A DNA stretch of 56,391 nt. It comes from Pseudoroseomonas ludipueritiae. Lineage in GTDB: Bacteria; Pseudomonadota; Alphaproteobacteria; Acetobacterales; Acetobacteraceae. Below the pieces are notes generated by a model, which saw only the letters and a list, made by a program, of their open reading frames with translations, searched no databases and had not been told where the DNA came from. The position numbers and the translations under genes are program-made. Of this stretch, positions 1 to 56,391 are shown one piece after another (positions within the stretch are counted from its first letter, which is position 1; the number at the start of each line of letters is the position of its first letter). Location of the stretch: assembly GCF_014490445.1 (NCBI RefSeq), contig NZ_JACTUZ010000015.1, forward strand, positions 1 to 56,391. The letters are read 5' to 3'.

Positions 1-181
1 CTCAGCAGCGGGAGGCGGTAAATATCCATCCCAAGCACCAGGGTCAACAGGGAAAGCGAAAGATTTTTCGGAGCGGCATCGCCTGCCCATGCTCCTACCT
101 TCTGGCGCCGCTGAGGGTCCTGCCGTTCTTGTTGAGCTCGCGCTTCCTTTAGCAGTGCCAGCGCCCGTCTGGCCGCAGGCT

Positions 182-205
182 GGGCGGGAGGCTCCGCCCC
201 CCGCC
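182..205 (-). terminator. Possible hairpin after the first family-5 receptor gene
   Basis: A GC-rich inverted repeat lies just beyond the receptor stop codon. GGGCGG (182-187) can pair with CCGCCC (194-199), or GGCGGG (183-188) with CCCGCC (200-205). There is no U-tract, so this is a weak call. The rest of positions 1-224 shows no gene I can support. Confidence 0.3.
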
Positions 206-224
206 TCGCAGCGCCAGCGATACC

Positions 225-1841
225 TTACCGGGCTGCCTTGCTGATACCCCAGAAGACAGGAACGGTGGTGGGCCGAATGCCACGCAGGTTGGAGCGGAAG
301 GCCGCGCGGGTGCGGAACTGGCCGGCTGGCGCGTAGGGCACGCCCTGGTAGGCCTGCCGCTGAATGTCATCGACCAGCCTGCGGCGCTGCGCAGGGTCCT
401 GCTCCTGGTACCAAGCGCGGCGCAGCTCCTCCAGCTTCTCGTCACAGGGCCAGCCAGCCAAGCCGCCCTGGCAGGGCGAGGCCAGGTAAAGGCTGGAGAG
501 CGGGTCGCCGCCATCCAGCACATTGCCAACCGTCACGAAGAGGTTCCACCCGCCCTGCTCCACCGGCTCCCGCTTGTTGCGGCGGGCTGTCAGAGTGGCG
601 AAGTCGGTCGTCACCACATCCACATTGATGCCGATCTTGCGGAAGGCTTCCGCCATCACCAACGTCGCCGCATGATTGGTATAGAGGTCGGCCGCGTCCA
701 GGAAGACCACACGCCGGCCGTCATAACCGGCCTCCTTCAGCAGGGCCCGGGCGGCATCGGGGTTGGGGCGCTCCAGCCCTTCCGTACCAGCCTGGCTTTC
801 CAGCGGCGTGCCGCAATAGAAGAAGGCGCCACACCGCTCCACCCGGTCTTCCGGCGGGATGCCGGCGGCATCCAGCACATCCGTCTGGCTGATGGCGCGC
901 AGCAGCGCCTGGCGGGCTCGGGCATCATTGAAGGGAGGCTGCTGGTGGTTCATCCGCAGCCAGACCTGCGATCCGACCGGATCGATCGCCTCCAGCTGGA
1001 CATTCGGCATGGTCTCCAGCACGGGCACAAGGTCGGACGGCGGCAGCTCCCAGTAGTCGATCTCACCGGAGGAAAGGGCGCCCATGGCGGTCGCAGGGTC
1101 CGGGATGGAGATCCACTCGATCCGGTCCACGCCCGCCACCTTGGCGCCGGCTAGGCCATCCGCGGCCTCCTCGCGCGGCTTGTAGTCGGGGTTGCGCAGG
1201 TAGATGGCGCGGTCGCCCACCCGCCACTGGTCCCGCCGGAAGATAAAGGGGCCGGAGCCGACGGCGCTGGTGATCTGCTCGGTCGCCGGGGTCTGGGCGA
1301 CGGCTTCGGGCATCACGAACAGGGCGCTCGCCGTCGGGCGGGCCAAGGCCTGCTTCACCAGCGCGAAGGGGCGCGACAACTCGATGATGAAGGTCTGGTC
1401 ATCCACCACTTCCATCTTCGCGGTCGCGGCAGCCAGGGCACGGCCCACCACGTCGCGCTGCGCCCAGCGGCGGATGGAAGCGACGGCATCGGCGGCGCGA
1501 ACCGGAGCGCCGTCATGGAAGCGCAAGCCGGGCCGCAGCGTGAAGCGCCACTGCCGCCCATCACCCGAGACTTCCTCGCTGCCGATCATCTGCCGGCGCG
1601 GCTTGCCCTTGGAGTCAAGGGCATAGAGCTGGTCATAGACCAGGAAGCCATGGTTACGGGCGAAGGTGGCTGTCGAAGCAACCGGGTCGATCGTCGCCAG
1701 ATCGTTCCGCAGCACCATCCGCAGCGTGGTTTCCGCCTGGGCGGGTGCCGTGGCAGCCAGGACCGGGAGCGCCAGCAAGGCGGCCGCGAGCTTGGACCGC
1801 AGGCCATGGCGGGCTGCTTGGCCCATCTGCCGCATGGACAT
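225..1841 (-). CDS. ABC transporter substrate-binding protein, family 5 (peptide/nickel/opine type)
   Basis: Periplasmic receptor of the DppA/OppA/DdpA class, 538 residues, a normal length for the family. Residues 1-36 form a signal peptide (basic start, hydrophobic core, AQA cleavage site). The mature protein has the family's opening pattern (TLRMVLRNDLATIDPV), the RFHDGAPVRAADAVASIRRW segment near residue 110 and a GSGPFIF motif near residue 200. The ATG has GGGAGAA about 10 bases upstream. No dipeptide-type permease or ATPase gene is adjacent, so it is an orphan receptor. It is strikingly similar to the receptor at 7943-9553 (shared VRAADAVASIRRW, SRPFALV and SALFVMPE segments), so the two look like duplicates flanking the ugp-type operon. 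Substrate unknown; the family binds peptides, opines and other solutes. Confidence 0.9.
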   Translation of the reverse strand: MSMRQMGQAARHGLRSKLAAALLALPVLAATAPAQAETTLRMVLRNDLATIDPVASTATFARNHGFLVYDQLYALDSKGKPRRQMIGSEEVSGDGRQWRFTLRPGLRFHDGAPVRAADAVASIRRWAQRDVVGRALAAATAKMEVVDDQTFIIELSRPFALVKQALARPTASALFVMPEAVAQTPATEQITSAVGSGPFIFRRDQWRVGDRAIYLRNPDYKPREEAADGLAGAKVAGVDRIEWISIPDPATAMGALSSGEIDYWELPPSDLVPVLETMPNVQLEAIDPVGSQVWLRMNHQQPPFNDARARQALLRAISQTDVLDAAGIPPEDRVERCGAFFYCGTPLESQAGTEGLERPNPDAARALLKEAGYDGRRVVFLDAADLYTNHAATLVMAEAFRKIGINVDVVTTDFATLTARRNKREPVEQGGWNLFVTVGNVLDGGDPLSSLYLASPCQGGLAGWPCDEKLEELRRAWYQEQDPAQRRRLVDDIQRQAYQGVPYAPAGQFRTRAAFRSNLRGIRPTTVPVFWGISKAAR

Positions 1842-2134
1842 GATTAGAATGTTCTCCCGTATCCGAGGGGCAAAAGATTACGTTGAACGGCGCCCTGAAG
1901 AACAATTTGCCATGCAACGCTGGCGGAGCAAGGCATCTCCCTGCATAGCTGCCTCCCTGTCGAGGTTACGGCCCGGCCATGCCTCTGTCGCGGCCGTCGC
2001 TCCGGCGGGCATCCAGCGTGCATGAAAGGAGGTGCGCCTCGCCTTCCCGCCATTCCCTTCAGGGACGGATCATCACATCCTGGCGCTCGCAGCTCGCTGC
2101 CAAGACCAGTCCAGCGTCCCGGGAGAACCATTTG
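1842..2134. other. Divergent intergenic region, receptor / ltnD-like gene
   Basis: About 290 bases separate the minus-strand receptor start from the plus-strand dehydrogenase start, so promoters for both should lie here. The plus-strand reading frame stays open back to 1979, but that extension has no family similarity and no ribosome-binding site. I therefore treat it as leader sequence. No convincing operator was found. Confidence 0.4.
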
Positions 2135-3043
2135 ATGAGTGACAACAGCTTCCATGTCTGCGTGGTCGGCCTGGGGTCCATGGGCATGGGGGCGGCCCGT
2201 TCCTGCCTCGCCGCCGGTCTCAAGACCTATGGCGCCGACCTCAACCCCGCTGCCCGCGACGCGCTGAAGGCGGCGGGTGCGGAAGCCGTGGCGGGCAGCG
2301 CGGCGGAATTCGCCGACAGGCTGGATGCCGTGCTGTTGCTGGTGGTGAATGCGGCGCAATGCCAGTCGGTGCTCTTCGGCGAGGGCGGGCTGGCCGCCAG
2401 GCTCCGCCCCGGCACGGGTGTCATGGTCTCCGCCACCATTTCCGCCGCCGACTCGCGCGCCATTGCCGCCGGCCTGGCGGAGCATGGCCTGCTGATGCTG
2501 GATGCCCCGGTCTCAGGCGGTGCGGCCAAGGCCGCCGAAGGGCAGATCACCGTCATGGCCGCTGGCCCACGCGCCGCCTTCGATAAGCTGCGGCCCGTCC
2601 TGGATGCGGTGGCTGGCAAGGTCTACGAGATCGGGGAGGAGATTGGGCTGGGTGCCACGGTCAAGATCATCCACCAGCTCCTGGCCGGCGTGCATATCGC
2701 CGCCGGAGCCGAAGCCATGGCCCTGGCCGCCCGCGCCGGCATTCCGCTGGACACCATGTATGATGTCGTGACCCACGCCGCCGGCAATAGCTGGATGTTC
2801 GAGAACCGCATGCGGCATGTGGTCGATGGCGACTACACGCCGCATTCCGCTGTGGATATCTTCGTCAAGGACCTGAGGCTGGTCACGGAGACGGCGCTCT
2901 CCCTGAACTTCCCGCTGCCTCTTGCCAGCACCGCCTATACGATGTTCGCCAATGCCAGCAATGCGGGCTTTGGGCGGGAGGACGACGCGGCGGTGATCAA
3001 GACCTTCGCGGGCATCACCCTGCCGGAGAAGAAAGGCAGCTAG
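2135..3043 (+). CDS. ltnD: NAD-binding beta-hydroxyacid dehydrogenase, L-threonate dehydrogenase-like
   Basis: 302-residue enzyme of the 3-hydroxyisobutyrate/6-phosphogluconate dehydrogenase superfamily. The Rossmann motif GLGSMGMG is at residues 11-18. The substrate-binding DAPVSGGAAKAAEGQ is near 125 and the catalytic-lysine segment GATVKIIHQLLAGVHIAAGA near 170. The long stretch running through AGNSWMFENRMRHV and GDYTPHSAVDIFVKDL is characteristic of the YgbJ/LtnD subgroup, which oxidises L-threonate to 2-oxotetronate. The ATG at 2135 is preceded by GGAG about 9 bases upstream. The usual partners (otnK, otnC, otnI) are not in the window, so the exact substrate is inferred. It is convergent with the ugp-type operon and separated from it by a strong hairpin. 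Confidence 0.8.
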   Translation: MSDNSFHVCVVGLGSMGMGAARSCLAAGLKTYGADLNPAARDALKAAGAEAVAGSAAEFADRLDAVLLLVVNAAQCQSVLFGEGGLAARLRPGTGVMVSATISAADSRAIAAGLAEHGLLMLDAPVSGGAAKAAEGQITVMAAGPRAAFDKLRPVLDAVAGKVYEIGEEIGLGATVKIIHQLLAGVHIAAGAEAMALAARAGIPLDTMYDVVTHAAGNSWMFENRMRHVVDGDYTPHSAVDIFVKDLRLVTETALSLNFPLPLASTAYTMFANASNAGFGREDDAAVIKTFAGITLPEKKGS

Positions 3044-3064
3044 CCCAGCACCACGGCTGAATCA

Positions 3065-3114
3065 AAGCGGGCCAGCCGCCCCCCGCGCCACGCGCGGGGG
3101 CTGCTGGCCCGCTT
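3065..3114. terminator. Long bidirectional hairpin between convergent genes
   Basis: A 12-bp outer stem (3065-3076 with 3103-3114, AAGCGGGCCAGC) and a 9-bp inner stem (3080-3088 with 3092-3100, CCCCCGCGC) enclose a CAC loop, with a small asymmetric bulge between the stems. It sits between the stops of the ltnD-like gene and the ugpC-like gene, so it can serve both strands. Confidence 0.75.
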
Positions 3115-3151
3115 CGGCCTCCGGGCTTTACCGTCGCGCCCGACGGTGCCC

Positions 3152-4204
3152 TCAGATCCGCTTGCCGCTCTCCGCATCGAAGACATGGATCGGCTGCAGG
3201 AGCGAGACCGGCATGGTCCCCCCACTCACCGGCGCGGCGCCCTGAACGCGCACCGCCATGACTTCGCCGCTCGGCAGGGTACCATGCAGGACGGTCTCCG
3301 AACCCAGTGGCTCCACCAGCTCGATGGCCACGGGAAGTTCGCCGCCCAGCGTGACATGCTCCGGCCGGATGCCGATGATCAGCGCCCGCCCGGCAGGGCC
3401 AGGCCGGGGTTCATCGAAGCTGACGCTGCCGCCGGCCTCAAGGGTCGCGCCGTGGCCACCCTCGTTCAGCGTCGCCCGCAGGAGGTTCATCGAAGGGCTG
3501 CCGATGAAGGCCGCGACATAGGTATCGGCGGGCTTGGCGAAGATCTCCATAGGTGTGGCGATCTGCGCGGCACGGCCCTGGTTCATCACCACCAGCCGGT
3601 CACCCAGCGTCATGGCCTCCACCTGGTCATGCGTGACGAAGAGCGAGGTCACGCCGAGGCGGCGCTGCAGGCGGCGAATCTCGGCCCGCATCTGCACGCG
3701 CAGCTTGGCATCGAGATTCGACAGCGGCTCATCGAAGAGGAAGAGCTTGGGCTCCCGCACGATGGCGCGCCCCATGGCCACGCGCTGCCGCTGGCCGCCG
3801 GAAAGCTCCCGCGGGCGGCGGCTCAGCAGCGGGGTGATGCCTAGCAGCCCCGCCGATTCCTCCACGCGCTGCCGGATGGCCTCACGCGGCATGCGCCGGA
3901 TCTTCAGGCCATAGGCCATGTTGTCGAAGACCGTCATGTGCGGATAGAGCGCGTAGTTCTGGAACACCATGGCGATGTCCCGGTCCGCCGGCTCCAGCTG
4001 CGTCACGTCCCGGTCGCCGATATGGACGGTGCCGCTGGTGGGTGTCTCCAGTCCTGCCGAGATCCGCAGGAGGGTGGACTTACCGCAACCAGAGGCACCG
4101 ACAATGACCACCATCTCGCCTTCGGCAATATCGAGATCGATGCCGTGCAGCACGGTCGTGCTGCCGAAGGACTTGCGGATATCATTGAGCGTGAGGGTGG
4201 CCAT
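3152..4204 (-). CDS. ugpC: ABC transporter ATP-binding protein, UgpC/MalK type
   Basis: 350-residue ATPase that should energise the UgpA/UgpE-like permease pair. Visible motifs are Walker A (GASGCGKST, about residue 38), the signature LSGGQRQRV (about 135), Walker B with LFLFDEPLSNLDAKLR (about 160) and the switch histidine in THDQVEAM (about 190). The C-terminal third is the MalK-type TOBE/OB region with GIRPEHVTLGG. The start ATG at 4204 overlaps the stop of the upstream permease by one base, which indicates translational coupling. The reading frame stays open further upstream but runs through the permease gene. The family covers glycerol-3-phosphate, maltose and other sugars or polyols. 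Without a neighbouring glycerophosphodiesterase gene the substrate stays open. Confidence 0.9.
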   Translation of the reverse strand: MATLTLNDIRKSFGSTTVLHGIDLDIAEGEMVVIVGASGCGKSTLLRISAGLETPTSGTVHIGDRDVTQLEPADRDIAMVFQNYALYPHMTVFDNMAYGLKIRRMPREAIRQRVEESAGLLGITPLLSRRPRELSGGQRQRVAMGRAIVREPKLFLFDEPLSNLDAKLRVQMRAEIRRLQRRLGVTSLFVTHDQVEAMTLGDRLVVMNQGRAAQIATPMEIFAKPADTYVAAFIGSPSMNLLRATLNEGGHGATLEAGGSVSFDEPRPGPAGRALIIGIRPEHVTLGGELPVAIELVEPLGSETVLHGTLPSGEVMAVRVQGAAPVSGGTMPVSLLQPIHVFDAESGKRI

Positions 4205-5085
4205 TATTTCTCCGTCTCGGTCAGGCCCTTGACGAACCAGCGCTGCATCAGGACGACAACAACAACAGGGGGCAGCATCGCCAGGATGGCCGTGGCCATG
4301 ATGGCATTCCATTCGTTCTGCGCGTCGCCGCGGCCGATCATCTTGGACAGGCCGACAACGATCGTCTCAAGCGAGGTGTCGGTGATGATCAGCAATGGCC
4401 AGAGGTACTGGTTCCAGCCATAGATGAACAGGATGACGAAGAGGGCCGCGATATTCGTGCGCGACAGCGGCAGGACCACGTCGCGGAAGAAGCGCAGCGG
4501 CCCGGCGCCGTCTATTTTCGCTGCTTCGACATATTCGTCGGGGATGGTCAGGAAGAACTGCCGGAACAGCAGGGTGGCCGTGGCGCTGGCGATCACGGGG
4601 ATCACGAGCCCTGCCATGCTGTCGGTCAGATGCAGGTCCACCATGACCTGGAAGGTCGGAATGATCCGCACCTCGATGGGCAGCATCAAGGTGATGAAGA
4701 TCATCCAGAAGAACAGCATGCGCCCGGGGAAGGCGAAGAACACCACCGCATAAGCGGAGATGATGGAGATGGCGATCTTGCCGACGGCAATGAGCGTCGC
4801 CATCAGCAGGGAGTTCCAGAGCATGGTGCCGGCCGGCACCGCGCGGGTATTACGGATACCCTCGCCGCCACGGGACCAGGCAGCCAGGTAGTTGTCGATG
4901 CCGTGGCTGCCGAACCAGAGCGGCACCTCGCCACGGCCGATGGTGCTGACGTCATGCGTCGAGCCAACCAGCGTGATCCAGATCGGCAGGGCGAAGACCA
5001 GGACGCCGAGCAGCAGGATACCATGGGCGAACCAGCGGCCGCGCCGCTGCCGGGCGCGGCTGGCCCGCAGGGCGGGGTCCATCAT
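4204..5085 (-). CDS. ugpE: Carbohydrate ABC transporter permease, UgpE/MalG type
   Basis: Inner-membrane permease, 293 residues. The first transmembrane helix is at about residues 20-40 (HGILLLGVLVFALPIWITLV), with five more hydrophobic segments. The cytoplasmic EAA loop is visible as EYVEAAKIDGAGPLRFF near residue 195, the contact site for the ATPase. The ATG at 5085 has a GGGGAGGG ribosome-binding site about 7 bases upstream; a second ATG follows immediately. It lies between the UgpA-like permease (44-base gap) and the ATPase (1-base overlap), consistent with one ugpBAEC transcript. Confidence 0.9.
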   Translation of the reverse strand: MMDPALRASRARQRRGRWFAHGILLLGVLVFALPIWITLVGSTHDVSTIGRGEVPLWFGSHGIDNYLAAWSRGGEGIRNTRAVPAGTMLWNSLLMATLIAVGKIAISIISAYAVVFFAFPGRMLFFWMIFITLMLPIEVRIIPTFQVMVDLHLTDSMAGLVIPVIASATATLLFRQFFLTIPDEYVEAAKIDGAGPLRFFRDVVLPLSRTNIAALFVILFIYGWNQYLWPLLIITDTSLETIVVGLSKMIGRGDAQNEWNAIMATAILAMLPPVVVVVLMQRWFVKGLTETEK

Positions 5086-5128
5086 GGAGCCACCCTCCCC
5101 TGCCCATGCCGCGAATGCATCCGCGCCA

Positions 5129-6010
5129 TCAGTAATGCACCTTGCGCTCGATGAAGCGGAACTGCACGGCGGTCATGGCGATCACGATCAGCATCAGGAT
5201 GACGCTCTGCGCCGCCGAGGCGCCGAGATTGAGGTTTTCGACACCGTCAATATAGACCTTGTAGATGAGCGTCTCCGTCGCCTTGGCCGGACCGCCCTGG
5301 GTCAGGGCATGGATCACGCCGAAGGTGTCGAAGAAGGCGTAGACCAGGTTCACCGTCAGCAGGAAGAAGCTGGTGGGCGACAGCAGGGGGAAGATCACCG
5401 TCCAGAAGCGGCGCATCGGCCGCGCCCCATCGATGGCCGCTGCCTCCAGCACCGACTTCGGAATGGACTGCAGCCCGGCCAGGAAGAAGATGAAGTTGTA
5501 GGACACCTGCTTCCAGGCGCTGGCGATGATGACCAGCAGCATCGCCTGCCCGCCGTTGAGCCGGTAGTCCCAGGCGATCTGCGCGGCGTTCAGGGCACGC
5601 CCGATCAGCCCGATCTGCGGGTGGAAGAGGAACAGCCACAGCACCGCCGCGACCGCCGGAGCCACCGCATAGGGCCAGATCAGCAGCGTCTTGTAGAGGC
5701 CGCTGCCCCGGATGGCCTTATCCGCCTGCACCGCCAGCAGCAGGGCGACGGAGAGGGCCAGGATCGCGACGGAGAAGGCGAAGACGGCGGTGGTACCCGC
5801 CGCCGCCCGCCATGCCGGGTCCGCGATGACATCGGCGAAGTTCTCCAGCCCCACGAAATCGCGGCTGAGGCCGAAGGCGTCCTCGCGCAGCAGCGAGGAC
5901 CAGATCGCCTGCCCCGCCGGCCAGAAGAAAAATAGGCCGGTGATGACAAGCTGCGGCAGCAAAAGCAGCAGCGGCAGCAGCTTGCCCCGGAAGATAACGT
6001 TCTTGCGCAT
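5129..6010 (-). CDS. ugpA: Carbohydrate ABC transporter permease, UgpA/MalF type
   Basis: Inner-membrane permease, 293 residues. The first helix is within residues 10-35 ([20 protein letters not shown]) and the EAA-type loop is [17 protein letters not shown] near residue 215. Pairs with the downstream UgpE-like protein to form the heterodimeric channel. The ATG at 6010 is preceded by GGCGAGGG. It lies 45 bases after the UgpB-like receptor gene in the same operon. Typical length and no sign of damage. Confidence 0.9.
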
Positions 6011-6055
6011 ACCCTCGCCTAGTCCATTCGCGCCTGTCCGATCCGCACGGCCGGG

Positions 6056-7414
6056 TCAGCCATTGCGGTTGGCGCGCTCGAAGTTGCGCAGCACGACATT
6101 GCCGCGGCGCGTGGCATTCTCGAGCAGTGTCTTCGCGTCCTGCTGGCCCTGGAAAGCCTTCTCCATTTCCTCCTGGATGATGTTCCGGATCTCGGCGAAG
6201 CCGCCCAGGCGGATACCGCGCGAATTCTCCGTCAGCGTGCCGCCGCCGCGCAGCATCTGCTCGATCGGAATATCGGCGCCGACATTCTCCTTGTAGAAGC
6301 CGCTGGCCTTGACGCGCTCGTAGCCCGAGCGGGTCAGCGGCAGGTAGCCGGTGTCGGTATGCCACTTAGCCGCCACGTCGGGCTTGGCCAGCCAGGCGAA
6401 GAATTCGGCGATGCCCTTCCATTCCGCATTGCTGCGGCCCGTGGAGGCGCCCTTGTTCATCGCCCAGAGCGAGGCACCGCCGATGATGGAATTGAGCGGC
6501 GCCTTCGGCACGTCATCATAATAGGGCAGCATGGCGGTGCCCCATTCGAAGCGCGCCTCCTTCTTGATGCGCGCGCGCGTGCCGGAGGAGGCGAAGGTCA
6601 TGGCGCATTCCCCGGCCGGCAGCATGCCGTCGGCCGCGCTGTCGCGCCCGCCGTAGCGGAAGATGCCTTCCTTGTGCCAGTCGATCAGGTTCTGCATGTG
6701 CCGGACCATCAGCGGGTTGTTGATGGCCAGTTCGGTGTCCAGCCCGCCGAAGCCATTGCCCTTGGTGGCCAGCGGGATGTCATGGATGGCGCTAAACTGC
6801 TCCACCATCAGCCAGGTGGGCCAGGAGGTGGTCATCGGGTTGGCGATGCCGGCAGCCTTCAGCTTGCGGGCGGCTTCGGCCACGGCCGGCCAGGTCTTCG
6901 GGAACTGCTCCGGATCGAGCCCCGCCTTGCGGAACATGTCCTTGTTGTAGAAGGCGACGGAGGTCGAGCTGTTGAAGGGCATCGAGGCCATGCGGCCATC
7001 CGGCAGGCTGTAGTAGCCGCGCACGCCAGCCAGGACATCGTCGAAGTCGATCTTGACGCCGGCCTGCTGCAGCAACTCCCACACGGGCTTGGTGGCGCGG
7101 GTCGCCGCCATCATGGTGGCGGTGCCGACCTCGAACATCTGCACGATATGCGGTGCGTTATTGGCCCGGAAGGCGGCGATGGCCGCGACCATCGTCTCGC
7201 CATAGCCGCCGCGATAGGTGGCGTTGATGCGGTAGCGCTGTTGGCTGGCGTTGAAGTCGGCGGCAACCTGTTCCAACATGCCGCCCAGCGGCTGCGTGAG
7301 GCCGTGCCAGAACTGGATCTCGACCGGCGCCTGCTGGGCCACTGCCTGCCCGGCGCCTACAATGCCTGCAGTGGTGAGCGCGACCGCGCCCTTGGCCAGT
7401 GTGCGTCGCAACAT
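6056..7414 (-). CDS. ugpB: ABC transporter extracellular substrate-binding protein, UgpB-like (family 1)
   Basis: 452-residue periplasmic receptor. Residues 1-26 are a signal peptide (MLRRTLAKGA... ending AVA). The mature protein opens with VEIQFWHGLTQPLGGMLEQV, a pattern typical of UgpB, followed by FNASQQRYRINATYRGGYGE. Conserved UgpB-like features include SLPDGRMASMPFNSSTSVAFY near residue 135 and KWHTDTGYLPLTRSGYE near 340. AGGAG lies about 7 bases before the ATG. First gene of ugpBAEC. UgpB binds glycerol-3-phosphate and glycerophosphodiesters in enterobacteria; here ligand identity is inference from family resemblance only. Confidence 0.88.
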   Translation of the reverse strand: MLRRTLAKGAVALTTAGIVGAGQAVAQQAPVEIQFWHGLTQPLGGMLEQVAADFNASQQRYRINATYRGGYGETMVAAIAAFRANNAPHIVQMFEVGTATMMAATRATKPVWELLQQAGVKIDFDDVLAGVRGYYSLPDGRMASMPFNSSTSVAFYNKDMFRKAGLDPEQFPKTWPAVAEAARKLKAAGIANPMTTSWPTWLMVEQFSAIHDIPLATKGNGFGGLDTELAINNPLMVRHMQNLIDWHKEGIFRYGGRDSAADGMLPAGECAMTFASSGTRARIKKEARFEWGTAMLPYYDDVPKAPLNSIIGGASLWAMNKGASTGRSNAEWKGIAEFFAWLAKPDVAAKWHTDTGYLPLTRSGYERVKASGFYKENVGADIPIEQMLRGGGTLTENSRGIRLGGFAEIRNIIQEEMEKAFQGQQDAKTLLENATRRGNVVLRNFERANRNG

Positions 7415-7942
7415 GGCGGTGCTCCTTCCTTGGATGTGGCGATGCTCACTGTTTCGTGGCGGCCGCCGTTGCGCACACCCTACCGGGTCAGCACCCGCGC
7501 TTCAAAGGGGCCGTCGAAAAATTCGCCTCGGCCGGCATGGGAGGAGCTTTTGCCAGCTTTCGCGACATTGGCGCCGATGGGTTGGCACAACGGCCCTCCT
7601 ATACGTTCACTGCCCCGGCGGCGGGGCTCGAGGGCCGTCATGCACCGGCAGCCTGATGGCGACCTGACTGCCCGCAACCCTTCATCGAGTCTGGTGGCCG
7701 ACTGCGGTCCTCTGGCCCGGATCATCGTGGCTGAAGGGGCCTCCTTTGAGAGCAGTTGTGGCTAGCGGCCGAGCGGCCCGCGCGATGCCGGAACACGGCA
7801 TCAGTCCCGCGGCACGGGGTCGTCGCGAGGTCATCTCAGCTGGCAGCCGCCTTCGCCCCCGGCCTGCGAGGTCTGGCATGTTGCTTGCGTGCCTCGGCGC
7901 TTGTGACAGGATATGACGCGGACTTCATTAGAGGCTGTCATC
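7415..7942. other. Long intergenic region between ugpB and the second family-5 receptor
   Basis: About 530 bases with no gene I can support on either strand. Short open frames here look like GC-rich noise. A perfect 7-bp hairpin (GATGCCG, 7784-7790, with CGGCATC, 7796-7802) is the only clear structure. Promoters for the divergent ugp operon and the receptor gene must lie here. Confidence 0.4.
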
Positions 7943-9553
7943 ATGCGTATTCCCTTCCCCGGCCGGCGCGGCCTTGCACGGCTGGCCGTGGCCGCCGCCC
8001 TTGGCGCGACGCTGCCGGCCGCCACGGCGTCCGCCCAGGGGCAGGCTTCCAATCAGACCCTGCGAGTGGTGCTGATCAACGACCTGACGGCCATCGACCC
8101 AGTCCTGTCACAGGCCGCCTTCGTGCGGAACCACGGCTTCTTTGTTTACGACCAGCTCTTTGCCTTCGACAGTGAGGGGAAGGCGAAGCCGCAGATGGTG
8201 GATAGCTATACCGCCTCGCCCGACGGCATGCGCTACAGCTTCACCCTGCGCGAGGGGCTGGTCTTCCACGATGGGCAGCCGGTGCGCGCGGCGGATGCGG
8301 TGGCCTCTATCAGGCGCTGGGGGCAGCGGGACATCGTGGGCCGGGCGCTCACCGCCGCCACGGCCTCGATGGACGTGGTGGACGACAAGACCTTCACCAT
8401 CACCCTCTCCCGCCCCTTCGCCCTAGTGGTCGAGGCGCTGGCCCGCCCCACCGGCAGCGCGCTCTTCGTGATGCCCGAGCGCATCGCCAAGACGCCGGCG
8501 AACGTGGCCATCACCGACCCGACCGGCTCGGGCCCCTTCACCTTCAGCACCAGCGACTGGCGCGCGGGTGACCGCGCCATCTACCGCCGCAACCCCACCT
8601 ATCGCCCCCGGGCCGAGGCCGCGGATGGTCTGGCCGGCGGCAAGGTGGTGAAGCTGGAGACGGTGGAATGGCTGGCCATGCCGGACCCCGCCACCGCCGC
8701 CGCCGCCATGCAGAACGGCGAGATCGACTTCATCGAGCAGCCGAGCCCCGATGTGGTGCCGACGCTGGAGCGGAACCGCCAGGTGCGGACCATGGCCTAC
8801 AACCCGGTGGGCTTCCAGGTCTGGCTGCGCCTCAACCACACCCAGCCGCCTTTCAACGACCCTCGTGCCCGGCAGGCGCTGCTCCATGTCATCAACCAGC
8901 AGGATGTGCTGGATGCCATGGGCGTTCGCCCCTCCGAGCAGATCCCCAACTGCCCGGCCTTCTTCTTCTGCGGCACGCCGCTGGAAAGCCGCTCGGGCGC
9001 CATCGGCCTCGGCAAGCCAGACCTGGACCGCGCACGCGCCCTGCTGAAGGAGGCGGGCTATAACGGCCAGAAAGTGGTTTTCCTGAATGCCACGGACAGC
9101 CCCCTGAACAATGCATCGACCCTCGTGATCGCCGATGCCATGCAGCAGGCCGGCCTGAACATGGATGTGCCCTCCATGGACTGGGGCACGCTGACGCAGC
9201 GCCGCAACCGGCGTGAGGCGCCGGAGGCCGGTGGCTGGAACCTGTTCGTCACCGTGGCGAATGTGCTGGACGGGCAGAACCCGCTGACCAACCAGTACCT
9301 CGCCAGCACGGGCGATGCCGCCCCGGCCGGCTGGCCGAAGGACGAGGAACTGGAGGCCCTGCGCCGCGCCTGGTGGGAGGAAAGCGACCCGGCGAAGCGG
9401 GATGCCATCCTGGGCCAGGTCCAGGCCCGCGCCTTCCAGGTGCTGCCCTATATCCCGGCCGCGCAGTTCCGCACCCTGGCTGCCTATCGCAGCAACGTGG
9501 AAGGGCTACGGCCCACCACCGTTCCGGTCTTCTGGGGCGTAGAAAAGAAGTAA
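7943..9553 (+). CDS. ABC transporter substrate-binding protein, family 5 (paralogue of the one at 225-1841)
   Basis: 536-residue periplasmic receptor. Signal peptide about residues 1-31 (MRIPFPGRRGLARLAVAAAL... ASA). The start at 7943 is preferred over the in-frame ATG at 7913 because GAGG lies 8 bases upstream and the signal peptide then begins normally. Core motifs: LRVVLINDLTAIDPV near residue 37, REGLVFHDGQPVRAADAVAS near 105, SGPFTFS near 200, and a conserved C-terminus (RPTTVPVFWGVEKK). Aligning by eye with the receptor at 225-1841 shows long identical blocks through the whole length, so they are recent paralogues. No family-5 permease is nearby, so the translocation partner must be encoded elsewhere if it exists. 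Confidence 0.9.
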   Translation: MRIPFPGRRGLARLAVAAALGATLPAATASAQGQASNQTLRVVLINDLTAIDPVLSQAAFVRNHGFFVYDQLFAFDSEGKAKPQMVDSYTASPDGMRYSFTLREGLVFHDGQPVRAADAVASIRRWGQRDIVGRALTAATASMDVVDDKTFTITLSRPFALVVEALARPTGSALFVMPERIAKTPANVAITDPTGSGPFTFSTSDWRAGDRAIYRRNPTYRPRAEAADGLAGGKVVKLETVEWLAMPDPATAAAAMQNGEIDFIEQPSPDVVPTLERNRQVRTMAYNPVGFQVWLRLNHTQPPFNDPRARQALLHVINQQDVLDAMGVRPSEQIPNCPAFFFCGTPLESRSGAIGLGKPDLDRARALLKEAGYNGQKVVFLNATDSPLNNASTLVIADAMQQAGLNMDVPSMDWGTLTQRRNRREAPEAGGWNLFVTVANVLDGQNPLTNQYLASTGDAAPAGWPKDEELEALRRAWWEESDPAKRDAILGQVQARAFQVLPYIPAAQFRTLAAYRSNVEGLRPTTVPVFWGVEKK

Positions 9554-9675
9554 TCGATGGGCGGTGGAGGGGACGCTGCCGCGCCTTCTCCACCTCTCTG
9601 TCAGCACCATGCCGCCATGGCATCCGAAGGGCTCAGGCCTGGGCAGCGCCAGCAGCGTCTGCTCACCATGGCGTG

Positions 9676-10220
9676 AATGCAGCGCCTCTTTACCAAACCG
9701 GCCATTGCGGCTGGCTCCAGAACCGTGGCGCCCCGGTTCCGCACTGGCGCGGCGGCGTCGCTGACTGCCTTGGCACCTCGACCGATATTGACGCGCAGAT
9801 AGCCGCCCACTCGGCACTGTCCCCCAGGAGGCGCTTGACACACGATTCGCCGCGCGTCGGAACGGGCAGCCGCCACGCCGCGCAAGGAGGCGCGCGAGCG
9901 CGCGGAGGTCGAGGAACGGCTGCGGCAGAAAGAAGCTGAACGCGATCGCCGCCCTCCCCTTCATCAGGCGGCAGCGGACCGTACTCCTGGTCGATGACAA
10001 GAATCTGGTGCACCACACCACGGCCACGCGCATCCGGGCACACGGCTACAGGGTCGTGGAGGCACGAAAAGGGCGGGCCGCAATGAGGCCTCTGGATGAG
10101 GTCCGCCCTGACCTGCTGGTTACCCATGTGGGCCTACCGGGCGGCATGAACGGCCGGCAGGTGGCCGAGGCGGTGCGCGGCCCCTACAGCCCTGCCGCGG
10201 CAGGCGCCGGGCCTGCGTAG
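9676..10220 (+). pseudogene. Remnant of a hybrid sensor histidine kinase (PAC end + linker + receiver)
   Basis: Three pieces of one signalling protein can be read in different frames. Around 9680-9805 is a PAS/PAC ending with the hallmark GTSTDIDAQ. At about 9850-9945 is a charged helical linker (KEARERAEVEERLRQKEAE) like those that precede a HisKA domain. From 9970 to 10220 is a receiver domain (TVLLVDDKNLVHHTTATRIR, LLVTHVGLPGGMNGRQVAEA). The HisKA and HATPase_c domains are missing, so an internal deletion joined linker to receiver. The phosphoacceptor aspartate is changed to histidine (TH rather than TD in LLVTHVGLPGG) and the pieces are out of frame. I infer a dead gene. The receiver tail ends in the loop of the downstream hairpin. 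Confidence 0.7.
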
Positions 10221-10239
10221 CCCGGCGCCGCGCAGGGCT
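10188..10239. terminator. Bidirectional hairpin
   Basis: Nested perfect stems: AGCCCTGC (10188-10195) with GCAGGGCT (10232-10239), and GGCGCCGGGC (10203-10212) with GCCCGGCGCC (10220-10229). It lies between the kinase remnant and the stop of the minus-strand MBL gene. It can end transcription of the large minus-strand catabolic block. Confidence 0.7.
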
Positions 10240-10244
10240 AGGCT

Positions 10245-11243
10245 TCAACCGGTCAGGTTCATCGGCTCGGCGGCCCATTCATAGGCATTGCCGTCCCTCA
10301 CCACATGCCCCAGCCCCGGCCACGGAAAGTGGTAGGAGAGCACCAGGTGCTTGTCCGTCGCCAGGCGGTCCAGCATGCGGCTCCGCGTCTGAGCCGACTG
10401 CTTCGGGTCTGTGTCAAAGGAGAATTCCCACAGTGGCCGTTGCAGCAGCAGGATGTGGTGATGCGCCAGGTCGCCGGTATAGACCATGGTCTGGCCGGCG
10501 GAGGTGATGGCGTAGCAGTGGTGCCCCACCGTATGTCCGGGCGTCGAGAGGGCGGTGATGCCCGGCACCACCTCGGCTCCATCCCGCACCATCATCATGC
10601 GGTCGCGATAGGCGGAAAGGTTCTTCTTCGCACCATCGATAAAGGTCGTCATGAAGGCAGGACCACGCTTGTTGCCGTCGTCGGTCCAGTAGCGAAGGTC
10701 CGCCTCGCTGACGGCCACCTGCGCATTGGGGAAGTTGCGCTTGCCTTCGGCATTGACCAGCGCCCAGCAGTGATCGCTATGGGCATGGCTGAGGATCACG
10801 AGATCGATCTGCTCCGGCTCAATGCCGGAGGCCCGCATATTGGCCAGCAGGCGCCCCGTGGTCGGGCCGAACATCTTGCTGTCGTCGCCCATGCTGTCGC
10901 CCATGCCGGTATCGAACAGGATGAGCTGTTTCCCGGTGTTCAGGATCAGCGCGTTCTGCTCCAGCGTCGCGGCATCCGGCGGCAGGAAATTGTTTTGCAG
11001 CAACGACACGATCTCGTTCGGCGGCGATGCCGGGAAGGCGGGCTCCGGCTTGCCGAGCGGCAGACGGCCATCGGAGACGACCGTGGCCTCGTATTCGCCG
11101 AGGCGGAAGCGGTACCATGCCGGCGGCAGATCGTTCCGAAACGGGGCTGCCGCACGCGCGGAATGCAGGCCGTGCTGCAAGAGCGCGGCCCCCGTCAACA
11201 AGCCGGCGCCAGCCCGAAGCAAGACGCGTCGTTGGATCGTCAT
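10245..11243 (-). CDS. MBL-fold metallo-hydrolase, secreted
   Basis: 332 residues. An N-terminal Tat-like/Sec signal (IQRRVLLRAGAGLLTGAALL, residues 3-22, then ARA) predicts export. The zinc-binding HxHxDH motif is SHAHSDH with H153, H155, D157 and H158. Further ligands are TPGHTVGHH near residue 225 and YTGDLAHHH near 246. The family includes lactonases, hydrolases of acyl-homoserine lactones and other esters; no motif here fixes the substrate. It is the last gene of the minus-strand group, 266 bases downstream of the Bug receptor gene, so it may be transcribed separately. A lactonase or ester hydrolase preparing the imported acid outside the cytoplasm would fit, but that is speculation. Confidence 0.85.
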   Translation of the reverse strand: MTIQRRVLLRAGAGLLTGAALLQHGLHSARAAAPFRNDLPPAWYRFRLGEYEATVVSDGRLPLGKPEPAFPASPPNEIVSLLQNNFLPPDAATLEQNALILNTGKQLILFDTGMGDSMGDDSKMFGPTTGRLLANMRASGIEPEQIDLVILSHAHSDHCWALVNAEGKRNFPNAQVAVSEADLRYWTDDGNKRGPAFMTTFIDGAKKNLSAYRDRMMMVRDGAEVVPGITALSTPGHTVGHHCYAITSAGQTMVYTGDLAHHHILLLQRPLWEFSFDTDPKQSAQTRSRMLDRLATDKHLVLSYHFPWPGLGHVVRDGNAYEWAAEPMNLTG

Positions 11244-11509
11244 CTTTGTTCTTCCTCCCAGTTGTTTCTACTGCGCCCGGCTCCGCGCAGATCATCGCCT
11301 GGATGCCGGGCACCGACACGGATGCCGGCGCCGAAGCAGCTGGAACCATGTGTCTGGCCCGCGAAGCTGATGCTACTGAAGCCTGTGCTTCGCATCCAGT
11401 TCGGTCGCGATGCGCCACAGTGGCGGCGCCCCAACATCCCGTGATCTGGTTCCCGCAAGGAAAGAGGCGGCACAAGCGGCTTTCCCTGCGACAGCAGGCG
11501 GACTCCGGG

Positions 11510-12487
11510 TTACTCCGGCGTCACTCCGGCTTCGCGCGTCAACTGCTTCCAGCGCGGGATCTCTCGTGCCATCAGCGCGCGCAGCGGCTCGGGGCCGCGC
11601 TGCTCCGGAGGCGGGATCTGGATGGCCATGTCGCCGAAGCGGGATTTCACCGTGGCATTCTCAAGCACCGTGTTGATCGCCTCCGTCAAAGTCCGCGCGA
11701 TCGGCTCCGGCGTGCCGCGCGGAACGAAGGCGGCATTCCATACGGCGATGTCGAAGCTCGGCAGACCAGCCTCCACCGAAGTCGGCACATCCGGCAACTG
11801 CGGCAACCTCTCGCCGACAGTGACCATGAGGGCGCGCAAGCTGCCTCCTTTTGCCTGAGGAATCACCGTGACTGCCTGATCCACGATGGCCTGCGTCACA
11901 CCGTTCATGGTGTCCTGCAAGGCAGGGCCCGCCCCGCGATAGGGAACGAGGGTCGCCTTTGCATTCATGGCGCGGTCGAAAAGCAGCGCGCCGAGATAGG
12001 AAACCGAGCCGGTGCCCGCCGTCGCCAGGGTGAGCTTGCCCTCGTTACGGCCGATCCAGTCACGCAACTCGGCGAGGCTCTTCCCCATCCCTGGCCAGAT
12101 CGCCAGGACCATGGGGTTGATGGCGAAAAGCCCGAGCGACGTGAAGCTTTCCACCGGGTCATAAGGCAGCTGCTTGTAGAAGGAAGGATTGGCCGCATGG
12201 GTGCCCATATGGCCGAGGCCGATGGTATAGCCATCCGGCGCGGCGCGGGCGGTGCGCTGTGTGCCGAGAATGCCACCCGCGCCGCCGATATTCTCCACCG
12301 GCACCGGCTGCCCCAGCACCGCCGACAGTTCCTGCGCCAGGATCCGTGCCATCACGTCGGTCGGCCCGCCGGCAGCGAAAGGCACCTGCATCGTGACCGG
12401 GCGGCTCGGGAATTTTCCCTCGGCGCGCGCTACCGCCGGAGCCGCCAGAGCCGCTGCCGTGGCCAGAATGCTTCTGCGTTGAATCAT
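11510..12487 (-). CDS. Tripartite tricarboxylate transporter (Bug family) substrate-binding protein
   Basis: 325-residue periplasmic receptor. Signal peptide residues 1-22 (IQRRSILATAAALAAPAVARA). Family hallmarks: FPSRPVTMQVPFAAGGPTDV near residue 27, LGQPVPVENIGGAGGILG near 60, ARAAPDGYTIGLG near 80 and VPYRGAGPALQDTMNG near 165. A strong AGGAGG precedes the ATG. Bug proteins normally deliver carboxylates to TctA/TctB, but no intact tctAB is in the window. It sits downstream of the MaoC, dehydrogenase, PrpD and CaiB genes on the same strand, suggesting the ligand is the acid those enzymes degrade. Confidence 0.92.
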   Translation of the reverse strand: MIQRRSILATAAALAAPAVARAEGKFPSRPVTMQVPFAAGGPTDVMARILAQELSAVLGQPVPVENIGGAGGILGTQRTARAAPDGYTIGLGHMGTHAANPSFYKQLPYDPVESFTSLGLFAINPMVLAIWPGMGKSLAELRDWIGRNEGKLTLATAGTGSVSYLGALLFDRAMNAKATLVPYRGAGPALQDTMNGVTQAIVDQAVTVIPQAKGGSLRALMVTVGERLPQLPDVPTSVEAGLPSFDIAVWNAAFVPRGTPEPIARTLTEAINTVLENATVKSRFGDMAIQIPPPEQRGPEPLRALMAREIPRWKQLTREAGVTPE

Positions 12488-12536
12488 CCATTTCCTCCTG
12501 AAATCTTCTTGGCAGGATGAAGCCGCAGGCGGAGGT

Positions 12537-13397
12537 TCAGCCGACCCGTGCCTCCGCCCGCATGGCTAGCCCACCTGCGGGGTTGGTTGCCCAAAGCGCG
12601 ATGCGTCCTTCCTCATCCGGAGGATTTCCGCTCAGCGTCACCGGCGCGCCGTCGAAGAGCGGCGACATGGCCCTGAAGGAGAACTGCGTGACCCTCGCCT
12701 CCGGCATCTGCCGGCGCAGCAGGTCCAGCAACAGGGTCGCGATCAGCGGGCCGTGCACGATCAGGCCGGGATAGCCTTCCTCCCGCGTCACATAGTCGCG
12801 GTCGTAGTGGATGCGGTGGCCGTTGAAGGTCAGCGCCGAATAGCGGAAGAGCATCACCGCATCCGGCACCAGGCTGCGCTGCCAGACGCCGGGCGGCGGC
12901 GCCTCGGGCGCCGCCTTCACCGCCGCCCCAGTGGCGGAGCGGTAGACGATGTCATGCTCCTCGGTCAGCAGCACGGCCTCCTGCCCCGCCTCGCGGACCT
13001 CATGCCGCACCGTCACAAAGACCAGCTCGCCCGAGGCGCCCAGGCGGCTGGAGACATTTGCGATGGTAGACCTGCGCGTCACCGCCATGCCGACGCGCAG
13101 CGGTGCGTGGAAGACCAGCCGCCCGCCGGCCCACATGCGGCGTGGCAGGTGGTGCACCGGCGGCAGGAAGCCGCCGCGCGTGGGATGCCCGTCGATGCCC
13201 AGCGACGAATGCCGTGCTCCTGGCAGGAACATGATCCAGTGCGACAGCGGCGGCGCGGCATCGCCTGGCTGCGCCGCGGGGTCGTCGCGATCCAGCGTGG
13301 CGGAGAGGCGGTCCAGTGGGCCGGCGGCGACCACGTCCCGCTGCTCTTCCTGCCGGCCGATCCAGGCGCTGTAGTCGGTCAGGCTATCCTGGCTCAT
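12537..13397 (-). CDS. MaoC/HTD2-type enoyl-CoA hydratase (mesaconyl-C4-CoA or itaconyl-CoA hydratase-like)
   Basis: 286 residues, two hot-dog modules. The N-terminal half (DYSAWIGRQEEQRDVVAAGP, HWIMFLP, GGFLPPVHHLPRRMWAGGRL) is the degenerate FAS1-like dehydratase module found in mesaconyl-C4-CoA and itaconyl-CoA hydratases. The C-terminal half (LFRYSALTFNGHRIHYDRDY, GLIVHGPLIATLLLDLLRR) carries the active-site helix. The start at 13397 is chosen over a codon 13 residues upstream because GAGGG precedes it and the longer version runs back into the dehydrogenase gene. It follows the acyl-CoA dehydrogenase gene by about 10 bases. Next to a CaiB transferase this suggests hydration of a branched or dicarboxylic enoyl-CoA; the exact substrate is inference. 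Confidence 0.8.
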   Translation of the reverse strand: MSQDSLTDYSAWIGRQEEQRDVVAAGPLDRLSATLDRDDPAAQPGDAAPPLSHWIMFLPGARHSSLGIDGHPTRGGFLPPVHHLPRRMWAGGRLVFHAPLRVGMAVTRRSTIANVSSRLGASGELVFVTVRHEVREAGQEAVLLTEEHDIVYRSATGAAVKAAPEAPPPGVWQRSLVPDAVMLFRYSALTFNGHRIHYDRDYVTREEGYPGLIVHGPLIATLLLDLLRRQMPEARVTQFSFRAMSPLFDGAPVTLSGNPPDEEGRIALWATNPAGGLAMRAEARVG

Positions 13398-13407
13398 GCC
13401 GCCGCCC

Positions 13408-14577
13408 TCAATAGGAACGCGGCATGCCAAGGACATGCTCGCCGAGATAGGACAGGATCAGGTTGGTGCTGATCGGCGCGACCTGATACAGGCGCGTTTC
13501 GCGGAACTTCCGCTCCACGTCGTATTCTTCCGCGAAACCGAAGCCGCCATGGGTCTGCACGCAGGCCTCGCCGGCCGCCCAACTGGCTTCCGCCGCCAGC
13601 ATCTTGCCCATATTGGCTTCCTCGCCCGGCCTCTCGCCGCGCTCGAACTTCTCCAGCCCCTTCTGCACGATCGCCTCGGCCGCGCGCATCTGGGCATAGG
13701 CGCGGGCGATAGGGAATTGCACGCCCTGGTTCTGCCCGATGGGGCGGCCGAAGAGCACCCGCTCCTTCGCGTAGCTCACCGCCTTCTCGATGAACCACTT
13801 GGCATCGCCGATACACTCGCTGGCGATCAGCAGCCGCTCGGCATTCATGCCGTCCAGGACGTAGCGGAAGCCCTTGCCTTCCTCGCCCACGAGGTTCTCC
13901 GCGGGCACCTCCATGTTGTCGAAGAAGACCTCGCAGGAATTGTGGTTCATCATGGTGCGGATGGGGCGGATGCTCAGGCCCTTGCCGAGCACCGTCCGCA
14001 TATCCACGATAAAGGTGGAGAGGCCCTCGGTTTTCTTCGCCACCTGCTCACGCGGCGTGGTGCGGGCCAGCAGCAGCATCAGGTCGGAATGCTCGGCCCG
14101 GCTGGTCCAGATCTTCTGGCCGTTGACGATGTACTTGTCGCCTTCCCGCCGCGCGAAGGTGCGCAGCGCGGTGGTGTCGGTGCCGCTGGTCGGCTCCGTC
14201 ACGCCGAAAGCCTGCAGGCGCAACTCACCGCTGGCGATCCTCGGCAGGTATTCCTGCTTCTGCGCGGTGCTGCCATGCCTAAGGATGGTGCCCATGATAT
14301 ACATCTGGGCATGGCAGGCGGCGCCGTTGCAGCCCTGGCGCTGCACCTCCTCCAGGATGGCGGCGGCGGCGGAAAGGCCGAGCCCGGCGCCACCATATTC
14401 CTCTGGGATCAGGGCGCCGAGATATCCGGCCTCCGTCAGCGCCTGGACGAATTCGGTGGGATAGCCGCGCACCTCATCCAGCTTGCGCCAGTACTCGCCG
14501 GGAAAGCGGGAGCAAAGCTTCGCCACCTCGGCGCGCAGATCGGCATGCAGGTCGGTCTCGGTGCTCATCTGGTCCAT
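13408..14577 (-). CDS. Acyl-CoA dehydrogenase
   Basis: 389-residue flavoprotein that introduces a 2,3 double bond into an acyl-CoA. Visible are GVTEPTSGTDTTALRTFARR (FAD/substrate loop, about residue 120), DKYIVNGQKIWTSRAEHSDL, YAKERVLFGRPIGQNQGVQF (about 260) and the FAD motif VQTHGGFGFAEEYDVERKFRE (about 340). Unlike the pair at 28584-30802, this protein carries both halves of the signature and looks homo-oligomeric. Start at 14577 (MDQMSTETD) because it clears the upstream PrpD stop and has AGGA upstream; an ATG three codons later is possible. It forms an operon with the genes on either side (gaps of 10-16 bases). Confidence 0.88.
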   Translation of the reverse strand: MDQMSTETDLHADLRAEVAKLCSRFPGEYWRKLDEVRGYPTEFVQALTEAGYLGALIPEEYGGAGLGLSAAAAILEEVQRQGCNGAACHAQMYIMGTILRHGSTAQKQEYLPRIASGELRLQAFGVTEPTSGTDTTALRTFARREGDKYIVNGQKIWTSRAEHSDLMLLLARTTPREQVAKKTEGLSTFIVDMRTVLGKGLSIRPIRTMMNHNSCEVFFDNMEVPAENLVGEEGKGFRYVLDGMNAERLLIASECIGDAKWFIEKAVSYAKERVLFGRPIGQNQGVQFPIARAYAQMRAAEAIVQKGLEKFERGERPGEEANMGKMLAAEASWAAGEACVQTHGGFGFAEEYDVERKFRETRLYQVAPISTNLILSYLGEHVLGMPRSY

Positions 14578-14593
14578 CAAGCTCAGTTCCTGT

Positions 14594-15988
14594 TCAGGCA
14601 GCGGCGCGGGCGCCGGTCTTCGGGGCGGCATGGCGAAGCAACGAGGCCGCCTCGTTCAACTGGTCCAGCCGCAGCACCTCCTCCGCCAGCGCGGCGGCGG
14701 GGCCGGCGCCCAGCACAGCATCGGCCAAGCCGGCGAACTTGGCGCGCAGCTCGGCATCCGTCGGGAAGTTGGAGGGCTCGCCCTTCGGCACCACGACCTT
14801 GCGGATGAAGGTCTCTCCGCGTGCCCGCAGGGTCAGCTTGCCGGACATATTGGCCGGGAATTCCGCCTCGATGTCGTCGTCATGGGAGCAGGTGACGCGT
14901 GGAAGCAGGGCACGGATGACAGGATCGTGCAGCAGCTTGTAGCTGTCCCAGTCCATCCTGCCCGTGGCCAGGGCGCTGGCCACGACGAAGGGGCCGCTGA
15001 ACTGCCCGTCCACCACATTCTGCGGGTCCGCCTTCCGCTCCGCCGGCTCGCCCACCAGCAGCAGGGCGGCACGGGAGATGCCGAGCGTCGCGCCCTCGAT
15101 CTCCTCCGGCTTCAGGTCCAGCTCGGCCCGCAGCGCCAGGGCGGCGTCGATACCGGCATGGCCCCAGCGGCAGGAGGGATAGGGCTTCACGCCGGTTGCC
15201 ATCAATTCGTAGAACTGGCCGAGATCCTGCAGCACGCGCTCCGGCCTCGGCGCGGGGGCATAGGCATTGAGGAAGCCGTGCTTGCCTTCGATGGCATCCG
15301 AGGCACCCTTGAAGCCCTCTCGCGCCAGCGTGGCGGCGGTGAGCCCGGCCATGCCGGCCCAGCCGACCTGGAAGCGTTTGGTCCAGGCGCCATTGGCCAG
15401 GAATTGCAGGCTGCCGGCGCTCTGGCTGAGGGCGATGCCAAGCGCGGAGGCGATGCCCGCCGCATCCAGCCCGAAGACCCGTCCCGCCGCCGCGGCCGCG
15501 CCGAAAGCGCCGCAGGTGGCGGAGGGATGGAAGCCGCGGTCGTAATGCGCGCCCGCCGGCAGGGCCAGTGCCAGGCGCAGCGCCACCTCATAGCCGGCGA
15601 TGATGCCCGCCAGGGCTTCGGCCCCCGAGGCCCCGGCCATTTCCGCGGCCGCCAGCGCGGCGGGGATCACCGGGGCACCGGGGTGCAGCACCGCCTCGGC
15701 ATGGGTGTCATCGAAATCCAGCGAATGGCCGAGCGTGGCATTCACCAGCGCGGCGCCGGCGGGCGAATAGCCGGCGTCGTCGCCGAAGACACGGGCCTCA
15801 CCCTGCGCCAGCCCCAGAGCCCGCACAGCCGCCAGCAGGGCTGGCGTGCTCTCAGCATCCCGCCGCGCGCGGATGGCATTGCCGATCAGGTCCAGCACCA
15901 GCAGCCGCGCGCGCGCGGCGACCTCAGGCGGCAGCGCCTCGGCACGCAGGCCGGCGACAAAGGCGGAAAGCTCTTTGGTAATGGTCAT
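14594..15988 (-). CDS. MmgE/PrpD family protein
   Basis: 464 residues, normal for the family, which includes 2-methylcitrate dehydratase, cis-aconitate decarboxylase and many uncharacterised lyases. Typical segments: SAFVAGLRAEALPPEVAARA at the N-terminus, NATLGHSLDFDDTHAEAVLH near residue 85 (the GHxLDFDDTH motif), FHPSATCGAFGAAAAAGRVF near 155 and KPYPSCRWGHAGIDAALALR near 270. The start at 15988 has GAGGGA 6 bases upstream and lies inside the end of the CaiB gene region. Within an operon with CaiB, acyl-CoA dehydrogenase and MaoC genes it probably dehydrates or isomerises a tri- or dicarboxylic acid. Reaction not fixed by sequence. Confidence 0.85.
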   Translation of the reverse strand: MTITKELSAFVAGLRAEALPPEVAARARLLVLDLIGNAIRARRDAESTPALLAAVRALGLAQGEARVFGDDAGYSPAGAALVNATLGHSLDFDDTHAEAVLHPGAPVIPAALAAAEMAGASGAEALAGIIAGYEVALRLALALPAGAHYDRGFHPSATCGAFGAAAAAGRVFGLDAAGIASALGIALSQSAGSLQFLANGAWTKRFQVGWAGMAGLTAATLAREGFKGASDAIEGKHGFLNAYAPAPRPERVLQDLGQFYELMATGVKPYPSCRWGHAGIDAALALRAELDLKPEEIEGATLGISRAALLLVGEPAERKADPQNVVDGQFSGPFVVASALATGRMDWDSYKLLHDPVIRALLPRVTCSHDDDIEAEFPANMSGKLTLRARGETFIRKVVVPKGEPSNFPTDAELRAKFAGLADAVLGAGPAAALAEEVLRLDQLNEAASLLRHAAPKTGARAAA

Positions 15989-15998
15989 GGGGTGTCCC

Positions 15999-17168
15999 TC
16001 AGGCCGGCTGCGGCACGGCGAATTCGGCACGGATCAGCGCATCATGCTCGCCGATGCCGGGCACCGGGCCCAGCGCGGGCACGGCACCGTCATGGATGGC
16101 GGGCGGGGCGACGATGGAGGCCAGGCCGCCGGGCGTGGCGACATCCACCCGCCGCAGCGCCGGGTGCCGCACCAGATCGGCCACCTCGTTGACGAAGCCA
16201 TAAGCGGTGCCGGCCGCATCCAGGCGCGCCGCGACCTCTTCCCGCGTCAGGGCAGCGAAGACCTCGGCGATACGCGAATCCACAGCCGCGCGGTTGGCAA
16301 CGCGTGCGTTGTTGCTCTCGAAGCCCGGCTGCTTTGGCAGGTCGGGTTGCTCCAGCACGCCAGCGCAGAACTTCGTCCATTCGCGCTCGTTCTGGATGGA
16401 GAAGAGCACCAGCGCCTGGTCCGATGTCTGAAAGGCGCCGTAGGGGCAGATGGAAGGGTGTGCGAGGCCGACGCGCTGCGGCGCCTTGCCCGTGCCCTCG
16501 AAATACAGCAGCGGCACGTTCATCCAATCGGCCATGCCGTCGAAGAGGCTGACTTCCACCTTGCGGCCCTGGCCGGTGATGGAACGGCCGATCAGCGCCT
16601 CCAGCACCGCCGCATAGGCGGACATGCCGCAGGCGATATCGCAGACGGAGACGCCGACGCGCCCAGGGCCAGCCGGGTGGCCGGTGATGGCCGCCAGGCC
16701 GCTCTCGGCCTGCACCAGCAGGTCATAAGCCTTCATGCCGGCATAGGCATGGCCGCTGCCATAGCCCGTGACATCGACGGTGATGAGGCGGGGGTAGCGC
16801 CGCCGCAGCTCATCCGACCCCAGCCCGGCCCGCGCGGCGGCACCGGGGGCGAGGTTCTGGATGAAGACATCCGCCTTCTCCAGAATCCGATGCAACAGCG
16901 CGGCGTCTTCCGGACTCTTGATATCGGCGACAAGACTCTGCTTGCCACGATTGAGCCAGACAAAATAGCTGGACAGCCCATGCACGGCGGCATCGTAGCC
17001 GCGCGCGAAATCGCCTTCCGGACGCTCGATCTTGATGACGCGGGCACCGGCATCGGCGAGGCGGCTGCTGCAATAGGGCGCGGCCACCGCCTGTTCCAGG
17101 GCCACCACCAGCAGGCCCTCCAGCGGCTTGCGAGTGTCCGGGGTCTGCTTCTTGATCTGTCCGGTCAT
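15999..17168 (-). CDS. CaiB/BaiF family (class III) CoA-transferase
   Basis: 389 residues. Class III CoA-transferases move CoA between organic acids through an aspartyl-CoA anhydride. The catalytic Asp is in MKAYDLLVQAESGL (about residue 145). Further family motifs are LNRGKQSLVADIKSPEDAA near 72, CDIACGMSAYAAVLEALIGR near 180 and VEVSLFDGMADWMNVPLLYF near 208. First gene of the PrpD-dehydrogenase-MaoC group, 11 bases before the PrpD start, so it likely provides the activation step. The family includes mesaconyl-CoA C1-C4 transferase, succinyl-CoA:malate and formyl-CoA transferases. With an HTD2-type hydratase next to it, a C4/C5 dicarboxylate is my preferred substrate class. Confidence 0.88.
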   Translation of the reverse strand: MTGQIKKQTPDTRKPLEGLLVVALEQAVAAPYCSSRLADAGARVIKIERPEGDFARGYDAAVHGLSSYFVWLNRGKQSLVADIKSPEDAALLHRILEKADVFIQNLAPGAAARAGLGSDELRRRYPRLITVDVTGYGSGHAYAGMKAYDLLVQAESGLAAITGHPAGPGRVGVSVCDIACGMSAYAAVLEALIGRSITGQGRKVEVSLFDGMADWMNVPLLYFEGTGKAPQRVGLAHPSICPYGAFQTSDQALVLFSIQNEREWTKFCAGVLEQPDLPKQPGFESNNARVANRAAVDSRIAEVFAALTREEVAARLDAAGTAYGFVNEVADLVRHPALRRVDVATPGGLASIVAPPAIHDGAVPALGPVPGIGEHDALIRAEFAVPQPA

Positions 17169-17198
17169 CGTGGGCGTATCCTAGCCAGTGATGCGACC

Positions 17199-17220
17199 GG
17201 GGCGGGGTTGTGCCCGCCCC
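17199..17220 (-). terminator. Hairpin after the LivJ-type receptor
   Basis: Perfect 8-bp stem GGGGCGGG (17199-17206) with CCCGCCCC (17213-17220), loop GTTGTG. It lies between the receptor stop at 17229 and the CaiB start at 17168 on the minus strand. It could attenuate or end transcription after the receptor gene. Confidence 0.5.
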
Positions 17221-17228
17221 CGCGCTGT

Positions 17229-18563
17229 TCAACGAAAGGCGACGGGCTGGGGCATCTTGTCCAGCATGTCGGGCTTCAAGGTCTTGAGCCAGTCGAGGCT
17301 CTTCTGGCCCACCGGGGTGGTGACCGATGCGGCCGGGAAGACCACCATGTCGGTCATCACCGGGAAGGGGTAGCGGTCGGTCTGCACGGTGGTGCCGATC
17401 AACTGGTCTTCCAGCCCCTGCCCGTCGGGGCGGATGGTGATGGAGGAGGTCAGCGACGGGAAGGTCAGCCCCCGGAAGGCGGCGGCAAGCTCGGCATCTG
17501 TCGGCCATTGCCCGCCCTTGGCGGCCATGGCCTTCTCATAGCCCGCCTTCATGGCGAAGACTGCCTGCGCCATGTGGTGGCAGGAATAGATGGGGTAGTT
17601 GTTGAAGCGCTTGCGGTAATTCTCGGTGAAGTTTTTCAGCAGTTCCGGATTGGCCGGAGAAGGGTGCAGGAACCAGTGGTCGCCGCGCGCGCCGATGATA
17701 TGCCCGGCCGGCAGCGCCTTGCCCACGCGCTCCAGCGAGGATTCCGCCAATGGCAGCACGAAGGTGCTGCGGTCGAAGAGCTTCCGGTCCGCCGACTGGC
17801 GGATAAAGGTATCGAGATCGCCGCCCCAGGAGGTGGAGAAGATCACATCCGGCCGCAGCGCCAGGAGCCGCGTGATCTCGCTGGAGAAATCCGTGGCGCC
17901 GAAGCGGGGAAACAATTCGGCGGCGACACGCACGCCGGGCTTCAGCGTCTGCAACCCGGTGCGGAAGATATCCCAGGAGTCGCGGCCCCAGGCATAATCC
18001 TGATTCACCACGGCCACACTGCGGAATTCCGGCTTGGTCTTCAGCAGGTAGAGCAGCGCCGACAGCACCTCGGGCGTCGCATTGGCGCCGGTGCGATAGG
18101 CGTAATCGTATTTACCATCCTCGAAGATGCGCTGGGTGCCGCAGTCCCAAAGCAGCGTCGGGCGCTTCAACTCATCGGCCAGGGGCGCGCAGGCCAGGCA
18201 ATCGGCCGAGGAGATGGCAGAGAAGATGATGTTGACGTTCTCGCTCTGCACGAGGCGTCGGAACTCACCGACAAAGTGGTCCACGCCGGGGCCTTCATCG
18301 ACGAAGATCGGCCTTGCCTTCACGCCGCCAATGCCACCGGCGGCGTTCAACTCATCGAAGAGCAGTTCGGCGGCCTGGCGTCCTGGCACGCCAAAGACGC
18401 TGGACGGGCCGGAAAGAAAGGTGGCGATGCCCACCTTGATCTCGGCTGGCTTCTGGGCCTGCGCCTGCACATGGGCAGGACGTCCCGCCAGCAGCAGGCT
18501 ACCGGCACCCAACCCAGTCTGCAGCAGCCTTCGACGGGAGACAGGCGAATTGACGTTCTTCAT
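17229..18563 (-). CDS. Branched-chain-amino-acid-type (LivJ) ABC substrate-binding protein
   Basis: 444-residue periplasmic receptor. The N-terminus is Tat-like (SRRRLLQTGLGAGSLLLAG, then VQAQA). Type I periplasmic-binding motifs: EIKVGIATFLSGPSSVFGVP near residue 37, AAELLFDELNAAGGIGGVKA near 60, YAWGRDSWDIFRTGLQ near 195 and ARGDHWFLHPSP near 290. The ATG at 18563 gives a normal leader; an upstream in-frame codon adds 18 unrelated residues. It is separated from livHMGF by the divergent lysR gene but is the obvious receptor for that permease. Liv-type systems in this family often carry aromatic or aliphatic acids and amides rather than amino acids. Confidence 0.88.
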   Translation of the reverse strand: MKNVNSPVSRRRLLQTGLGAGSLLLAGRPAHVQAQAQKPAEIKVGIATFLSGPSSVFGVPGRQAAELLFDELNAAGGIGGVKARPIFVDEGPGVDHFVGEFRRLVQSENVNIIFSAISSADCLACAPLADELKRPTLLWDCGTQRIFEDGKYDYAYRTGANATPEVLSALLYLLKTKPEFRSVAVVNQDYAWGRDSWDIFRTGLQTLKPGVRVAAELFPRFGATDFSSEITRLLALRPDVIFSTSWGGDLDTFIRQSADRKLFDRSTFVLPLAESSLERVGKALPAGHIIGARGDHWFLHPSPANPELLKNFTENYRKRFNNYPIYSCHHMAQAVFAMKAGYEKAMAAKGGQWPTDAELAAAFRGLTFPSLTSSITIRPDGQGLEDQLIGTTVQTDRYPFPVMTDMVVFPAASVTTPVGQKSLDWLKTLKPDMLDKMPQPVAFR

Positions 18564-18632
18564 GGAAGGTCCTCCAGGACGGCGGCCGCTTGAGCGGCTC
18601 TGCGTGAAGACTGGCACCGATTATCCCATCGG

Positions 18633-18645
18633 TCCAATATATGGA
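18633..18645. promoter_or_regulatory. LysR-type T-N11-A operator
   Basis: TCCAATATATGGA is a dyad (TCCA-N5-TGGA) that fits the T-N11-A LysR box. It is embedded in an imperfect 20-bp palindrome running from CGGT to ACCG. It lies between the divergent LivJ-type receptor (start 18563) and lysR (start 18673), 28-40 bases before the lysR ATG, and is an AT-rich island in GC-rich DNA. Confidence 0.65.
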
Positions 18646-18672
18646 ACCGTTGCGACCCCTCGGGTTTGAGAT

Positions 18673-19578
18673 ATGGATCTGCGCCACCTCCGCTACTTCA
18701 TCGCCGTTGCCGAGGAACTGAGCTTCACGCGTGCGGCCAGCCGCCTGGGCCTGGGCCAGCCGCCGCTCAGCCAGCAGATCCAACAATTGGAGCGGGAGGT
18801 CGGCGCCCCGTTGTTCGACCGCCTACCACGTGGTGTCGCGCTCACGGCGGCCGGGCAACGGATGCTGCGGGATGCGAAGGACATCCTGGCCCGCAGCGAG
18901 CAGGCGCTGCTGAACGCGCGCCGCGCCGCCTGGGGAGAGCTGGGCCTGCTGCGGGTGGGCTTCACGCCTTCCGCCTCCTTCAACCCCTTCGTGACCGCCA
19001 GCATCCGCGACTACCGGCAAGCCTATCCCGATGTGCGGGTGGAGCTGATGGAAGCCACGACGGCCCAGTTGCTGGAAGGTTTCCAGGCGCACCGGCTCGA
19101 CGTCGCCTTTATCCGCCCCGTGCCGGGCGAGACAGGCCATCTCCCCTGCCGCCTGCTGCTGCGGGAGGAAATGCTGGTGGCGCTGCCGGCGGGCCATCCG
19201 CTGGCCGGGCGGCGCAGCATTCCCCTGACGGCGCTGAAGGGGGAGTCCTTTATTCTTTATCCCCGCCGCAACGGGCGGGCCCTTTATGATGCCATTGTCG
19301 GCGCCTGCGAGGCCGCCGGCTTCAGCCCGCGCGTGGCACAGGAGGCGCCGCAGATGGCGACCACCGTCACCCTCATCGCCAGCGGCATCGGTGTTTCGCT
19401 CGTGCCGGCCTCCATGGGGCAGCTGCTAGCGGAGGGCGTCACTTACCGCCCCTTGCGCGGCCCCGCGCCCCGCGCCGACCTGAGCCTGGTCCACCAGACG
19501 GAGGCCGCGCAGGAAGTGACCGGCGCCTTCACCCGGCTGGTGCTGGAACGCGCCAGGCGGACGGGCCTTTCCGCCTGA
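18673..19578 (+). CDS. LysR family transcriptional regulator
   Basis: 301 residues. N-terminal winged helix-turn-helix, residues 1-62 (MDLRHLRYFIAVAEELSFTR, AASRLGLGQPPLSQQIQQLE). The effector domain opens with LLRVGFTPSASFNPFVTASI near residue 93. This resembles the BenM/CatM/TfdR group, which senses aromatic acids and intermediates, though the ligand cannot be read from sequence. Divergent from the LivJ-type receptor and facing livHMGF, with a T-N11-A site in between. I infer it controls the receptor gene and perhaps the CaiB-PrpD-dehydrogenase-MaoC group. The ribosome-binding site is weak. Confidence 0.9.
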   Translation: MDLRHLRYFIAVAEELSFTRAASRLGLGQPPLSQQIQQLEREVGAPLFDRLPRGVALTAAGQRMLRDAKDILARSEQALLNARRAAWGELGLLRVGFTPSASFNPFVTASIRDYRQAYPDVRVELMEATTAQLLEGFQAHRLDVAFIRPVPGETGHLPCRLLLREEMLVALPAGHPLAGRRSIPLTALKGESFILYPRRNGRALYDAIVGACEAAGFSPRVAQEAPQMATTVTLIASGIGVSLVPASMGQLLAEGVTYRPLRGPAPRADLSLVHQTEAAQEVTGAFTRLVLERARRTGLSA

Positions 19579-19590
19579 CCCTGCCGAGGC

Positions 19591-20253
19591 TCAGCCCCCT
19601 TCGGCCTGGATCTCGCCCCGCTCAATGACAAAGGTCTGGTCCACCAAGGATTGCAGCAGGGCCGGGCTGCTTTCGGTGATCAGGATGGCGACATCCGGCA
19701 GGGCGGTACGAAGGCGCCCCAGGGCCTCGGCATAGCGGAGCGCCAGGGCGGGGGCGAGGCCTTGGAAAGGCTCGTCCAGCAGCACGGCGCGGGTGCCCAC
19801 CATCAGGGCACGCCCCAGCGCCACCATCTTGCCCTGGCCGCCGGAAAGGCCGGCGGCCTTGCGCGGGGCGAAGTCGCGCAGCTCCGGCAGCAGGCCGAAG
19901 ACCATCTCCAGCCGCTGGTTGAGCTCATGGGCGGACAGCTTCAGCACCTCGGCGGGCAGGCGCAGGTTCTCTAGCACGGTGAAGCTGCCGAAAAGGCGGC
20001 GCTCCTCCGGTGCATAGCCGATGCCGAGCGAGGCGCGCTGATGCGCTGGCGCCCCTGTGCAGGCCTTGCCGTCGATGGTGATATGGCCACCACGTACCGG
20101 CAGCAGCCCCATCAGGGTGCGCAGCGTGGTGGTCTTGCCGGCGCCGTTCCGGCCGATCAAGGCCACGCGCCCGCCGGCCGGCACCGCCAGGTCCACCCCA
20201 CGCAGCACCGGTGCCCCGGCGATGTCGACGGAAACCTGCTCAAGCCGCAGCAT
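19591..20253 (-). CDS. livF: Branched-chain-type ABC transporter ATP-binding protein LivF
   Basis: 220 residues, slightly short for LivF (about 235). Walker A is GRNGAGKTT near residue 36, the signature LSGGQGKMVALGRALM is near 132 and Walker B with AVLLDEPFQGLAPALALRY near 155. The PEERRLFGSFTVLENL segment is typical of LivF. The start at 20253 (MLRLEQVSVDIAG) overlaps the livG end by 14 bases. The reading frame continues upstream but only as the shifted livG gene. The C-terminus is cut short after VIERGEIQAEGG, which is normal for some members. Confidence 0.9.
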   Translation of the reverse strand: MLRLEQVSVDIAGAPVLRGVDLAVPAGGRVALIGRNGAGKTTTLRTLMGLLPVRGGHITIDGKACTGAPAHQRASLGIGYAPEERRLFGSFTVLENLRLPAEVLKLSAHELNQRLEMVFGLLPELRDFAPRKAAGLSGGQGKMVALGRALMVGTRAVLLDEPFQGLAPALALRYAEALGRLRTALPDVAILITESSPALLQSLVDQTFVIERGEIQAEGG

Positions 20254-21010
20254 GGGGTGCCTCGCCGGGGCGGATGCCGATGACCTCGCGCTGGACCACA
20301 GGGTCCGACAGGATCTGCTCCGGTGGCCCCAGGGCCGCGATCCTGCCCTGCCCCCAGACCGCCACGCGGTCGGCGATGCGGCCAACGACATCCATGTCAT
20401 GCTCGACGAAGACGGCGGTGACCCCGGCCTCCCGCAGGACTCGCGCCAGGGTTTCCACCACCGCCATCTTGTCGGCGGCGGCGACGCCACTGGTTGGCTC
20501 GTCCATCAGCAGCAGTTGCGGCCGCATGGCCACGGCCATGGCGATATCGGCCAGCTTGCGCGTACCTTCGTTCAGGGCGTCGGCCCGCCGGTGCGCGGCA
20601 GGCATGAGGCCGAAGCGGTCGAGGAGATCCTCCGCCTCCTCCCGGAAGGCGGGACGCAGCAGCGGGCGGAAGACGGAAAAGACCCCGTCCCTCGCTGCCA
20701 CGGCCAGGGCCGCGTTCTCCAGCACCGTATGCTCGGTGAAGAGCTGCGGTAGCTGGAAGGAGCGCGCGATGCCCATGCGGACGATGTCGCGCGGCTTCAT
20801 GCCCAGCACCTGCCGGCCGCGAAAGGTGATGGAGCCGCCCTGGGGGCGCAGATAGCCCGTGCTCATGTTGATGAAGGTGGTCTTGCCGGCGCCATTGGGG
20901 CCGATGATGGCCAGGAACTCGCGCTCCAGCACATCCAGGTTGATGCCATCGGCGGCCTTCACGCCGCCGAAAGCCAGCCGCAGATCCTGCGCGGAGAGGA
21001 GGACGCTCAT
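20240..21010 (-). CDS. livG: Branched-chain-type ABC transporter ATP-binding protein LivG
   Basis: 256 residues. Walker A GPNGAGKTTFINMSTGYL near residue 36, LivG-specific ARSFQLPQLFTEHTVLENAA near 85, and Walker B LLLMDEPTSGVAAADKMAVV near 170. The usual signature LSGGQQ is degenerate here: the segment before Walker B reads RRADALNEGTRKLADIAMAV, with LNEGTRK in its place. That is a feature of one LivG subgroup and should still support ATP hydrolysis. Start overlaps the livM stop by 4 bases. Confidence 0.88.
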   Translation of the reverse strand: MSVLLSAQDLRLAFGGVKAADGINLDVLEREFLAIIGPNGAGKTTFINMSTGYLRPQGGSITFRGRQVLGMKPRDIVRMGIARSFQLPQLFTEHTVLENAALAVAARDGVFSVFRPLLRPAFREEAEDLLDRFGLMPAAHRRADALNEGTRKLADIAMAVAMRPQLLLMDEPTSGVAAADKMAVVETLARVLREAGVTAVFVEHDMDVVGRIADRVAVWGQGRIAALGPPEQILSDPVVQREVIGIRPGEAPHAAA

Positions 21011-21945
21011 GCCGCTTTCCTCCGGCGCAGGCCCTGGACCATGCCGACCAGCCCACCGGGCGCGAAGAGGATGACCAGCAGCAGCACCGCCCCCAGGATC
21101 AGCTGCCAGGCATCGGCCAGGTTGGCGGCGGCATAGACCCGCGTCAGCTCATAGACCACGGCGCCCAGGAAGGCCCCCAGCACGCTGCCCGCGCCGCCGA
21201 GGATGGCGATGAAGACCAACTCGCCCGACGCCGTCCAATAGGCTAGGGCCGGCGTGACATGGCGGCTGGTCAGCGCGATCAGGCTGCCGCCGCAACCCGC
21301 CATCAGGGCCGAGAGCACATAGGCGGAAAGCAGCACGTAGCGGGCCGGCACGCCCATGAACTCCAGCCGTGCCTCCCGCGTCTTCACGCCGGCCAGGGCT
21401 TGTCCCAGCGGGGCCGCCAGATAGATGCGGATAAAGATGGCAAAGGCCACCGCCAGCAGCAGCGCCAGCGTGAAGACCGCCCAGTCATAGGAGGCGCCGG
21501 TGAGTTCCATGCCCAGGAAGGTCGGCATCGGCAGGCGGATGCCGTCCGTGCCATGCGTGATGGTGTAAAGCTTCTCCAGCAGCGAATAGAAGACCATGCT
21601 GAGCGCGAGGTTCAGCATGCCGAAGAAGATCTCGCGGTAGCGCATCACGAAAAGGCCGATGACCAGCCCGGCCGCCGCTGAGATCAGCGCCGCCATGGGC
21701 AGCAGCAGCAGCGCCTCCCGCATCTGCGGTGCCACGAAGGCCACCGAATAGGCGGCGATGGCGACATACATGGCATGGCCGAAGCTGACCTGTCCGGCGC
21801 GCAGCAACAGCAGGATGCCCAGCACCGTGATGCCCTTGGCCAGGGCGATGGTCAGCACGAAGCGCAGCCAGGGCGCGGCCCAGGCCAGCAGCACCAGCAA
21901 GGCCGCACCCAGGATGGCGGCGAGGATCTCCAGGCGGCCTGTCAT
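21007..21945 (-). CDS. livM: Branched-chain-type ABC transporter permease LivM
   Basis: 312-residue inner-membrane protein with about nine hydrophobic segments. Characteristic motifs are RAGQVSFGHAMYVAIAAYSV near residue 49, the QALAGVKTREARLEFMGVPA loop near 188 and YWTASGELVFIAILGGAGSV near 243, followed by LGAFLGAVVYEL. ATGA overlap with livH and 4-base overlap with livG indicate strict co-translation. Confidence 0.92.
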   Translation of the reverse strand: MTGRLEILAAILGAALLVLLAWAAPWLRFVLTIALAKGITVLGILLLLRAGQVSFGHAMYVAIAAYSVAFVAPQMREALLLLPMAALISAAAGLVIGLFVMRYREIFFGMLNLALSMVFYSLLEKLYTITHGTDGIRLPMPTFLGMELTGASYDWAVFTLALLLAVAFAIFIRIYLAAPLGQALAGVKTREARLEFMGVPARYVLLSAYVLSALMAGCGGSLIALTSRHVTPALAYWTASGELVFIAILGGAGSVLGAFLGAVVYELTRVYAAANLADAWQLILGAVLLLVILFAPGGLVGMVQGLRRRKAA

Positions 21946-22877
21946 ATGCGCCGTGTCTCCGTCACGCCGAAGAGGCCCTGCGGCCGCACCAGCAGCACCA
22001 GCACCATGATGAGATAGGGGATCACCACCTCCAGCTCCGGCTCCAGATAGACGGCGATGGAGCGGCCGAGGCCGATCATCACGGCGGCGATGGCCGCGCC
22101 TTCGATCTGTCCCAGGCCGGCCGTTGCCACAACGGCGAAGGAGAGCACGATGGTGGAGGCCCCGACGCCCGGCACCATGGAGGTCATGGGCGAGGCCAGC
22201 GCACCGCCCAGTGCCGCGAGGGCGGCGCCGAAGGTGAAGGTCAGCATGGTGACCTTCGCGGCATCGATGCCCTGGGACGTAGCCGCTTCCCGGTCCGTGG
22301 TCACGGCCACGATCACACGGCCCGCCAGGGTGCGCCGCATGAACCAGGCCAGCCCGACCAGGGTCAGCAGCGCGACACCTGGCAGCACGTAAAGCTGATA
22401 GGCCGTATAGGGGATGACATCGGCCCCGAAAGGCACATCCACCGTGCCCAGCAGGCGCATCGGCATCTCATTGGAAACCGGCTGCACGCCCCAGATCAGC
22501 TTCTGCACATCTTCCAGAATCATGAACAGGGCAAAGGTCACCAGCAATTGCAGGACAGGCTCCTGCCGCTCGACCCGCTTCAGCAACACCCGCTCGATCA
22601 CCGGCCCCAGAATGGCGCCGACCAATGCCGCGGCGATCACCAGCGCCGGGTAGCAAAGCCAGGCCGGAAGCCCACGCGCGGATAGGAACAGCGTCAGGGA
22701 CGCCGCGCTATAGGCGCCGATCGCGTATAGGCTTCCATGGGCCACGTTCAGGACGCGCAGAACCCCGAAGACAAGGTTCAATCCAACGGCGACCATGAAG
22801 ATGGAGGCGGCAGAAGCAAGGCCGTCCAGGACAGCCAGGCCGAGCAGCAAGCCGTTATCAGAGAGCCACGCCATCAT
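21942..22877 (-). CDS. livH: Branched-chain-type ABC transporter permease LivH
   Basis: 311-residue inner-membrane permease. Hallmarks are VGLNLVFGVLRVLNVAHGSL (about residue 30), the GRVIVAVTTDREAATSQGID loop (about 185) and SFAVVATAGLGQIEGAAIAA (about 250). I place the start at the ATG at 22877, with CAGGAG 9 bases upstream, rather than the TTG six codons earlier that itself contains that ribosome-binding site. First gene of livHMGF. Confidence 0.9.
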   Translation of the reverse strand: MMAWLSDNGLLLGLAVLDGLASAASIFMVAVGLNLVFGVLRVLNVAHGSLYAIGAYSAASLTLFLSARGLPAWLCYPALVIAAALVGAILGPVIERVLLKRVERQEPVLQLLVTFALFMILEDVQKLIWGVQPVSNEMPMRLLGTVDVPFGADVIPYTAYQLYVLPGVALLTLVGLAWFMRRTLAGRVIVAVTTDREAATSQGIDAAKVTMLTFTFGAALAALGGALASPMTSMVPGVGASTIVLSFAVVATAGLGQIEGAAIAAVMIGLGRSIAVYLEPELEVVIPYLIMVLVLLVRPQGLFGVTETRRI

Positions 22878-23238
22878 CGTGCGGTACTCCTGCAAGCCAG
22901 AGGGGCTGGTACGGCGGCCACGCTACCTGCCGCGGGAGCAGCACCATGACCACGTGGCATGGCGTGGAGAAAGGTCAGGTGCCACCAGCGGAATCCGGAG
23001 AACCTCGGATCGCATGTCATCTCCCTCTGACACTTCCATCGTTTTGCTGGCACTCTTCCACGCGGGTATGGCGCCGTCAACTCATGAGGTGATCGGCGAA
23101 TCTCCTGGTAGTCAGATCTGGAACGCTGCCGCGGCCTGCTTAAGATCTCTAGGCATCAGCAGCGGCGGCGGCCATCATTCCATGAGGCGGCGAAGCCGCT
23201 CACGTCCAGGCTAGTCAATCATAAATGGAGGACACAGC
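22878..23238. other. Divergent intergenic region, livH / SDR
   Basis: About 360 bases without a supportable gene. It must hold promoters for livHMGF (minus) and the SDR-alcohol dehydrogenase pair (plus). The plus-strand gene has a strong GGAGGA at 23227-23232. No clear palindrome was found. Confidence 0.4.
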
Positions 23239-23988
23239 ATGCGCCTTGCAGGCAAATCCGCGCTCGTCACCGGCGGCGCTTCCGGATTCGGCACGGGCAT
23301 TGCCCGACTCTTTGCCGCTGAAGGCGCCAAGGTCACCATCATGGACCTGAACGGTGCGGGCGCGGAGGAGGTGGCGAAGTCCATCGGGTCCGGCGCCGCC
23401 GCCATCCAGGGCGATGTCACATCTCAGGCCGATACCGAGGCTGCCGTGGCCAAGGCCACCGCGCATGGCGGCAAGCTGGACATCGTCGTCAACAACGCCG
23501 GCTGGACGCACCGCAACAAGCCGCTGCTGGAGGTCACGGAAGACGAGTTCGACCGCGTCTACGCCATCAATGTGAAGTCGCTGTTCCACATGACCCAGGC
23601 GGTGGTGCCGCATATGCGGCGGCAGGGTGGCGGTGTCATGATCAATATCGGCTCCACCGCCGGCATCCGCCCCCGGCCGGGCCTCACCTGGTACAACGGC
23701 ACGAAGGGCGCGGTGAACCTGCTCTCCCGCTCCATGGCCGTGGAGCTTGCGCCGGACAAGATCCGCGTCAACTGCGTGGCACCGGTCATGGGCGCGACGG
23801 GCATGCTGGAAGCCTTCATGGGTCTGCCCGACACGCCCGAGAATCGCGCGAAGTTCCTGGCGACCATTCCGCTCGGCCGCCTCTCCACGCCAGAGGATAT
23901 CGCGGGAGCCTGCCTCTACCTGGCCTCGGACGAGGCCAATTTCATCACCGGCGTGGTTCTTGAGGTCGATGGCGGCAGGACGATCTGA
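23239..23988 (+). CDS. SDR family oxidoreductase (glucose-1-dehydrogenase/FabG-like)
   Basis: 249 residues, classical short-chain dehydrogenase. The cofactor motif TGGASGFGTGIA is at residues 12-23 and D37 (IMDLNGAG) suggests NAD preference. NNAG is near residue 85, the catalytic serine is in NIGSTAG, and the active-site YxxxK is WYNGTKGAVN near 152. Catalytic residues all look present. It is followed after 2 bases by an alcohol dehydrogenase gene, so the pair probably acts on the same alcohol/ketone. The ligand is not predictable from sequence. Confidence 0.9.
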   Translation: MRLAGKSALVTGGASGFGTGIARLFAAEGAKVTIMDLNGAGAEEVAKSIGSGAAAIQGDVTSQADTEAAVAKATAHGGKLDIVVNNAGWTHRNKPLLEVTEDEFDRVYAINVKSLFHMTQAVVPHMRRQGGGVMINIGSTAGIRPRPGLTWYNGTKGAVNLLSRSMAVELAPDKIRVNCVAPVMGATGMLEAFMGLPDTPENRAKFLATIPLGRLSTPEDIAGACLYLASDEANFITGVVLEVDGGRTI

Positions 23989-23990
23989 CC

Positions 23991-25118
23991 ATGAAGACAC
24001 GCGCCGCCATCCTGCGCCGGGCGGGCCTGCCGCGCCCCTATGCGGAAAGCCGCCCGCTGAGCATCGAGGAGGTGGAGCTGCGGCCGCCGGGACCAGAGGA
24101 GGTCCTAGTGAAGATTGCCGCCGCCGGCGTCTGCCATTCCGATCTGTCCGGCATCAACGGCGACCGCCCCCGCCCTTTACCTGTTGCCCTGGGACATGAA
24201 GCTTCCGGCGTGGTGGTGCAGGCCGGCTCGGCAGTGACCGACCTCGCCGAGGGTGACCATGTCGTGATGTCCTTCCTGCCGGTTTGTGGCCATTGCCCTT
24301 CCTGCTCTGAGGGACGGGCCTCGCTCTGCGAGCCAGGACATGCGGCCAATGGCGCCGGTACCCTGCTTTCTGGCAGGCGCCGCATTGTCTGTGATGGCGT
24401 GGAGATCAACCATCACAGCGGCGTATCCGCCTTCTCGGAATATTCGGTGATTCACCGTCGCTCGATCGTGAAGATCGACCCGGAAGTTCCCTTGGTGCAC
24501 GCGGCGCTGTTTGGCTGCGCGGTGATGACCGGCGTGGGGACGGTGCTGAACACCTGCGCCGTCAGGCCGGGGCAGAGCGTGGCGGTGATCGGCCTTGGCG
24601 GCGTCGGCCTCTCGGCGGTGCTGGGGGCGGTCGCTGCGGGGGCTGGCCTTATCATCGCCATCGATCTTTCAGCCGAGAAGCTGAGGATCGCGCGCGACCT
24701 CGGCGCCACGCACGCTTTCCTGGCTAACGATCCAGGCATCCAGGAAGCGGTGCGGGAGCTGACACGGGGCGGCGTCGATCATGCGATCGAAATGGCAGGT
24801 GTTCCGGCTGCCTTTGAGCTGGCCTTCCGCCTGGCAAGGCGTGGCGGCACCACGGCCACGGCGGGGCTGCCCAATCCCAAGAGCACTTTCCGTGTTCCCC
24901 CGGTGCCGCTGGTGGCCGAGGAGCGCGTCATCCGCGGCAGCTACATGGGCAGTTGCGTACCGTCACTCGACATTCCGCGCTATGTCTCCCTGTTCCGCAG
25001 CGGCAAGCTTCCGGTTGACAGGCTGCTGTCCTCGACTGGCCCTCTGGATGAGATCAATGCCGCCTTCGATCGCCTGGATCAGGGCGAAGTCGTGCGCCAT
25101 GTGGTGGTGATGTCCTGA
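23991..25118 (+). CDS. Zinc-dependent medium-chain alcohol dehydrogenase
   Basis: 375 residues. Catalytic zinc ligands: Cys and following His in AAGVCHSDLSGI near residue 44 and GHEASGVVV near 68. Structural zinc: four cysteines in CGHCPSCSEGRASLC near 99-113. NAD-binding: GLGGVGLSAVLGAVAAGAG near 204 with D230 in IAIDLSAEKL. This is the class III / aryl-alcohol dehydrogenase-like subgroup (long loop GTLLSGRRRI and Rxxx(N)xH...SAFSEYSVIHRRSIVKID). Oxidises a primary alcohol to an aldehyde with NAD. Translationally close to the preceding SDR; the strong hairpin 40 bases downstream closes this two-gene unit. Confidence 0.9.
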   Translation: MKTRAAILRRAGLPRPYAESRPLSIEEVELRPPGPEEVLVKIAAAGVCHSDLSGINGDRPRPLPVALGHEASGVVVQAGSAVTDLAEGDHVVMSFLPVCGHCPSCSEGRASLCEPGHAANGAGTLLSGRRRIVCDGVEINHHSGVSAFSEYSVIHRRSIVKIDPEVPLVHAALFGCAVMTGVGTVLNTCAVRPGQSVAVIGLGGVGLSAVLGAVAAGAGLIIAIDLSAEKLRIARDLGATHAFLANDPGIQEAVRELTRGGVDHAIEMAGVPAAFELAFRLARRGGTTATAGLPNPKSTFRVPPVPLVAEERVIRGSYMGSCVPSLDIPRYVSLFRSGKLPVDRLLSSTGPLDEINAAFDRLDQGEVVRHVVVMS

Positions 25119-25155
25119 AAATTCCCTGCAGGATCTCAGCAACCAGACATCTGTC

Positions 25156-25182
25156 TCCTGCGGAACATCAAGTTCCGCAGGA
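25156..25182 (+). terminator. Rho-independent-like hairpin after the alcohol dehydrogenase
   Basis: Perfect 11-bp stem TCCTGCGGAAC (25156-25166) with GTTCCGCAGGA (25172-25182), loop ATCAA. There is no long U-tract. It separates the SDR/alcohol dehydrogenase pair from the acyl-CoA ligase operon. Confidence 0.7.
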
Positions 25183-25606
25183 AGAACTATCCGGCACGGT
25201 CGTTCCTCCGTAGGCAGGATCTTGCCGCTGGGCCGGACCGCCGCCTCTCCTCAGGTCATCCGATACGATCCAGCCTCTGTGATGAGAACAGGGCCTGGAG
25301 TTGCATGCACTGTTTCCCTCCCATTACCGGCAGCGCCGCTCAGGCATGCCGAGCAACGCGCGCCTGCCGGAAGATTCGCTGCGGAAACTCCGGCGCGTTC
25401 TGTGCAGCATTGTCGCGACAGTTCCGGGCTCTCGAGGCTGCTCAGCCCCGGCAAAGCGTACCCAAGTATTTTTGTATATGGAATAGCATTTCCATTGTTG
25501 AAAGGACCTCGAAGGCCGACTAGCCTTTCCACAAGCCGCAAAGGCCATAACCAAGGGAGGAGGACGGATTGCGGGCCCCGCGGCGCGCGACCGTCCCAGG
25601 ACAGGA
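25183..25606. other. Leader region of the acyl-CoA ligase operon
   Basis: About 420 bases with no gene I can support. Most is GC-rich, but 25461-25500 is sharply AT-rich and holds the operator candidate described separately. A purine-rich GGGAGGAGGA at about 25555-25564 precedes a TTG in the wrong frame for the ligase. The nearer AGGACAGGA serves the ATG at 25607. Confidence 0.4.
25478..25495. promoter_or_regulatory. Candidate IclR-family operator
   Basis: ATGGAATAGCATTTCCAT is an inverted repeat with 6-bp arms (ATGGAA/TTCCAT) and a 6-base centre, close to the TGGAAAT-N-ATTTCCA type of site bound by IclR proteins. It lies 112 bases before the ligase start. The internal word GAATAGCATT recurs next to the iclR gene (36792-36801, minus strand), which supports a regulatory link. 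Confidence 0.55.
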
Positions 25607-27745
25607 ATGGACGCATTGCCTCAGGCCGCAGCCGCGCCACCCAACCCCATGGACGCGCTTTCGGCGCTTTTCGCGCCCCGTTCGGTCGCCGTCATCGGCG
25701 CCTCGGCAGATGCGACGCGGATTGGCGGGCGGCCTATCGCTGCCATGTTGGAACGCGGCTATGCCGGCACCATCCTGCCGGTGAATCCCAACCGGGAAAC
25801 CGTTCAGGGACTGGCCGCCTACCCTTCCATCGCTGCTCTGCCCAGCGTGCCGGATGCCGCCATCATCGCCGTGCCTGCCGAAGCGGCAGAGGCGGCCGTC
25901 GCGGCTCTTGCTGAGCGCGGCACCCGGGCCGCCATCGTCTTCAGCGCGGGCTTCGCGGAGACCGGGGAGGCCGGGGCCACCGCGCAGGCCCGGCTGCTGG
26001 CGACGGCACGGCGGCATGGCATGCGCCTGCTGGGGCCGAACAGCCTCGGCCTGTTCAACACGGCACAAGGCTTCTACGGCACCTTCAGTACCTCGCTGGA
26101 ACGCGGCTACCCGGTGGCGGGCCCGATCGGCATCGCGAGCCAGTCCGGTGCCTATGGGATGCACCTCTTCAGCATGGCGCGTGAAGAAGGCATGGGGCTT
26201 TCCTGCTGCGTCACCACCGGCAACGAGGCGGATGTCAATGTCGGCGACCTGATCGGCTGGATGGCGCAGGACCCCAGCACCGAAGTCATCGCCGCCTATT
26301 CGGAAGGAATCCGCGACGCTCCCAGCTTCCTGGCGGCGTTGGAACTGGCGCGGCGGAACCGCAAGCCGGTCGTGATGATGAAGGTGGGCCGCAGCGAGAT
26401 CGGCAGTGCCGCCGCGCGGTCCCATACCGCCTCCATCGCCGGCGACGATGCCGTGACGGATGCCGTTCTGGCCGAGTTCGGCGTTGTGCGCGCCCGCACC
26501 ACGGAGGAACTGCTCGACATCGCGCGGCTTGCCACGAAGCGGATCTATCCCGCCGGCAATACGCTGGGCGTGCTGACGGTCAGCGGCGGCGCCGGCGTGC
26601 TGATCTCGGACGCCGCCCAGGCCGCAGGCCTCCCCATGCCTCCCATGCCTGAACCGGCACAGCAGGCACTGCGCGAGGCCCTGCCTTTCTGCGCACCGCA
26701 GAATCCGGTCGATTGCACCGCGCAGGTTCTGAACGACGTTTCCCTGGTCGGGCGCTTCGCCGATGCACTGGTGCGGGATGGTGGCTATGGTTCCATCCTC
26801 TGCTTCTTCACCCATGCGGGTGGCGCGCCCTCCATCGTGCCGCGCCTGAGGCAGGAACTGCGCGCCATGCGCGCCGCCTTCCCCGATCGGCTCTTCGTGC
26901 TCTCCGTCCTGGCCGACCCGCCTATCGTGCGCGACTTCGAGGCGGATGGCTTCGCCGTCTTCCCCGACCCTTCGCGCGCGGTAGTGGCCATCCAGGCCAT
27001 GGGACGGTTTGGCGATGCCTTTGCGGCCGCGCCCCAGGCGGCGCCACCTGCCCTGCCGCCCGTGGCACTGCCCCAGCAGACACCGAGCGAGGCAGAGGCC
27101 AAGCGCCTCCTGGCCGCGGCTGGCATTGAGGCCGCGCCGGAACGCACCTGCACGAGCGCCGAGGAAGCCGTGGCCGCCGCCGAGGCGCTTGGCTACCCGG
27201 TGGTCCTGAAGATTCTCTCACCTGATATCCTGCACAAATCCGAGATCGGCGGCGTGCTGCTGAACCTGACGGATGCGGCGGCGGTGCGCGATGGATTTGC
27301 GCTGCTGCGGGGGCGCGCGGCCTCGGCGGCGCCCCATGCGCGCATCGAGGGTGTGCTGGTCGCCAGGCAGCTCTCGGGCGGCGTGGAATGCATCCTCGGC
27401 GTGCACCGCGACCCTGTCTTCGGCCCCGTCGCCATGTTCGGGCTGGGCGGGATCTTCGTCGAGGTGCTGAAGGACGTTGCCTTCCGCCGTTGCCCCTTCG
27501 GGGAGGATGCGGCGGAGGCCATGATCCGCTCCATCCGCGGCGCGCCTGTCCTGCTGGGCGCAAGGGGCCGGCCAGCGGCGGATATCCCCGCCCTCGCCCG
27601 CATGCTGTCGCGGCTTTCAGTCTTCGCCGCGCAGGCCGGGCCGCGTTTGGCGGGCATCGACCTCAACCCCGTTTTCGCGATGCCGGAAGGCCAGGGCGCC
27701 TTCGCGGCGGATGCCGTGATCGACATCGCGGAGGAACCGGCGTGA
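25607..27745 (+). CDS. ADP-forming acyl-CoA synthetase (acetate-CoA ligase family, fused alpha-beta)
   Basis: 712 residues, the usual length for fused NDP-forming acyl-CoA ligases. It has an N-terminal CoA-binding Rossmann domain (RSVAVIGASADATRIGGRPI, residues 25-44), then succinyl-CoA-ligase-like domains (GIASQSGAYGMHLFSMAREE near 177). The phosphohistidine candidate is H276 in ARSHTASIAGDDAV. The C-terminal ATP-grasp domain holds GYPVVLKILSPDILHKSEIG near 530. It converts an acid plus CoA and ATP to acyl-CoA, ADP and phosphate. AGGACAGGA precedes the ATG. Its stop overlaps the GTG of the hydratase gene, so it begins a tightly coupled operon and is the likely activating enzyme. Confidence 0.88.
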   Translation: MDALPQAAAAPPNPMDALSALFAPRSVAVIGASADATRIGGRPIAAMLERGYAGTILPVNPNRETVQGLAAYPSIAALPSVPDAAIIAVPAEAAEAAVAALAERGTRAAIVFSAGFAETGEAGATAQARLLATARRHGMRLLGPNSLGLFNTAQGFYGTFSTSLERGYPVAGPIGIASQSGAYGMHLFSMAREEGMGLSCCVTTGNEADVNVGDLIGWMAQDPSTEVIAAYSEGIRDAPSFLAALELARRNRKPVVMMKVGRSEIGSAAARSHTASIAGDDAVTDAVLAEFGVVRARTTEELLDIARLATKRIYPAGNTLGVLTVSGGAGVLISDAAQAAGLPMPPMPEPAQQALREALPFCAPQNPVDCTAQVLNDVSLVGRFADALVRDGGYGSILCFFTHAGGAPSIVPRLRQELRAMRAAFPDRLFVLSVLADPPIVRDFEADGFAVFPDPSRAVVAIQAMGRFGDAFAAAPQAAPPALPPVALPQQTPSEAEAKRLLAAAGIEAAPERTCTSAEEAVAAAEALGYPVVLKILSPDILHKSEIGGVLLNLTDAAAVRDGFALLRGRAASAAPHARIEGVLVARQLSGGVECILGVHRDPVFGPVAMFGLGGIFVEVLKDVAFRRCPFGEDAAEAMIRSIRGAPVLLGARGRPAADIPALARMLSRLSVFAAQAGPRLAGIDLNPVFAMPEGQGAFAADAVIDIAEEPA

Positions 27746-28587
27746 TCGATTACGAGACCCTCCGCCATTTTCCCATCCCGGAGGTCCGGCAACGCGTAAC
27801 GCCCCGCGACGCCGTCTTCTATGCCCTTTCAGTTGGGCTGGGCCAGGACCCGCTGGACGAGCGGCAACTCGACTTCGTTGATCCCCGCCGCCCGCTGCGC
27901 GCGCTGCCCTCCATGGCCCTCGTGCTGGGGTACCCGGGCTTCTGGCTGGGCAATCCGGCCACGGGGGTCGATGCCGTGCGGATCGTGCATGGGGAACAGT
28001 CATTGACGTTGCATCATCCTTTGCCGGTCCAGGGCGAGATCATCGCCCGGACCCGCGTCACCGGGCTGGTGGACAAAGGCGACGGCAAGGGGGCGCTGCT
28101 TTATTCCGAGAAAGAACTGCGGGATGCGAATGGCACGCTGCTGGCGGTGACCGGCAGCACCACCTTCCTGCGCGGGGATGGCGGCTTCGGCGGCCCGTCC
28201 GGCCCGGTGAAGCCCCCCAATCCTATGCCGGAGACACCGCCGGACACCGTCGTGGACCTGCCCACGCGGCCGGAACAGGCGCTTTATTACCGCCTGAACG
28301 GCGATGACAATCCGCTGCATGCCGACCCCGCCGTGGCGGCGAAGGCAGGCTTCCCGCGCCCCATCCTGCACGGGCTCTGCACGCTCGGCGTGGTGGCGCA
28401 TGCCCTGCTGCGGGTTCTGGGACGTTACGAGGCACTTTCGATGAAGAACCTCTCCCTGCGCTTCTCCGCACCGGTCTACCCAGGCGAGACCATCCGCACC
28501 GAGATCTGGCGCAACGGCGCCTTCCGTGCTCGCGTGGTGGAACGCGACGTGGTGGTGGTGAACAACGGCGCGGCGGTCTTCGCATGA
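27742..28587 (+). CDS. MaoC-type (R)-specific enoyl-CoA hydratase (hydratase-2/MFE-2 like)
   Basis: 281 residues, two hot-dog folds. The N-terminal fold carries RDAVFYALSVGLGQDPLDER and the C-terminal fold has the full hydratase-2 motif YYRLNGDDNPLHADPAVAAK followed by FPRPILHGLCTLGVVAHALL. The active-site Asp/His pair is in GDDNPLH. Such enzymes add water to 2-trans-enoyl-CoA to give the (R)-3-hydroxy product, as in peroxisomal multifunctional enzyme 2. The GTG start at 27742 overlaps the ligase TGA (GTGA) and has GGAGG upstream. The stop overlaps the next ATG by 4 bases. Likely partner for the (R)-type SDR at 33452. Confidence 0.88.
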   Translation: MIDYETLRHFPIPEVRQRVTPRDAVFYALSVGLGQDPLDERQLDFVDPRRPLRALPSMALVLGYPGFWLGNPATGVDAVRIVHGEQSLTLHHPLPVQGEIIARTRVTGLVDKGDGKGALLYSEKELRDANGTLLAVTGSTTFLRGDGGFGGPSGPVKPPNPMPETPPDTVVDLPTRPEQALYYRLNGDDNPLHADPAVAAKAGFPRPILHGLCTLGVVAHALLRVLGRYEALSMKNLSLRFSAPVYPGETIRTEIWRNGAFRARVVERDVVVVNNGAAVFA

Positions 28588-29660
28588 GCGCCGACATGCA
28601 GCAGGATCTGGAGGATCGGGCGGAATCCATCCGCATGATCCGTGACAGCGCCGCAGGCATCGCATCGCGCGGCGGCGACCGTCGCCGGGTGCGCGACCTG
28701 CGCTTTCGGAAGCCGGGCTACGACCCCGCCGTGCTGCGGCAGATGGGTGAGCAGGGCTGGATCGGCCTGCGGGTGCCGGAGGCCCTGGGCGGCGCGGGCC
28801 TTGGACTGCGGGAATTCTGCGCCCTGGCCGAGGAACTGGGCGCAGCCCTGGCGCCGGAACCGCTGATCCCCGCCGCGCTCTCCGCGGCGCTCCTGGCAGC
28901 CGCGGGCGCGCAAGAGCCGCTGCAGCGGCTGCTCTCCGGCGAGGAGCTGCTGCTCACCGCCTGGCAGGAAGCGCCCGCGAGGCTGGAGGCGCCGGGGAGT
29001 GCCACGGCGCCGCGCCTGTTCATTCCCGCCGCCAGCGGGGCGGCTGCCTTCCTGGTGCCGGTGGCGCAGAATGGCCGGATGGCGCTGCGTGTGCAGCAGG
29101 GCAAGGCCGCCTTGGCGCTGGATGGAAGCCAGGACGGCGGCTTCCTTGGCACGCTGCAACCTGGTGATGGGCAATTGATCGCCGCCGATATCGGTTCGGC
29201 CCTGCAGGATGCATTGGATGAGGCTGCCCTGGCCACCGCTGCCTATCTGCTCGGTGTCATGGACCAGGCCTTCGCCCTGACCCTGGATTACCTCCGTACG
29301 CGCCAGCAGTTCGGCCGGCCGATTGGCGGCTTCCAGGCCCTGCAACATCGGGCGGCGGACCTGAAGATCCAGGTGGCGCTGACACGTGCCAGCATCGAAG
29401 CCGCGGCGGCATTGCTGGACAGGGGCGATGCACCGCCCGCCGCACGCCGCGCCGCAGTCTCGCGTGCCAAGGCCCGCGCCGCCGAGGCTTCCCTGCTGGT
29501 GACGCGGCAGGCCATCCAGTTCCATGGCGGCATTGGCTACACGGACGAGGCGGATATCGGCCTTCACCTGCGCAAGGCCATGGTGCTGGCCAGCGCCTTC
29601 GGCTCCGCCGCCTTCCACCGCCGCCGCTTTGCCGCCGAGGCCCGGGAGGACGAGGCATGA
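28584..29660 (+). CDS. Acyl-CoA dehydrogenase subunit, FadE-like (half-site subunit A)
   Basis: 358 residues, shorter than a standard acyl-CoA dehydrogenase. It has the N-terminal helical domain (LRQMGEQGWIGLRVPEALGG) and the C-terminal flavin segments YLRTRQQFGRPIGGFQALQH near 232 and QFHGGIGYTDEADIGLHLRK near 312. It lacks the middle-domain EPxAGSD loop and the C-terminal YGGSSEIQ-type segment. Those missing pieces are present in the next gene. This complementarity matches alpha2-beta2 heterotetrameric acyl-CoA dehydrogenases of steroid side-chain catabolism (ChsE1-ChsE2 type). ATGA overlaps on both sides imply equal production of the two subunits. Confidence 0.85.
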   Translation: MSADMQQDLEDRAESIRMIRDSAAGIASRGGDRRRVRDLRFRKPGYDPAVLRQMGEQGWIGLRVPEALGGAGLGLREFCALAEELGAALAPEPLIPAALSAALLAAAGAQEPLQRLLSGEELLLTAWQEAPARLEAPGSATAPRLFIPAASGAAAFLVPVAQNGRMALRVQQGKAALALDGSQDGGFLGTLQPGDGQLIAADIGSALQDALDEAALATAAYLLGVMDQAFALTLDYLRTRQQFGRPIGGFQALQHRAADLKIQVALTRASIEAAAALLDRGDAPPAARRAAVSRAKARAAEASLLVTRQAIQFHGGIGYTDEADIGLHLRKAMVLASAFGSAAFHRRRFAAEAREDEA

Positions 29661-30802
29661 TCGACCTGAACGCCCTGAGCGACGAGGATTTCCGCGCCGA
29701 GGTACGCCGCTTCGTGCAGCAGGAATATCCACCCGCGCTGCGTCATCCGCGCCATCGGCTTCACTGGGACCAGGGCCGCGCCTGGTTCGAGGCACTTCGC
29801 GCCAAGGGCTGGGTGGCGCCAGGATGGCCGCGTGAGTATGGCGGCATGGGGCTCGACGCTTCCAAGCAGATCATCCTGATCGAGGAATATGAGCGTCACG
29901 GCGTGGCGCGCCTGCCGGACCACGGCGTCATCATGCTGGGGCCGCTGCTGATCCGCTTCGGCACCGAGGCGCAGCGGCAACGTTTCCTGCCCAGGATCCT
30001 GGCCGGCCAGGATATCTGGTGCCAGGGCTATTCCGAGCCCAACGCGGGCTCCGACCTTGCCTCCCTCCGCACGGAGGCGGTGCTCGAGGGCGACCATTAC
30101 CTCGTCAACGGACAGAAGATCTGGACCACCCTCGCGACCGACGCAAACTGGATCTTCTGCCTCGTCCGCACCGACAAGACTGCGAAGAAGCAGGAGGGCA
30201 TCAGCTTTCTGCTGATCGATATGAAGAGCCCCGGCGTGACGGTGAGGCCGATCATCAACCTCGCCCTGCATGACGAATTCTGCGAGGTCTTCTTCGACAA
30301 TGTCCGCGTGCCCCGTGAGAACCTGGTCGGCGAGCCCAACAAGGGCTGGAGCATGGCGAAGGCCCTTCTGGGCTTCGAACGTATCTTCCTCGGCTCGCCC
30401 CGGCAGTCCGGCTATGCCCTGGCGCGGCTGAAGCTGCTGGCGGAGCGGATGGGCGTCTTCGAGGATGCCGACTTCCGGGACCGCTACACCCGGCTGCGCC
30501 TGGACCTGGAAGATCACAAGGCCCTGTACGAGACCTTCGTCGCCATGCTGCGGCGGGGTGAAACGCTGGGGCCCGACGTTTCCATGCTGAAGCTGCACCA
30601 GGCCGAGTTGTTCCAGCGCACCACGGACCTGATGCTCGACATCGCCGGCGAGAATGCCGGGCTGCTGGAACCCATGGGAGGCAACGGGGACCTGCATCCG
30701 GCCGGGCAGTTCATCGAGGCACGCCCGACCACGATCTATGGCGGCAGCTCGGAGATCCAACGCGGCATCCTGGCCAAGAACGTGCTGGAACTGCCCGGCT
30801 GA
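29657..30802 (+). CDS. Acyl-CoA dehydrogenase subunit, FadE-like (half-site subunit B)
   Basis: 381 residues. Strong middle-domain motif GYSEPNAGSDLASLRTEAVL near residue 122 and HYLVNGQKIWTTLATDANWI near 147. The C-terminal IYGGSSEIQRGILAKNVLEL is near 360. The arginine-rich FGRP...Q dimerisation motif and the QxHGGxG FAD motif seen in the preceding subunit are absent: the corresponding region reads MGGNGDLHPAGQ. Together the two proteins supply one full set of active-site elements. The catalytic-glutamate position of medium-chain enzymes is Gly here (YGG), so the base must lie elsewhere, as in several branched-chain and steroid dehydrogenases. Confidence 0.87.
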   Translation: MIDLNALSDEDFRAEVRRFVQQEYPPALRHPRHRLHWDQGRAWFEALRAKGWVAPGWPREYGGMGLDASKQIILIEEYERHGVARLPDHGVIMLGPLLIRFGTEAQRQRFLPRILAGQDIWCQGYSEPNAGSDLASLRTEAVLEGDHYLVNGQKIWTTLATDANWIFCLVRTDKTAKKQEGISFLLIDMKSPGVTVRPIINLALHDEFCEVFFDNVRVPRENLVGEPNKGWSMAKALLGFERIFLGSPRQSGYALARLKLLAERMGVFEDADFRDRYTRLRLDLEDHKALYETFVAMLRRGETLGPDVSMLKLHQAELFQRTTDLMLDIAGENAGLLEPMGGNGDLHPAGQFIEARPTTIYGGSSEIQRGILAKNVLELPG

Positions 30803-30853
30803 GAACAACACGGAAGCAGCCTGATCAAGGCCGCGCCGTCAGGAGGTCTCGGA

Positions 30854-31849
30854 ATGAAAGTGACAATGACGCGCCGCCTGCTGCTTGGCGCCACCATGGG
30901 AGTCTCACTACCGGCACTGGCACAGGGACCGGCTTGGCCAAGACGCAGCATCAAGCTGGTCATCCCCTTTCCACCCGGCGGCACCACGGACTTGATCGGG
31001 CGCCTGCTGGCTGAGAGGCTCTCCGCCAGGCTCGGGCAAACCGTGGTTGTGGAGAACCGGTCCGGCGCCGGCGGCAATATCGGCGCCGAGGTCGTCGCGA
31101 AAGCGGAACCGGATGGCTACAGCTTTCTCATGGCCTCCGTTGGTACGGCGGCCATCAACTACGGCGTCTATGGCGCACGGATGCCTTACAAGCCTCAGGA
31201 CTTGGCGCCGGTTGGCCTGGTGACAAGGGTGGCCAATGTCGTGCTGGCAGCGAACAACAGCGGCATCAAGGATGTTGCCGCATTGCTCGCCCGCGCGAAG
31301 GCGGCGCCGGGCAACCTCAACTACGGCACGGCCGGCATCGGCAGCAGCACGCATGCCTGTATGGAACTTTTCCAGGCGCTGACCGGGACGCAGTTGCAGC
31401 ACGTGCCTTATCGTGGCTCCGGCCCCATGCTGACGGAGGTGGTGGCCGGGCGCGTTCAACTTGGGTGCGACAACATCCCCACCGCGCTCAACTTCATCCG
31501 TGACGGGCAGATGCGCGCGCTGGCGGTGACAAGCGCCAGCCGCTCCTCAGTATTGCCGGACGTGCCTACCCTGCGCGAGGCTGGCGTGTCTGGCTTCGAC
31601 GCCACCTCCTGGTTCGGCGTGCAGGCGCCCGCGCGAACGCCGGAGGCAGTGATTGCCCGGACGGGTGAGGCCATCGACGCCATTGTTCAGGAGCCGGATT
31701 GGAACGCACGGATGCGGGATTTCGCCGCCGATCCGCCACGCCTGACCGCCGAGGGCGGCACCACGCCGACCGCCTTCGCCGCTTTCATCGCGGCGGAGAT
31801 CGCCCGTTGGGCCGAGGTGGCGCAGACCAGCCATATGACCGTGGAGTGA
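30854..31849 (+). CDS. Tripartite tricarboxylate transporter (Bug family) substrate-binding protein
   Basis: 331-residue periplasmic receptor. The signal peptide ends at about residue 23 (MTRRLLLGATMGVSLPALAQ). Family motifs: WPRRSIKLVIPFPPGGTTDL near 28, LGQTVVVENRSGAGGNIGAE near 62, AKAEPDGYSFLMAS near 85 and HVPYRGSGPMLTEVVAGRVQ near 181. AGGAGG stands 7 bases before the ATG. It sits inside the catabolic operon between the dehydrogenase pair and the thiolase-like gene. That suggests its ligand is the pathway substrate, but no TctA/TctB permease gene is nearby. Confidence 0.92.
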   Translation: MKVTMTRRLLLGATMGVSLPALAQGPAWPRRSIKLVIPFPPGGTTDLIGRLLAERLSARLGQTVVVENRSGAGGNIGAEVVAKAEPDGYSFLMASVGTAAINYGVYGARMPYKPQDLAPVGLVTRVANVVLAANNSGIKDVAALLARAKAAPGNLNYGTAGIGSSTHACMELFQALTGTQLQHVPYRGSGPMLTEVVAGRVQLGCDNIPTALNFIRDGQMRALAVTSASRSSVLPDVPTLREAGVSGFDATSWFGVQAPARTPEAVIARTGEAIDAIVQEPDWNARMRDFAADPPRLTAEGGTTPTAFAAFIAAEIARWAEVAQTSHMTVE

Positions 31850-31863
31850 CAGGGAGTGAAGCA

Positions 31864-33036
31864 TTGAGTATCCGAGGCAAGGCCTGCATCGTCGGGGCCT
31901 ACGAGCATCCGGCGCGCAAGGCCGAGGACAAGAGCACAGCCCAGTTGCATGCCGAGGTGGCGCTGGGCGCGCTACGCGATGCCGGGCTGACGCGCGCCGA
32001 TGTAGACGGCTATTTCTGTGCTGGCGATGCCCCGGGCATGGGGCCGCTCAGCATGGCGGATTACATCGGGCTCAACGGGCTGCGGCATGTCGATGCCACG
32101 GATGTTGGCGGCAGTTCCTATCTGCTGCATGTCAGCCACGCGGCGCAGGCAATCGCGCTGGGCCGCTGCAATGTCGCGCTGATCACCCTCGCAGGGCGCC
32201 CGCGCGCCGAAGGCGTGGCCACCGGCACGGCGCCTCGCGCCGGCAACCCTGCGCAGCCGGATGTGCAGTTCGAGTATCCCTACGGCGCCGCAATTGCGAA
32301 CATGTATGCCATGTGTGCCAAGCGCCACATGCACGAGTTCGGCACCACCAGCGAGCAGCTGGCCTGGATCAAGGTGGCGGCCAGTCACCACGCGCAGCAC
32401 AACGAACATGCAATGCTGCGCAAGGTGGTGACGGTGGAGGAGGTGGTGAACTCACCGTTGGTGGCCGACCCGCTGCACCGGCTGGACTGCTGCGTCATCA
32501 GCGATGGCGGCGGCGCGCTGGTGGTGACCCGGCCGGAGATCGCGCGCAGCCTGAAGCGGCCGGTGGTGACGGTGCGTGGCGCGGGCGAGGCCGTGAAGCA
32601 CCAGATGGGCGGCGAACTGGACCTGACTTATACCGGCGCCCGCTTTTCCGGCGCCCGTGCCTTCGAGGAAGCAGGCGTGACGCCGGCGGATATCAAGTAC
32701 GCCAGCATCTATGACAGCTTCACCATCACCGTGCTGCTGCAGTTGGAAGACCTCGGCTTCTGCGAAAAGGGCAAGGGCGGCGCCTTTGTGGCGGATGGCA
32801 ACCTGATCAGCGGCGTGGGCCGGCTGCCCTTCAATACCGATGGCGGCGGGCTCTGCAACAATCATCCGGCCAATCGTGGCGGCATCACCAAGGTGATCGA
32901 GGCGGTGCGGCAATTGCGGGGTGAGGCGCATCCGGCGGTGCAGGTGAAGAACTGCGACCTGGCGCTGGCACATGGTACGGGCGGCTCGCTCGGCACCCGC
33001 CATGGCAGCGCCACGCTGGTCCTGGAGAGGGGTTGA
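31864..33036 (+). CDS. Thiolase-fold protein lacking the thiolase cysteines (SCP-x/Ltp2-like, probable aldolase)
   Basis: 390 residues with the thiolase-superfamily layout (VDGYFCAGDAPGMGPLSMAD, AAQAIALGRCNVALI, ISDGGGALVVTRPE). The nucleophilic cysteine position reads DVGGSSYLLHV (about residues 80-90), and the C-terminal CxGxG is replaced by AHGTGGSLG (H370). The GHP histidine survives as NNHP (H334). True thiolysis is therefore unlikely. Loss of the cysteines is known in Ltp2-type retro-aldolases that pair with DUF35 proteins, and a DUF35 gene follows 4 bases later. I place the start at TTG 31864 with AGGGAG 7 bases upstream; a GTG at 31846 overlapping the Bug stop is the alternative. Confidence 0.82.
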   Translation: MSIRGKACIVGAYEHPARKAEDKSTAQLHAEVALGALRDAGLTRADVDGYFCAGDAPGMGPLSMADYIGLNGLRHVDATDVGGSSYLLHVSHAAQAIALGRCNVALITLAGRPRAEGVATGTAPRAGNPAQPDVQFEYPYGAAIANMYAMCAKRHMHEFGTTSEQLAWIKVAASHHAQHNEHAMLRKVVTVEEVVNSPLVADPLHRLDCCVISDGGGALVVTRPEIARSLKRPVVTVRGAGEAVKHQMGGELDLTYTGARFSGARAFEEAGVTPADIKYASIYDSFTITVLLQLEDLGFCEKGKGGAFVADGNLISGVGRLPFNTDGGGLCNNHPANRGGITKVIEAVRQLRGEAHPAVQVKNCDLALAHGTGGSLGTRHGSATLVLERG

Positions 33037-33040
33037 AGCC

Positions 33041-33436
33041 ATGAGCCAACAAGCTGCGCAGCGCGTGCCGCCCTCCCCCGTGCCGGACCCCTCGACCCGC
33101 GCCTTTTGGGATGCAGCACGGGAGGGAAAGCTGCTGATCGGCCGCAACAGCCGCACAGGGCGCGTGCATTACCCGCCCCGTCCTGTCTGCCCCTTCGATG
33201 ATGAGGGTGAGGTGGAATACGTCCCAGCCAGCGGCAAGGGCACGATCTACAGCTTCAGCATCATGCGGGCCAAGACGCCCTATGTGATCGCCTACGTGGA
33301 ATTGGCTGAGGGACCACGCATCATGACCAATATCGTCCGTTGCGACATGGCGGCGCTGCAGGTCGGCCAACCCGTGCGCCTGACCTTCGTGGACAGCGAA
33401 GGCGGACAACCCATCCCGATGTTCACCCCTGCCTGA
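33041..33436 (+). CDS. DUF35 (OB-fold, Zn-ribbon-type) partner protein
   Basis: 131 residues. The N-terminal helix and rubredoxin-like segment is DPSTRAFWDAAREGKLLIGR, followed by RVHYPPRPVCPFDDEGEVEY. The OB fold starts with GKGTIYSFSIMRAKTPYVIA. A normal zinc ribbon has two CxxC pairs. Here the first pair is NSRT and the second is CPFD, so only one cysteine remains and zinc binding is probably lost. DUF35 proteins act as obligate partners of thiolase-fold aldolases and acetyltransferases. The gene is 4 bases after the thiolase-like gene, which fits a heteromeric complex. Confidence 0.87.
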   Translation: MSQQAAQRVPPSPVPDPSTRAFWDAAREGKLLIGRNSRTGRVHYPPRPVCPFDDEGEVEYVPASGKGTIYSFSIMRAKTPYVIAYVELAEGPRIMTNIVRCDMAALQVGQPVRLTFVDSEGGQPIPMFTPA

Positions 33437-33451
33437 GGATTGTTCCACACC

Positions 33452-34366
33452 ATGTCCATGTTGGAAGGAAAGGTCGCGATCGTCACCGGCGCCGGCGGCG
33501 GCATCGGTCGGGAGATCGCATTGGCCATGGCGCTGGCAGGCGCGAAAGTGGTGGTCAACGATATCGGCGCCTCCCTCACCGGTATCGGGGAAACTTCCGC
33601 CACGCCGGGGGAGCAAACCAAGGCGATCATTGAGCAGCGCGGCGGCCAGGCCATCACGAATACCGATAGCGTGGCCGAATGGGAGAGTGCCCAACGCATC
33701 GTTGCCAGCGCCATCGAGGCCTTCGGGCGGGTGGATATCGTGGTCAACAACGCGGGTATCCTGCGTGACCAGATCTTTCACAAGATGACGCCGGAGGAAT
33801 GGCGTGCCGTTATCGACGTGCACCTGAACGGCAGCTTCTATATGTCTCGCGCGGCGGCAGGCCATTTCCGCGCACAGGGCTCGGGCGCCTATGTGCATAT
33901 GACCTCCACTTCTGGCCTGATCGGCAATACCGGGCAAGCTAACTACTCCGCCGCCAAGCTGGGAGTTGCGGCGCTGTCCAAATCCATCGCGCTGGACATG
34001 CACCGCTTCGGCGTGCGGTCCAACTGCATCGCGCCTTTCGCCTGGAGCCGCATGACCAGCTCCATTCCGGCGGAAACGCCGGAGCAGAAGGCACGGGTGG
34101 AGAAGCTGAAGCAGATGACACCCGAGAAGAACGCGCCGCTGGCCGTCTTTCTGGCCAGTGACGCCGCGAAGGACGTAAACGGCCAGATCTTCGCTGCACG
34201 CAACAACGAGATATTTGTCTTCAGCCAGCCGCGCCCGCTCCGCAGCACTCATCGCGGTGAAGGCTGGACACCGGAGCTGATTGGGGAGCAGGCTATGCCA
34301 GCCCTGCGCGCGCAGTTCCTGCCGCTGGATCGCAGCCCGGACGTGTTCTCCTGGGACCCGGTCTAG
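33452..34366 (+). CDS. SDR family 3-hydroxyacyl-CoA dehydrogenase, 17beta-HSD4/MFE-2 N-domain like
   Basis: 304 residues. Cofactor motif VTGAGGGIGREIALAM near residue 11, D36 of VVVNDIGAS for NAD, NNAGILRDQIFHKM near 95, catalytic Ser in TSTSGLIG near 150 and YxxxK in NYSAAKLGVA near 163. The NDIG and NNAGILRD patterns are typical of the (R)-3-hydroxyacyl-CoA dehydrogenase domain of multifunctional enzyme 2. This matches the (R)-hydratase encoded at 27742. Start at ATG 33452, with GAGGA 12 bases upstream; a TTG four codons earlier is in frame but too close to that site. Follows the DUF35 gene by 15 bases. Confidence 0.87.
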   Translation: MSMLEGKVAIVTGAGGGIGREIALAMALAGAKVVVNDIGASLTGIGETSATPGEQTKAIIEQRGGQAITNTDSVAEWESAQRIVASAIEAFGRVDIVVNNAGILRDQIFHKMTPEEWRAVIDVHLNGSFYMSRAAAGHFRAQGSGAYVHMTSTSGLIGNTGQANYSAAKLGVAALSKSIALDMHRFGVRSNCIAPFAWSRMTSSIPAETPEQKARVEKLKQMTPEKNAPLAVFLASDAAKDVNGQIFAARNNEIFVFSQPRPLRSTHRGEGWTPELIGEQAMPALRAQFLPLDRSPDVFSWDPV

Positions 34367-34441
34367 TTCATTCCTGAGGCGGGGATGCATGGCGGGGGAG
34401 CTTCGGGCCCAGAACAACAACAATACGGGGAACAAACAGGA

Positions 34442-35659
34442 ATGTTCGGACGCAGAGTGCTTCTGGCCGGTGCGGCTGTCGCGCCATTCGGCCTCCGCCG
34501 GGCACGGGCCCAGGTCCGGCCTATCCGCCTGGGCGTGCTCGGCGATTTTTCCGGGCCCTACCGGCATCTGTCCGGCCCCACCGCCGTCGCCTGCGTGAAG
34601 CAGGCGGTGGAGGATTCAGGCATTCTCCAGAAGGGCATCGCGGTCGAGGTCATTCAGGCCGACCATCAGCAGAAGGCGGATGCGGGGCTGGCCACGGCGC
34701 GCGAATGGTTCGACCGCGGCGGCGTCGATGTGGTGCTGGAGGTCAATAACTCCTCCATCGCGCTCGCCTTGAACGCATTGGTGCGGGAGAAGGACAAGAT
34801 CCATCTCAATACCGGCGCGGCCACCTCGGAATTGACAGCCAAGGCCTGTAGTCCCAACACCATCCAGTGGACCTACGACACCTATATGCTCGCCCGCTCC
34901 TCCGGAGTGGCCACGGTGCAGGCAGGGGCCGGCACTTTCTTCATCATTGCCGCCGACATGGCTTTCGGCCACCAGATGGAGCGCGACGTCACGAGGTTCG
35001 TGGAAGCCGGGGGCGGCAAGGTGGTCGGCTCCCTGCGCCACCCCTTCCCAGGCACGACGGACTTCTCCTCCATGCTGGTCCAGGCGCAGCGCAGCCGGGC
35101 CAAGGTTGTCGCCTTTGCCAATGCAGGAACGGATTTCATCAACTGTGTGAAGCAGGCTCACGAATTTGGCTTGGTGGCACGGGGGCAGAAGCTGCTGGGC
35201 ACCATTGCCTTCGTCAACGATGTTAAGTCGCTGGGGCTGGAAACGACCAAGGGCCTGTTGCTGACCGAGAGCTTCTACTGGGACCTCAATGACCGCACCC
35301 GTGCCTTCACCAAGCGCGTGCTGCCGAAGACGCCGGACAATTATCCCAACCAGACCCATGCCGGAAATTATTCGGCTGTCATCCACTACCTCAAGGCCGT
35401 GTCGGAAGTGGGCGCGGCGCGGGCTAAGGCGTCCGGGCGCGAGGTGATCGAGGTGATGCGCCGCATGCCCACGGATGACGATGCCTTTGGTGCCGGCAGC
35501 ATCCGTGTGGATGGACGGCATCTGCATGACGTGCATCTCTTCGAGGCCAAGGCACCCGCGGAATCCACCCATCCCTGGGACCTGCTGAAGCTCGTACGGA
35601 CTACGCCGGCAGCCGAGGCCTTCCGCCCCCTCTCGGAAGGCGGCTGTTCCCTGGCTTGA
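34442..35659 (+). CDS. Branched-chain-amino-acid-type (LivJ) ABC substrate-binding protein
   Basis: 405 residues. Tat-like leader (FGRRVLLAGAAVAPFGLRRA, then RAQ). Motifs: IRLGVLGDFSGPYRHLSGPT near residue 27, ADHQQKADAGLATAREWFDR near 75, AADMAFGHQMERDVTRFVEA near 170 and HPFPGTTDFSSMLVQAQRSR near 200. ATG 34442 gives a conventional leader; an in-frame ATG at 34385 adds 19 polar residues and has its own GAGG, so the start is not certain. It is a second Liv-type receptor without adjacent permeases and could share livHMGF at 19591-22877. Confidence 0.88.
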   Translation: MFGRRVLLAGAAVAPFGLRRARAQVRPIRLGVLGDFSGPYRHLSGPTAVACVKQAVEDSGILQKGIAVEVIQADHQQKADAGLATAREWFDRGGVDVVLEVNNSSIALALNALVREKDKIHLNTGAATSELTAKACSPNTIQWTYDTYMLARSSGVATVQAGAGTFFIIAADMAFGHQMERDVTRFVEAGGGKVVGSLRHPFPGTTDFSSMLVQAQRSRAKVVAFANAGTDFINCVKQAHEFGLVARGQKLLGTIAFVNDVKSLGLETTKGLLLTESFYWDLNDRTRAFTKRVLPKTPDNYPNQTHAGNYSAVIHYLKAVSEVGAARAKASGREVIEVMRRMPTDDDAFGAGSIRVDGRHLHDVHLFEAKAPAESTHPWDLLKLVRTTPAAEAFRPLSEGGCSLA

Positions 35660-35669
35660 AGCGGCTCAT

Positions 35670-35694
35670 CGGGCGGCGCCAGTCGCGCCGCCCG
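35670..35694. terminator. Bidirectional hairpin between convergent receptor genes
   Basis: Perfect 10-bp stem CGGGCGGCGC (35670-35679) with GCGCCGCCCG (35685-35694), loop CAGTC. It lies between the stop of the LivJ-type receptor (plus) and that of the Bug receptor (minus). Confidence 0.7.
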
Positions 35695-35702
35695 GCCTCT
35701 CG

Positions 35703-36704
35703 TCAGCCGATATCCATCCGCAGCCCCTCCTTCCGCACCACGCCGCCCCATTTCTCGATTTCGGCCCGCACGAAGGCGCTGTATTCGGCGGGCGTACCGT
35801 AAGTGGGCACGCCGCCCATCTCGGCGAAACGCCGCTGAGTCACCGGCAGTGACAGCAAGGCCTTGATCTCGGCGTTCAAGGCGTCGACCACCGGTTCTGG
35901 CGTGCCGGCAGGCAGGAAGGCGCCGAACCAGGTGCTGACATCGTACTCTGCCAGTTCCGGCATGGTCTCCCGTAGCGCGGGGAGCTCTGGCATCTGTGGA
36001 TTGCGGTCGGCGCTGGTGACGCCCAGCCCCCGCACCTGCCCTGCCCGAATCTGCTCGACGGAACTGGTCAGGTTGTCGAAGCCGAAATGCACGTCGCCCG
36101 CGACCATTCCCACCATGGCCGGCCCGGCGCCGCGATAATGCACTGCGGTGGCTTGCGTGCCGGTCAGCTGGTGGAACCATACGCCCGAGAGGTGCGGCGA
36201 CTGCCCTGGGCCGGACGTGCTGTAGTTCAGCTTTCCAGGATTTTCCTTCAGGTAGCGCACGAATTCGGGAACCGTGCGGACCGGCAGCGAGGGATGCAGC
36301 ATCAGGGCATTCGGGCCCCGGATCATGTTGGAGACCGGGATGAGTTGCTCCGGCTTGTAGGACAGGCCACGGAACAGGGAATAGGCGATGGCCTGCGGGC
36401 CTATATTCCCGATCAGGATGGTATGGCCATCTGGCTTGGCGCGGACCACCTCCGCCGCGCCCAGGGTTCCGCCGGCACCGGAGCGGTTGTCCACTACCAC
36501 GGGCTGGCCCCAGCGTTCCTGCAGAAAGGGTGCCAGTATCCGGCCCATGATGTCGGTGGTACCGCCGGCAGCGGCGGGCACGACGATGCGGATGGGCTGG
36601 CTAGGCCGCCATAGGCCCTGGCTGCGGGAGAGGCGGGGGGCCGCCAACCCGCCCATCAGCAAGGCGCCGCGCCATAACAGGACACGACGGTCAAATCGGG
36701 TCAT
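35703..36704 (-). CDS. Tripartite tricarboxylate transporter (Bug family) substrate-binding protein
   Basis: 333-residue periplasmic receptor. Leader DRRVLLWRGALLMGGLAAPR (residues 5-24). Motifs: WRPSQPIRIVVPAAAGGTTD near 32, WGQPVVVDNRSGAGGTLGAA near 65, VRAKPDGHTILIGN near 88 and VHYRGAGPAMVGMVAGDVHF near 185. AGGAGG lies 6 bases before the ATG. It is convergent with the catabolic operon and immediately downstream of iclR on the same strand. The operator-like repeats at 36778-36808 lie about 75-105 bases upstream of its start. Confidence 0.92.
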   Translation of the reverse strand: MTRFDRRVLLWRGALLMGGLAAPRLSRSQGLWRPSQPIRIVVPAAAGGTTDIMGRILAPFLQERWGQPVVVDNRSGAGGTLGAAEVVRAKPDGHTILIGNIGPQAIAYSLFRGLSYKPEQLIPVSNMIRGPNALMLHPSLPVRTVPEFVRYLKENPGKLNYSTSGPGQSPHLSGVWFHQLTGTQATAVHYRGAGPAMVGMVAGDVHFGFDNLTSSVEQIRAGQVRGLGVTSADRNPQMPELPALRETMPELAEYDVSTWFGAFLPAGTPEPVVDALNAEIKALLSLPVTQRRFAEMGGVPTYGTPAEYSAFVRAEIEKWGGVVRKEGLRMDIG

Positions 36705-36777
36705 GGTCGTCCTCCTTCGCGGTCGGCCTGTTCCGGCGATCCGCTTCGGAGATTTAGCGGCAAAATCCTCCTGGAGT

Positions 36778-36808
36778 CATTCCAAATCAGGAATGCTATT
36801 CAGCATTC
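36778..36808. promoter_or_regulatory. Clustered inverted repeats, candidate IclR operator upstream of the Bug gene
   Basis: Two overlapping dyads: CATTCC-N6-GGAATG (36778-36795) and GAATGCT-ATTC-AGCATTC (36791-36808). On the minus strand it contains GAATAGCATTCC, sharing GAATAGCATT with the site at 25481-25490. It overlaps the iclR stop codon and is upstream of the Bug receptor gene. The second dyad could also fold as a short hairpin after iclR, so a weak terminator is an alternative reading. Confidence 0.5.
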
Positions 36809-37602
36809 AGCAAAGGACGCGGAAAAAGCGCCTTACCTGTCAGCTCCGCCAGTTCCCGTAGCTCCGCCCCGAGCTGGGATGACAGCGCCGGATCGTATTG
36901 CGCCGTGATGGTGATGCCGCTGATGCCGAAGCGGGGCCTGCTCTCCTGGTCCTTCACCAGCGCCGCAATCGTGGTCAGCCCAAGGTAGAGATGACCGGAA
37001 TCGATGCTCCATCCACTCTCCTGGGCCTGTTGCACATCCGCCCAATAGTCCTCGAAACTCGGTGGAGACTGCCAGCGGAGAGCAGAGAAGCGCCGGCGAA
37101 GTTCCTCTTTCTCCAATGCCAGTGCCGCCGCCACGCAGCGCCCAACAGCGCCGACCAGCATGGGCAGCCGGATGCCGACGGCCATCTCGACCCGCACGGC
37201 TGCCGGACTATAGGCGCGGTCGATCAAGACGATGTGCCCGTCCTCCGTCACACGCCAGAGCACGATGATCATCTCGTACTTCAGGGCAAGCTGCTGCAAC
37301 TCGGGCCGGATGAGTTCGGCATGGCTCATTCCCAGCAGGCCCGCAGCCAGCTCGGCCACCGCGAGACCCAGCGCATAGGTCTTGTCCTTCTCGTGGAAGG
37401 AGACGTAGCGCGCCCGGGTCAGGGTCCGCAGGATGTTGAAGCAGGTGCTGACGCTGATCCCCGTGCCGCGCGCAATGGCTGCCACGCCCAGGGGCACGGT
37501 GGCAGTGGAGAGATAGCGCAGGATGCCGATGGCATGGACCACGGCGCCCACATCACGCTGGCCCGTCACTTTCTGGGGTGGAGGAGGAGAACGCTCGCCC
37601 AT
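36796..37602 (-). CDS. IclR family transcriptional regulator
   Basis: 268 residues. N-terminal winged helix-turn-helix, about residues 17-80 (GAVVHAIGILRYLSTATVPL, AIARGTGISVSTCFNILRTL). The GAF-like effector domain begins around residue 95 and has the family segments RVEMAVGIRLPMLVGAVGRC near 135 and GLTTIAALVKDQ near 200. GGAGGAGGA is inside the first codons' upstream region. IclR proteins often repress or activate catabolic operons for acids and aromatics. The shared word at 25481 and 36792 makes the acyl-CoA operon and the adjacent Bug gene the likeliest targets. Confidence 0.9.
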   Translation of the reverse strand: MGERSPPPPQKVTGQRDVGAVVHAIGILRYLSTATVPLGVAAIARGTGISVSTCFNILRTLTRARYVSFHEKDKTYALGLAVAELAAGLLGMSHAELIRPELQQLALKYEMIIVLWRVTEDGHIVLIDRAYSPAAVRVEMAVGIRLPMLVGAVGRCVAAALALEKEELRRRFSALRWQSPPSFEDYWADVQQAQESGWSIDSGHLYLGLTTIAALVKDQESRPRFGISGITITAQYDPALSSQLGAELRELAELTGKALFPRPLLNAE

Positions 37603-37987
37603 TCGACAGCCTACTCTGACACTGGAACCACTCTACGGCGGCGGAAGGGCTTCGCAAACGTGGCCGCCCTCTCTCCGCCGGCTGGGACGTCGAGGCGGCA
37701 CGAGCCGCCGTGTTTGCATGGGCCGGGTAGCTACCGCAGGGTCAGACCATTATCAACGAGGCTCTGCCTCGAGGCTCGAACCACCTTGCCCTGGCCTGGC
37801 CTTTTTGATGGTGGCCAGCATCTCCAGGAGCGCAGGCTGTGCCGCCATCATGCGCTGACTTCCGCGGAACGTCAGGTCCATCTTTCGCACGCCACTGAGG
37901 CTCCTCAGAACATACTCTGAAATTCTTCAAAGCCGCGCTTCTGGTCTGAAGAGGTCAAGATGGCGGCTCGTATGGCGGAGTGAAGTT
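37603..37987. other. Intergenic region between iclR and the MFS gene
   Basis: About 385 bases. Two small hairpins are visible: GGCGGC-ACGA-GCCGCC (37694-37709) and CGAGGC-TCT-GCCTCG (37757-37771). A 43-codon minus-strand frame at about 37755-37886 has no recognisable similarity and I do not call it a gene. The iclR promoter should lie near 37603-37680. Confidence 0.35.
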
Positions 37988-39265
37988 TCAGCCGTTGAGC
38001 GTACTGCCTTCGCCACAGTCCGTGCTGGCGAGCGAAGCGGAGGAGTCTCTCGCCTCAGGCTTGGTTCGACGGCCAAGAACCGCCACGCTGACCAGGCCGA
38101 AGCCAGCCAGCTGAGCCGCCATCAGGCAGAAGGCGAGGCCATAGCTGCCGCTCCAGGACACGAGCAGCGTGAAGATCAGCGGCCCGCAGATTGATCCGAC
38201 GAAGCCGAAGAGGCTGGCGGCGGAAGTCACATCACTGACCAGGGAGAGCGGCGCGACACGTGCGAGTTCCGCCATATGCACACCGTTCCAGCCGATGGCG
38301 GTGAAGCCCACCAGTGCCGCACAGCCGTAAAGGGCCCAGGCGTTTTCCCCACCAATCGTCACCAGCAGCACAACAGCCAGAGCCGAGGCTACTGCCTGCA
38401 TGGCGAGGTGCCGCAAGGCCTGCCCCATGCGGTCGGCCAGCCAACCCAGGACGACACGTCCGATCATGCTGGCAAGCTGCATCGCCGTGACGATCAGCCC
38501 CGCCTCGGTCAGGGAAGCATCGTGTCGGGTCATGGCATAGGTGGCGGTGAAAGCCATCAGGCACGCCTGTACCATGGAGAAGGAGGCGCCAAGAGCCGTC
38601 AGCAGCGGCAACGAGGAATGTGCGCGAAGGGTTCCGACGGAGCGCCCCAGCGCTCTCGGTGAGAGCAATGCGCGTGCCCAGCCCGGTTGCCCCTCGCCTC
38701 TTTCGGCATCAAGCCGCTGCCGGAAGGGCTGCACCAGGAGGATCGTCGCCAACACGATGCCGATCACGACACCCAGTGTGACCGTCAGGCCCTGTGCCAG
38801 GACCAGCGGCGCCAGCACCAAGCCTGCCAGGGCGCCGCCCAGGGGAACGCCGGCCTGCTTGATCGAGAAGATCAGCGTACGGTGCCGGGGAGGCGCCGCG
38901 CGGATCAGGATCTGGCTACCCGCTGGTGTGTTGTGGCCGGTACCGAAGCCGACCGCCAGCGCGCCCAGCAGCCCGAGCAGGCCCAGCGGCTGCGACAGCG
39001 CAAGCAGCCCAAGCGCCATGCAAGCCAGGCCGATCTGCAGCGTGCGTACCGGCCCGTGATGGCCGAGCATTAGCCCGCCGCAAGCCAGGCACCAGCAGAT
39101 GCCGGCCGATGTCAGGGCGGAAACCAGCCCGATGCTCTCCGGCGGCAAGCCCGCACGCGCCATCAGCGGCGGGCCCAGCAATGGAACGGCGAGGGAGGCG
39201 AAGGAACTGACGGTCTGGACAATCAAGGTCGCGACCAGCGCGCTGACCCATAAAGGCAATCTCAA
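37988..39265 (-). CDS. MFS transporter
   Basis: 425 residues, about twelve hydrophobic segments beginning VSALVATLIVQTVSSFASLA (residues 8-27). Features: TSAGICWCLACGGLMLGHHG, QILIRAAPPRHRTLIFSIKQ with AGVPLGGALAG near 140 (a motif of the CynX/YbfB-like MFS group), and RVVLGWLADRMGQALRHLAM near 265 (the MFS cytoplasmic loop). The start is a TTG at 39265: an in-frame TGA lies eight codons upstream and no ATG or GTG fits. Substrate unknown. The adjacent upstream region holds repeated CATCAA/TTGATG words, shared with the divergent DUF1127 gene. Confidence 0.85.
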   Translation of the reverse strand: MRLPLWVSALVATLIVQTVSSFASLAVPLLGPPLMARAGLPPESIGLVSALTSAGICWCLACGGLMLGHHGPVRTLQIGLACMALGLLALSQPLGLLGLLGALAVGFGTGHNTPAGSQILIRAAPPRHRTLIFSIKQAGVPLGGALAGLVLAPLVLAQGLTVTLGVVIGIVLATILLVQPFRQRLDAERGEGQPGWARALLSPRALGRSVGTLRAHSSLPLLTALGASFSMVQACLMAFTATYAMTRHDASLTEAGLIVTAMQLASMIGRVVLGWLADRMGQALRHLAMQAVASALAVVLLVTIGGENAWALYGCAALVGFTAIGWNGVHMAELARVAPLSLVSDVTSAASLFGFVGSICGPLIFTLLVSWSGSYGLAFCLMAAQLAGFGLVSVAVLGRRTKPEARDSSASLASTDCGEGSTLNG

Positions 39266-39490
39266 TGTCCGCTTCCACTCTTCTGCTCACCTGGTCTTGC
39301 ATGCGCCAGGTCCGCCCAGGACTGTGCCGCGAGCGGTGCACTCCGCCTAGGTGGCATCGTCCCATGGCTACCGGCTGTTAGTCCGAAAGGACTTCAGGAC
39401 CAAGCCCAGCTCCGGCCTTCGATGAAGCGGGCAGGCTGGAAGATCTGCTGCCTTCCCAGATGCCGGTCACGGCCAGGGCTTCCGGACGGC

Positions 39491-39538
39491 CATCAAAATT
39501 GATGATGCCAAACATCAAATCAATTCGTTTCCTTGATG
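39491..39538. promoter_or_regulatory. Repeated CATCAA/TTGATG words in the MFS/DUF1127 divergent region
   Basis: An AT-rich island carries CATCAA-AA-TTGATG (39491-39504), then CATCAAATCAATTC starting at 39513 and CTTGATG at 39532-39538. The first is a 6-bp-arm palindrome. This looks like a multi-site operator, perhaps for a LysR- or GntR-type protein. Positions 39266-39490 show no gene. Confidence 0.45.
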
Positions 39539-39593
39539 GGGCCTGCAGCCCTATCTTCCAGTCATCCCAAGGCTTCGGGCACAGGAGATCACC

Positions 39594-39806
39594 ATGGCAA
39601 CGCAGAGCATCTTTGCCTCAGGCTTCGCACCCGGCCACGCTACCCTCAACCTGCGACGGGCCTGGATGGCAGCCAGCGCCATGCTTCAGGCGCGGCAGAC
39701 CCGCCGGTTGCTCGCTAAGATGGACAGCCGCCTCCTTGCCGATATCGGTGCCAGCCGCGCCGATGCGGCTATGGAAGCCAACCGTTCGTTCTGGGACATC
39801 CGCTGA
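39594..39806 (+). CDS. DUF1127 domain small protein
   Basis: 70 residues. The C-terminal half is the DUF1127 (YjiS-like) pattern: ARQTRRLLAKMDSRLLADIG followed by ASRADAAMEANRSFWDIR. The domain is a small arginine-rich helical motif common in alphaproteobacteria. Known members act in RNA turnover and in phosphate or metal stress responses, but this protein's role is not known. GGAGATCACC precedes the ATG. Confidence 0.85.
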   Translation: MATQSIFASGFAPGHATLNLRRAWMAASAMLQARQTRRLLAKMDSRLLADIGASRADAAMEANRSFWDIR

Positions 39807-40019
39807 ACAGGGCGAATTCTGCGGGCCGTAAGATCAGCAGGCACAAACAACCAGCTTCGTCGTGCAAGGCAGAATAACGGTGCGCCAAGGGGGTTCAGGC
39901 GCTTGCAGAGGCTAATATGTTGTCGTCGACCATCTCTCGGCCGAGATGCTTCTCCATCCTGCCGAAAGCTCCAGTGATCGACGGACCCGACAAGGCCAGC
40001 AAAAGGCATGTTGGGCCGT

Positions 40020-40103
40020 TCAGAAGCTCCCTGTCGCGATGCCAAAGGTCAGGGCAATGAGCAGGCCCCAACCCAGCCCAGCCAAAGCTTTGCTGATCGT
40101 CAT
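40020..40103 (-). CDS. 27-residue single-helix membrane peptide
   Basis: A short frame encoding MTISKALAGLGWGLLIALTF plus GIATGSF: two polar residues and a lysine, then one transmembrane-length hydrophobic helix. An excellent ribosome-binding site (AGGGGAG, 6 bases before the ATG) supports translation. No family recognised. The surrounding 39807-40285 holds nothing else I can support. Confidence 0.4.
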   Translation of the reverse strand: MTISKALAGLGWGLLIALTFGIATGSF

Positions 40104-40285
40104 GCTCAGCTCCCCTGCGTGATATGATGGCCTAACCATCTCCTCACTCGGAGGTTCCGCCAGGAGTTGACGGGACCAACCCGCAGATCCCGCCAGCCCC
40201 GTGGTCATGGCCGTGAGCACCTTCCTTCGCGAGGCAGCACTGAACAGATGCCTCGCCTTCCCCGGCTGCCTTTCAACGAGGCTGG

Positions 40286-40602
40286 TCAGAAGTTCTTCTG
40301 CAATTCAACCAGAACCCGGAAATCGGTCTCGCTGCCCCCTACCCCAATACCCACCCCGGCAGCGAGAATGAGCCCGGCCGGCAGGATCTGCCGCGTCCCG
40401 AGTTCGATGAACTGATCCGCACGCCTGCGTTCGGAATCCTGTTCCCGCGAATACCCGACAAAGATGCCCATCGCACGTGCAATAGGCACACCCAGCGCGG
40501 CCGATACGGCATAACAATTCCGCCGCTCATCCTCATCTGATGAAGGCCTGGACTGAAGGGCAAGGGCGGCCGCGCCACCAGGCTCCAGAGCCGTGCGGGC
40601 AT
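40286..40602 (-). pseudogene. C-terminal remnant of an outer-membrane beta-barrel protein
   Basis: The minus strand reads GIFVGYSREQDSERRRADQF, IELGTRQILPAGLILAAGVG and ETDFRVLVELQKNF. Alternating hydrophobic residues and a terminal Phe are typical of the last strands of outer-membrane channels, most like the Phenol_MetA_deg/transporter family. An upstream part (WSLVARPPLPFSPGLHQ) is readable only in another frame, and no signal peptide or N-terminal strands exist. I infer a truncated, frameshifted gene. Family assignment is tentative. Confidence 0.35.
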
Positions 40603-40928
40603 CCTCTACCGGCCTGTGCATGCGCAGGGCCTGAGAAAACAGCCATACTAAGCACGACACAGGACACGGCGCTGAGCATGCGGACTGATTCGGCTGCGGG
40701 ACGTCATGATGTTTTGATTACGCAATGAATTCACGCTAACGATTCTTGGAGGCCTTAATAGCTGGGCGGTATACGGGGGCCATCCGCCCTCATTCCGTCA
40801 ATGGCTGCCGCACGGAGCGGGGGATGCGTCACGCAGGGACAGTGCGAACAGGGGGGCTTTCCTCGATGCCGCTGCCCGCAGCCGATGACGCCCTGGTTTC
40901 GTGACGCCCGCGTGCCTATCTCCCGAAC

Positions 40929-41213
40929 ATGTCCCGCAAAAGCACTGCCAACCCCTTTGCCGCTTACATCTGGTTGGCTGAAGCCAGTTGGGTCTGCGCA
41001 ATGCACAGCGCCCAGCTCTGGGCCAACCCCGCCCAGGCCAGTGCACGCCTGGCCGTCCTTTGGTCCGAGAAGCAGCAGGCCTTCGCCGTGGGGGCCACGA
41101 AGGCCGGTCTGGCAGCCATGCGTGGTGCCAAGCCTGATGCCGTCGCGAAGGCCGCCATGGCACCAGCGCGCCGCCGCGTCAGGGCGAATGCAAGAAAGCT
41201 GCAGAAGGGTTAG
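40929..41213 (+). CDS. Small phasin-like protein
   Basis: 94 residues, Ala/Lys/Arg-rich. The opening NPFAAYIWLAEASWVCAMHS followed by QLWANPAQASARLAVLWSEK resembles short phasins that coat polyhydroxyalkanoate granules. The basic tail (APARRRVRANARKLQKG) could contact nucleic acid or phospholipid. There is no clear ribosome-binding site before the ATG, which lowers confidence. Regions 40661-40928 and 41214-41507 show no gene; 40700-40750 is locally AT-rich and could be a promoter. Confidence 0.5.
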   Translation: MSRKSTANPFAAYIWLAEASWVCAMHSAQLWANPAQASARLAVLWSEKQQAFAVGATKAGLAAMRGAKPDAVAKAAMAPARRRVRANARKLQKG

Positions 41214-41507
41214 CGGCATTACGGTCATGGCTAAGATGCCTAGCCGCGAGCAATGGTGCCGGCATCGTGCTGGGGCCCGACTCATCTGGGCACCCCCGGC
41301 CGTGACAGGCTTTCGCTCCACTCCGCATCAGAGCACCTTCAGAAGAAGCCGCCCTGGCTGGTGGCTTGAAGCATGACAGGCCAATGAAGGCTGCCGCGCT
41401 TGAACATGTGCCCAAGCGGAAGCTGATAGAGAATCAGCCTATCGCCTCGATATGCTTGGCTGCAACAACAAGCATGATGAGATGGTAGGCACGCCGGAGG
41501 GAGATCT

Positions 41508-41884
41508 GGTGCCAAAGTTGCAATCGTGACAAGGGATACGTTGGGTATTGGCTTGGCCAGCACCGAGGCGATAGTGGCGGCAGGTTCACGCGTGGTGACG
41601 GTGGACCGTGACAAGAACGGCCTGATGGCGCTTCACCACAGGCATGGCGATGCGGTCATCCCTCTGGCACTGGATCTCCTCGATCCACAGGAAAGCTCGA
41701 TACCCTGCACGCGAATGCAGGAAGCTACCCGGGCGGTGACCTGACTGAGACAGATCCGGCGGCAATCGACCGGATGATGAATCTGAACGTGAACGTCGTC
41801 ATGAAGAATGCGCGGGACGCGCCGCATCTGATCGAGCGGAGATCTGGCGATACCATCGTCACCAGCTCCCTTGCTGCCCACAAA
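41508..41884 (+). pseudogene. Decayed SDR family oxidoreductase
   Basis: An SDR can be followed across two frames. Positions 41508-41700 read GAKVAIVTRDTLGIGLASTE and VVTVDRDKNGLMALHHRHGD. After a frame change at about 41695-41700 the text continues LDTLHANAGSYPGGDLTETD, MMNLNVNVVMKNARD and GDTIVTSSLAAHK. The cofactor glycine motif is damaged (TRDTLGIG instead of TGxxxGIG), a stretch between the two parts is missing, and the catalytic YxxxK end is gone. Non-functional. Confidence 0.7.
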
Positions 41885-41933
41885 CTTCGACCTTTAAGGT
41901 GCCACGAGGGAGCGGAGCGTGAAGGCAGCCGGA

Positions 41934-42584
41934 TCAGGCGGTTGGCCGTTTCGCCAAGGACAGGCCAATGCCAAGTGCGATCATCGCGCCTCCTGACGCT
42001 TCCCGCAGGCGCCGGATCAAACTGGGGTGTGCTGCCGCACCATTCCGGATGCTACCCGCCGCGACAGCAACCGCGATATCCACAAGGGTATTGAGCGTGA
42101 CCGAGATGAAGCCCAGCCACACGAACTGCAGTGCCACATGGCCCTGATCCGGGTTCACGAACTGCGGAATGAAGGCCAGGAAGAAGGCCGCCGTCTTCGG
42201 GTTTAGCGCCTCGACCAATATGCCTTCGCGGAAGGCTCGCGGGGGGCCGACAGGCGACGCCACGTCCCCACCATCCAGGGCCGCGGAGGCGTCCCGGCGG
42301 GCGGACTGGAAGGTGCGAAAGCCGACCCAGACCAGGTAAGCGGCTCCAATCAGCTTCAAGGCGGTGAAGAGCTCCGCACTCGCGAGTACAAGGGCGGAAA
42401 CGCCCAGGCTGCCGGCAAGGACATGGACCATGCCCCCCAACCCGGTGCCGAAGCTGGAGGCCACGCCCTCTGCCCGGCCGCCCGCGAGGGAACGTGCGGC
42501 AACATAAAAGATGCCGGGGCCTGGCGTGATGGCGAGCGCCAGGGCGGCAAGGAAGTACAAGGCCAGTTGGCCGGGATCTGGCAT
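41934..42584 (-). CDS. LysE family translocator (amino-acid exporter)
   Basis: 216 residues, six hydrophobic segments. The family start is LALYFLAALALAITPGPGIF (residues 8-27, with the TPGP motif). Then ARSLAGGRAEGVASSFGTGL, IGAAYLVWVGFRTFQSARRD near 70-90 and EALNPKTAAFFLAFIPQFVN near 125. RhtB/LysE proteins export amino acids or homoserine lactones. ATG at 42584 with GGGAG upstream. It ends close to the SDR remnant and is followed, 120 bases upstream on the same strand, by the PaiB-like gene. Confidence 0.9.
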   Translation of the reverse strand: MPDPGQLALYFLAALALAITPGPGIFYVAARSLAGGRAEGVASSFGTGLGGMVHVLAGSLGVSALVLASAELFTALKLIGAAYLVWVGFRTFQSARRDASAALDGGDVASPVGPPRAFREGILVEALNPKTAAFFLAFIPQFVNPDQGHVALQFVWLGFISVTLNTLVDIAVAVAAGSIRNGAAAHPSLIRRLREASGGAMIALGIGLSLAKRPTA

Positions 42585-42704
42585 ATTGAAGGACTCCCTC
42601 GGGATCGGGGTTTGGCGTAGCGGGCACGAGCGGGCGCGGAGCTGCATTCATCTGGGAAGCCGCGCCTGCCGGGTATCATGCCGGCACGCCATCTCCATTC
42701 GGCG

Positions 42705-43328
42705 TCAGACCGGGATCAATGCCGCCACGGTGCGGTCGGAAGCCTGCTCGCTTGCCGCCAGTGCGGCCGCGACCCCCACCCGATCCTCAAGGCTGCGGTT
42801 CTGGCTCATCTTCCGCTTGCCCTCCAGGCGCGCGATCGGCAGCCGCAGGCCGACGATGCCCTTGAGCTGAGCGCGAATGAAGGCCTCCGGCGCATCGGTC
42901 ACGGCCCAGGGCTCGGCGCGGGCCTGCTCATGCCGGTTCGTCAGCCGCGTGACGACCTCCAGCAGGCGGTCGGCATCCTCAAAGAACTCAGCCGCGCCAT
43001 AGGCATGGACGGCGATGTAGTTCCAGGTCGGCACCACCTTGTGGTGCTCCTTCTTGGAAGAATACCAGGAGGGACTGACATAGGCATCCGGCCCCATGAA
43101 CAGCGCCATGGCCTCGCCCGCCGGTGGCAGTTTCCACTGCGGGTTACCCCGTGCCAGGTGACCATAGAGCGTCCCGTAGGGGCCTTCGTCCGCCGCCAGG
43201 AAGAGCGGCAGAGGCGTGGCGATCAGGCCCTCGGCCGTGGCGGTGACGAGGTTCGCCAGGCGCACCTCCTGCATCGTCCCATGCAGGGCAGCAAGGTCGT
43301 CCTCACGAAAGGCGGGCGGGACATACAT
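42705..43328 (-). CDS. FMN-binding negative transcriptional regulator, PaiB family
   Basis: 207 residues. Family start MYVPPAFREDDLAALHGTMQ, then TPLPLFLAADEGPYGTLYGH near 45, ALFMGPDAYVSPSWYSSKKE near 82 (the PxxYVSPSWYxxK motif of PaiB) and TWNYIAVHAYGAAEF near 110. PaiB proteins resemble flavin reductases and were first described as regulators in Bacillus. ATG 43328 is chosen; the frame stays open 17 codons upstream with no support. Divergent from a MocR-type regulator, a common pairing. Confidence 0.9.
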   Translation of the reverse strand: MYVPPAFREDDLAALHGTMQEVRLANLVTATAEGLIATPLPLFLAADEGPYGTLYGHLARGNPQWKLPPAGEAMALFMGPDAYVSPSWYSSKKEHHKVVPTWNYIAVHAYGAAEFFEDADRLLEVVTRLTNRHEQARAEPWAVTDAPEAFIRAQLKGIVGLRLPIARLEGKRKMSQNRSLEDRVGVAAALAASEQASDRTVAALIPV

Positions 43329-43425
43329 CGACGGCGGCTCCAGAAACAGGCTGGACCATGCTCTTGGATTGGCCCACAAGAAATATCCAGTTCTTCAGAA
43401 AATGGGTGGGCCAGTTCCAGGCGCC
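43329..43425. promoter_or_regulatory. Divergent PaiB/MocR control region with repeated CTGGACC/TTGGATT-like words
   Basis: The short region between the two starts holds related words CTGGACCA (43351-43358) and TTGGATTGG (43364-43372), the inverted TATCCAG (43384-43390) and GGGCCAGTTCCAGG (43408-43421). MocR proteins bind spaced direct repeats, so these are candidate operator units. Exact boundaries are inferred. Confidence 0.4.
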
Positions 43426-44895
43426 ATGATGGATGACGTGCCGGAACGGATCACCCGGAGAATCTGCGAGGCGATCAAGACGCAAATAGCCTCCGGGCTG
43501 CTTGCCCCCGGCGCCAGCCTGCCCTCAACCCGGTCCCTGGCCGCGGAATGGGGTGTCTCACGGACAACGGTCACAGCCGCCTATGACCAGTTGATCGCGG
43601 AGGGATACCTGCAAACCCGCCAGGGCGCCCGGGCGAGGGTGGCGGAGGGCCTTGGCTGTTCCTCCGCCCAGCCCGGGCAGCCCGCCTCCCCGCCCAGCCC
43701 TCATCGCCTGTCGACTTTCGGGCAGCGGCTGGAGGCTTTCCCGCTCCCCTCCCTCGCCAGTGCGGAAGGCCTGGTGACGGATTTCCGCTATGGAGACCTC
43801 TCGGCCGCCGACTTCCCGCTCCCTGCCTGGAGAAAGGCCATCACGGGCGCTCTGCTGCGCCGAAAGCCGCGCCTCCGCTATGATGACCCTTGTGGAGCAT
43901 CCGAACTCCGGCTGGCATTGCAAGGCTACCTGTGGCGGGCCCGTGGCCTGCGCTGCGAGCCGGAGCAGATCATCGTGGTCAATGGCTCGCAACAGGGGCT
44001 CGATCTCTGCGCGCGGCTGCTGCTCGACCCTGGAGACCGCGCCGTGATGGAAGATCCCGGCTACAATCTCGCGCGTCAGGTCTTCCTGGCGGCGGGGGCG
44101 GAACTGGTACCCGCGGCCGTCGATCATGAGGGCATGCGAACGGCGGGCCTCCCGCTGGCACGCCTGGCCTATGTCACGCCGTCCCACCAATTTCCCTTGG
44201 GCGGGGTGATGCCGGCTGGCCGGCGGCAGGAACTCCTGGCCTGGGCACAGCACGCCGGCGCCTATGTCATAGAGGATGATTACGACAGCGAGTACCGTTT
44301 CGACATCGCTCCCGTCCCTCCCCTCCAGGCCATGGATGGCGTGGGGCGGGTCATCTACCTCGGAACCGTTTCGAAGACACTCTCGCCGACGCTGCGCCTC
44401 GGCTATCTCGTTGTTCCATTGGTCTTGTCGGCGGCCTTCGCCAAGGCGAAGCGGCTTGCTGACAGGCACGCTCCCGGCCTGGAGCAGGAGGCCCTGGCCG
44501 AGTTGATCGGCAGCGGCGCCTATGAACGGCATGTCCGCCGCGTCCGCCGCCGCAATGGCGAGCGTCGTGCAGCCCTGCTGGCGGCCCTCTCCACCGATCT
44601 GGGAGAGGCGGTAGCGGTATCCGGCGCCGACGCCGGCCTGCATATCGTCGTCTGGCTGCAGCAGGTGCCAGGGGCGCAGGAGGAGGAGTTTGTTGCCCAT
44701 GCCCGCGCGGCGGGCCTCGGCCTTTATCCTGTCAGCCCCCTCTATGCTTCCGCTCCGGCGACCGGGCGGCCTCAGGCCGCCGGGTTGGTCATGGGCTATG
44801 CCAGCCTTGATGAACGGGCCATCAGCCGTGGAGTTCGGATGCTGCGGCAGGTCCTTGAAGCCTTCACGGCCCAGGGCGGTAAGGCCGGTGGATGA
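43402..44895 (+). CDS. MocR-family PLP-dependent transcriptional regulator
   Basis: About 497 residues. GntR-type winged helix (RITRRICEAIKTQIASGLLA, PSTRSLAAEWGVSRTTVTAA) in the first 80 residues, then a fold-type I aminotransferase-like domain. The PLP lysine is in YLGTVSKTLSPTLRLGYLVV near residue 332, after IEDDYDSEYRFDIAPVPPLQ near 295. Such proteins (PdxR, GabR, EnuR) sense amino-acid- or vitamin B6-related ligands as PLP adducts. The start is ambiguous: ATG 43402 or ATG 43426, both with weak ribosome-binding sites. Probably regulates the divergent paiB-like gene and possibly lysE. Confidence 0.87.
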   Translation: MGGPVPGAMMDDVPERITRRICEAIKTQIASGLLAPGASLPSTRSLAAEWGVSRTTVTAAYDQLIAEGYLQTRQGARARVAEGLGCSSAQPGQPASPPSPHRLSTFGQRLEAFPLPSLASAEGLVTDFRYGDLSAADFPLPAWRKAITGALLRRKPRLRYDDPCGASELRLALQGYLWRARGLRCEPEQIIVVNGSQQGLDLCARLLLDPGDRAVMEDPGYNLARQVFLAAGAELVPAAVDHEGMRTAGLPLARLAYVTPSHQFPLGGVMPAGRRQELLAWAQHAGAYVIEDDYDSEYRFDIAPVPPLQAMDGVGRVIYLGTVSKTLSPTLRLGYLVVPLVLSAAFAKAKRLADRHAPGLEQEALAELIGSGAYERHVRRVRRRNGERRAALLAALSTDLGEAVAVSGADAGLHIVVWLQQVPGAQEEEFVAHARAAGLGLYPVSPLYASAPATGRPQAAGLVMGYASLDERAISRGVRMLRQVLEAFTAQGGKAGG

Positions 44896-44997
44896 TGCTG
44901 ACCGCCATGCCGGAGACCAAGGCCGCAATTGTTACGATTCTGATAAGACCCGGCACCGCACGGTCAGGCCTAGCCTGCCGGTCTCCCGCCCCGCACA

Positions 44998-45046
44998 AGC
45001 TGTCCACCCGGTCATCCACAGCTATGTCCCCGTAAACTGTGGACAA
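44998..45046. other. Cluster of DnaA-box-like sequences
   Basis: Three 9-mers close to the DnaA box TTATCCACA fall within about 50 bases: CTGTCCACC (45000-45008), TCATCCACA (45012-45020) and, on the minus strand, TTGTCCACA (45038-45046). The first two form an inverted AGCTGT/ACAGCT dyad (44998-45003 with 45018-45023). The cluster lies in the 335-base gap 44896-45230, which otherwise holds no gene. It may be a DnaA titration or regulatory site; no parA, dnaA or rep gene is near. Confidence 0.45.
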
Positions 45047-45230
45047 GCCCCGGCCGGCCGCATGAAGGGCAGCCGGGTTCCGGCAGAGCCTGGGCAGGCG
45101 CCCGCTACCAGAGGTAGCTTGGCCGGCTTCCGGCCGCTCTTCCGGCATAGGCAGAATGCCGCCGCTCCCTGTTACCCACCGCCATGCCGGACGTTGTGCC
45201 CGCACCAGGGACACGGACGGAGATGCGAAG

Positions 45231-46271
45231 ATGCTATCACGAAAGGGGTTCTGGCACCGCCTGGCGGGGTTGGCGCTGGGGGTGTTCGGTGCCGTGGGCG
45301 GAGCGGCGGCCCAGGGCGGCGCCCCCGCCGACACCCTGGCGGCGGTGAAGCAGCGGGGACAACTGGCCTGTGGCGTCTCCACCGGCGTGGCCGGCCTGTC
45401 CCAGGCGGATAGCCGGGGTGAATGGCGGGGCATCGATACCGACTTCTGCCGCGCCGTCGCCGCGGCGGTGCTGGGCGATGCCGGCAAGGTGCGCTTCGTT
45501 CCCACCACGCCGCAGAACCGCTTCACTGCCTTGCAGTCAGGCGAGGTGGACCTGCTGGCGCGCAACACCACCTTCTCTTTCGGCCGGGACGTTGGCATCG
45601 GCCTCTCCTTTACCGGCGTGCTGATGCATGACGGGCAAGGCTTCATGGTCAAGAAGGCCCTTGGCGTTTCCTCAGCCAAGGAGCTAGACGGCGCCACCGT
45701 CTGTCTGCAGCCCGGCACCACAACGGAGCTGAACCTGACCGACTGGTTCCGCGCCAATAACCTGAAATTCACCCCGGTCGTGATCGAGAACTTCCAGGAG
45801 GTGGTGGGCGCCTTCCTGGCCGGCCGCTGCGATGTCTACACCACCGATCGGTCCGGCCTCGCCTCCACCCGCACCGCTCAGGCCGACCGTGCGGCGGATT
45901 ACGTCATCCTGCCCGAGACCATCAGCGCCGAGCCGTTGGGGCCGCTGGTGCGCAAGGGCGACTGGCGCTGGTTCGACATCGTGCGCTGGACCGGCAATGC
46001 GCTGGTGGCGGCGGAGGAACAGGGCGTCACCGCCGCCAATGCCGAGAGCCGCCGCAACGATGCGAACCCCGAGGTACAACGCCTGCTTGGCACCAGTGGC
46101 GATTTCGGCAAGGCCCTGGGGCTGGAGAATGGCTGGGCACTCGGCGCCATCAAGGCCGTCGGCAACTACGGTGAGATCTGGCAGCGCAACCTGGGTCCAC
46201 TGGGCCTGCAGCGGACGCAGGACCGTCTGGCGCGCGACGGCGGCCTGATGTGGTCTCCACCTTTCCGCTAG
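45231..46271 (+). CDS. Amino-acid ABC transporter substrate-binding protein, AapJ/BztA type (family 3)
   Basis: 346 residues. Signal peptide residues 1-27 (LSRKGFWHRLAGLALGVFGA... AAA). Motifs: LAAVKQRGQLACGVSTGVAG near 33, GEWRGIDTDFCRAVAAAVLG near 63, FVPTTPQNRFTALQSGEVDL near 87 and VCLQPGTTTELNLTDWFRAN near 155. The C-terminal KAVGNYGEIWQRNLGPLGLQ is the AapJ ending. The family binds general L-amino acids or glutamate/aspartate. GGAG lies 8 bases before the ATG. The AapQMP permease genes are absent, so this receptor is orphan here. Confidence 0.9.
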   Translation: MLSRKGFWHRLAGLALGVFGAVGGAAAQGGAPADTLAAVKQRGQLACGVSTGVAGLSQADSRGEWRGIDTDFCRAVAAAVLGDAGKVRFVPTTPQNRFTALQSGEVDLLARNTTFSFGRDVGIGLSFTGVLMHDGQGFMVKKALGVSSAKELDGATVCLQPGTTTELNLTDWFRANNLKFTPVVIENFQEVVGAFLAGRCDVYTTDRSGLASTRTAQADRAADYVILPETISAEPLGPLVRKGDWRWFDIVRWTGNALVAAEEQGVTAANAESRRNDANPEVQRLLGTSGDFGKALGLENGWALGAIKAVGNYGEIWQRNLGPLGLQRTQDRLARDGGLMWSPPFR

Positions 46272-46276
46272 ATTGA

Positions 46277-46312
46277 TGGCGGCAGGGGCGGCCGCATCCG
46301 CCGCTCCCGCCA
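46277..46312. terminator. Bidirectional hairpin
   Basis: Interrupted stem: TGGCGG (46277-46282) with CCGCCA (46307-46312), and an inner GGCGG/CCGCC. It lies between the stops of the AapJ-type receptor and the convergent TetR gene. Confidence 0.5.
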
Positions 46313-46355
46313 GCTTGCCCGGAAGGAGGCCCACCCTGCTTCAGCAGCCGGGTCT

Positions 46356-47090
46356 TCAACCCGCGCCAGCGCCACGGGGGCGGGGAAGCGATGCTTCCAG
46401 CCCACCGATGATGCAGTTCACGAAGATCTCGAAGCTGCTGTCCATCGGCGCGGCCGCGCCATTCTGCCACCGCAGGATAAAGGCACGATTGGTGAGGCGG
46501 GGAAGAAGCCGCACCAGATTGGGGTAACGCGCGGCATCAGCCTCAGCCAGGTTGGCCTGGATGCTGGATTGCCATGACGGAAGGTCCTCCGTCGGCATCC
46601 GCGCCAGTTCCTGCGTCACAAAGCCCACGAGCGCGGCCTGAATGGCGTTGTACGTCTCGCAGAGGCGCTCTTCCGGCACCCCCGCCTCCACCAGCACGGA
46701 GAGTACCGCTTCGACCAGGGCGAAATCCGGCCGGAGGTTGGAGACAGTATCGGCCCCGATCAGGGGTGCCGTATTGGGATGCCGCCGCACCGCATCGCGA
46801 AAGCGGGTGAACAGGCTGCGGAGCCATTCCTGCCAACCCTGGTTCGGCAGGCGAGGTGGCACGCTGTCCTGAAGCACCAGCCGGATCACCTCCGCCACGA
46901 CTGCATCGCGGTTGCCGATATGCCAGACGATCACGCTCCCATTGACGCCGAGACTTCGCGCCAGGCCGCGGAGGCTGAAGGCTGACAGGCCCTTGGCGTC
47001 GATCTCTGCGAGCGCCGCCTCGACAATCGCCTCGCGGCTGAGCCCTACCGCAACAGGCGCGGCGCGGGGTGGCTTAGGGTTTCGTGACAA
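46356..47090 (-). CDS. TetR family transcriptional regulator
   Basis: 244 residues. Helix-turn-helix at about 18-65 (LSREAIVEAALAEIDAKGLS, LRGLARSLGVNGSVIVWHIG), typical TetR wording. The ligand/dimerisation domain follows (RDAVRRHPNTAPLIGADTVS near 98). The start is a TTG at 47090 with AGGAAAA just upstream; no ATG or GTG fits. Divergent from the aminotransferase-receptor-amidase operon, which it probably controls through the palindrome at 47160-47180. Confidence 0.85.
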   Translation of the reverse strand: MSRNPKPPRAAPVAVGLSREAIVEAALAEIDAKGLSAFSLRGLARSLGVNGSVIVWHIGNRDAVVAEVIRLVLQDSVPPRLPNQGWQEWLRSLFTRFRDAVRRHPNTAPLIGADTVSNLRPDFALVEAVLSVLVEAGVPEERLCETYNAIQAALVGFVTQELARMPTEDLPSWQSSIQANLAEADAARYPNLVRLLPRLTNRAFILRWQNGAAAPMDSSFEIFVNCIIGGLEASLPRPRGAGAG

Positions 47091-47159
47091 GCTTTTCCTG
47101 ACCTTCCGACTTCCCCTTGCTTCTCATGCTCATATCAAGCCCACCCCGGGCGAGGAAGT

Positions 47160-47180
47160 CTCTTGCGCAGCGCTCAAGAG
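47160..47180. promoter_or_regulatory. Candidate TetR operator
   Basis: CTCTTG (47160-47165) and CAAGAG (47175-47180) form a 21-bp palindrome with further GC matches inside. It lies in the 164-base region between tetR and the divergent aminotransferase gene. Size and position fit a TetR operator; the assignment is inferred. Confidence 0.5.
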
Positions 47181-47254
47181 TGCGATCAACTCGGCGCGCC
47201 CGGGGCGCCACAGCCACGGGGAACCAGACATCAGGCCAGAAGGCGAGGCTCTCC

Positions 47255-48643
47255 ATGGATGGTGTGCGGACTTCTCCCGAGATCGGCTTCGGCCTTCAGG
47301 CCTTCACGCGCCCGCCCGGTGCGCCTCCCCTCCCCCGCATCGCGCGCGGCGAGGGCATCTGGCTGATCGATACGGACGGCAACCGTTATCTCGACGCCTC
47401 CTCCGGCCCGGTGGCGAGCAATCTCGGACACGGCCATCCCCGCATCCTGGCGGCCATGGAAGCTCAGGCGCGCCAAGCGGTCTTTGCTTATCCCAGCCAG
47501 TTCGAGAGCGCCGCCAATCTGGAATTCGCCGAGCGCCTTGGCCGCCTCGCGGGGCCGGGCCTCGACCGCGCCTTCATCGTCTCCGGCGGCTCGGAGGCCG
47601 TGGAGAGCGCCATCAAGTTCGCGCGGCAATACGCGGTCGCCACCGGCGAGGCCTCGCGCTGGAAAGTGATCGGCCGGCAGCCCGGATACCATGGCAATAC
47701 CCTGGGCGCCCTGGCTGTCTCGGGCGACGACCATGCGCATGAGGTCTTCGGGCCATTGCTGCGCGCCGTGCCACGCGTGCCGGCGCCACTCAGCTACCGC
47801 CTGCCGGCCAATCATACAGTTGAAAGCCACGCCCGCGCCTGCGCCGCCGCGCTGGAGGAAGCGATCCTGCGTGAAGGGCCCGAGACGGTGCTGGCTTTCA
47901 TCATGGAGCCTGTGGGCGGACTCGCGACCGGTGCGCTGGTGGCGCCGGATTCCTATTATGAAGCGGTGCGGCAGATCTGCACGCGTCATGGCGTGAAGCT
48001 GATCTTTGACGAGGTGATGAGCGGCGCCGGACGCACCGGCCGCTTTCTGGCCGCCGATCACTGGCCGGCGGCACGGCCGGATATCGTCGTAGTAGCCAAG
48101 GGCCTTTCCGCCGGCTACGCGCCGCTCGGCGCCACGCTTGTTTCGGCCGAGATGGTGCGGGTGCTGGCGGAATCCGGCGGCTTCATGCACGGCTTTACCT
48201 ATAATGCCCATGTGATGAGCTGCGCCGTCGGCGCGGCCGTGCTGCGGGAGATTGAGGAAGCCGACCTGGTTGGCAATGCCGCCCGGATGGGCAAGTTGCT
48301 GCGTCAGCGGCTGGAGGCCCTGGCGACGCGGAGCCCCATCATCGGCAATGTGCGAGGCAAGGGCCTGCTGATGGCCGTCGAGCTTGTCGCCGACCGCCAG
48401 ACCCAGCAGATGATCCCGTTGGAGAAGGTGGCGCCGGAGCGTGTGAAGCAACTCGCGCTGCGGCGCGGGCTGGCGCTCTACTGCCGCCGCACCTCCCGCG
48501 GGGCTTATGGCGACTGGCTGATGCTTTCTCCGCCATTGACCATCACGGCGGAAGAAATCGACATTCTCGCGGATCGGCTCGGCGCCGTTCTGGATGACTA
48601 TGCATCCGAGCTGCGGAGCGAAGGCGTAATCCGCTCGTCCTAG
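47255..48643 (+). CDS. Class III PLP-dependent aminotransferase
   Basis: 462 residues. N-terminal GEGIWLIDTDGNRYLDASSG near residue 32 and SNLGHGHPRILAAMEAQARQ near 55. The PLP phosphate/ring residues lie in IVSGGSEAVESAIKFARQYA near 108 and DEVMSGAGRTGRFLAADHWP near 250. The Schiff-base lysine is in VVVAKGLSAGYAPLGATLVS near 283. Family members transfer amino groups from omega-amino acids, diamines or beta-alanine/taurine-type donors to pyruvate or 2-oxoglutarate. First gene of the operon with a family-5 receptor (18-base gap) and a dimethylformamidase-like protein. It could process an amine released by the latter. Confidence 0.88.
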   Translation: MDGVRTSPEIGFGLQAFTRPPGAPPLPRIARGEGIWLIDTDGNRYLDASSGPVASNLGHGHPRILAAMEAQARQAVFAYPSQFESAANLEFAERLGRLAGPGLDRAFIVSGGSEAVESAIKFARQYAVATGEASRWKVIGRQPGYHGNTLGALAVSGDDHAHEVFGPLLRAVPRVPAPLSYRLPANHTVESHARACAAALEEAILREGPETVLAFIMEPVGGLATGALVAPDSYYEAVRQICTRHGVKLIFDEVMSGAGRTGRFLAADHWPAARPDIVVVAKGLSAGYAPLGATLVSAEMVRVLAESGGFMHGFTYNAHVMSCAVGAAVLREIEEADLVGNAARMGKLLRQRLEALATRSPIIGNVRGKGLLMAVELVADRQTQQMIPLEKVAPERVKQLALRRGLALYCRRTSRGAYGDWLMLSPPLTITAEEIDILADRLGAVLDDYASELRSEGVIRSS

Positions 48644-48661
48644 CCACAGGGGAACAAGGCC

Positions 48662-50254
48662 ATGCGTCAGAAGATCACGCGCCGCAGTGCGCTCCTGCTG
48701 GCGGGCGCAACGCTCGCGGCGCCATCCCTCTCGCGCGCCCAGCGCGCCGACCCGCGCGTGCTGCGCTTCGTGCCGCAGGCCGCGCTCTCCATCACCGACC
48801 CGGTGGCATCGCTGGCTGGCGTCGCGGTGAACCATAGCTACTATGTCTATGACACACTCTATGGCATGGACGCCAAGATGCGTGTGACGCCGCAGATGGC
48901 CGAGGGACACAGCGTCTCCGATGATGGCCTGACCTGGGCCATCCGGCTGCGCGAAGGGCTGTTCTTCCACGACGGCGAGGCAGTGCGGTCGCGCGACTGC
49001 GCCGCCAGCCTACGCCGCTGGTGCAGCCGCGACACTTTCGGCCGTACGCTGGGCAGCGCCGTCGTGGAATGGCAGACGCCGGACGACCGCACGCTGGTTA
49101 TCCGCCTCTCCCGCCGCTTCCCCCTGCTGCTGGATGCGCTGGCCAAGCCCGGCACCAGCCCCGCCTTCATCATGCCGGAACGCATCGGCAATACGGAGGC
49201 GACCAAACCCTTCACCGAGGTCATCGGCTCAGGCCCCTACCGCTTCGCGGCTGATGAATTCGTTCCCGGCAGCCGTGCCGCCTACCGGAAGTTCGACCGC
49301 TATGTGCCCCGGCAGGAAGCGCCGGAATGGACCTCGGGCGGCAAGGTCGTGCATTTCGAGCGTGTCGAGTGGGTGATGATGCCCGACCAGGCCACTGCTG
49401 CCGCCGCGTTGCAGGCTGGCGAGGTGGATTGGTGGGAACAGGTGGGTGCCGACCTCATCCCGCTGCTGCGCCGCAACCGCGACATCACCATCGCGAATGG
49501 CGACCCGGCCGGCTACATGGGCGTGCTGCGCTTCAACCACCTGCATCCGCCCTTCAACAACCCCAAGGCGCGCCAGGCCGTGCTCGCCGCCGTCAGCCAG
49601 CCCGACTTCATGGGCGCAGTGACGAATAGCGACGAAACAGCCTACAATGTCTGCCATTCCTTCTTTCCCTGCACGACGCCTTACGGCCGCGCCTCCTCGC
49701 CGGACCCGATGGCGGAGGGGAATCTGGAACGCGCCCGCGCCCTGCTGAAGGAAAGCGGCTATGCGGGGGAGAAGGTGATCCTTCTCAACCCATCGGACTT
49801 CGCCTCTATCGCGCCCTTCGGGCTGATCGCGCATGACCTGCTAGCCCGCATTGGCTTCAATGTCGAACTGGTCTCGACCGATTGGGGCAGCGTCCTCGGC
49901 CGCATTGTCCAGCGCAAGCCAATCTCCGAGGGCGGGTGGAGCGTCTTCCCCGTGTGGTGGAGCGGCATGGGTATCGTCACGCCCAGCCAGAATGCGCTCA
50001 TCCGCGGCCAAGGCGACGGCGGTTGGACCGGCTGGTACGAGAGCAAGGAGATGGAAGCCATGAACGGGCGATGGCTCTCCGCCGAAACGGAGGAAGAGCG
50101 CATGCGGATCGGCGATGAGATGCAGGCTCTTGCCTTCCGCGATGTGCCGACCGTGCCGCTAGGGCAGTTCTTTATCCGCACCGCTTATCGCAGGTCACTC
50201 ACTGGCATGTTGGAAGGCCCCCGTCCCGTGCCCTGGAACCTGCGCCGGGCATGA
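48662..50254 (+). CDS. ABC transporter substrate-binding protein, family 5
   Basis: 530-residue periplasmic receptor. Leader ITRRSALLLAGATLAAPSLS (residues 5-24), then RAQ. Motifs: RVLRFVPQAALSITDPVASL near 33, RLREGLFFHDGEAVRSRDCA near 96, MPERIGNTEATKPFTEVIGS near 177 and SGPYRFAADEF near 196. Same subgroup as the two receptors near the ugp-type operon, but more divergent. Its stop overlaps the next ATG by 4 bases (ATGA), so receptor and enzyme are translationally coupled. The ligand is likely the amide acted on by that enzyme. Confidence 0.9.
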   Translation: MRQKITRRSALLLAGATLAAPSLSRAQRADPRVLRFVPQAALSITDPVASLAGVAVNHSYYVYDTLYGMDAKMRVTPQMAEGHSVSDDGLTWAIRLREGLFFHDGEAVRSRDCAASLRRWCSRDTFGRTLGSAVVEWQTPDDRTLVIRLSRRFPLLLDALAKPGTSPAFIMPERIGNTEATKPFTEVIGSGPYRFAADEFVPGSRAAYRKFDRYVPRQEAPEWTSGGKVVHFERVEWVMMPDQATAAAALQAGEVDWWEQVGADLIPLLRRNRDITIANGDPAGYMGVLRFNHLHPPFNNPKARQAVLAAVSQPDFMGAVTNSDETAYNVCHSFFPCTTPYGRASSPDPMAEGNLERARALLKESGYAGEKVILLNPSDFASIAPFGLIAHDLLARIGFNVELVSTDWGSVLGRIVQRKPISEGGWSVFPVWWSGMGIVTPSQNALIRGQGDGGWTGWYESKEMEAMNGRWLSAETEEERMRIGDEMQALAFRDVPTVPLGQFFIRTAYRRSLTGMLEGPRPVPWNLRRA

Positions 50255-52428
50255 CGGGAATGCTGCCGCCTGTCACAGGCTATCTCGACCGCCTCTCCCG
50301 CCGCCCGGGCGAGCAGATCACCGCGCATGTCAGCCTGCGCCGCCCCGGCCGCTGCCGTGCGCGGCTGGTGCGGGTGGTTTCAGCCGATCCCAACCCGGCC
50401 GGGCCGGGGCTGGACCTGCGGCCGGTAAGGGGCTTCGACCACCGCTTCGAAGGCCGGCACCAACCGGTGCAGCTTGGCTCCTGGGGCTTGGTGCGGGGCG
50501 GTCCGCGCCTGGAGGCTGGACAGGCACGTTGCTGGGCGGTGCTGCTGCAACTGCTGGCGGAACTTCCAGCCGCCACGGTGCTGGCGGCCGAGGGCGGGCC
50601 AGACAGCGTCGTGATCCGCGCCGGTGCGGAAGGCGCCGAGGCCGAGATGGTCTTTGGCGGCACCACCATCCGTCTGCGGACGGAAACGCCGCTGCGGGCG
50701 GCGGTATGGTATCGCCTTTGGCTGTCGCATGACCCGGCCACGGGGCGGATGGTGCTCGGCCAGGCGCCACTGGGCGCGCCGGGCGCCGTGGCTGTCACGG
50801 CACAGGCCGCGGTGGGCGAGGCCGCTCCCGTCAGCGCCATTACCTTCGCCGCGCGGAATGCCTCGGCGCCGCGCGACCATTTCACCGGCAAGGTCGAGGA
50901 CCCGCTGGTGGCAGCGGCCTTTGTTGAAGCCTGGCCCGACCCACTCCGCCTTGCCGCCCCAGCGGAAAGCCTGCGCGCGCGCTGGGATTTCTCGGACGGC
51001 ATCACGACCGAGCAGGTTACCGACACCGGCCCCCACGCGCTGCACGGCAACCTGATCAATCTCCCCACGCGCGGGGTGGTCAGCGCCGCCTGGACCGGTG
51101 ACGAGACTTGCTGGCGCCATGCCCCCGCTGAATACGCCGCCATCCATTTCCATGCCGACGACCTTAGCGATTGCGGGTGGGCACCCTCCTTCACCTTCGA
51201 TGTACCGGAGGAGATGCGAAGCGGCGCCTATGCCTTCCACCTGACCTGCGAGGATGGCGAGGACTGGCTGCCCTTCTACATCCTGCCCCGCCGGGAGGGA
51301 CCGCATGCCCCGGTTGCCTTCCTGGCCTCCACCTTTACCTACCAGGCCTATGCCAACCATGCGCGCGGCAATGCCGATGCCGCATACAAGGAACGTGTCG
51401 CCACCTGGGGCGCCTACCCCCATAACCCGGACGATGTCGCGGCTTTCAGCCACTCGACCTATAATCGCCATCCCGACGGCAGCGGCATCTCGCTGTCTTC
51501 GCGGCTGCGCCCGATCCTGACGATGCGGCCGGGCTTCCTGACCTTCAACGATGCGAAGGGCTCCGGCCTAAGGCATTACCCCGCCGATTCCCACCTGCTC
51601 GCCTGGCTGGAAGCGCGCGGCATCGCATTCGATATCGTCACTGACGAGGACATCGACGATGAAGGCGAGGCACTGCTCTCGCCCTATCGCGTCGTCCTGA
51701 CCGGCTCCCACCCCGAATACCACACCGGGCGGATGCTGGATGCGCTGACGGCCTATCGCGACCACGGCGGCAAGTTGTGCTACCTGGGCGGCAATGGCTT
51801 CTACTGGCGGATCGCGCGCGACCCTGCCCGCCCGCATGTGATCGAGATCCGCCGGGCCGAGGGTGGTATCCGCGCCTGGGCGGCGGAAGCCGGCGAATAT
51901 TACCATCAGCTCGACGGCGCGTTGGGCGGATTGTGGCGGCGCAACCGCCGGCCGCCTCAGGCCCTGGTCGGCCTCGGCTTCAGCGCGCAAGGCCTCTTCG
52001 AAGGCACCTTCTACCGCCGCCTGCCAGCGTCGCAGGACCCACGCTATGCCTGGATCTTCGAAGGCGTGCCGGAGGTCATAGGCGATTACGGGTTGTCCGG
52101 CGGCGGCGCGGCGGGGTTCGAACTGGACCGTGCCGACTCGCGCCTCGGCACCCCACCCGGCACCGTGATCCTGGCCCGCTCGGAACAGCCGCCGGCCTCC
52201 TTCGTCACGGTGCCCGAGGAATTGCTTTCCCACATCGCGACCGTGACGGGGGAAAGCCCGGAAGCGCTGAAGCGCGCGGAGATCATCATCTTCGACGTTC
52301 CAGGCGGTGGTTCAGTCTTTGCTGTCGGCTCCATCACATTCTGTGGCAGCCTGTGGAACAGAACTGCCTTCGACGGCCCCGTCTCCCGGATGCTGGAAAA
52401 TGTGGTGCGCCGCTTCGCCGGAACCTGA
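50251..52428 (+). CDS. N,N-dimethylformamidase large (beta) subunit homologue
   Basis: 725 residues, close to the known large subunit (about 760). N-terminal half: LamG/concanavalin-like domain (SLRRPGRCRARLVRVVSADP, GSWGLVRGGPRLEAG, LRARWDFSDGITTEQV). C-terminal half: catalytic region with FTYQAYANHA (Y364), HSTYNRHPDGSG (Y404) and the metal-binding candidate GSHPEYHTGR (H487, E489). In the characterised enzyme two tyrosines and a glutamate bind a mononuclear iron. Positions and spacing here fit, but I rely on memory for that comparison. The family hydrolyses dimethylformamide and related small amides. The small alpha subunit is not adjacent. Encoded after a receptor by ATGA overlap. Confidence 0.85.
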   Translation: MTGMLPPVTGYLDRLSRRPGEQITAHVSLRRPGRCRARLVRVVSADPNPAGPGLDLRPVRGFDHRFEGRHQPVQLGSWGLVRGGPRLEAGQARCWAVLLQLLAELPAATVLAAEGGPDSVVIRAGAEGAEAEMVFGGTTIRLRTETPLRAAVWYRLWLSHDPATGRMVLGQAPLGAPGAVAVTAQAAVGEAAPVSAITFAARNASAPRDHFTGKVEDPLVAAAFVEAWPDPLRLAAPAESLRARWDFSDGITTEQVTDTGPHALHGNLINLPTRGVVSAAWTGDETCWRHAPAEYAAIHFHADDLSDCGWAPSFTFDVPEEMRSGAYAFHLTCEDGEDWLPFYILPRREGPHAPVAFLASTFTYQAYANHARGNADAAYKERVATWGAYPHNPDDVAAFSHSTYNRHPDGSGISLSSRLRPILTMRPGFLTFNDAKGSGLRHYPADSHLLAWLEARGIAFDIVTDEDIDDEGEALLSPYRVVLTGSHPEYHTGRMLDALTAYRDHGGKLCYLGGNGFYWRIARDPARPHVIEIRRAEGGIRAWAAEAGEYYHQLDGALGGLWRRNRRPPQALVGLGFSAQGLFEGTFYRRLPASQDPRYAWIFEGVPEVIGDYGLSGGGAAGFELDRADSRLGTPPGTVILARSEQPPASFVTVPEELLSHIATVTGESPEALKRAEIIIFDVPGGGSVFAVGSITFCGSLWNRTAFDGPVSRMLENVVRRFAGT

Positions 52429-52469
52429 CCGGAGCCGGTGCCACCCACGACCACGGCCCCTTTAGGTTC

Positions 52470-52505
52470 GGCAGGCCAGGCGCTCTCCCCAGCGCTTGGC
52501 CTGCC
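52470..52505 (+). terminator. Hairpin after the dimethylformamidase-like gene
   Basis: GGCAGGCCA (52470-52478) pairs with TGGCCTGCC (52497-52505), continued by inner GCGCT/AGCGC after one mismatched pair, with loop CTCCCC. It closes the aminotransferase operon. Confidence 0.65.
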
Positions 52506-52527
52506 AAGAATCAGGAAGTTGGGAGAG

Positions 52528-53561
52528 ATGAGTCCAGTACCATCGGCCGCCGTGGCCTTTCGCGAGCTTGGGCGACGCTGCGTCTTCTTCAGGAGCCTGG
52601 CAAGCACCGCGACCGCGTTATCCCTGGGACTGGTCCTGGGCTGAGCAACACCCGGCAGGGTCGAGGAGGTGCCCCGCTAAGTAGCCTCCGCCGAGTTGCG
52701 GACCACGGCCCTCAATGGTCAATGCGCCCTCCATCAGGCATCAGCACAGCTATCTGGCCACACCAATCTCTTCGCGCTGGATGCGGAACTGCGGCCACAG
52801 CCGCAGATGTCGCGCAAGTGAGAAAGGCACGGACGGCGCCAGCTGGTGTATGGCGCTGCCGCAGGGCCTGACCTTCCATGACGGCAGCCCGGTGGCCTCC
52901 GCTGATGTCGCTGCCTTTGTCCGGCGCTGAGCGGCACGGGGCAGCGGCAACCTTAAGCCGAATGGGCTTGGGCTGGCGGCCGAGCTTCTAGATGCCGGCA
53001 CCTTCATCCTTAACCTCTCGGGTGATACACCGCTGTTGCTCTAGGCACTGGCCAAGCCCACAGCCTCCACCCTGTTCATCATGCGCGAGCGGGACGCGGC
53101 CACGGGTCCTATGAAGCCGGTGCGGGAGATCGTCGGCTCCGGCCCCTTCCGCTTTACCCGTGGCGCCTACCGGCCCCGAGGCCGGGTCATCTATCACCGC
53201 AACCCAGGCCGTGATGAAGTGGATGCATTTCCTGCGCCTGCATGATGCGCCGCAGGGTGGCTGGAACCTGTATCCATGTGGTCCTAGTTTCGGACCGGAC
53301 AGGCCCCGTTGCAAGCTACGCACTGAACGCCAATTGCACCGATACCTCCTATACCGGCTGGGCCTATGCCACGCGGATCGAGGCGCCGAAAGATGAATGG
53401 GCTCGGGAGAATGACCCGACGCGCCGAGCGGCCATCATCCAGCCCATCCAGAAGGAAGCCCCACCCCGTATCCCGAACATTCCCCTGGGGCAGTTCTTCG
53501 CGCCATTGCCTATCGCAGAAAGATCGTGATCTTTCCCGGCAAGTCGGCACCCGTCTTCTGA
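52528..53561 (+). pseudogene. Decayed family-5 ABC substrate-binding protein
   Basis: The leader is still visible at 52528 (ATG after GGGAGAG; FFRSLASTATALSLGLVLG then a stop). Later pieces, in shifting frames, read HTNLFALDAELRPQPQM, PQGLTFHDGSPVASADVAAF, LAKPTASTLFIMRERD, REIVGSGPFRF, IPLGQFF and the terminal AYRRKIVIFPGKSAPVF before a stop at 53559-53561. Several in-frame stops and frameshifts, plus loss of most of the central region, make it non-functional. It is a relative of the intact receptors at 225, 7943 and 48662. Confidence 0.8.
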
Positions 53562-53697
53562 AATATGGAGAAGTGGCAGGCGGGCCGGCTCATGAGCTTC
53601 TGCGCCGCCCCCTTCCCCCGAAAGTACATTGAAGGGGACCATCCCATCCCGCCCGGCAACCCGGGCCGCAGCGGTGTCGCGACAGCAGGGGGAGGTT

Positions 53698-55178
53698 CTA
53701 GGAACCTCCGTCCTGCACCACGGCTGGCCGTCTGCGCAGCACCGTTCCGCTCAGCAGCACGAGGGCCGCGATGATCAGGAAGGCCAACGCGATGGGCTGT
53801 TGCACGACTTCCGTCAGGTCGTCATCCGATATCAGGAGCGCTTGCCGGAGGGAACCTTCCAGCGTCGGCCCCAGTACGTAAGCCAGCATTAGGGCCAGAT
53901 CGAAGCCGGCGCGCCGTAGCAGGAACCCCACAATTCCGAAGACAGCCGACAGCAAAACATCGAAGTGGTTGAGGCCGGTGCTCAGGTGCCGATCACGCAG
54001 ATCAACAAGATTGCCGCGCCATGAAGCGCCGGGGCACTTCCAGCGCACGTACGAAGAACTCGACAAAAGGCAGGTTCAAGATGATCAGAATGAAGTTGCC
54101 GAAATACATGGAGGCAATGACGCCCCAGTAAAGCTCCGGCTGCCGCTCCAGGATCATCGGCCCAGGCTAGACCCCGTGCACCAGCAGCGCGCCCAGCAGC
54201 AAAGCCGTCACGGCATTGGAGGGGATCCCCGGAGTCAGCAGGGGAATAAGGCGCCTGCGGTGCCGCTGTTATTAGCGCTTTCCGGCCCGGCCACGCCCTC
54301 GACCGCACCCCTGCCAAACTCGTCAGAATGCTTCGTCAACCGCTTCTCGATGGCATAGGACAAGGAGGCGAGCACCGCGGCCCCATCAGGCAGAAGGCCC
54401 ACAAAGAACCAAGCACCCATTCGCGTGCGATCGGCACTGCGCTGCGCTTCCATTCCCGCCGGTTCGGCATGAAGCCCCAGACACCGGACGGCGCGCGCAG
54501 GAGGTCCGGCTTCCTGTCACCGCTCAAGGCAAGGAGAAGCAGTTCCGAAAACCGAAGAGGCCGAGCGCAAGGGGTGCGATATTGATGCCATCCACCAGCG
54601 CCGGCAGGCGGAAGGTAAAGCGCGGCGTCAAGGCAATTGGGGAAAGGCCCACCGAGGCAAGAAAGAGTGCCATCAATGCCGCCTTGGCAATGCTGAAAGC
54701 CGCGAAAAAAGTGATCGGGAAAGGCCCACCAACATCAACGCCGCGTATTCCATAGGACCGAAGGCGGTGACAATCTCGGCCAGGGGCGGCGACAGCAGCA
54801 TCACACCCAGCACGCCGAAGGTGCCTGCGATGAAGCTGCCGGTGGCCGCGATGCCCAGTGCGGCGCCCGCGCGCCCGTTCTTGGCCATGGCGTAGCCGTC
54901 GATGCACGTCACCAGCGAGGAAGCCTCGCCCGGAATCCGCATCAGCACCGAGGTGATCGTGCTGCCATAGGCAACGCCTTAATAGATGCCGGCGAGCAGA
55001 ATACTCGTCCCTGTCGGGTCCAGTTTCGGGCTGATGGGCAGCAACAGTGCGATGGTTGTCGCAGACCCAATCCCAGCAACACCCCGACAAGCGTACCGAG
55101 AACCGCACCCAGCAGGCAGAAGCTCAGGTTCTGGAAGGTCAGCAGCACCGCAAAGCCGTGCAGCAGGCCGTCAATCAT
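53698..55178 (-). pseudogene. tctA: Decayed tctA (large permease of a tripartite tricarboxylate transporter)
   Basis: The minus strand starts at 55178 with MIDGLLHGFAVLLTFQNLSF and TctA-like LLGAVLGTLVGVLLG. It then reads LDPTGTSILLAGIY before a stop codon, GVAYG, LMRIPGEASSLVTCIDGYAM and GAALGIAATGSFIAGTFGVL. Further on it reads [20 protein letters not shown] with GPESANN, and finally [20 protein letters not shown] with [20 protein letters not shown] at the C-terminus. Order and spacing match a whole TctA (about 500 residues), but at least one premature stop and several frame changes break it. Last gene of a dead tctCBA operon. Confidence 0.85.
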
Positions 55179-55190
55179 GCACCAACCTCC

Positions 55191-55538
55191 TCAGCCAAGG
55201 TGCAGCAAGCCAAGAGGAGCGACAAGACGCTCCACCGGCCCGTCAGGAAAGGCCATGCTAAGCGAGGTGCCAAAGAGCAGTACCACCGACAGCACCAACA
55301 AGGCGGCCTAGGTCAATGCTTCCTACCAGGAGCGGTTCTCGCCGACCCGCGCGACAAGCAATGTCGCGGCGAAGCTGGTGATGATGAAGCCCGGACAGGG
55401 CAGCAGGATGGCAACACCAAGCATCGCCGCGCCATAAGCCTGGAAGCAGCGCGAGCGCAAAGGCGACGCCTCGCCGCCCTTGAATGCCCCCTCTCCGGGG
55501 ACAGCCATCACCCCGATGGAGGCGATTGCGATGAGCAC
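55191..55538 (-). pseudogene. tctB: Decayed tctB (small permease of the same transporter)
   Basis: The minus strand reads GAFKGGEASPLRSRCFQAYG, AAMLGVAILLPCPGFIITSF and AATLLVARVGENRSW, then two stop codons in frame within SW*EALT*AALLVLSVVLLF, and FGTSLSMAFPDGPVERLVAP to the end. The fourfold hydrophobic pattern and the location upstream of tctA fit TctB. Its N-terminus is replaced by the truncated tctC fragment. Confidence 0.7.
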
Positions 55539-55950
55539 CGCTCCTGAATATTGCCGTAGGGGCTCTCTGCTCGCACAGGGATGCCGTAGAGGAACCGTGC
55601 GATGCCGGGGAGATTGGAGAAACTGTCGAGATCGTAGCTGACCTCAAACAGATGCGGCGCAATGGCAAGGCCAGACATCGCCGCGCTGCAGATTGTATAG
55701 CCATCATGGCGCGACTGGGACGTCTGCGTGGGCGCTGTGGTGCCCTGCCCGACCGTGCGGTTCACGATCTGCACAGATACCTTGAGGATCTTCTCAGCTT
55801 CAGATGCTACAGCGCAGGTGCAGACGTCGATCGAGCTGCCGGCGCCATATGCAACGAAAACAGTAATCTCCTGCTAGGCCATGCAGCGTCGGCCAGTGAA
55901 GGCGCAAGCAGAGCATCGCCAGCAGCTATGATCGCTTGGCGTCTTCTCAT
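55539..55950 (-). pseudogene. tctC: 5' fragment of a Bug-type receptor gene (tctC)
   Basis: Starts at 55950 with MRRRQAIIAAGDALLAPSLA (leader), shifts frame near 55855 and continues VAYGAGSSIDVCTCAVASEA, QIVNRTVGQGTTAP, SRHDGYTICSAAMSGLAIAP and GIARFLYGIPVRAESPYGNI. It stops about 120-130 residues in, where it is fused to tctB sequence. A deletion of the receptor's C-terminal two thirds is inferred. The region 55951-56084 shows no gene. Confidence 0.8.
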
Positions 55951-56084
55951 CGTTCCCGTCAGGTTTTTCAGGCGGTTCAGGCGGACAATTTTAGCCCATT
56001 CTTGCGATGGTTACTGATGCGGCTGCCGTTCCATGAAAGAGCGACGCTTACGTTGCTTCTGAGCAGTGCTTAACGGTTATCAGT

Positions 56085-56338
56085 GCTGCGGCTGCCAGCC
56101 AACGCCGCCCAGGCACATGGCATCGAGCTGGAGGTGGTCAAGCTGCCAGCGGCCAAGCGCGGCTTCGTGTTGTTGCCGCGGCGCTGGGCTGTGGAACGCT
56201 CCTTTGCCTGTATCGGGCGACGCCGCCGTTTGATGAAAGTCTATTAGCGTTACGCCAGCACTCTTGCCGATCTCCAACCTCGTCGCCTTCGCTTGCATCG
56301 TACTCAGGCAGGCCGCTCAACTGGCCTCAGGTCCATAA
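56085..56338 (+). mobile_element. IS5-family transposase C-terminal remnant
   Basis: Reads [40 protein letters not shown] and VY, then a TAG stop (56245-56247), RYASTLADLQ, and after a one-base shift VAFACIVLRQAAQLASGP to a TAA at 56336-56338. The WxVERSFA...RRL...YE-RYASTLADL order is the C-terminal end of IS5-type (DDE) transposases. The N-terminal catalytic part is missing. The sequence after it (GGCCTGTTAGATC at 56348-56360) could be part of the element's end. Confidence 0.75.
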
Positions 56339-56391
56339 CAACCCTAAGGCCTGTTAGATCTTGATTGCTGTTCCCATGTTCTGGGTATGGC

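Follow-up and report, generated by a model that had tools for sequence, protein, structure and literature searches.

Gene content of the locus

The window (i.e., the whole stretch of 56,391 nucleotides analysed) carries on its plus strand a single tight run of genes, 25607-35659, in the order: ligase, (R)-hydratase, two acyl-CoA dehydrogenase (ACAD) subunits, TctC receptor, thiolase-like protein, DUF35 protein, SDR and Liv-type binding protein. The features of the run and of its surroundings are the following.

19591-20490 (ORF): LivF-like, same importer set as the next entry (by sequence and gene order)
20240..22895, minus strand: LivG, LivM and LivH-like ABC importer genes, pointing away from the cluster (assigned from their sequence and order)
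25607..27745, plus strand: ADP-forming acyl-CoA ligase (CoA-binding, Succ-CoA ligase and ATP-grasp domains; Pfam/NCBIfam)
27742..28587, plus strand: (R)-specific enoyl-CoA hydratase, MFE-2 hydratase-2 type (Pfam; GTG start; motif GDDNPLH)
28584..29660, plus strand: small ACAD subunit (QFG kept, GSD absent; nearest solved structures)
29657..30802, plus strand: large ACAD subunit (GSD and FER glutamate kept, QFG absent)
30854..31849, plus strand: TctC/Bug-type periplasmic receptor (PF03401)
31864..33036, plus strand: Cys-less thiolase-like protein, NCBIfam PRK08142 type (NF006010 match, active-site residues, trees, AF2 model)
33041..33436, plus strand: DUF35 (OB-fold) partner, zinc ribbon decayed (PF01796, PF12172; best solved relative 6ok1_B)
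33452..34366, plus strand: MFE-2-type (3R)-hydroxyacyl-CoA dehydrogenase (SDR, PRK07791-like; nearest structures 2et6, 1zbq and 1gz6; motifs)
34385..35659, plus strand: Liv-type periplasmic binding protein (PF13458; 18 bases downstream of the SDR)
35703..36704, minus strand: second TctC-type receptor (assigned from sequence similarity)
36796..37602, minus strand: IclR-type regulator (PF01614/PF09339)

The original prediction had named the ADP-forming ligase, an (R)-hydratase and two complementary ACAD subunits, and a DUF35 gene placed 4 bases after the thiolase-like gene (33036 to 33041) and before an (R)-type SDR; all of these are found. The TctC-type receptor gene lying between the ACAD genes and the thiolase-like gene was not part of it, nor were the two ends of the run (ligase, 25607; Liv-type binding protein, 35659). 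The ligase and hydratase genes share 4 bases, and the SDR starts at ATG 33452 or possibly at the earlier TTG 33440. Homologues of the second TctC-type receptor adjoin the operon in loci L004, L006 and L009, those of LivM/LivH in L004 as well, and an IclR relative (59-63% identical) adjoins the module in L317-L319.

Each ACAD subunit keeps the motifs that the other one lacks, and the QFG/GSD split is identical in 7/7 operon relatives. QFG, GSD and the FER glutamate are motifs that we take to have a functional meaning in such subunits, and a two-subunit (alpha2-beta2-type) enzyme is predicted. For the small subunit the nearest solved structures are, in falling order, 6wy8 chain A, isovaleryl-CoA dehydrogenase 4kto and 4x28 chain D, and for the large one 4x28, 6wy9 and 6wy8; 4x28 and 6wy8/6wy9 are presumably steroid ACADs. 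The hydratase is a one-piece, double-domain MFE-2 hydratase-2 of 281 aa (nearest solved 3khp, 7mku and 1s9c). The SDR lies below the cut-off of the NCBIfam PRK07791-like model.

Active site of the thiolase-like protein and its DUF35 partner

The thiolase-like ORF extends over 31846-33036. TTG 31864 is the preferred start, since it lies 14 bases past the end of the TctC gene and many relatives align from there; residue numbers are nevertheless counted from GTG 31846. The protein is a member of NF006010 (NCBIfam PRK08142), with 738 bits for a curated cut-off of 462. Databases name such genes thiolase or acetyl-CoA acetyltransferase.

Both thiolase cysteines are missing, as originally stated: (i) Gly89 occupies the nucleophile position; (ii) His-Gly-Thr-Gly-Gly (H376-G-T-G-G) stands at the second cysteine site, where thiolases have Cys-x-Gly-Gly-Gly; (iii) Y289-D-S291-F (YDSF) replaces HDxF; (iv) His340 (NHP), i.e., the GHP His of thiolases, is retained. 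The protein is thus devoid of the nucleophilic Cys and the HDxF of DUF35-dependent/SCP2-type thiolases (BbsAB, archaeal thiolase, SCP2 thiolase). The AF2 model (pLDDT 77.2, pTM 0.84) falls below pLDDT 50 at 117-147 and at 333-344, which limits its value for the geometry of the active site. The best PDB folds found with it are 4u4e, 9myr (Sal-Shy(DUF35)) and 6ok1 (Ltp2-ChsH2(DUF35)).

The DUF35 protein is a separate polypeptide of 131 aa, not fused to the hydratase. Three of its four zinc cysteines are gone (N36, T39, C50 and D53 in place of four Cys), a loss on which the original prediction was silent; by eye, IpfE has a likewise decayed zinc ribbon. These two cases suggest that the DUF35 fold, and not the metal, may be what the aldolase needs. 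In 80/80 relatives (the best 80 of at least 587) a DUF35 gene follows the thiolase-like gene in the same orientation, with at most 147 bases (by aligned ends) before its start, so that this adjacency is not due to chance.

Residue pairing is strict in an alignment of 119 relatives: Cys is always accompanied by His (33/33) and Gly by Tyr (84/84), and no Cys occurs at the nucleophile position in the 84 Gly/Tyr rows. In another alignment of 84 rows, Asp290, Phe292 and His340 are found in 84/84, and Tyr289 and Ser291 in 83/84. As the switch is a single split on the tree, the pairing reflects one historical event. Four solved Cys/His members (BbsB, 6esq, 7yvy and the SCP2 thiolase 6hsj) retain the nucleophile and HDxF. 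The window protein belongs to the Gly/Tyr side (100/100 branch, 39-row tree), together with TcLtp2, CtSal and IpfD. These three are not sisters of each other (three changes) and hence bracket the Gly/Tyr side. The original prediction was to be judged on clustering with active thiolases or non-catalytic families; the protein falls on the retro-aldolase side. In two trees it lies outside both the Ltp2 and the Sal clades.

A DUF35 gene adjoins 59/59 newly fetched Gly/Tyr members vs. 13/21 Cys/His members. In the same windows (about 7 kb each), ACAD relatives are near 9/59 Gly/Tyr and 0/21 Cys/His members, hydratase relatives near 4/59 and 0/21, and SDR relatives near 5/59 and also 2/21.

According to PMC12329534, TcLtp2 and CtSal are assayed, characterised retro-aldolases, and the CtSal study argues that Gly at the nucleophile position rules out thiolysis. 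The same article reports that CtSal loses its activity when Cys304 is changed to Ser, and gives for TbSLP (YDxF, without Cys) slow malonyl-CoA decarboxylase activity alone (PMC12329534). The window protein carries Ser at the position of CtSal Cys304. In PMC9195938, the introduction assigns the cleavage in the ibuprofen pathway to a retro-aldolase (IpfD), the table and discussion name IpfD a thiolase, and an ipfD insertion is among the ibuprofen-negative mutants.

Distribution of the operon and readings of the proposed cleavage step

Among the 80 closest relatives (best 80 of at least 587), just 7 have the full operon and 73 lack it. Related operons keep the hydratase, SDR and ligase, but their thiolase-like/DUF35 pair is 41% identical. 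At 40 SDR loci, a Gly/Tyr pair is found in 11, a Cys/His thiolase with DUF35 in 5 and neither in 24 (several at contig ends). These five thiolases are inside the cluster or at most about 6 kb from it: close in L321, L330 and L338, farther in L355 and on the opposite strand in L356. YDSF is kept in 15/15 plasmid copies (14 records), and similar genes recur around the copies in other phyla. The loss of the DUF35 zinc ribbon, the presence of the operon in 7 of these best 80 relatives the different pair of related operons and the true Cys/His thiolase of some SDR clusters are new here.

Since TcLtp2 and CtSal (assayed) and IpfD (assigned) all fall on the Gly/Tyr side, retro-aldol cleavage is the best reading of the putative thiolase-like/DUF35 step, and on sequence grounds we give it an even chance. 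Gene content, residues, clade and conserved linkage are observations; from them we infer the activity, the order of steps, the role of the SDR and the substrate. The operon would provide transport plus oxidation for a carboxylic acid: (i) the acid would be imported through the Liv- and TctC-type receptors and activated by the ADP-forming ligase; (ii) the two-subunit ACAD would desaturate the acyl-CoA; (iii) the MFE-2-type hydratase would give a (3R)-hydroxyacyl-CoA; (iv) the Cys-less protein with DUF35 would cleave the C-C bond by retro-aldol chemistry, yielding an aldehyde or ketone and a short acyl-CoA. Tyr289 would be the base that acts at the beta-hydroxyl. The likely proton donor would be His340 or Ser291, a part that falls to a second Tyr in Ltp2 and to Cys in Sal. 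The SDR may oxidise the (3R)-hydroxyacyl-CoA in rounds with a secondary beta-carbon, or process the released carbonyl, while the aldolase may handle the round where branching yields a tertiary or otherwise non-oxidisable alcohol.

However, the SDR is a steady companion, and its product, a 3-ketoacyl-CoA, would be no substrate for a retro-aldolase. This constancy, together with the true Cys/His thiolases of some SDR clusters, is the main evidence against retro-aldol cleavage. Further points against it are the Ser at the site of CtSal Cys304, the activity recorded for TbSLP, the naming of IpfD as a thiolase, the single origin of the residue switch, the 73 of the best 80 relatives that lack the operon and the low pLDDT of parts of the AF2 model. 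Of the original interpretation, the Cys-less thiolase-fold protein on the retro-aldolase side, the DUF35 gene and the two-subunit-type ACAD are supported, but the exclusion of thiolysis is unproven, given the SDR and the five loci with a Cys/His thiolase and DUF35. The same facts feed a rather unlikely alternative, an (R)-specific beta-oxidation like the peroxisomal MFE-2/SCPx route, in which the hydratase and SDR would act before the Cys-less protein cleaves the 3-ketoacyl-CoA by an unusual mechanism (attack of water or CoA, no covalent acyl-enzyme). MFE-2-type hydratase and SDR are both there and, at 75-79%, are better conserved than the other genes when the window operon is compared with L317-L319; the absence of the nucleophile throughout the Gly/Tyr rows, the retro-aldolases of the same side and the argument of the CtSal study (PMC12329534) oppose it.

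It is improbable that the pair forms aldols, catalyses another CoA-ester reaction or is a non-catalytic scaffold, i.e., that it condenses or binds acyl-CoA without cleavage. The multi-component acyltransferases PhlABC and CsATase of the superfamily are among the matches and most of the 80 close relatives (best 80 of at least 587) are without the catabolic operon, but the active-site residues are strictly conserved, the ligase, ACAD and hydratase genes indicate catabolism, and the gene surroundings recur at the plasmid copies in other phyla.

A strict steroid side-chain aldolase system of Ltp2 or Sal type deserves hardly any credit, and the original label «steroid-type» finds no support: the nearest solved ACADs and the nearness of the thiolase-like and DUF35 proteins to Ltp2-ChsH2 and Sal-Shy recall such systems, but the protein is outside both clades, its motifs differ (YDSF/H vs. 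YDHF/Y in Ltp2 and YDCY/Q in Sal), hydratase and DUF35 have another architecture, the operon also has an MFE-2-type SDR, and in the own genome (394 contigs) the extradiol model TIGR03213 has no match and PRK12837 far sub-threshold, unspecific matches only (also in 11/14 control genomes). The search for steroid ring genes, which covered these two models and part of the other genes of the window, gave no sign of them.

Tentatively, and with more doubt than confidence, we propose that PRK08142 unites DUF35-dependent retro-aldolases in a non-steroid clade of their own, and that they act beside the MFE-2-type hydratase and dehydrogenase in a pathway that mixes beta-oxidation with retro-aldol cleavage. 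The cleaving pair would be an exchangeable cartridge (window pair, distant Gly/Tyr pair or true thiolase), plasmids would have carried the window-type pair across Proteobacteria, Actinomycetota and Haloarchaea, and Cys/His vs. Gly/Tyr would tell thiolase from lyase. Should the clade prove to be a family of retro-aldolases: (i) this two-residue rule separates thiolases from lyases across the superfamily, and many «thiolase» annotations can be corrected; (ii) chain shortening by retro-aldol cleavage extends far beyond steroid catabolism; (iii) the operon points to a branched, alicyclic or aryl acid as substrate.

Comparison with known systems

The Ltp2-ChsH2(DUF35) steroid aldolase (6ok1, Thermomonospora curvata) shares the thiolase fold, the nucleophile-site Gly, YDxF and the DUF35 partner. 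Its operon is of the same kind as the window operon, with two ACAD genes beside one for a MaoC-type hydratase (PMC12502768). The window protein is 37% identical to Ltp2, lies in a separate clade from TcLtp2, and has YDSF with His340 instead of YDHF with Tyr344. Its DUF35 is separate and zinc-poor whereas that of Ltp2 is fused to a MaoC domain (ChsH2), its hydratase is in one piece instead of two proteins, and the operon adds the SDR and the ADP-forming ligase.

The Sal-Shy(DUF35) bile-acid aldolase (9myr, Comamonas testosteroni) shares the thiolase fold, the nucleophile-site Gly, the Tyr base position, DUF35 dependence (predicted for the window protein) and an unusual DUF35 zinc site. The window protein is 37% identical to CtSal, is not grouped with it, and has YDSF (Ser291) and His340 where Sal has YDCY, with its essential Cys, and Gln352. 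The window DUF35 is not fused to a hydratase and has lost its zinc ligands, whereas Shy has Cys3His.

IpfD-IpfE of the ibuprofen pathway (plasmid pIBU218) has in common the Gly/Tyr type, a non-steroid substrate (predicted for the window operon), a stand-alone DUF35 with (by eye) decayed zinc ribbon, and a CoA ligase and substrate-binding protein in the cluster. Identity is 34%, and IpfD has YDAF and Tyr at position 340; according to PMC9195938, it acts after a ring dioxygenase, whereas the window operon has ACAD and hydratase.

The solved «thiolase» 4u4e of Sphaerobacter thermophilus (48% identity) shares YDSF, the nucleophile-site Gly, His at 340 and HGTGG, and forms a neighbouring clade in the trees. 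The benzoylsuccinyl-CoA thiolase BbsAB, which catalyses the last step of a beta-oxidation route, shares the association of a thiolase-fold subunit with a DUF35 subunit, but has the nucleophilic Cys and HDAF and belongs to the Cys/His side of the tree.

The nine-gene run and its enzymes

The thiolase-like protein, its DUF35 partner, the SDR, the hydratase and the two acyl-CoA dehydrogenase (ACAD) subunits of the original prediction are all found where it had placed them, within a tight run of nine genes on the + strand (25607-35659).

Features of the run and its flanks
First gene of the run, + strand: ADP-forming acyl-CoA ligase, overlapping the hydratase gene by 4 bases
27742-28587 (second gene), + strand: hydratase, overlapping the small ACAD subunit gene by 4 bases
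Third gene, + strand: small ACAD subunit, overlapping the large ACAD subunit gene by 4 bases
After the large ACAD subunit gene (gap of 51 bases), + strand: TctC receptor
31864-33036 (start TTG 31864), + strand: thiolase-like gene, 14 bases past the TctC receptor gene
33041-33436, + strand: DUF35 gene, 4 bases past the thiolase-like gene
33452-34366 (start ATG 33452), + strand: SDR, 15 bases past the DUF35 gene
Last gene of the run, + strand: Liv-type binding protein, 18 bases past the SDR gene
Flanking the run, - strand: second TctC-like receptor (labelled by sequence likeness and gene order) and IclR regulator
Upstream of the run: Liv-like importer genes (labelled by sequence likeness and gene order)

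Motif (GDDNPLH) and top PDB matches (3khp, 7mku and 1s9c) identify the hydratase as an MFE-2 hydratase-2; by its top PDB matches (2et6, 1zbq and 1gz6) the SDR belongs to the MFE-2 dehydrogenase type. The usual ACAD motifs are divided between the two subunits. The nearest structures are 4x28 and 6wy9/6wy8 for the large subunit, and 6wy8 chain A, then isovaleryl-CoA dehydrogenase, then 4x28 chain D for the small one; 4x28 and 6wy8/9 are steroid ACADs. In NCBIfam, the pimeloyl-CoA and IpdE2 models have cut-offs far above the scores of both subunits, which are thus left outside them.

Elsewhere the window holds a second catabolic run (13408-18617, - strand), i.e., an ACAD, MmgE/PrpD, a CaiB-type CoA-transferase and a Liv-type binding protein, and a protein with an N,N-dimethylformamidase beta-subunit-like domain (PF20254; 50251-52428).

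Active-site residues and zinc positions of the pair

By sequence, the structures nearest to the thiolase-like protein are 4u4e (48%), then CtSal and TcLtp2 (37% each), thiolases ranking lower; a fold search with the AF2 model gives the same order. In that single-chain model (mean pLDDT 77.2, pTM 0.84) the active-site loops are too weakly modelled. With numbering from GTG 31846, the protein has Gly at the nucleophile position (89), YDSF (Tyr289), N-T-D-G-G with NHP, and HGTGG. An alignment of 84 rows was made from 80 relatives (the top 80 out of at least 587), two further genes of the same genome (L002 and L003) and the window gene counted twice. Asp290, Phe292 and His340 occur in all 84 rows, Tyr289 and Ser291 in 83.

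A wider alignment has 119 members. To the window protein it adds 7 solved structures, 12 relatives out of the 80, 19 members from two similarity searches, and 80 loci that we picked from a genome search at class level. All 33 rows with Cys at the nucleophile position have His at position 289, and all 84 with Gly have Tyr there; L003 (Ser/His) and L095 (His with a gap) fall in neither class. Rows of the Tyr group have His (60), Tyr (19) or Gln (5) at position 340, and Ala (27), Ser (26), Cys (18), Asn (5), His (3), Asp (3) or Pro (2) at position 291. On a quick tree built without the active-site columns the His group corresponds to one change (branch support 78), a long Tyr row (L251) standing at its base; in a tree of 39 rows, the 14 His rows, L003 and L095 included, form one side of a 100/100 branch. 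Since one change is enough, the split between Cys/His and Gly/Tyr reads as a clean clade marker and not as 119 independent events.

The genome of the window (5.35 Mb, 394 contigs) contributes two more genes to the comparison. L003 (contig C168, 1474-2622, minus strand) is SCP2-thiolase-like, with HDAF and GHP and a Ser replacing the nucleophilic Cys; its product is possibly inactive or altered. L002 (contig C257, 578-4128) holds another thiolase-like gene of the Gly/Tyr type (43% identity), accompanied by a DUF35 retaining four Cys, an ADP-forming ligase downstream and, upstream, two small ORFs resembling, by eye, single-hotdog hydratases; it is a possible second module with a layout nearer to ChsH1-ChsH2.

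The four zinc positions of DUF35 were tabulated for 81 rows (78 relatives, L002, the window gene and its duplicate entry L001; L007 and L081 were dropped by the distance rule of the script). With the window counted twice, the patterns are CCCC (55), CTST (14) and NTCD (7), then single rows of NTDD (L006), NTCS (L009), CSDS and NTCT; L075 is unreadable.

Distribution of the pair and of its companions

In the fetched loci, genes were called from open frames, GC3 score and similarity, with no gene finder. Pseudoroseomonas wenyumeiae provides the top-ranking relative of the thiolase-like protein (97% identical) among the best 80 of at least 587. In all of these 80, a DUF35 gene lies at most 147 bases past the thiolase-like gene. 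The full set of ligase, hydratase, two ACADs, thiolase-like protein, DUF35 and SDR occurs in seven (L004, L005, L006 and L008-L011), each with a DUF35 of the reduced zinc group. The other 73 are without the full operon; among their scorable rows a same-strand neighbour lies within 150 bases downstream in 21/67 and upstream in 25/68, and the pair need not be stand-alone in them. One set of 17 further loci was picked by us with no fixed rule.

Plasmid matches amount to 498 records, 46 at 60-80% identity and 452 below 60%. Fourteen loci, picked by us from 40 listed records for annotation and diversity, span Alpha- and Betaproteobacteria, Actinomycetota and two Haloarchaea. In 8 of the 14 an SDR having the window SDR as best window match (34-79%) lies near the pair, a figure which is not a random-sample rate since the loci were so picked; three of the eight (34-36% identity) may be generic SDRs. 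Four SDRs of plasmid clusters, when scanned, all had PRK07791 as top model, like the window SDR, all under the cut-off. The DUF35 of plasmid copies is CCCC in 14 of 15, the Phaeobacter copy being CSST.

The Variovorax boronicumulans plasmid locus carries the pair (72%), MaoC, SDR (60%), two ACADs, TctC receptors, an acyl-CoA ligase and an IclR gene. That of Methylobacterium aquaticum (L285) carries a Liv-type binding protein (47%), ligase (67%), SDR (80%) and pair (76%). Its 507-aa «acetyl-CoA acetyltransferase» (4765-6288, PRK08257-type) was considered as a true thiolase for the SDR product and rejected, having, by eye, YSCF and no Cys at the nucleophile position; it is possibly another non-thiolase in the cluster of the pair. 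On a Delftia acidovorans plasmid (L280) the pair belongs to a catabolic cluster that also holds ACADs, ligase, TctC receptor and hydratase and adjoins a Tn3-family transposase. The haloarchaeal plasmids of Halomarina (L274) and Natrinema (L284) hold copies that share 62-64% identity and all motifs with the window protein, which points to transfer between domains; around the Halomarina pair are ACADs, MmgE/PrpD, a zinc dehydrogenase and a Liv importer.

Of 289 alphaproteobacterial genomes searched, 80 have relatives of the SDR (E up to 1e-75). Forty loci (windows of 8.9-17 kb) were picked by us, with no fixed rule, from the upper part of the match list. The hydratase is present in 26, the Gly/Tyr pair in 11, a Cys/His thiolase with DUF35 in 5, and neither pair nor Cys/His thiolase in 24, several of them ended by contig ends. 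In L321, L330 and L338 the Cys/His thiolase shares the strand and lies no more than about 4 kb away; it is about 3.5 kb off in L355 and on the other strand in L356. Three loci (L317-L319) resemble the window by ligase (64-66%), hydratase (77-79%), SDR (75-76%) and IclR (59-63%), whereas the two members of the pair reach only 41-42% and 38-39% and the ACADs 54% and 39-42%. The window operon therefore carries a pair different from that of its fullest counterpart seen outside the Roseomonas group. L258 has a similar pattern, with Liv-like genes alongside, and L349 and L350 combine a window-type pair (71-72%) with SDR and hydratase.

Proposed cleavage chemistry and comparison with known systems

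TcLtp2 and CtSal fall on the Tyr side. The CtSal paper (PMC12329534) presents both as characterised aldolases and Tyr302 of CtSal as the base, and argues that Gly in place of Cys excludes thiolysis. Two points of the same paper weigh against a retro-aldol reading of the window pair: Ser is no substitute for Cys in CtSal (Cys304Ser), and the aldolase activity of TbSLP, another YDxF protein, is unproven. In the window protein, His340 is the candidate acid. TcLtp2, CtSal and IpfD of the ibuprofen pathway are not sisters in the tree, the exact position of IpfD being unsure because of its long branch. The retro-aldol reading of the window pair comes from phylogenetic bracketing, not from an assay; it is the best available one, and about as apt to be right as wrong. 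Among open-licence papers, judged from titles and abstract openings, none was found that treats the window-type clade as aldolase.

Also against the retro-aldol reading, two features fit a pathway making a 3-ketoacyl-CoA: the SDR is a constant companion, and a true thiolase can adjoin hydratase and SDR in relatives. When about 7 kb around each member is considered, 5 of 59 Gly/Tyr members have an SDR relative nearby, as do 2 of 21 Cys/His members.

A steroid operon proper is rejected, and the steroid-type system originally proposed is not borne out: the clade is its own, and motifs and architecture differ. The ten other window genes scanned include no steroid ring genes. In the own genome TIGR03213 (extradiol model) has no match, a weak test with sub-threshold matches in 5 of 14 control genomes. 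PRK12837, presumably a KstD-like model (picked via a guessed accession, NF009474), has a best match of 76 bits against a cut-off of 675, an equally weak test (sub-threshold matches in 11 of 14 controls). The three superfamily members of this genome, found with the window protein (E up to 0.001), are without Ltp2 or Sal motifs. Nothing found marks the window system as a steroid system.

Two related operons were set aside. L134 (6071-13589, from a genome of the same family) has a ligase (64%), a hydratase (63%) and 3-oxoacid CoA-transferase and crotonase genes, with no thiolase-like/DUF35 pair found within 17 kb; its CoA-transferases, considered as IpdAB-like steroid ring hydrolases, were dropped, being ordinary 3-oxoacid CoA-transferases by family and PDB searches. 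L128, a paralogous ACAD operon of the own genome, has CaiB and crotonase genes and no thiolase-like match in 17 kb.

The ibuprofen plasmid pIBU218, on which IpfD was located via gene order and the published ipfE primer, also holds a second pair (L359, 938-2502; 58% identical to TcLtp2, YDHF), adjoined by OB-fold, crotonase and CaiB genes. IpfD is of the Gly/Tyr type like the window protein, and its partner IpfE has, by eye, lost the zinc ribbon like the window DUF35. The introduction of PMC9195938 describes a retro-aldolase cleavage to propionyl-CoA and 4-isobutylcatechol; the ibuprofen-negative mutants of that paper include one with an ipfD insertion, and elsewhere in it IpfD is named a thiolase. 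The window system would be a variant of the DUF35-dependent thiolase-fold aldolases, with its own clade, a zinc-poor partner and MFE-2-type helpers.
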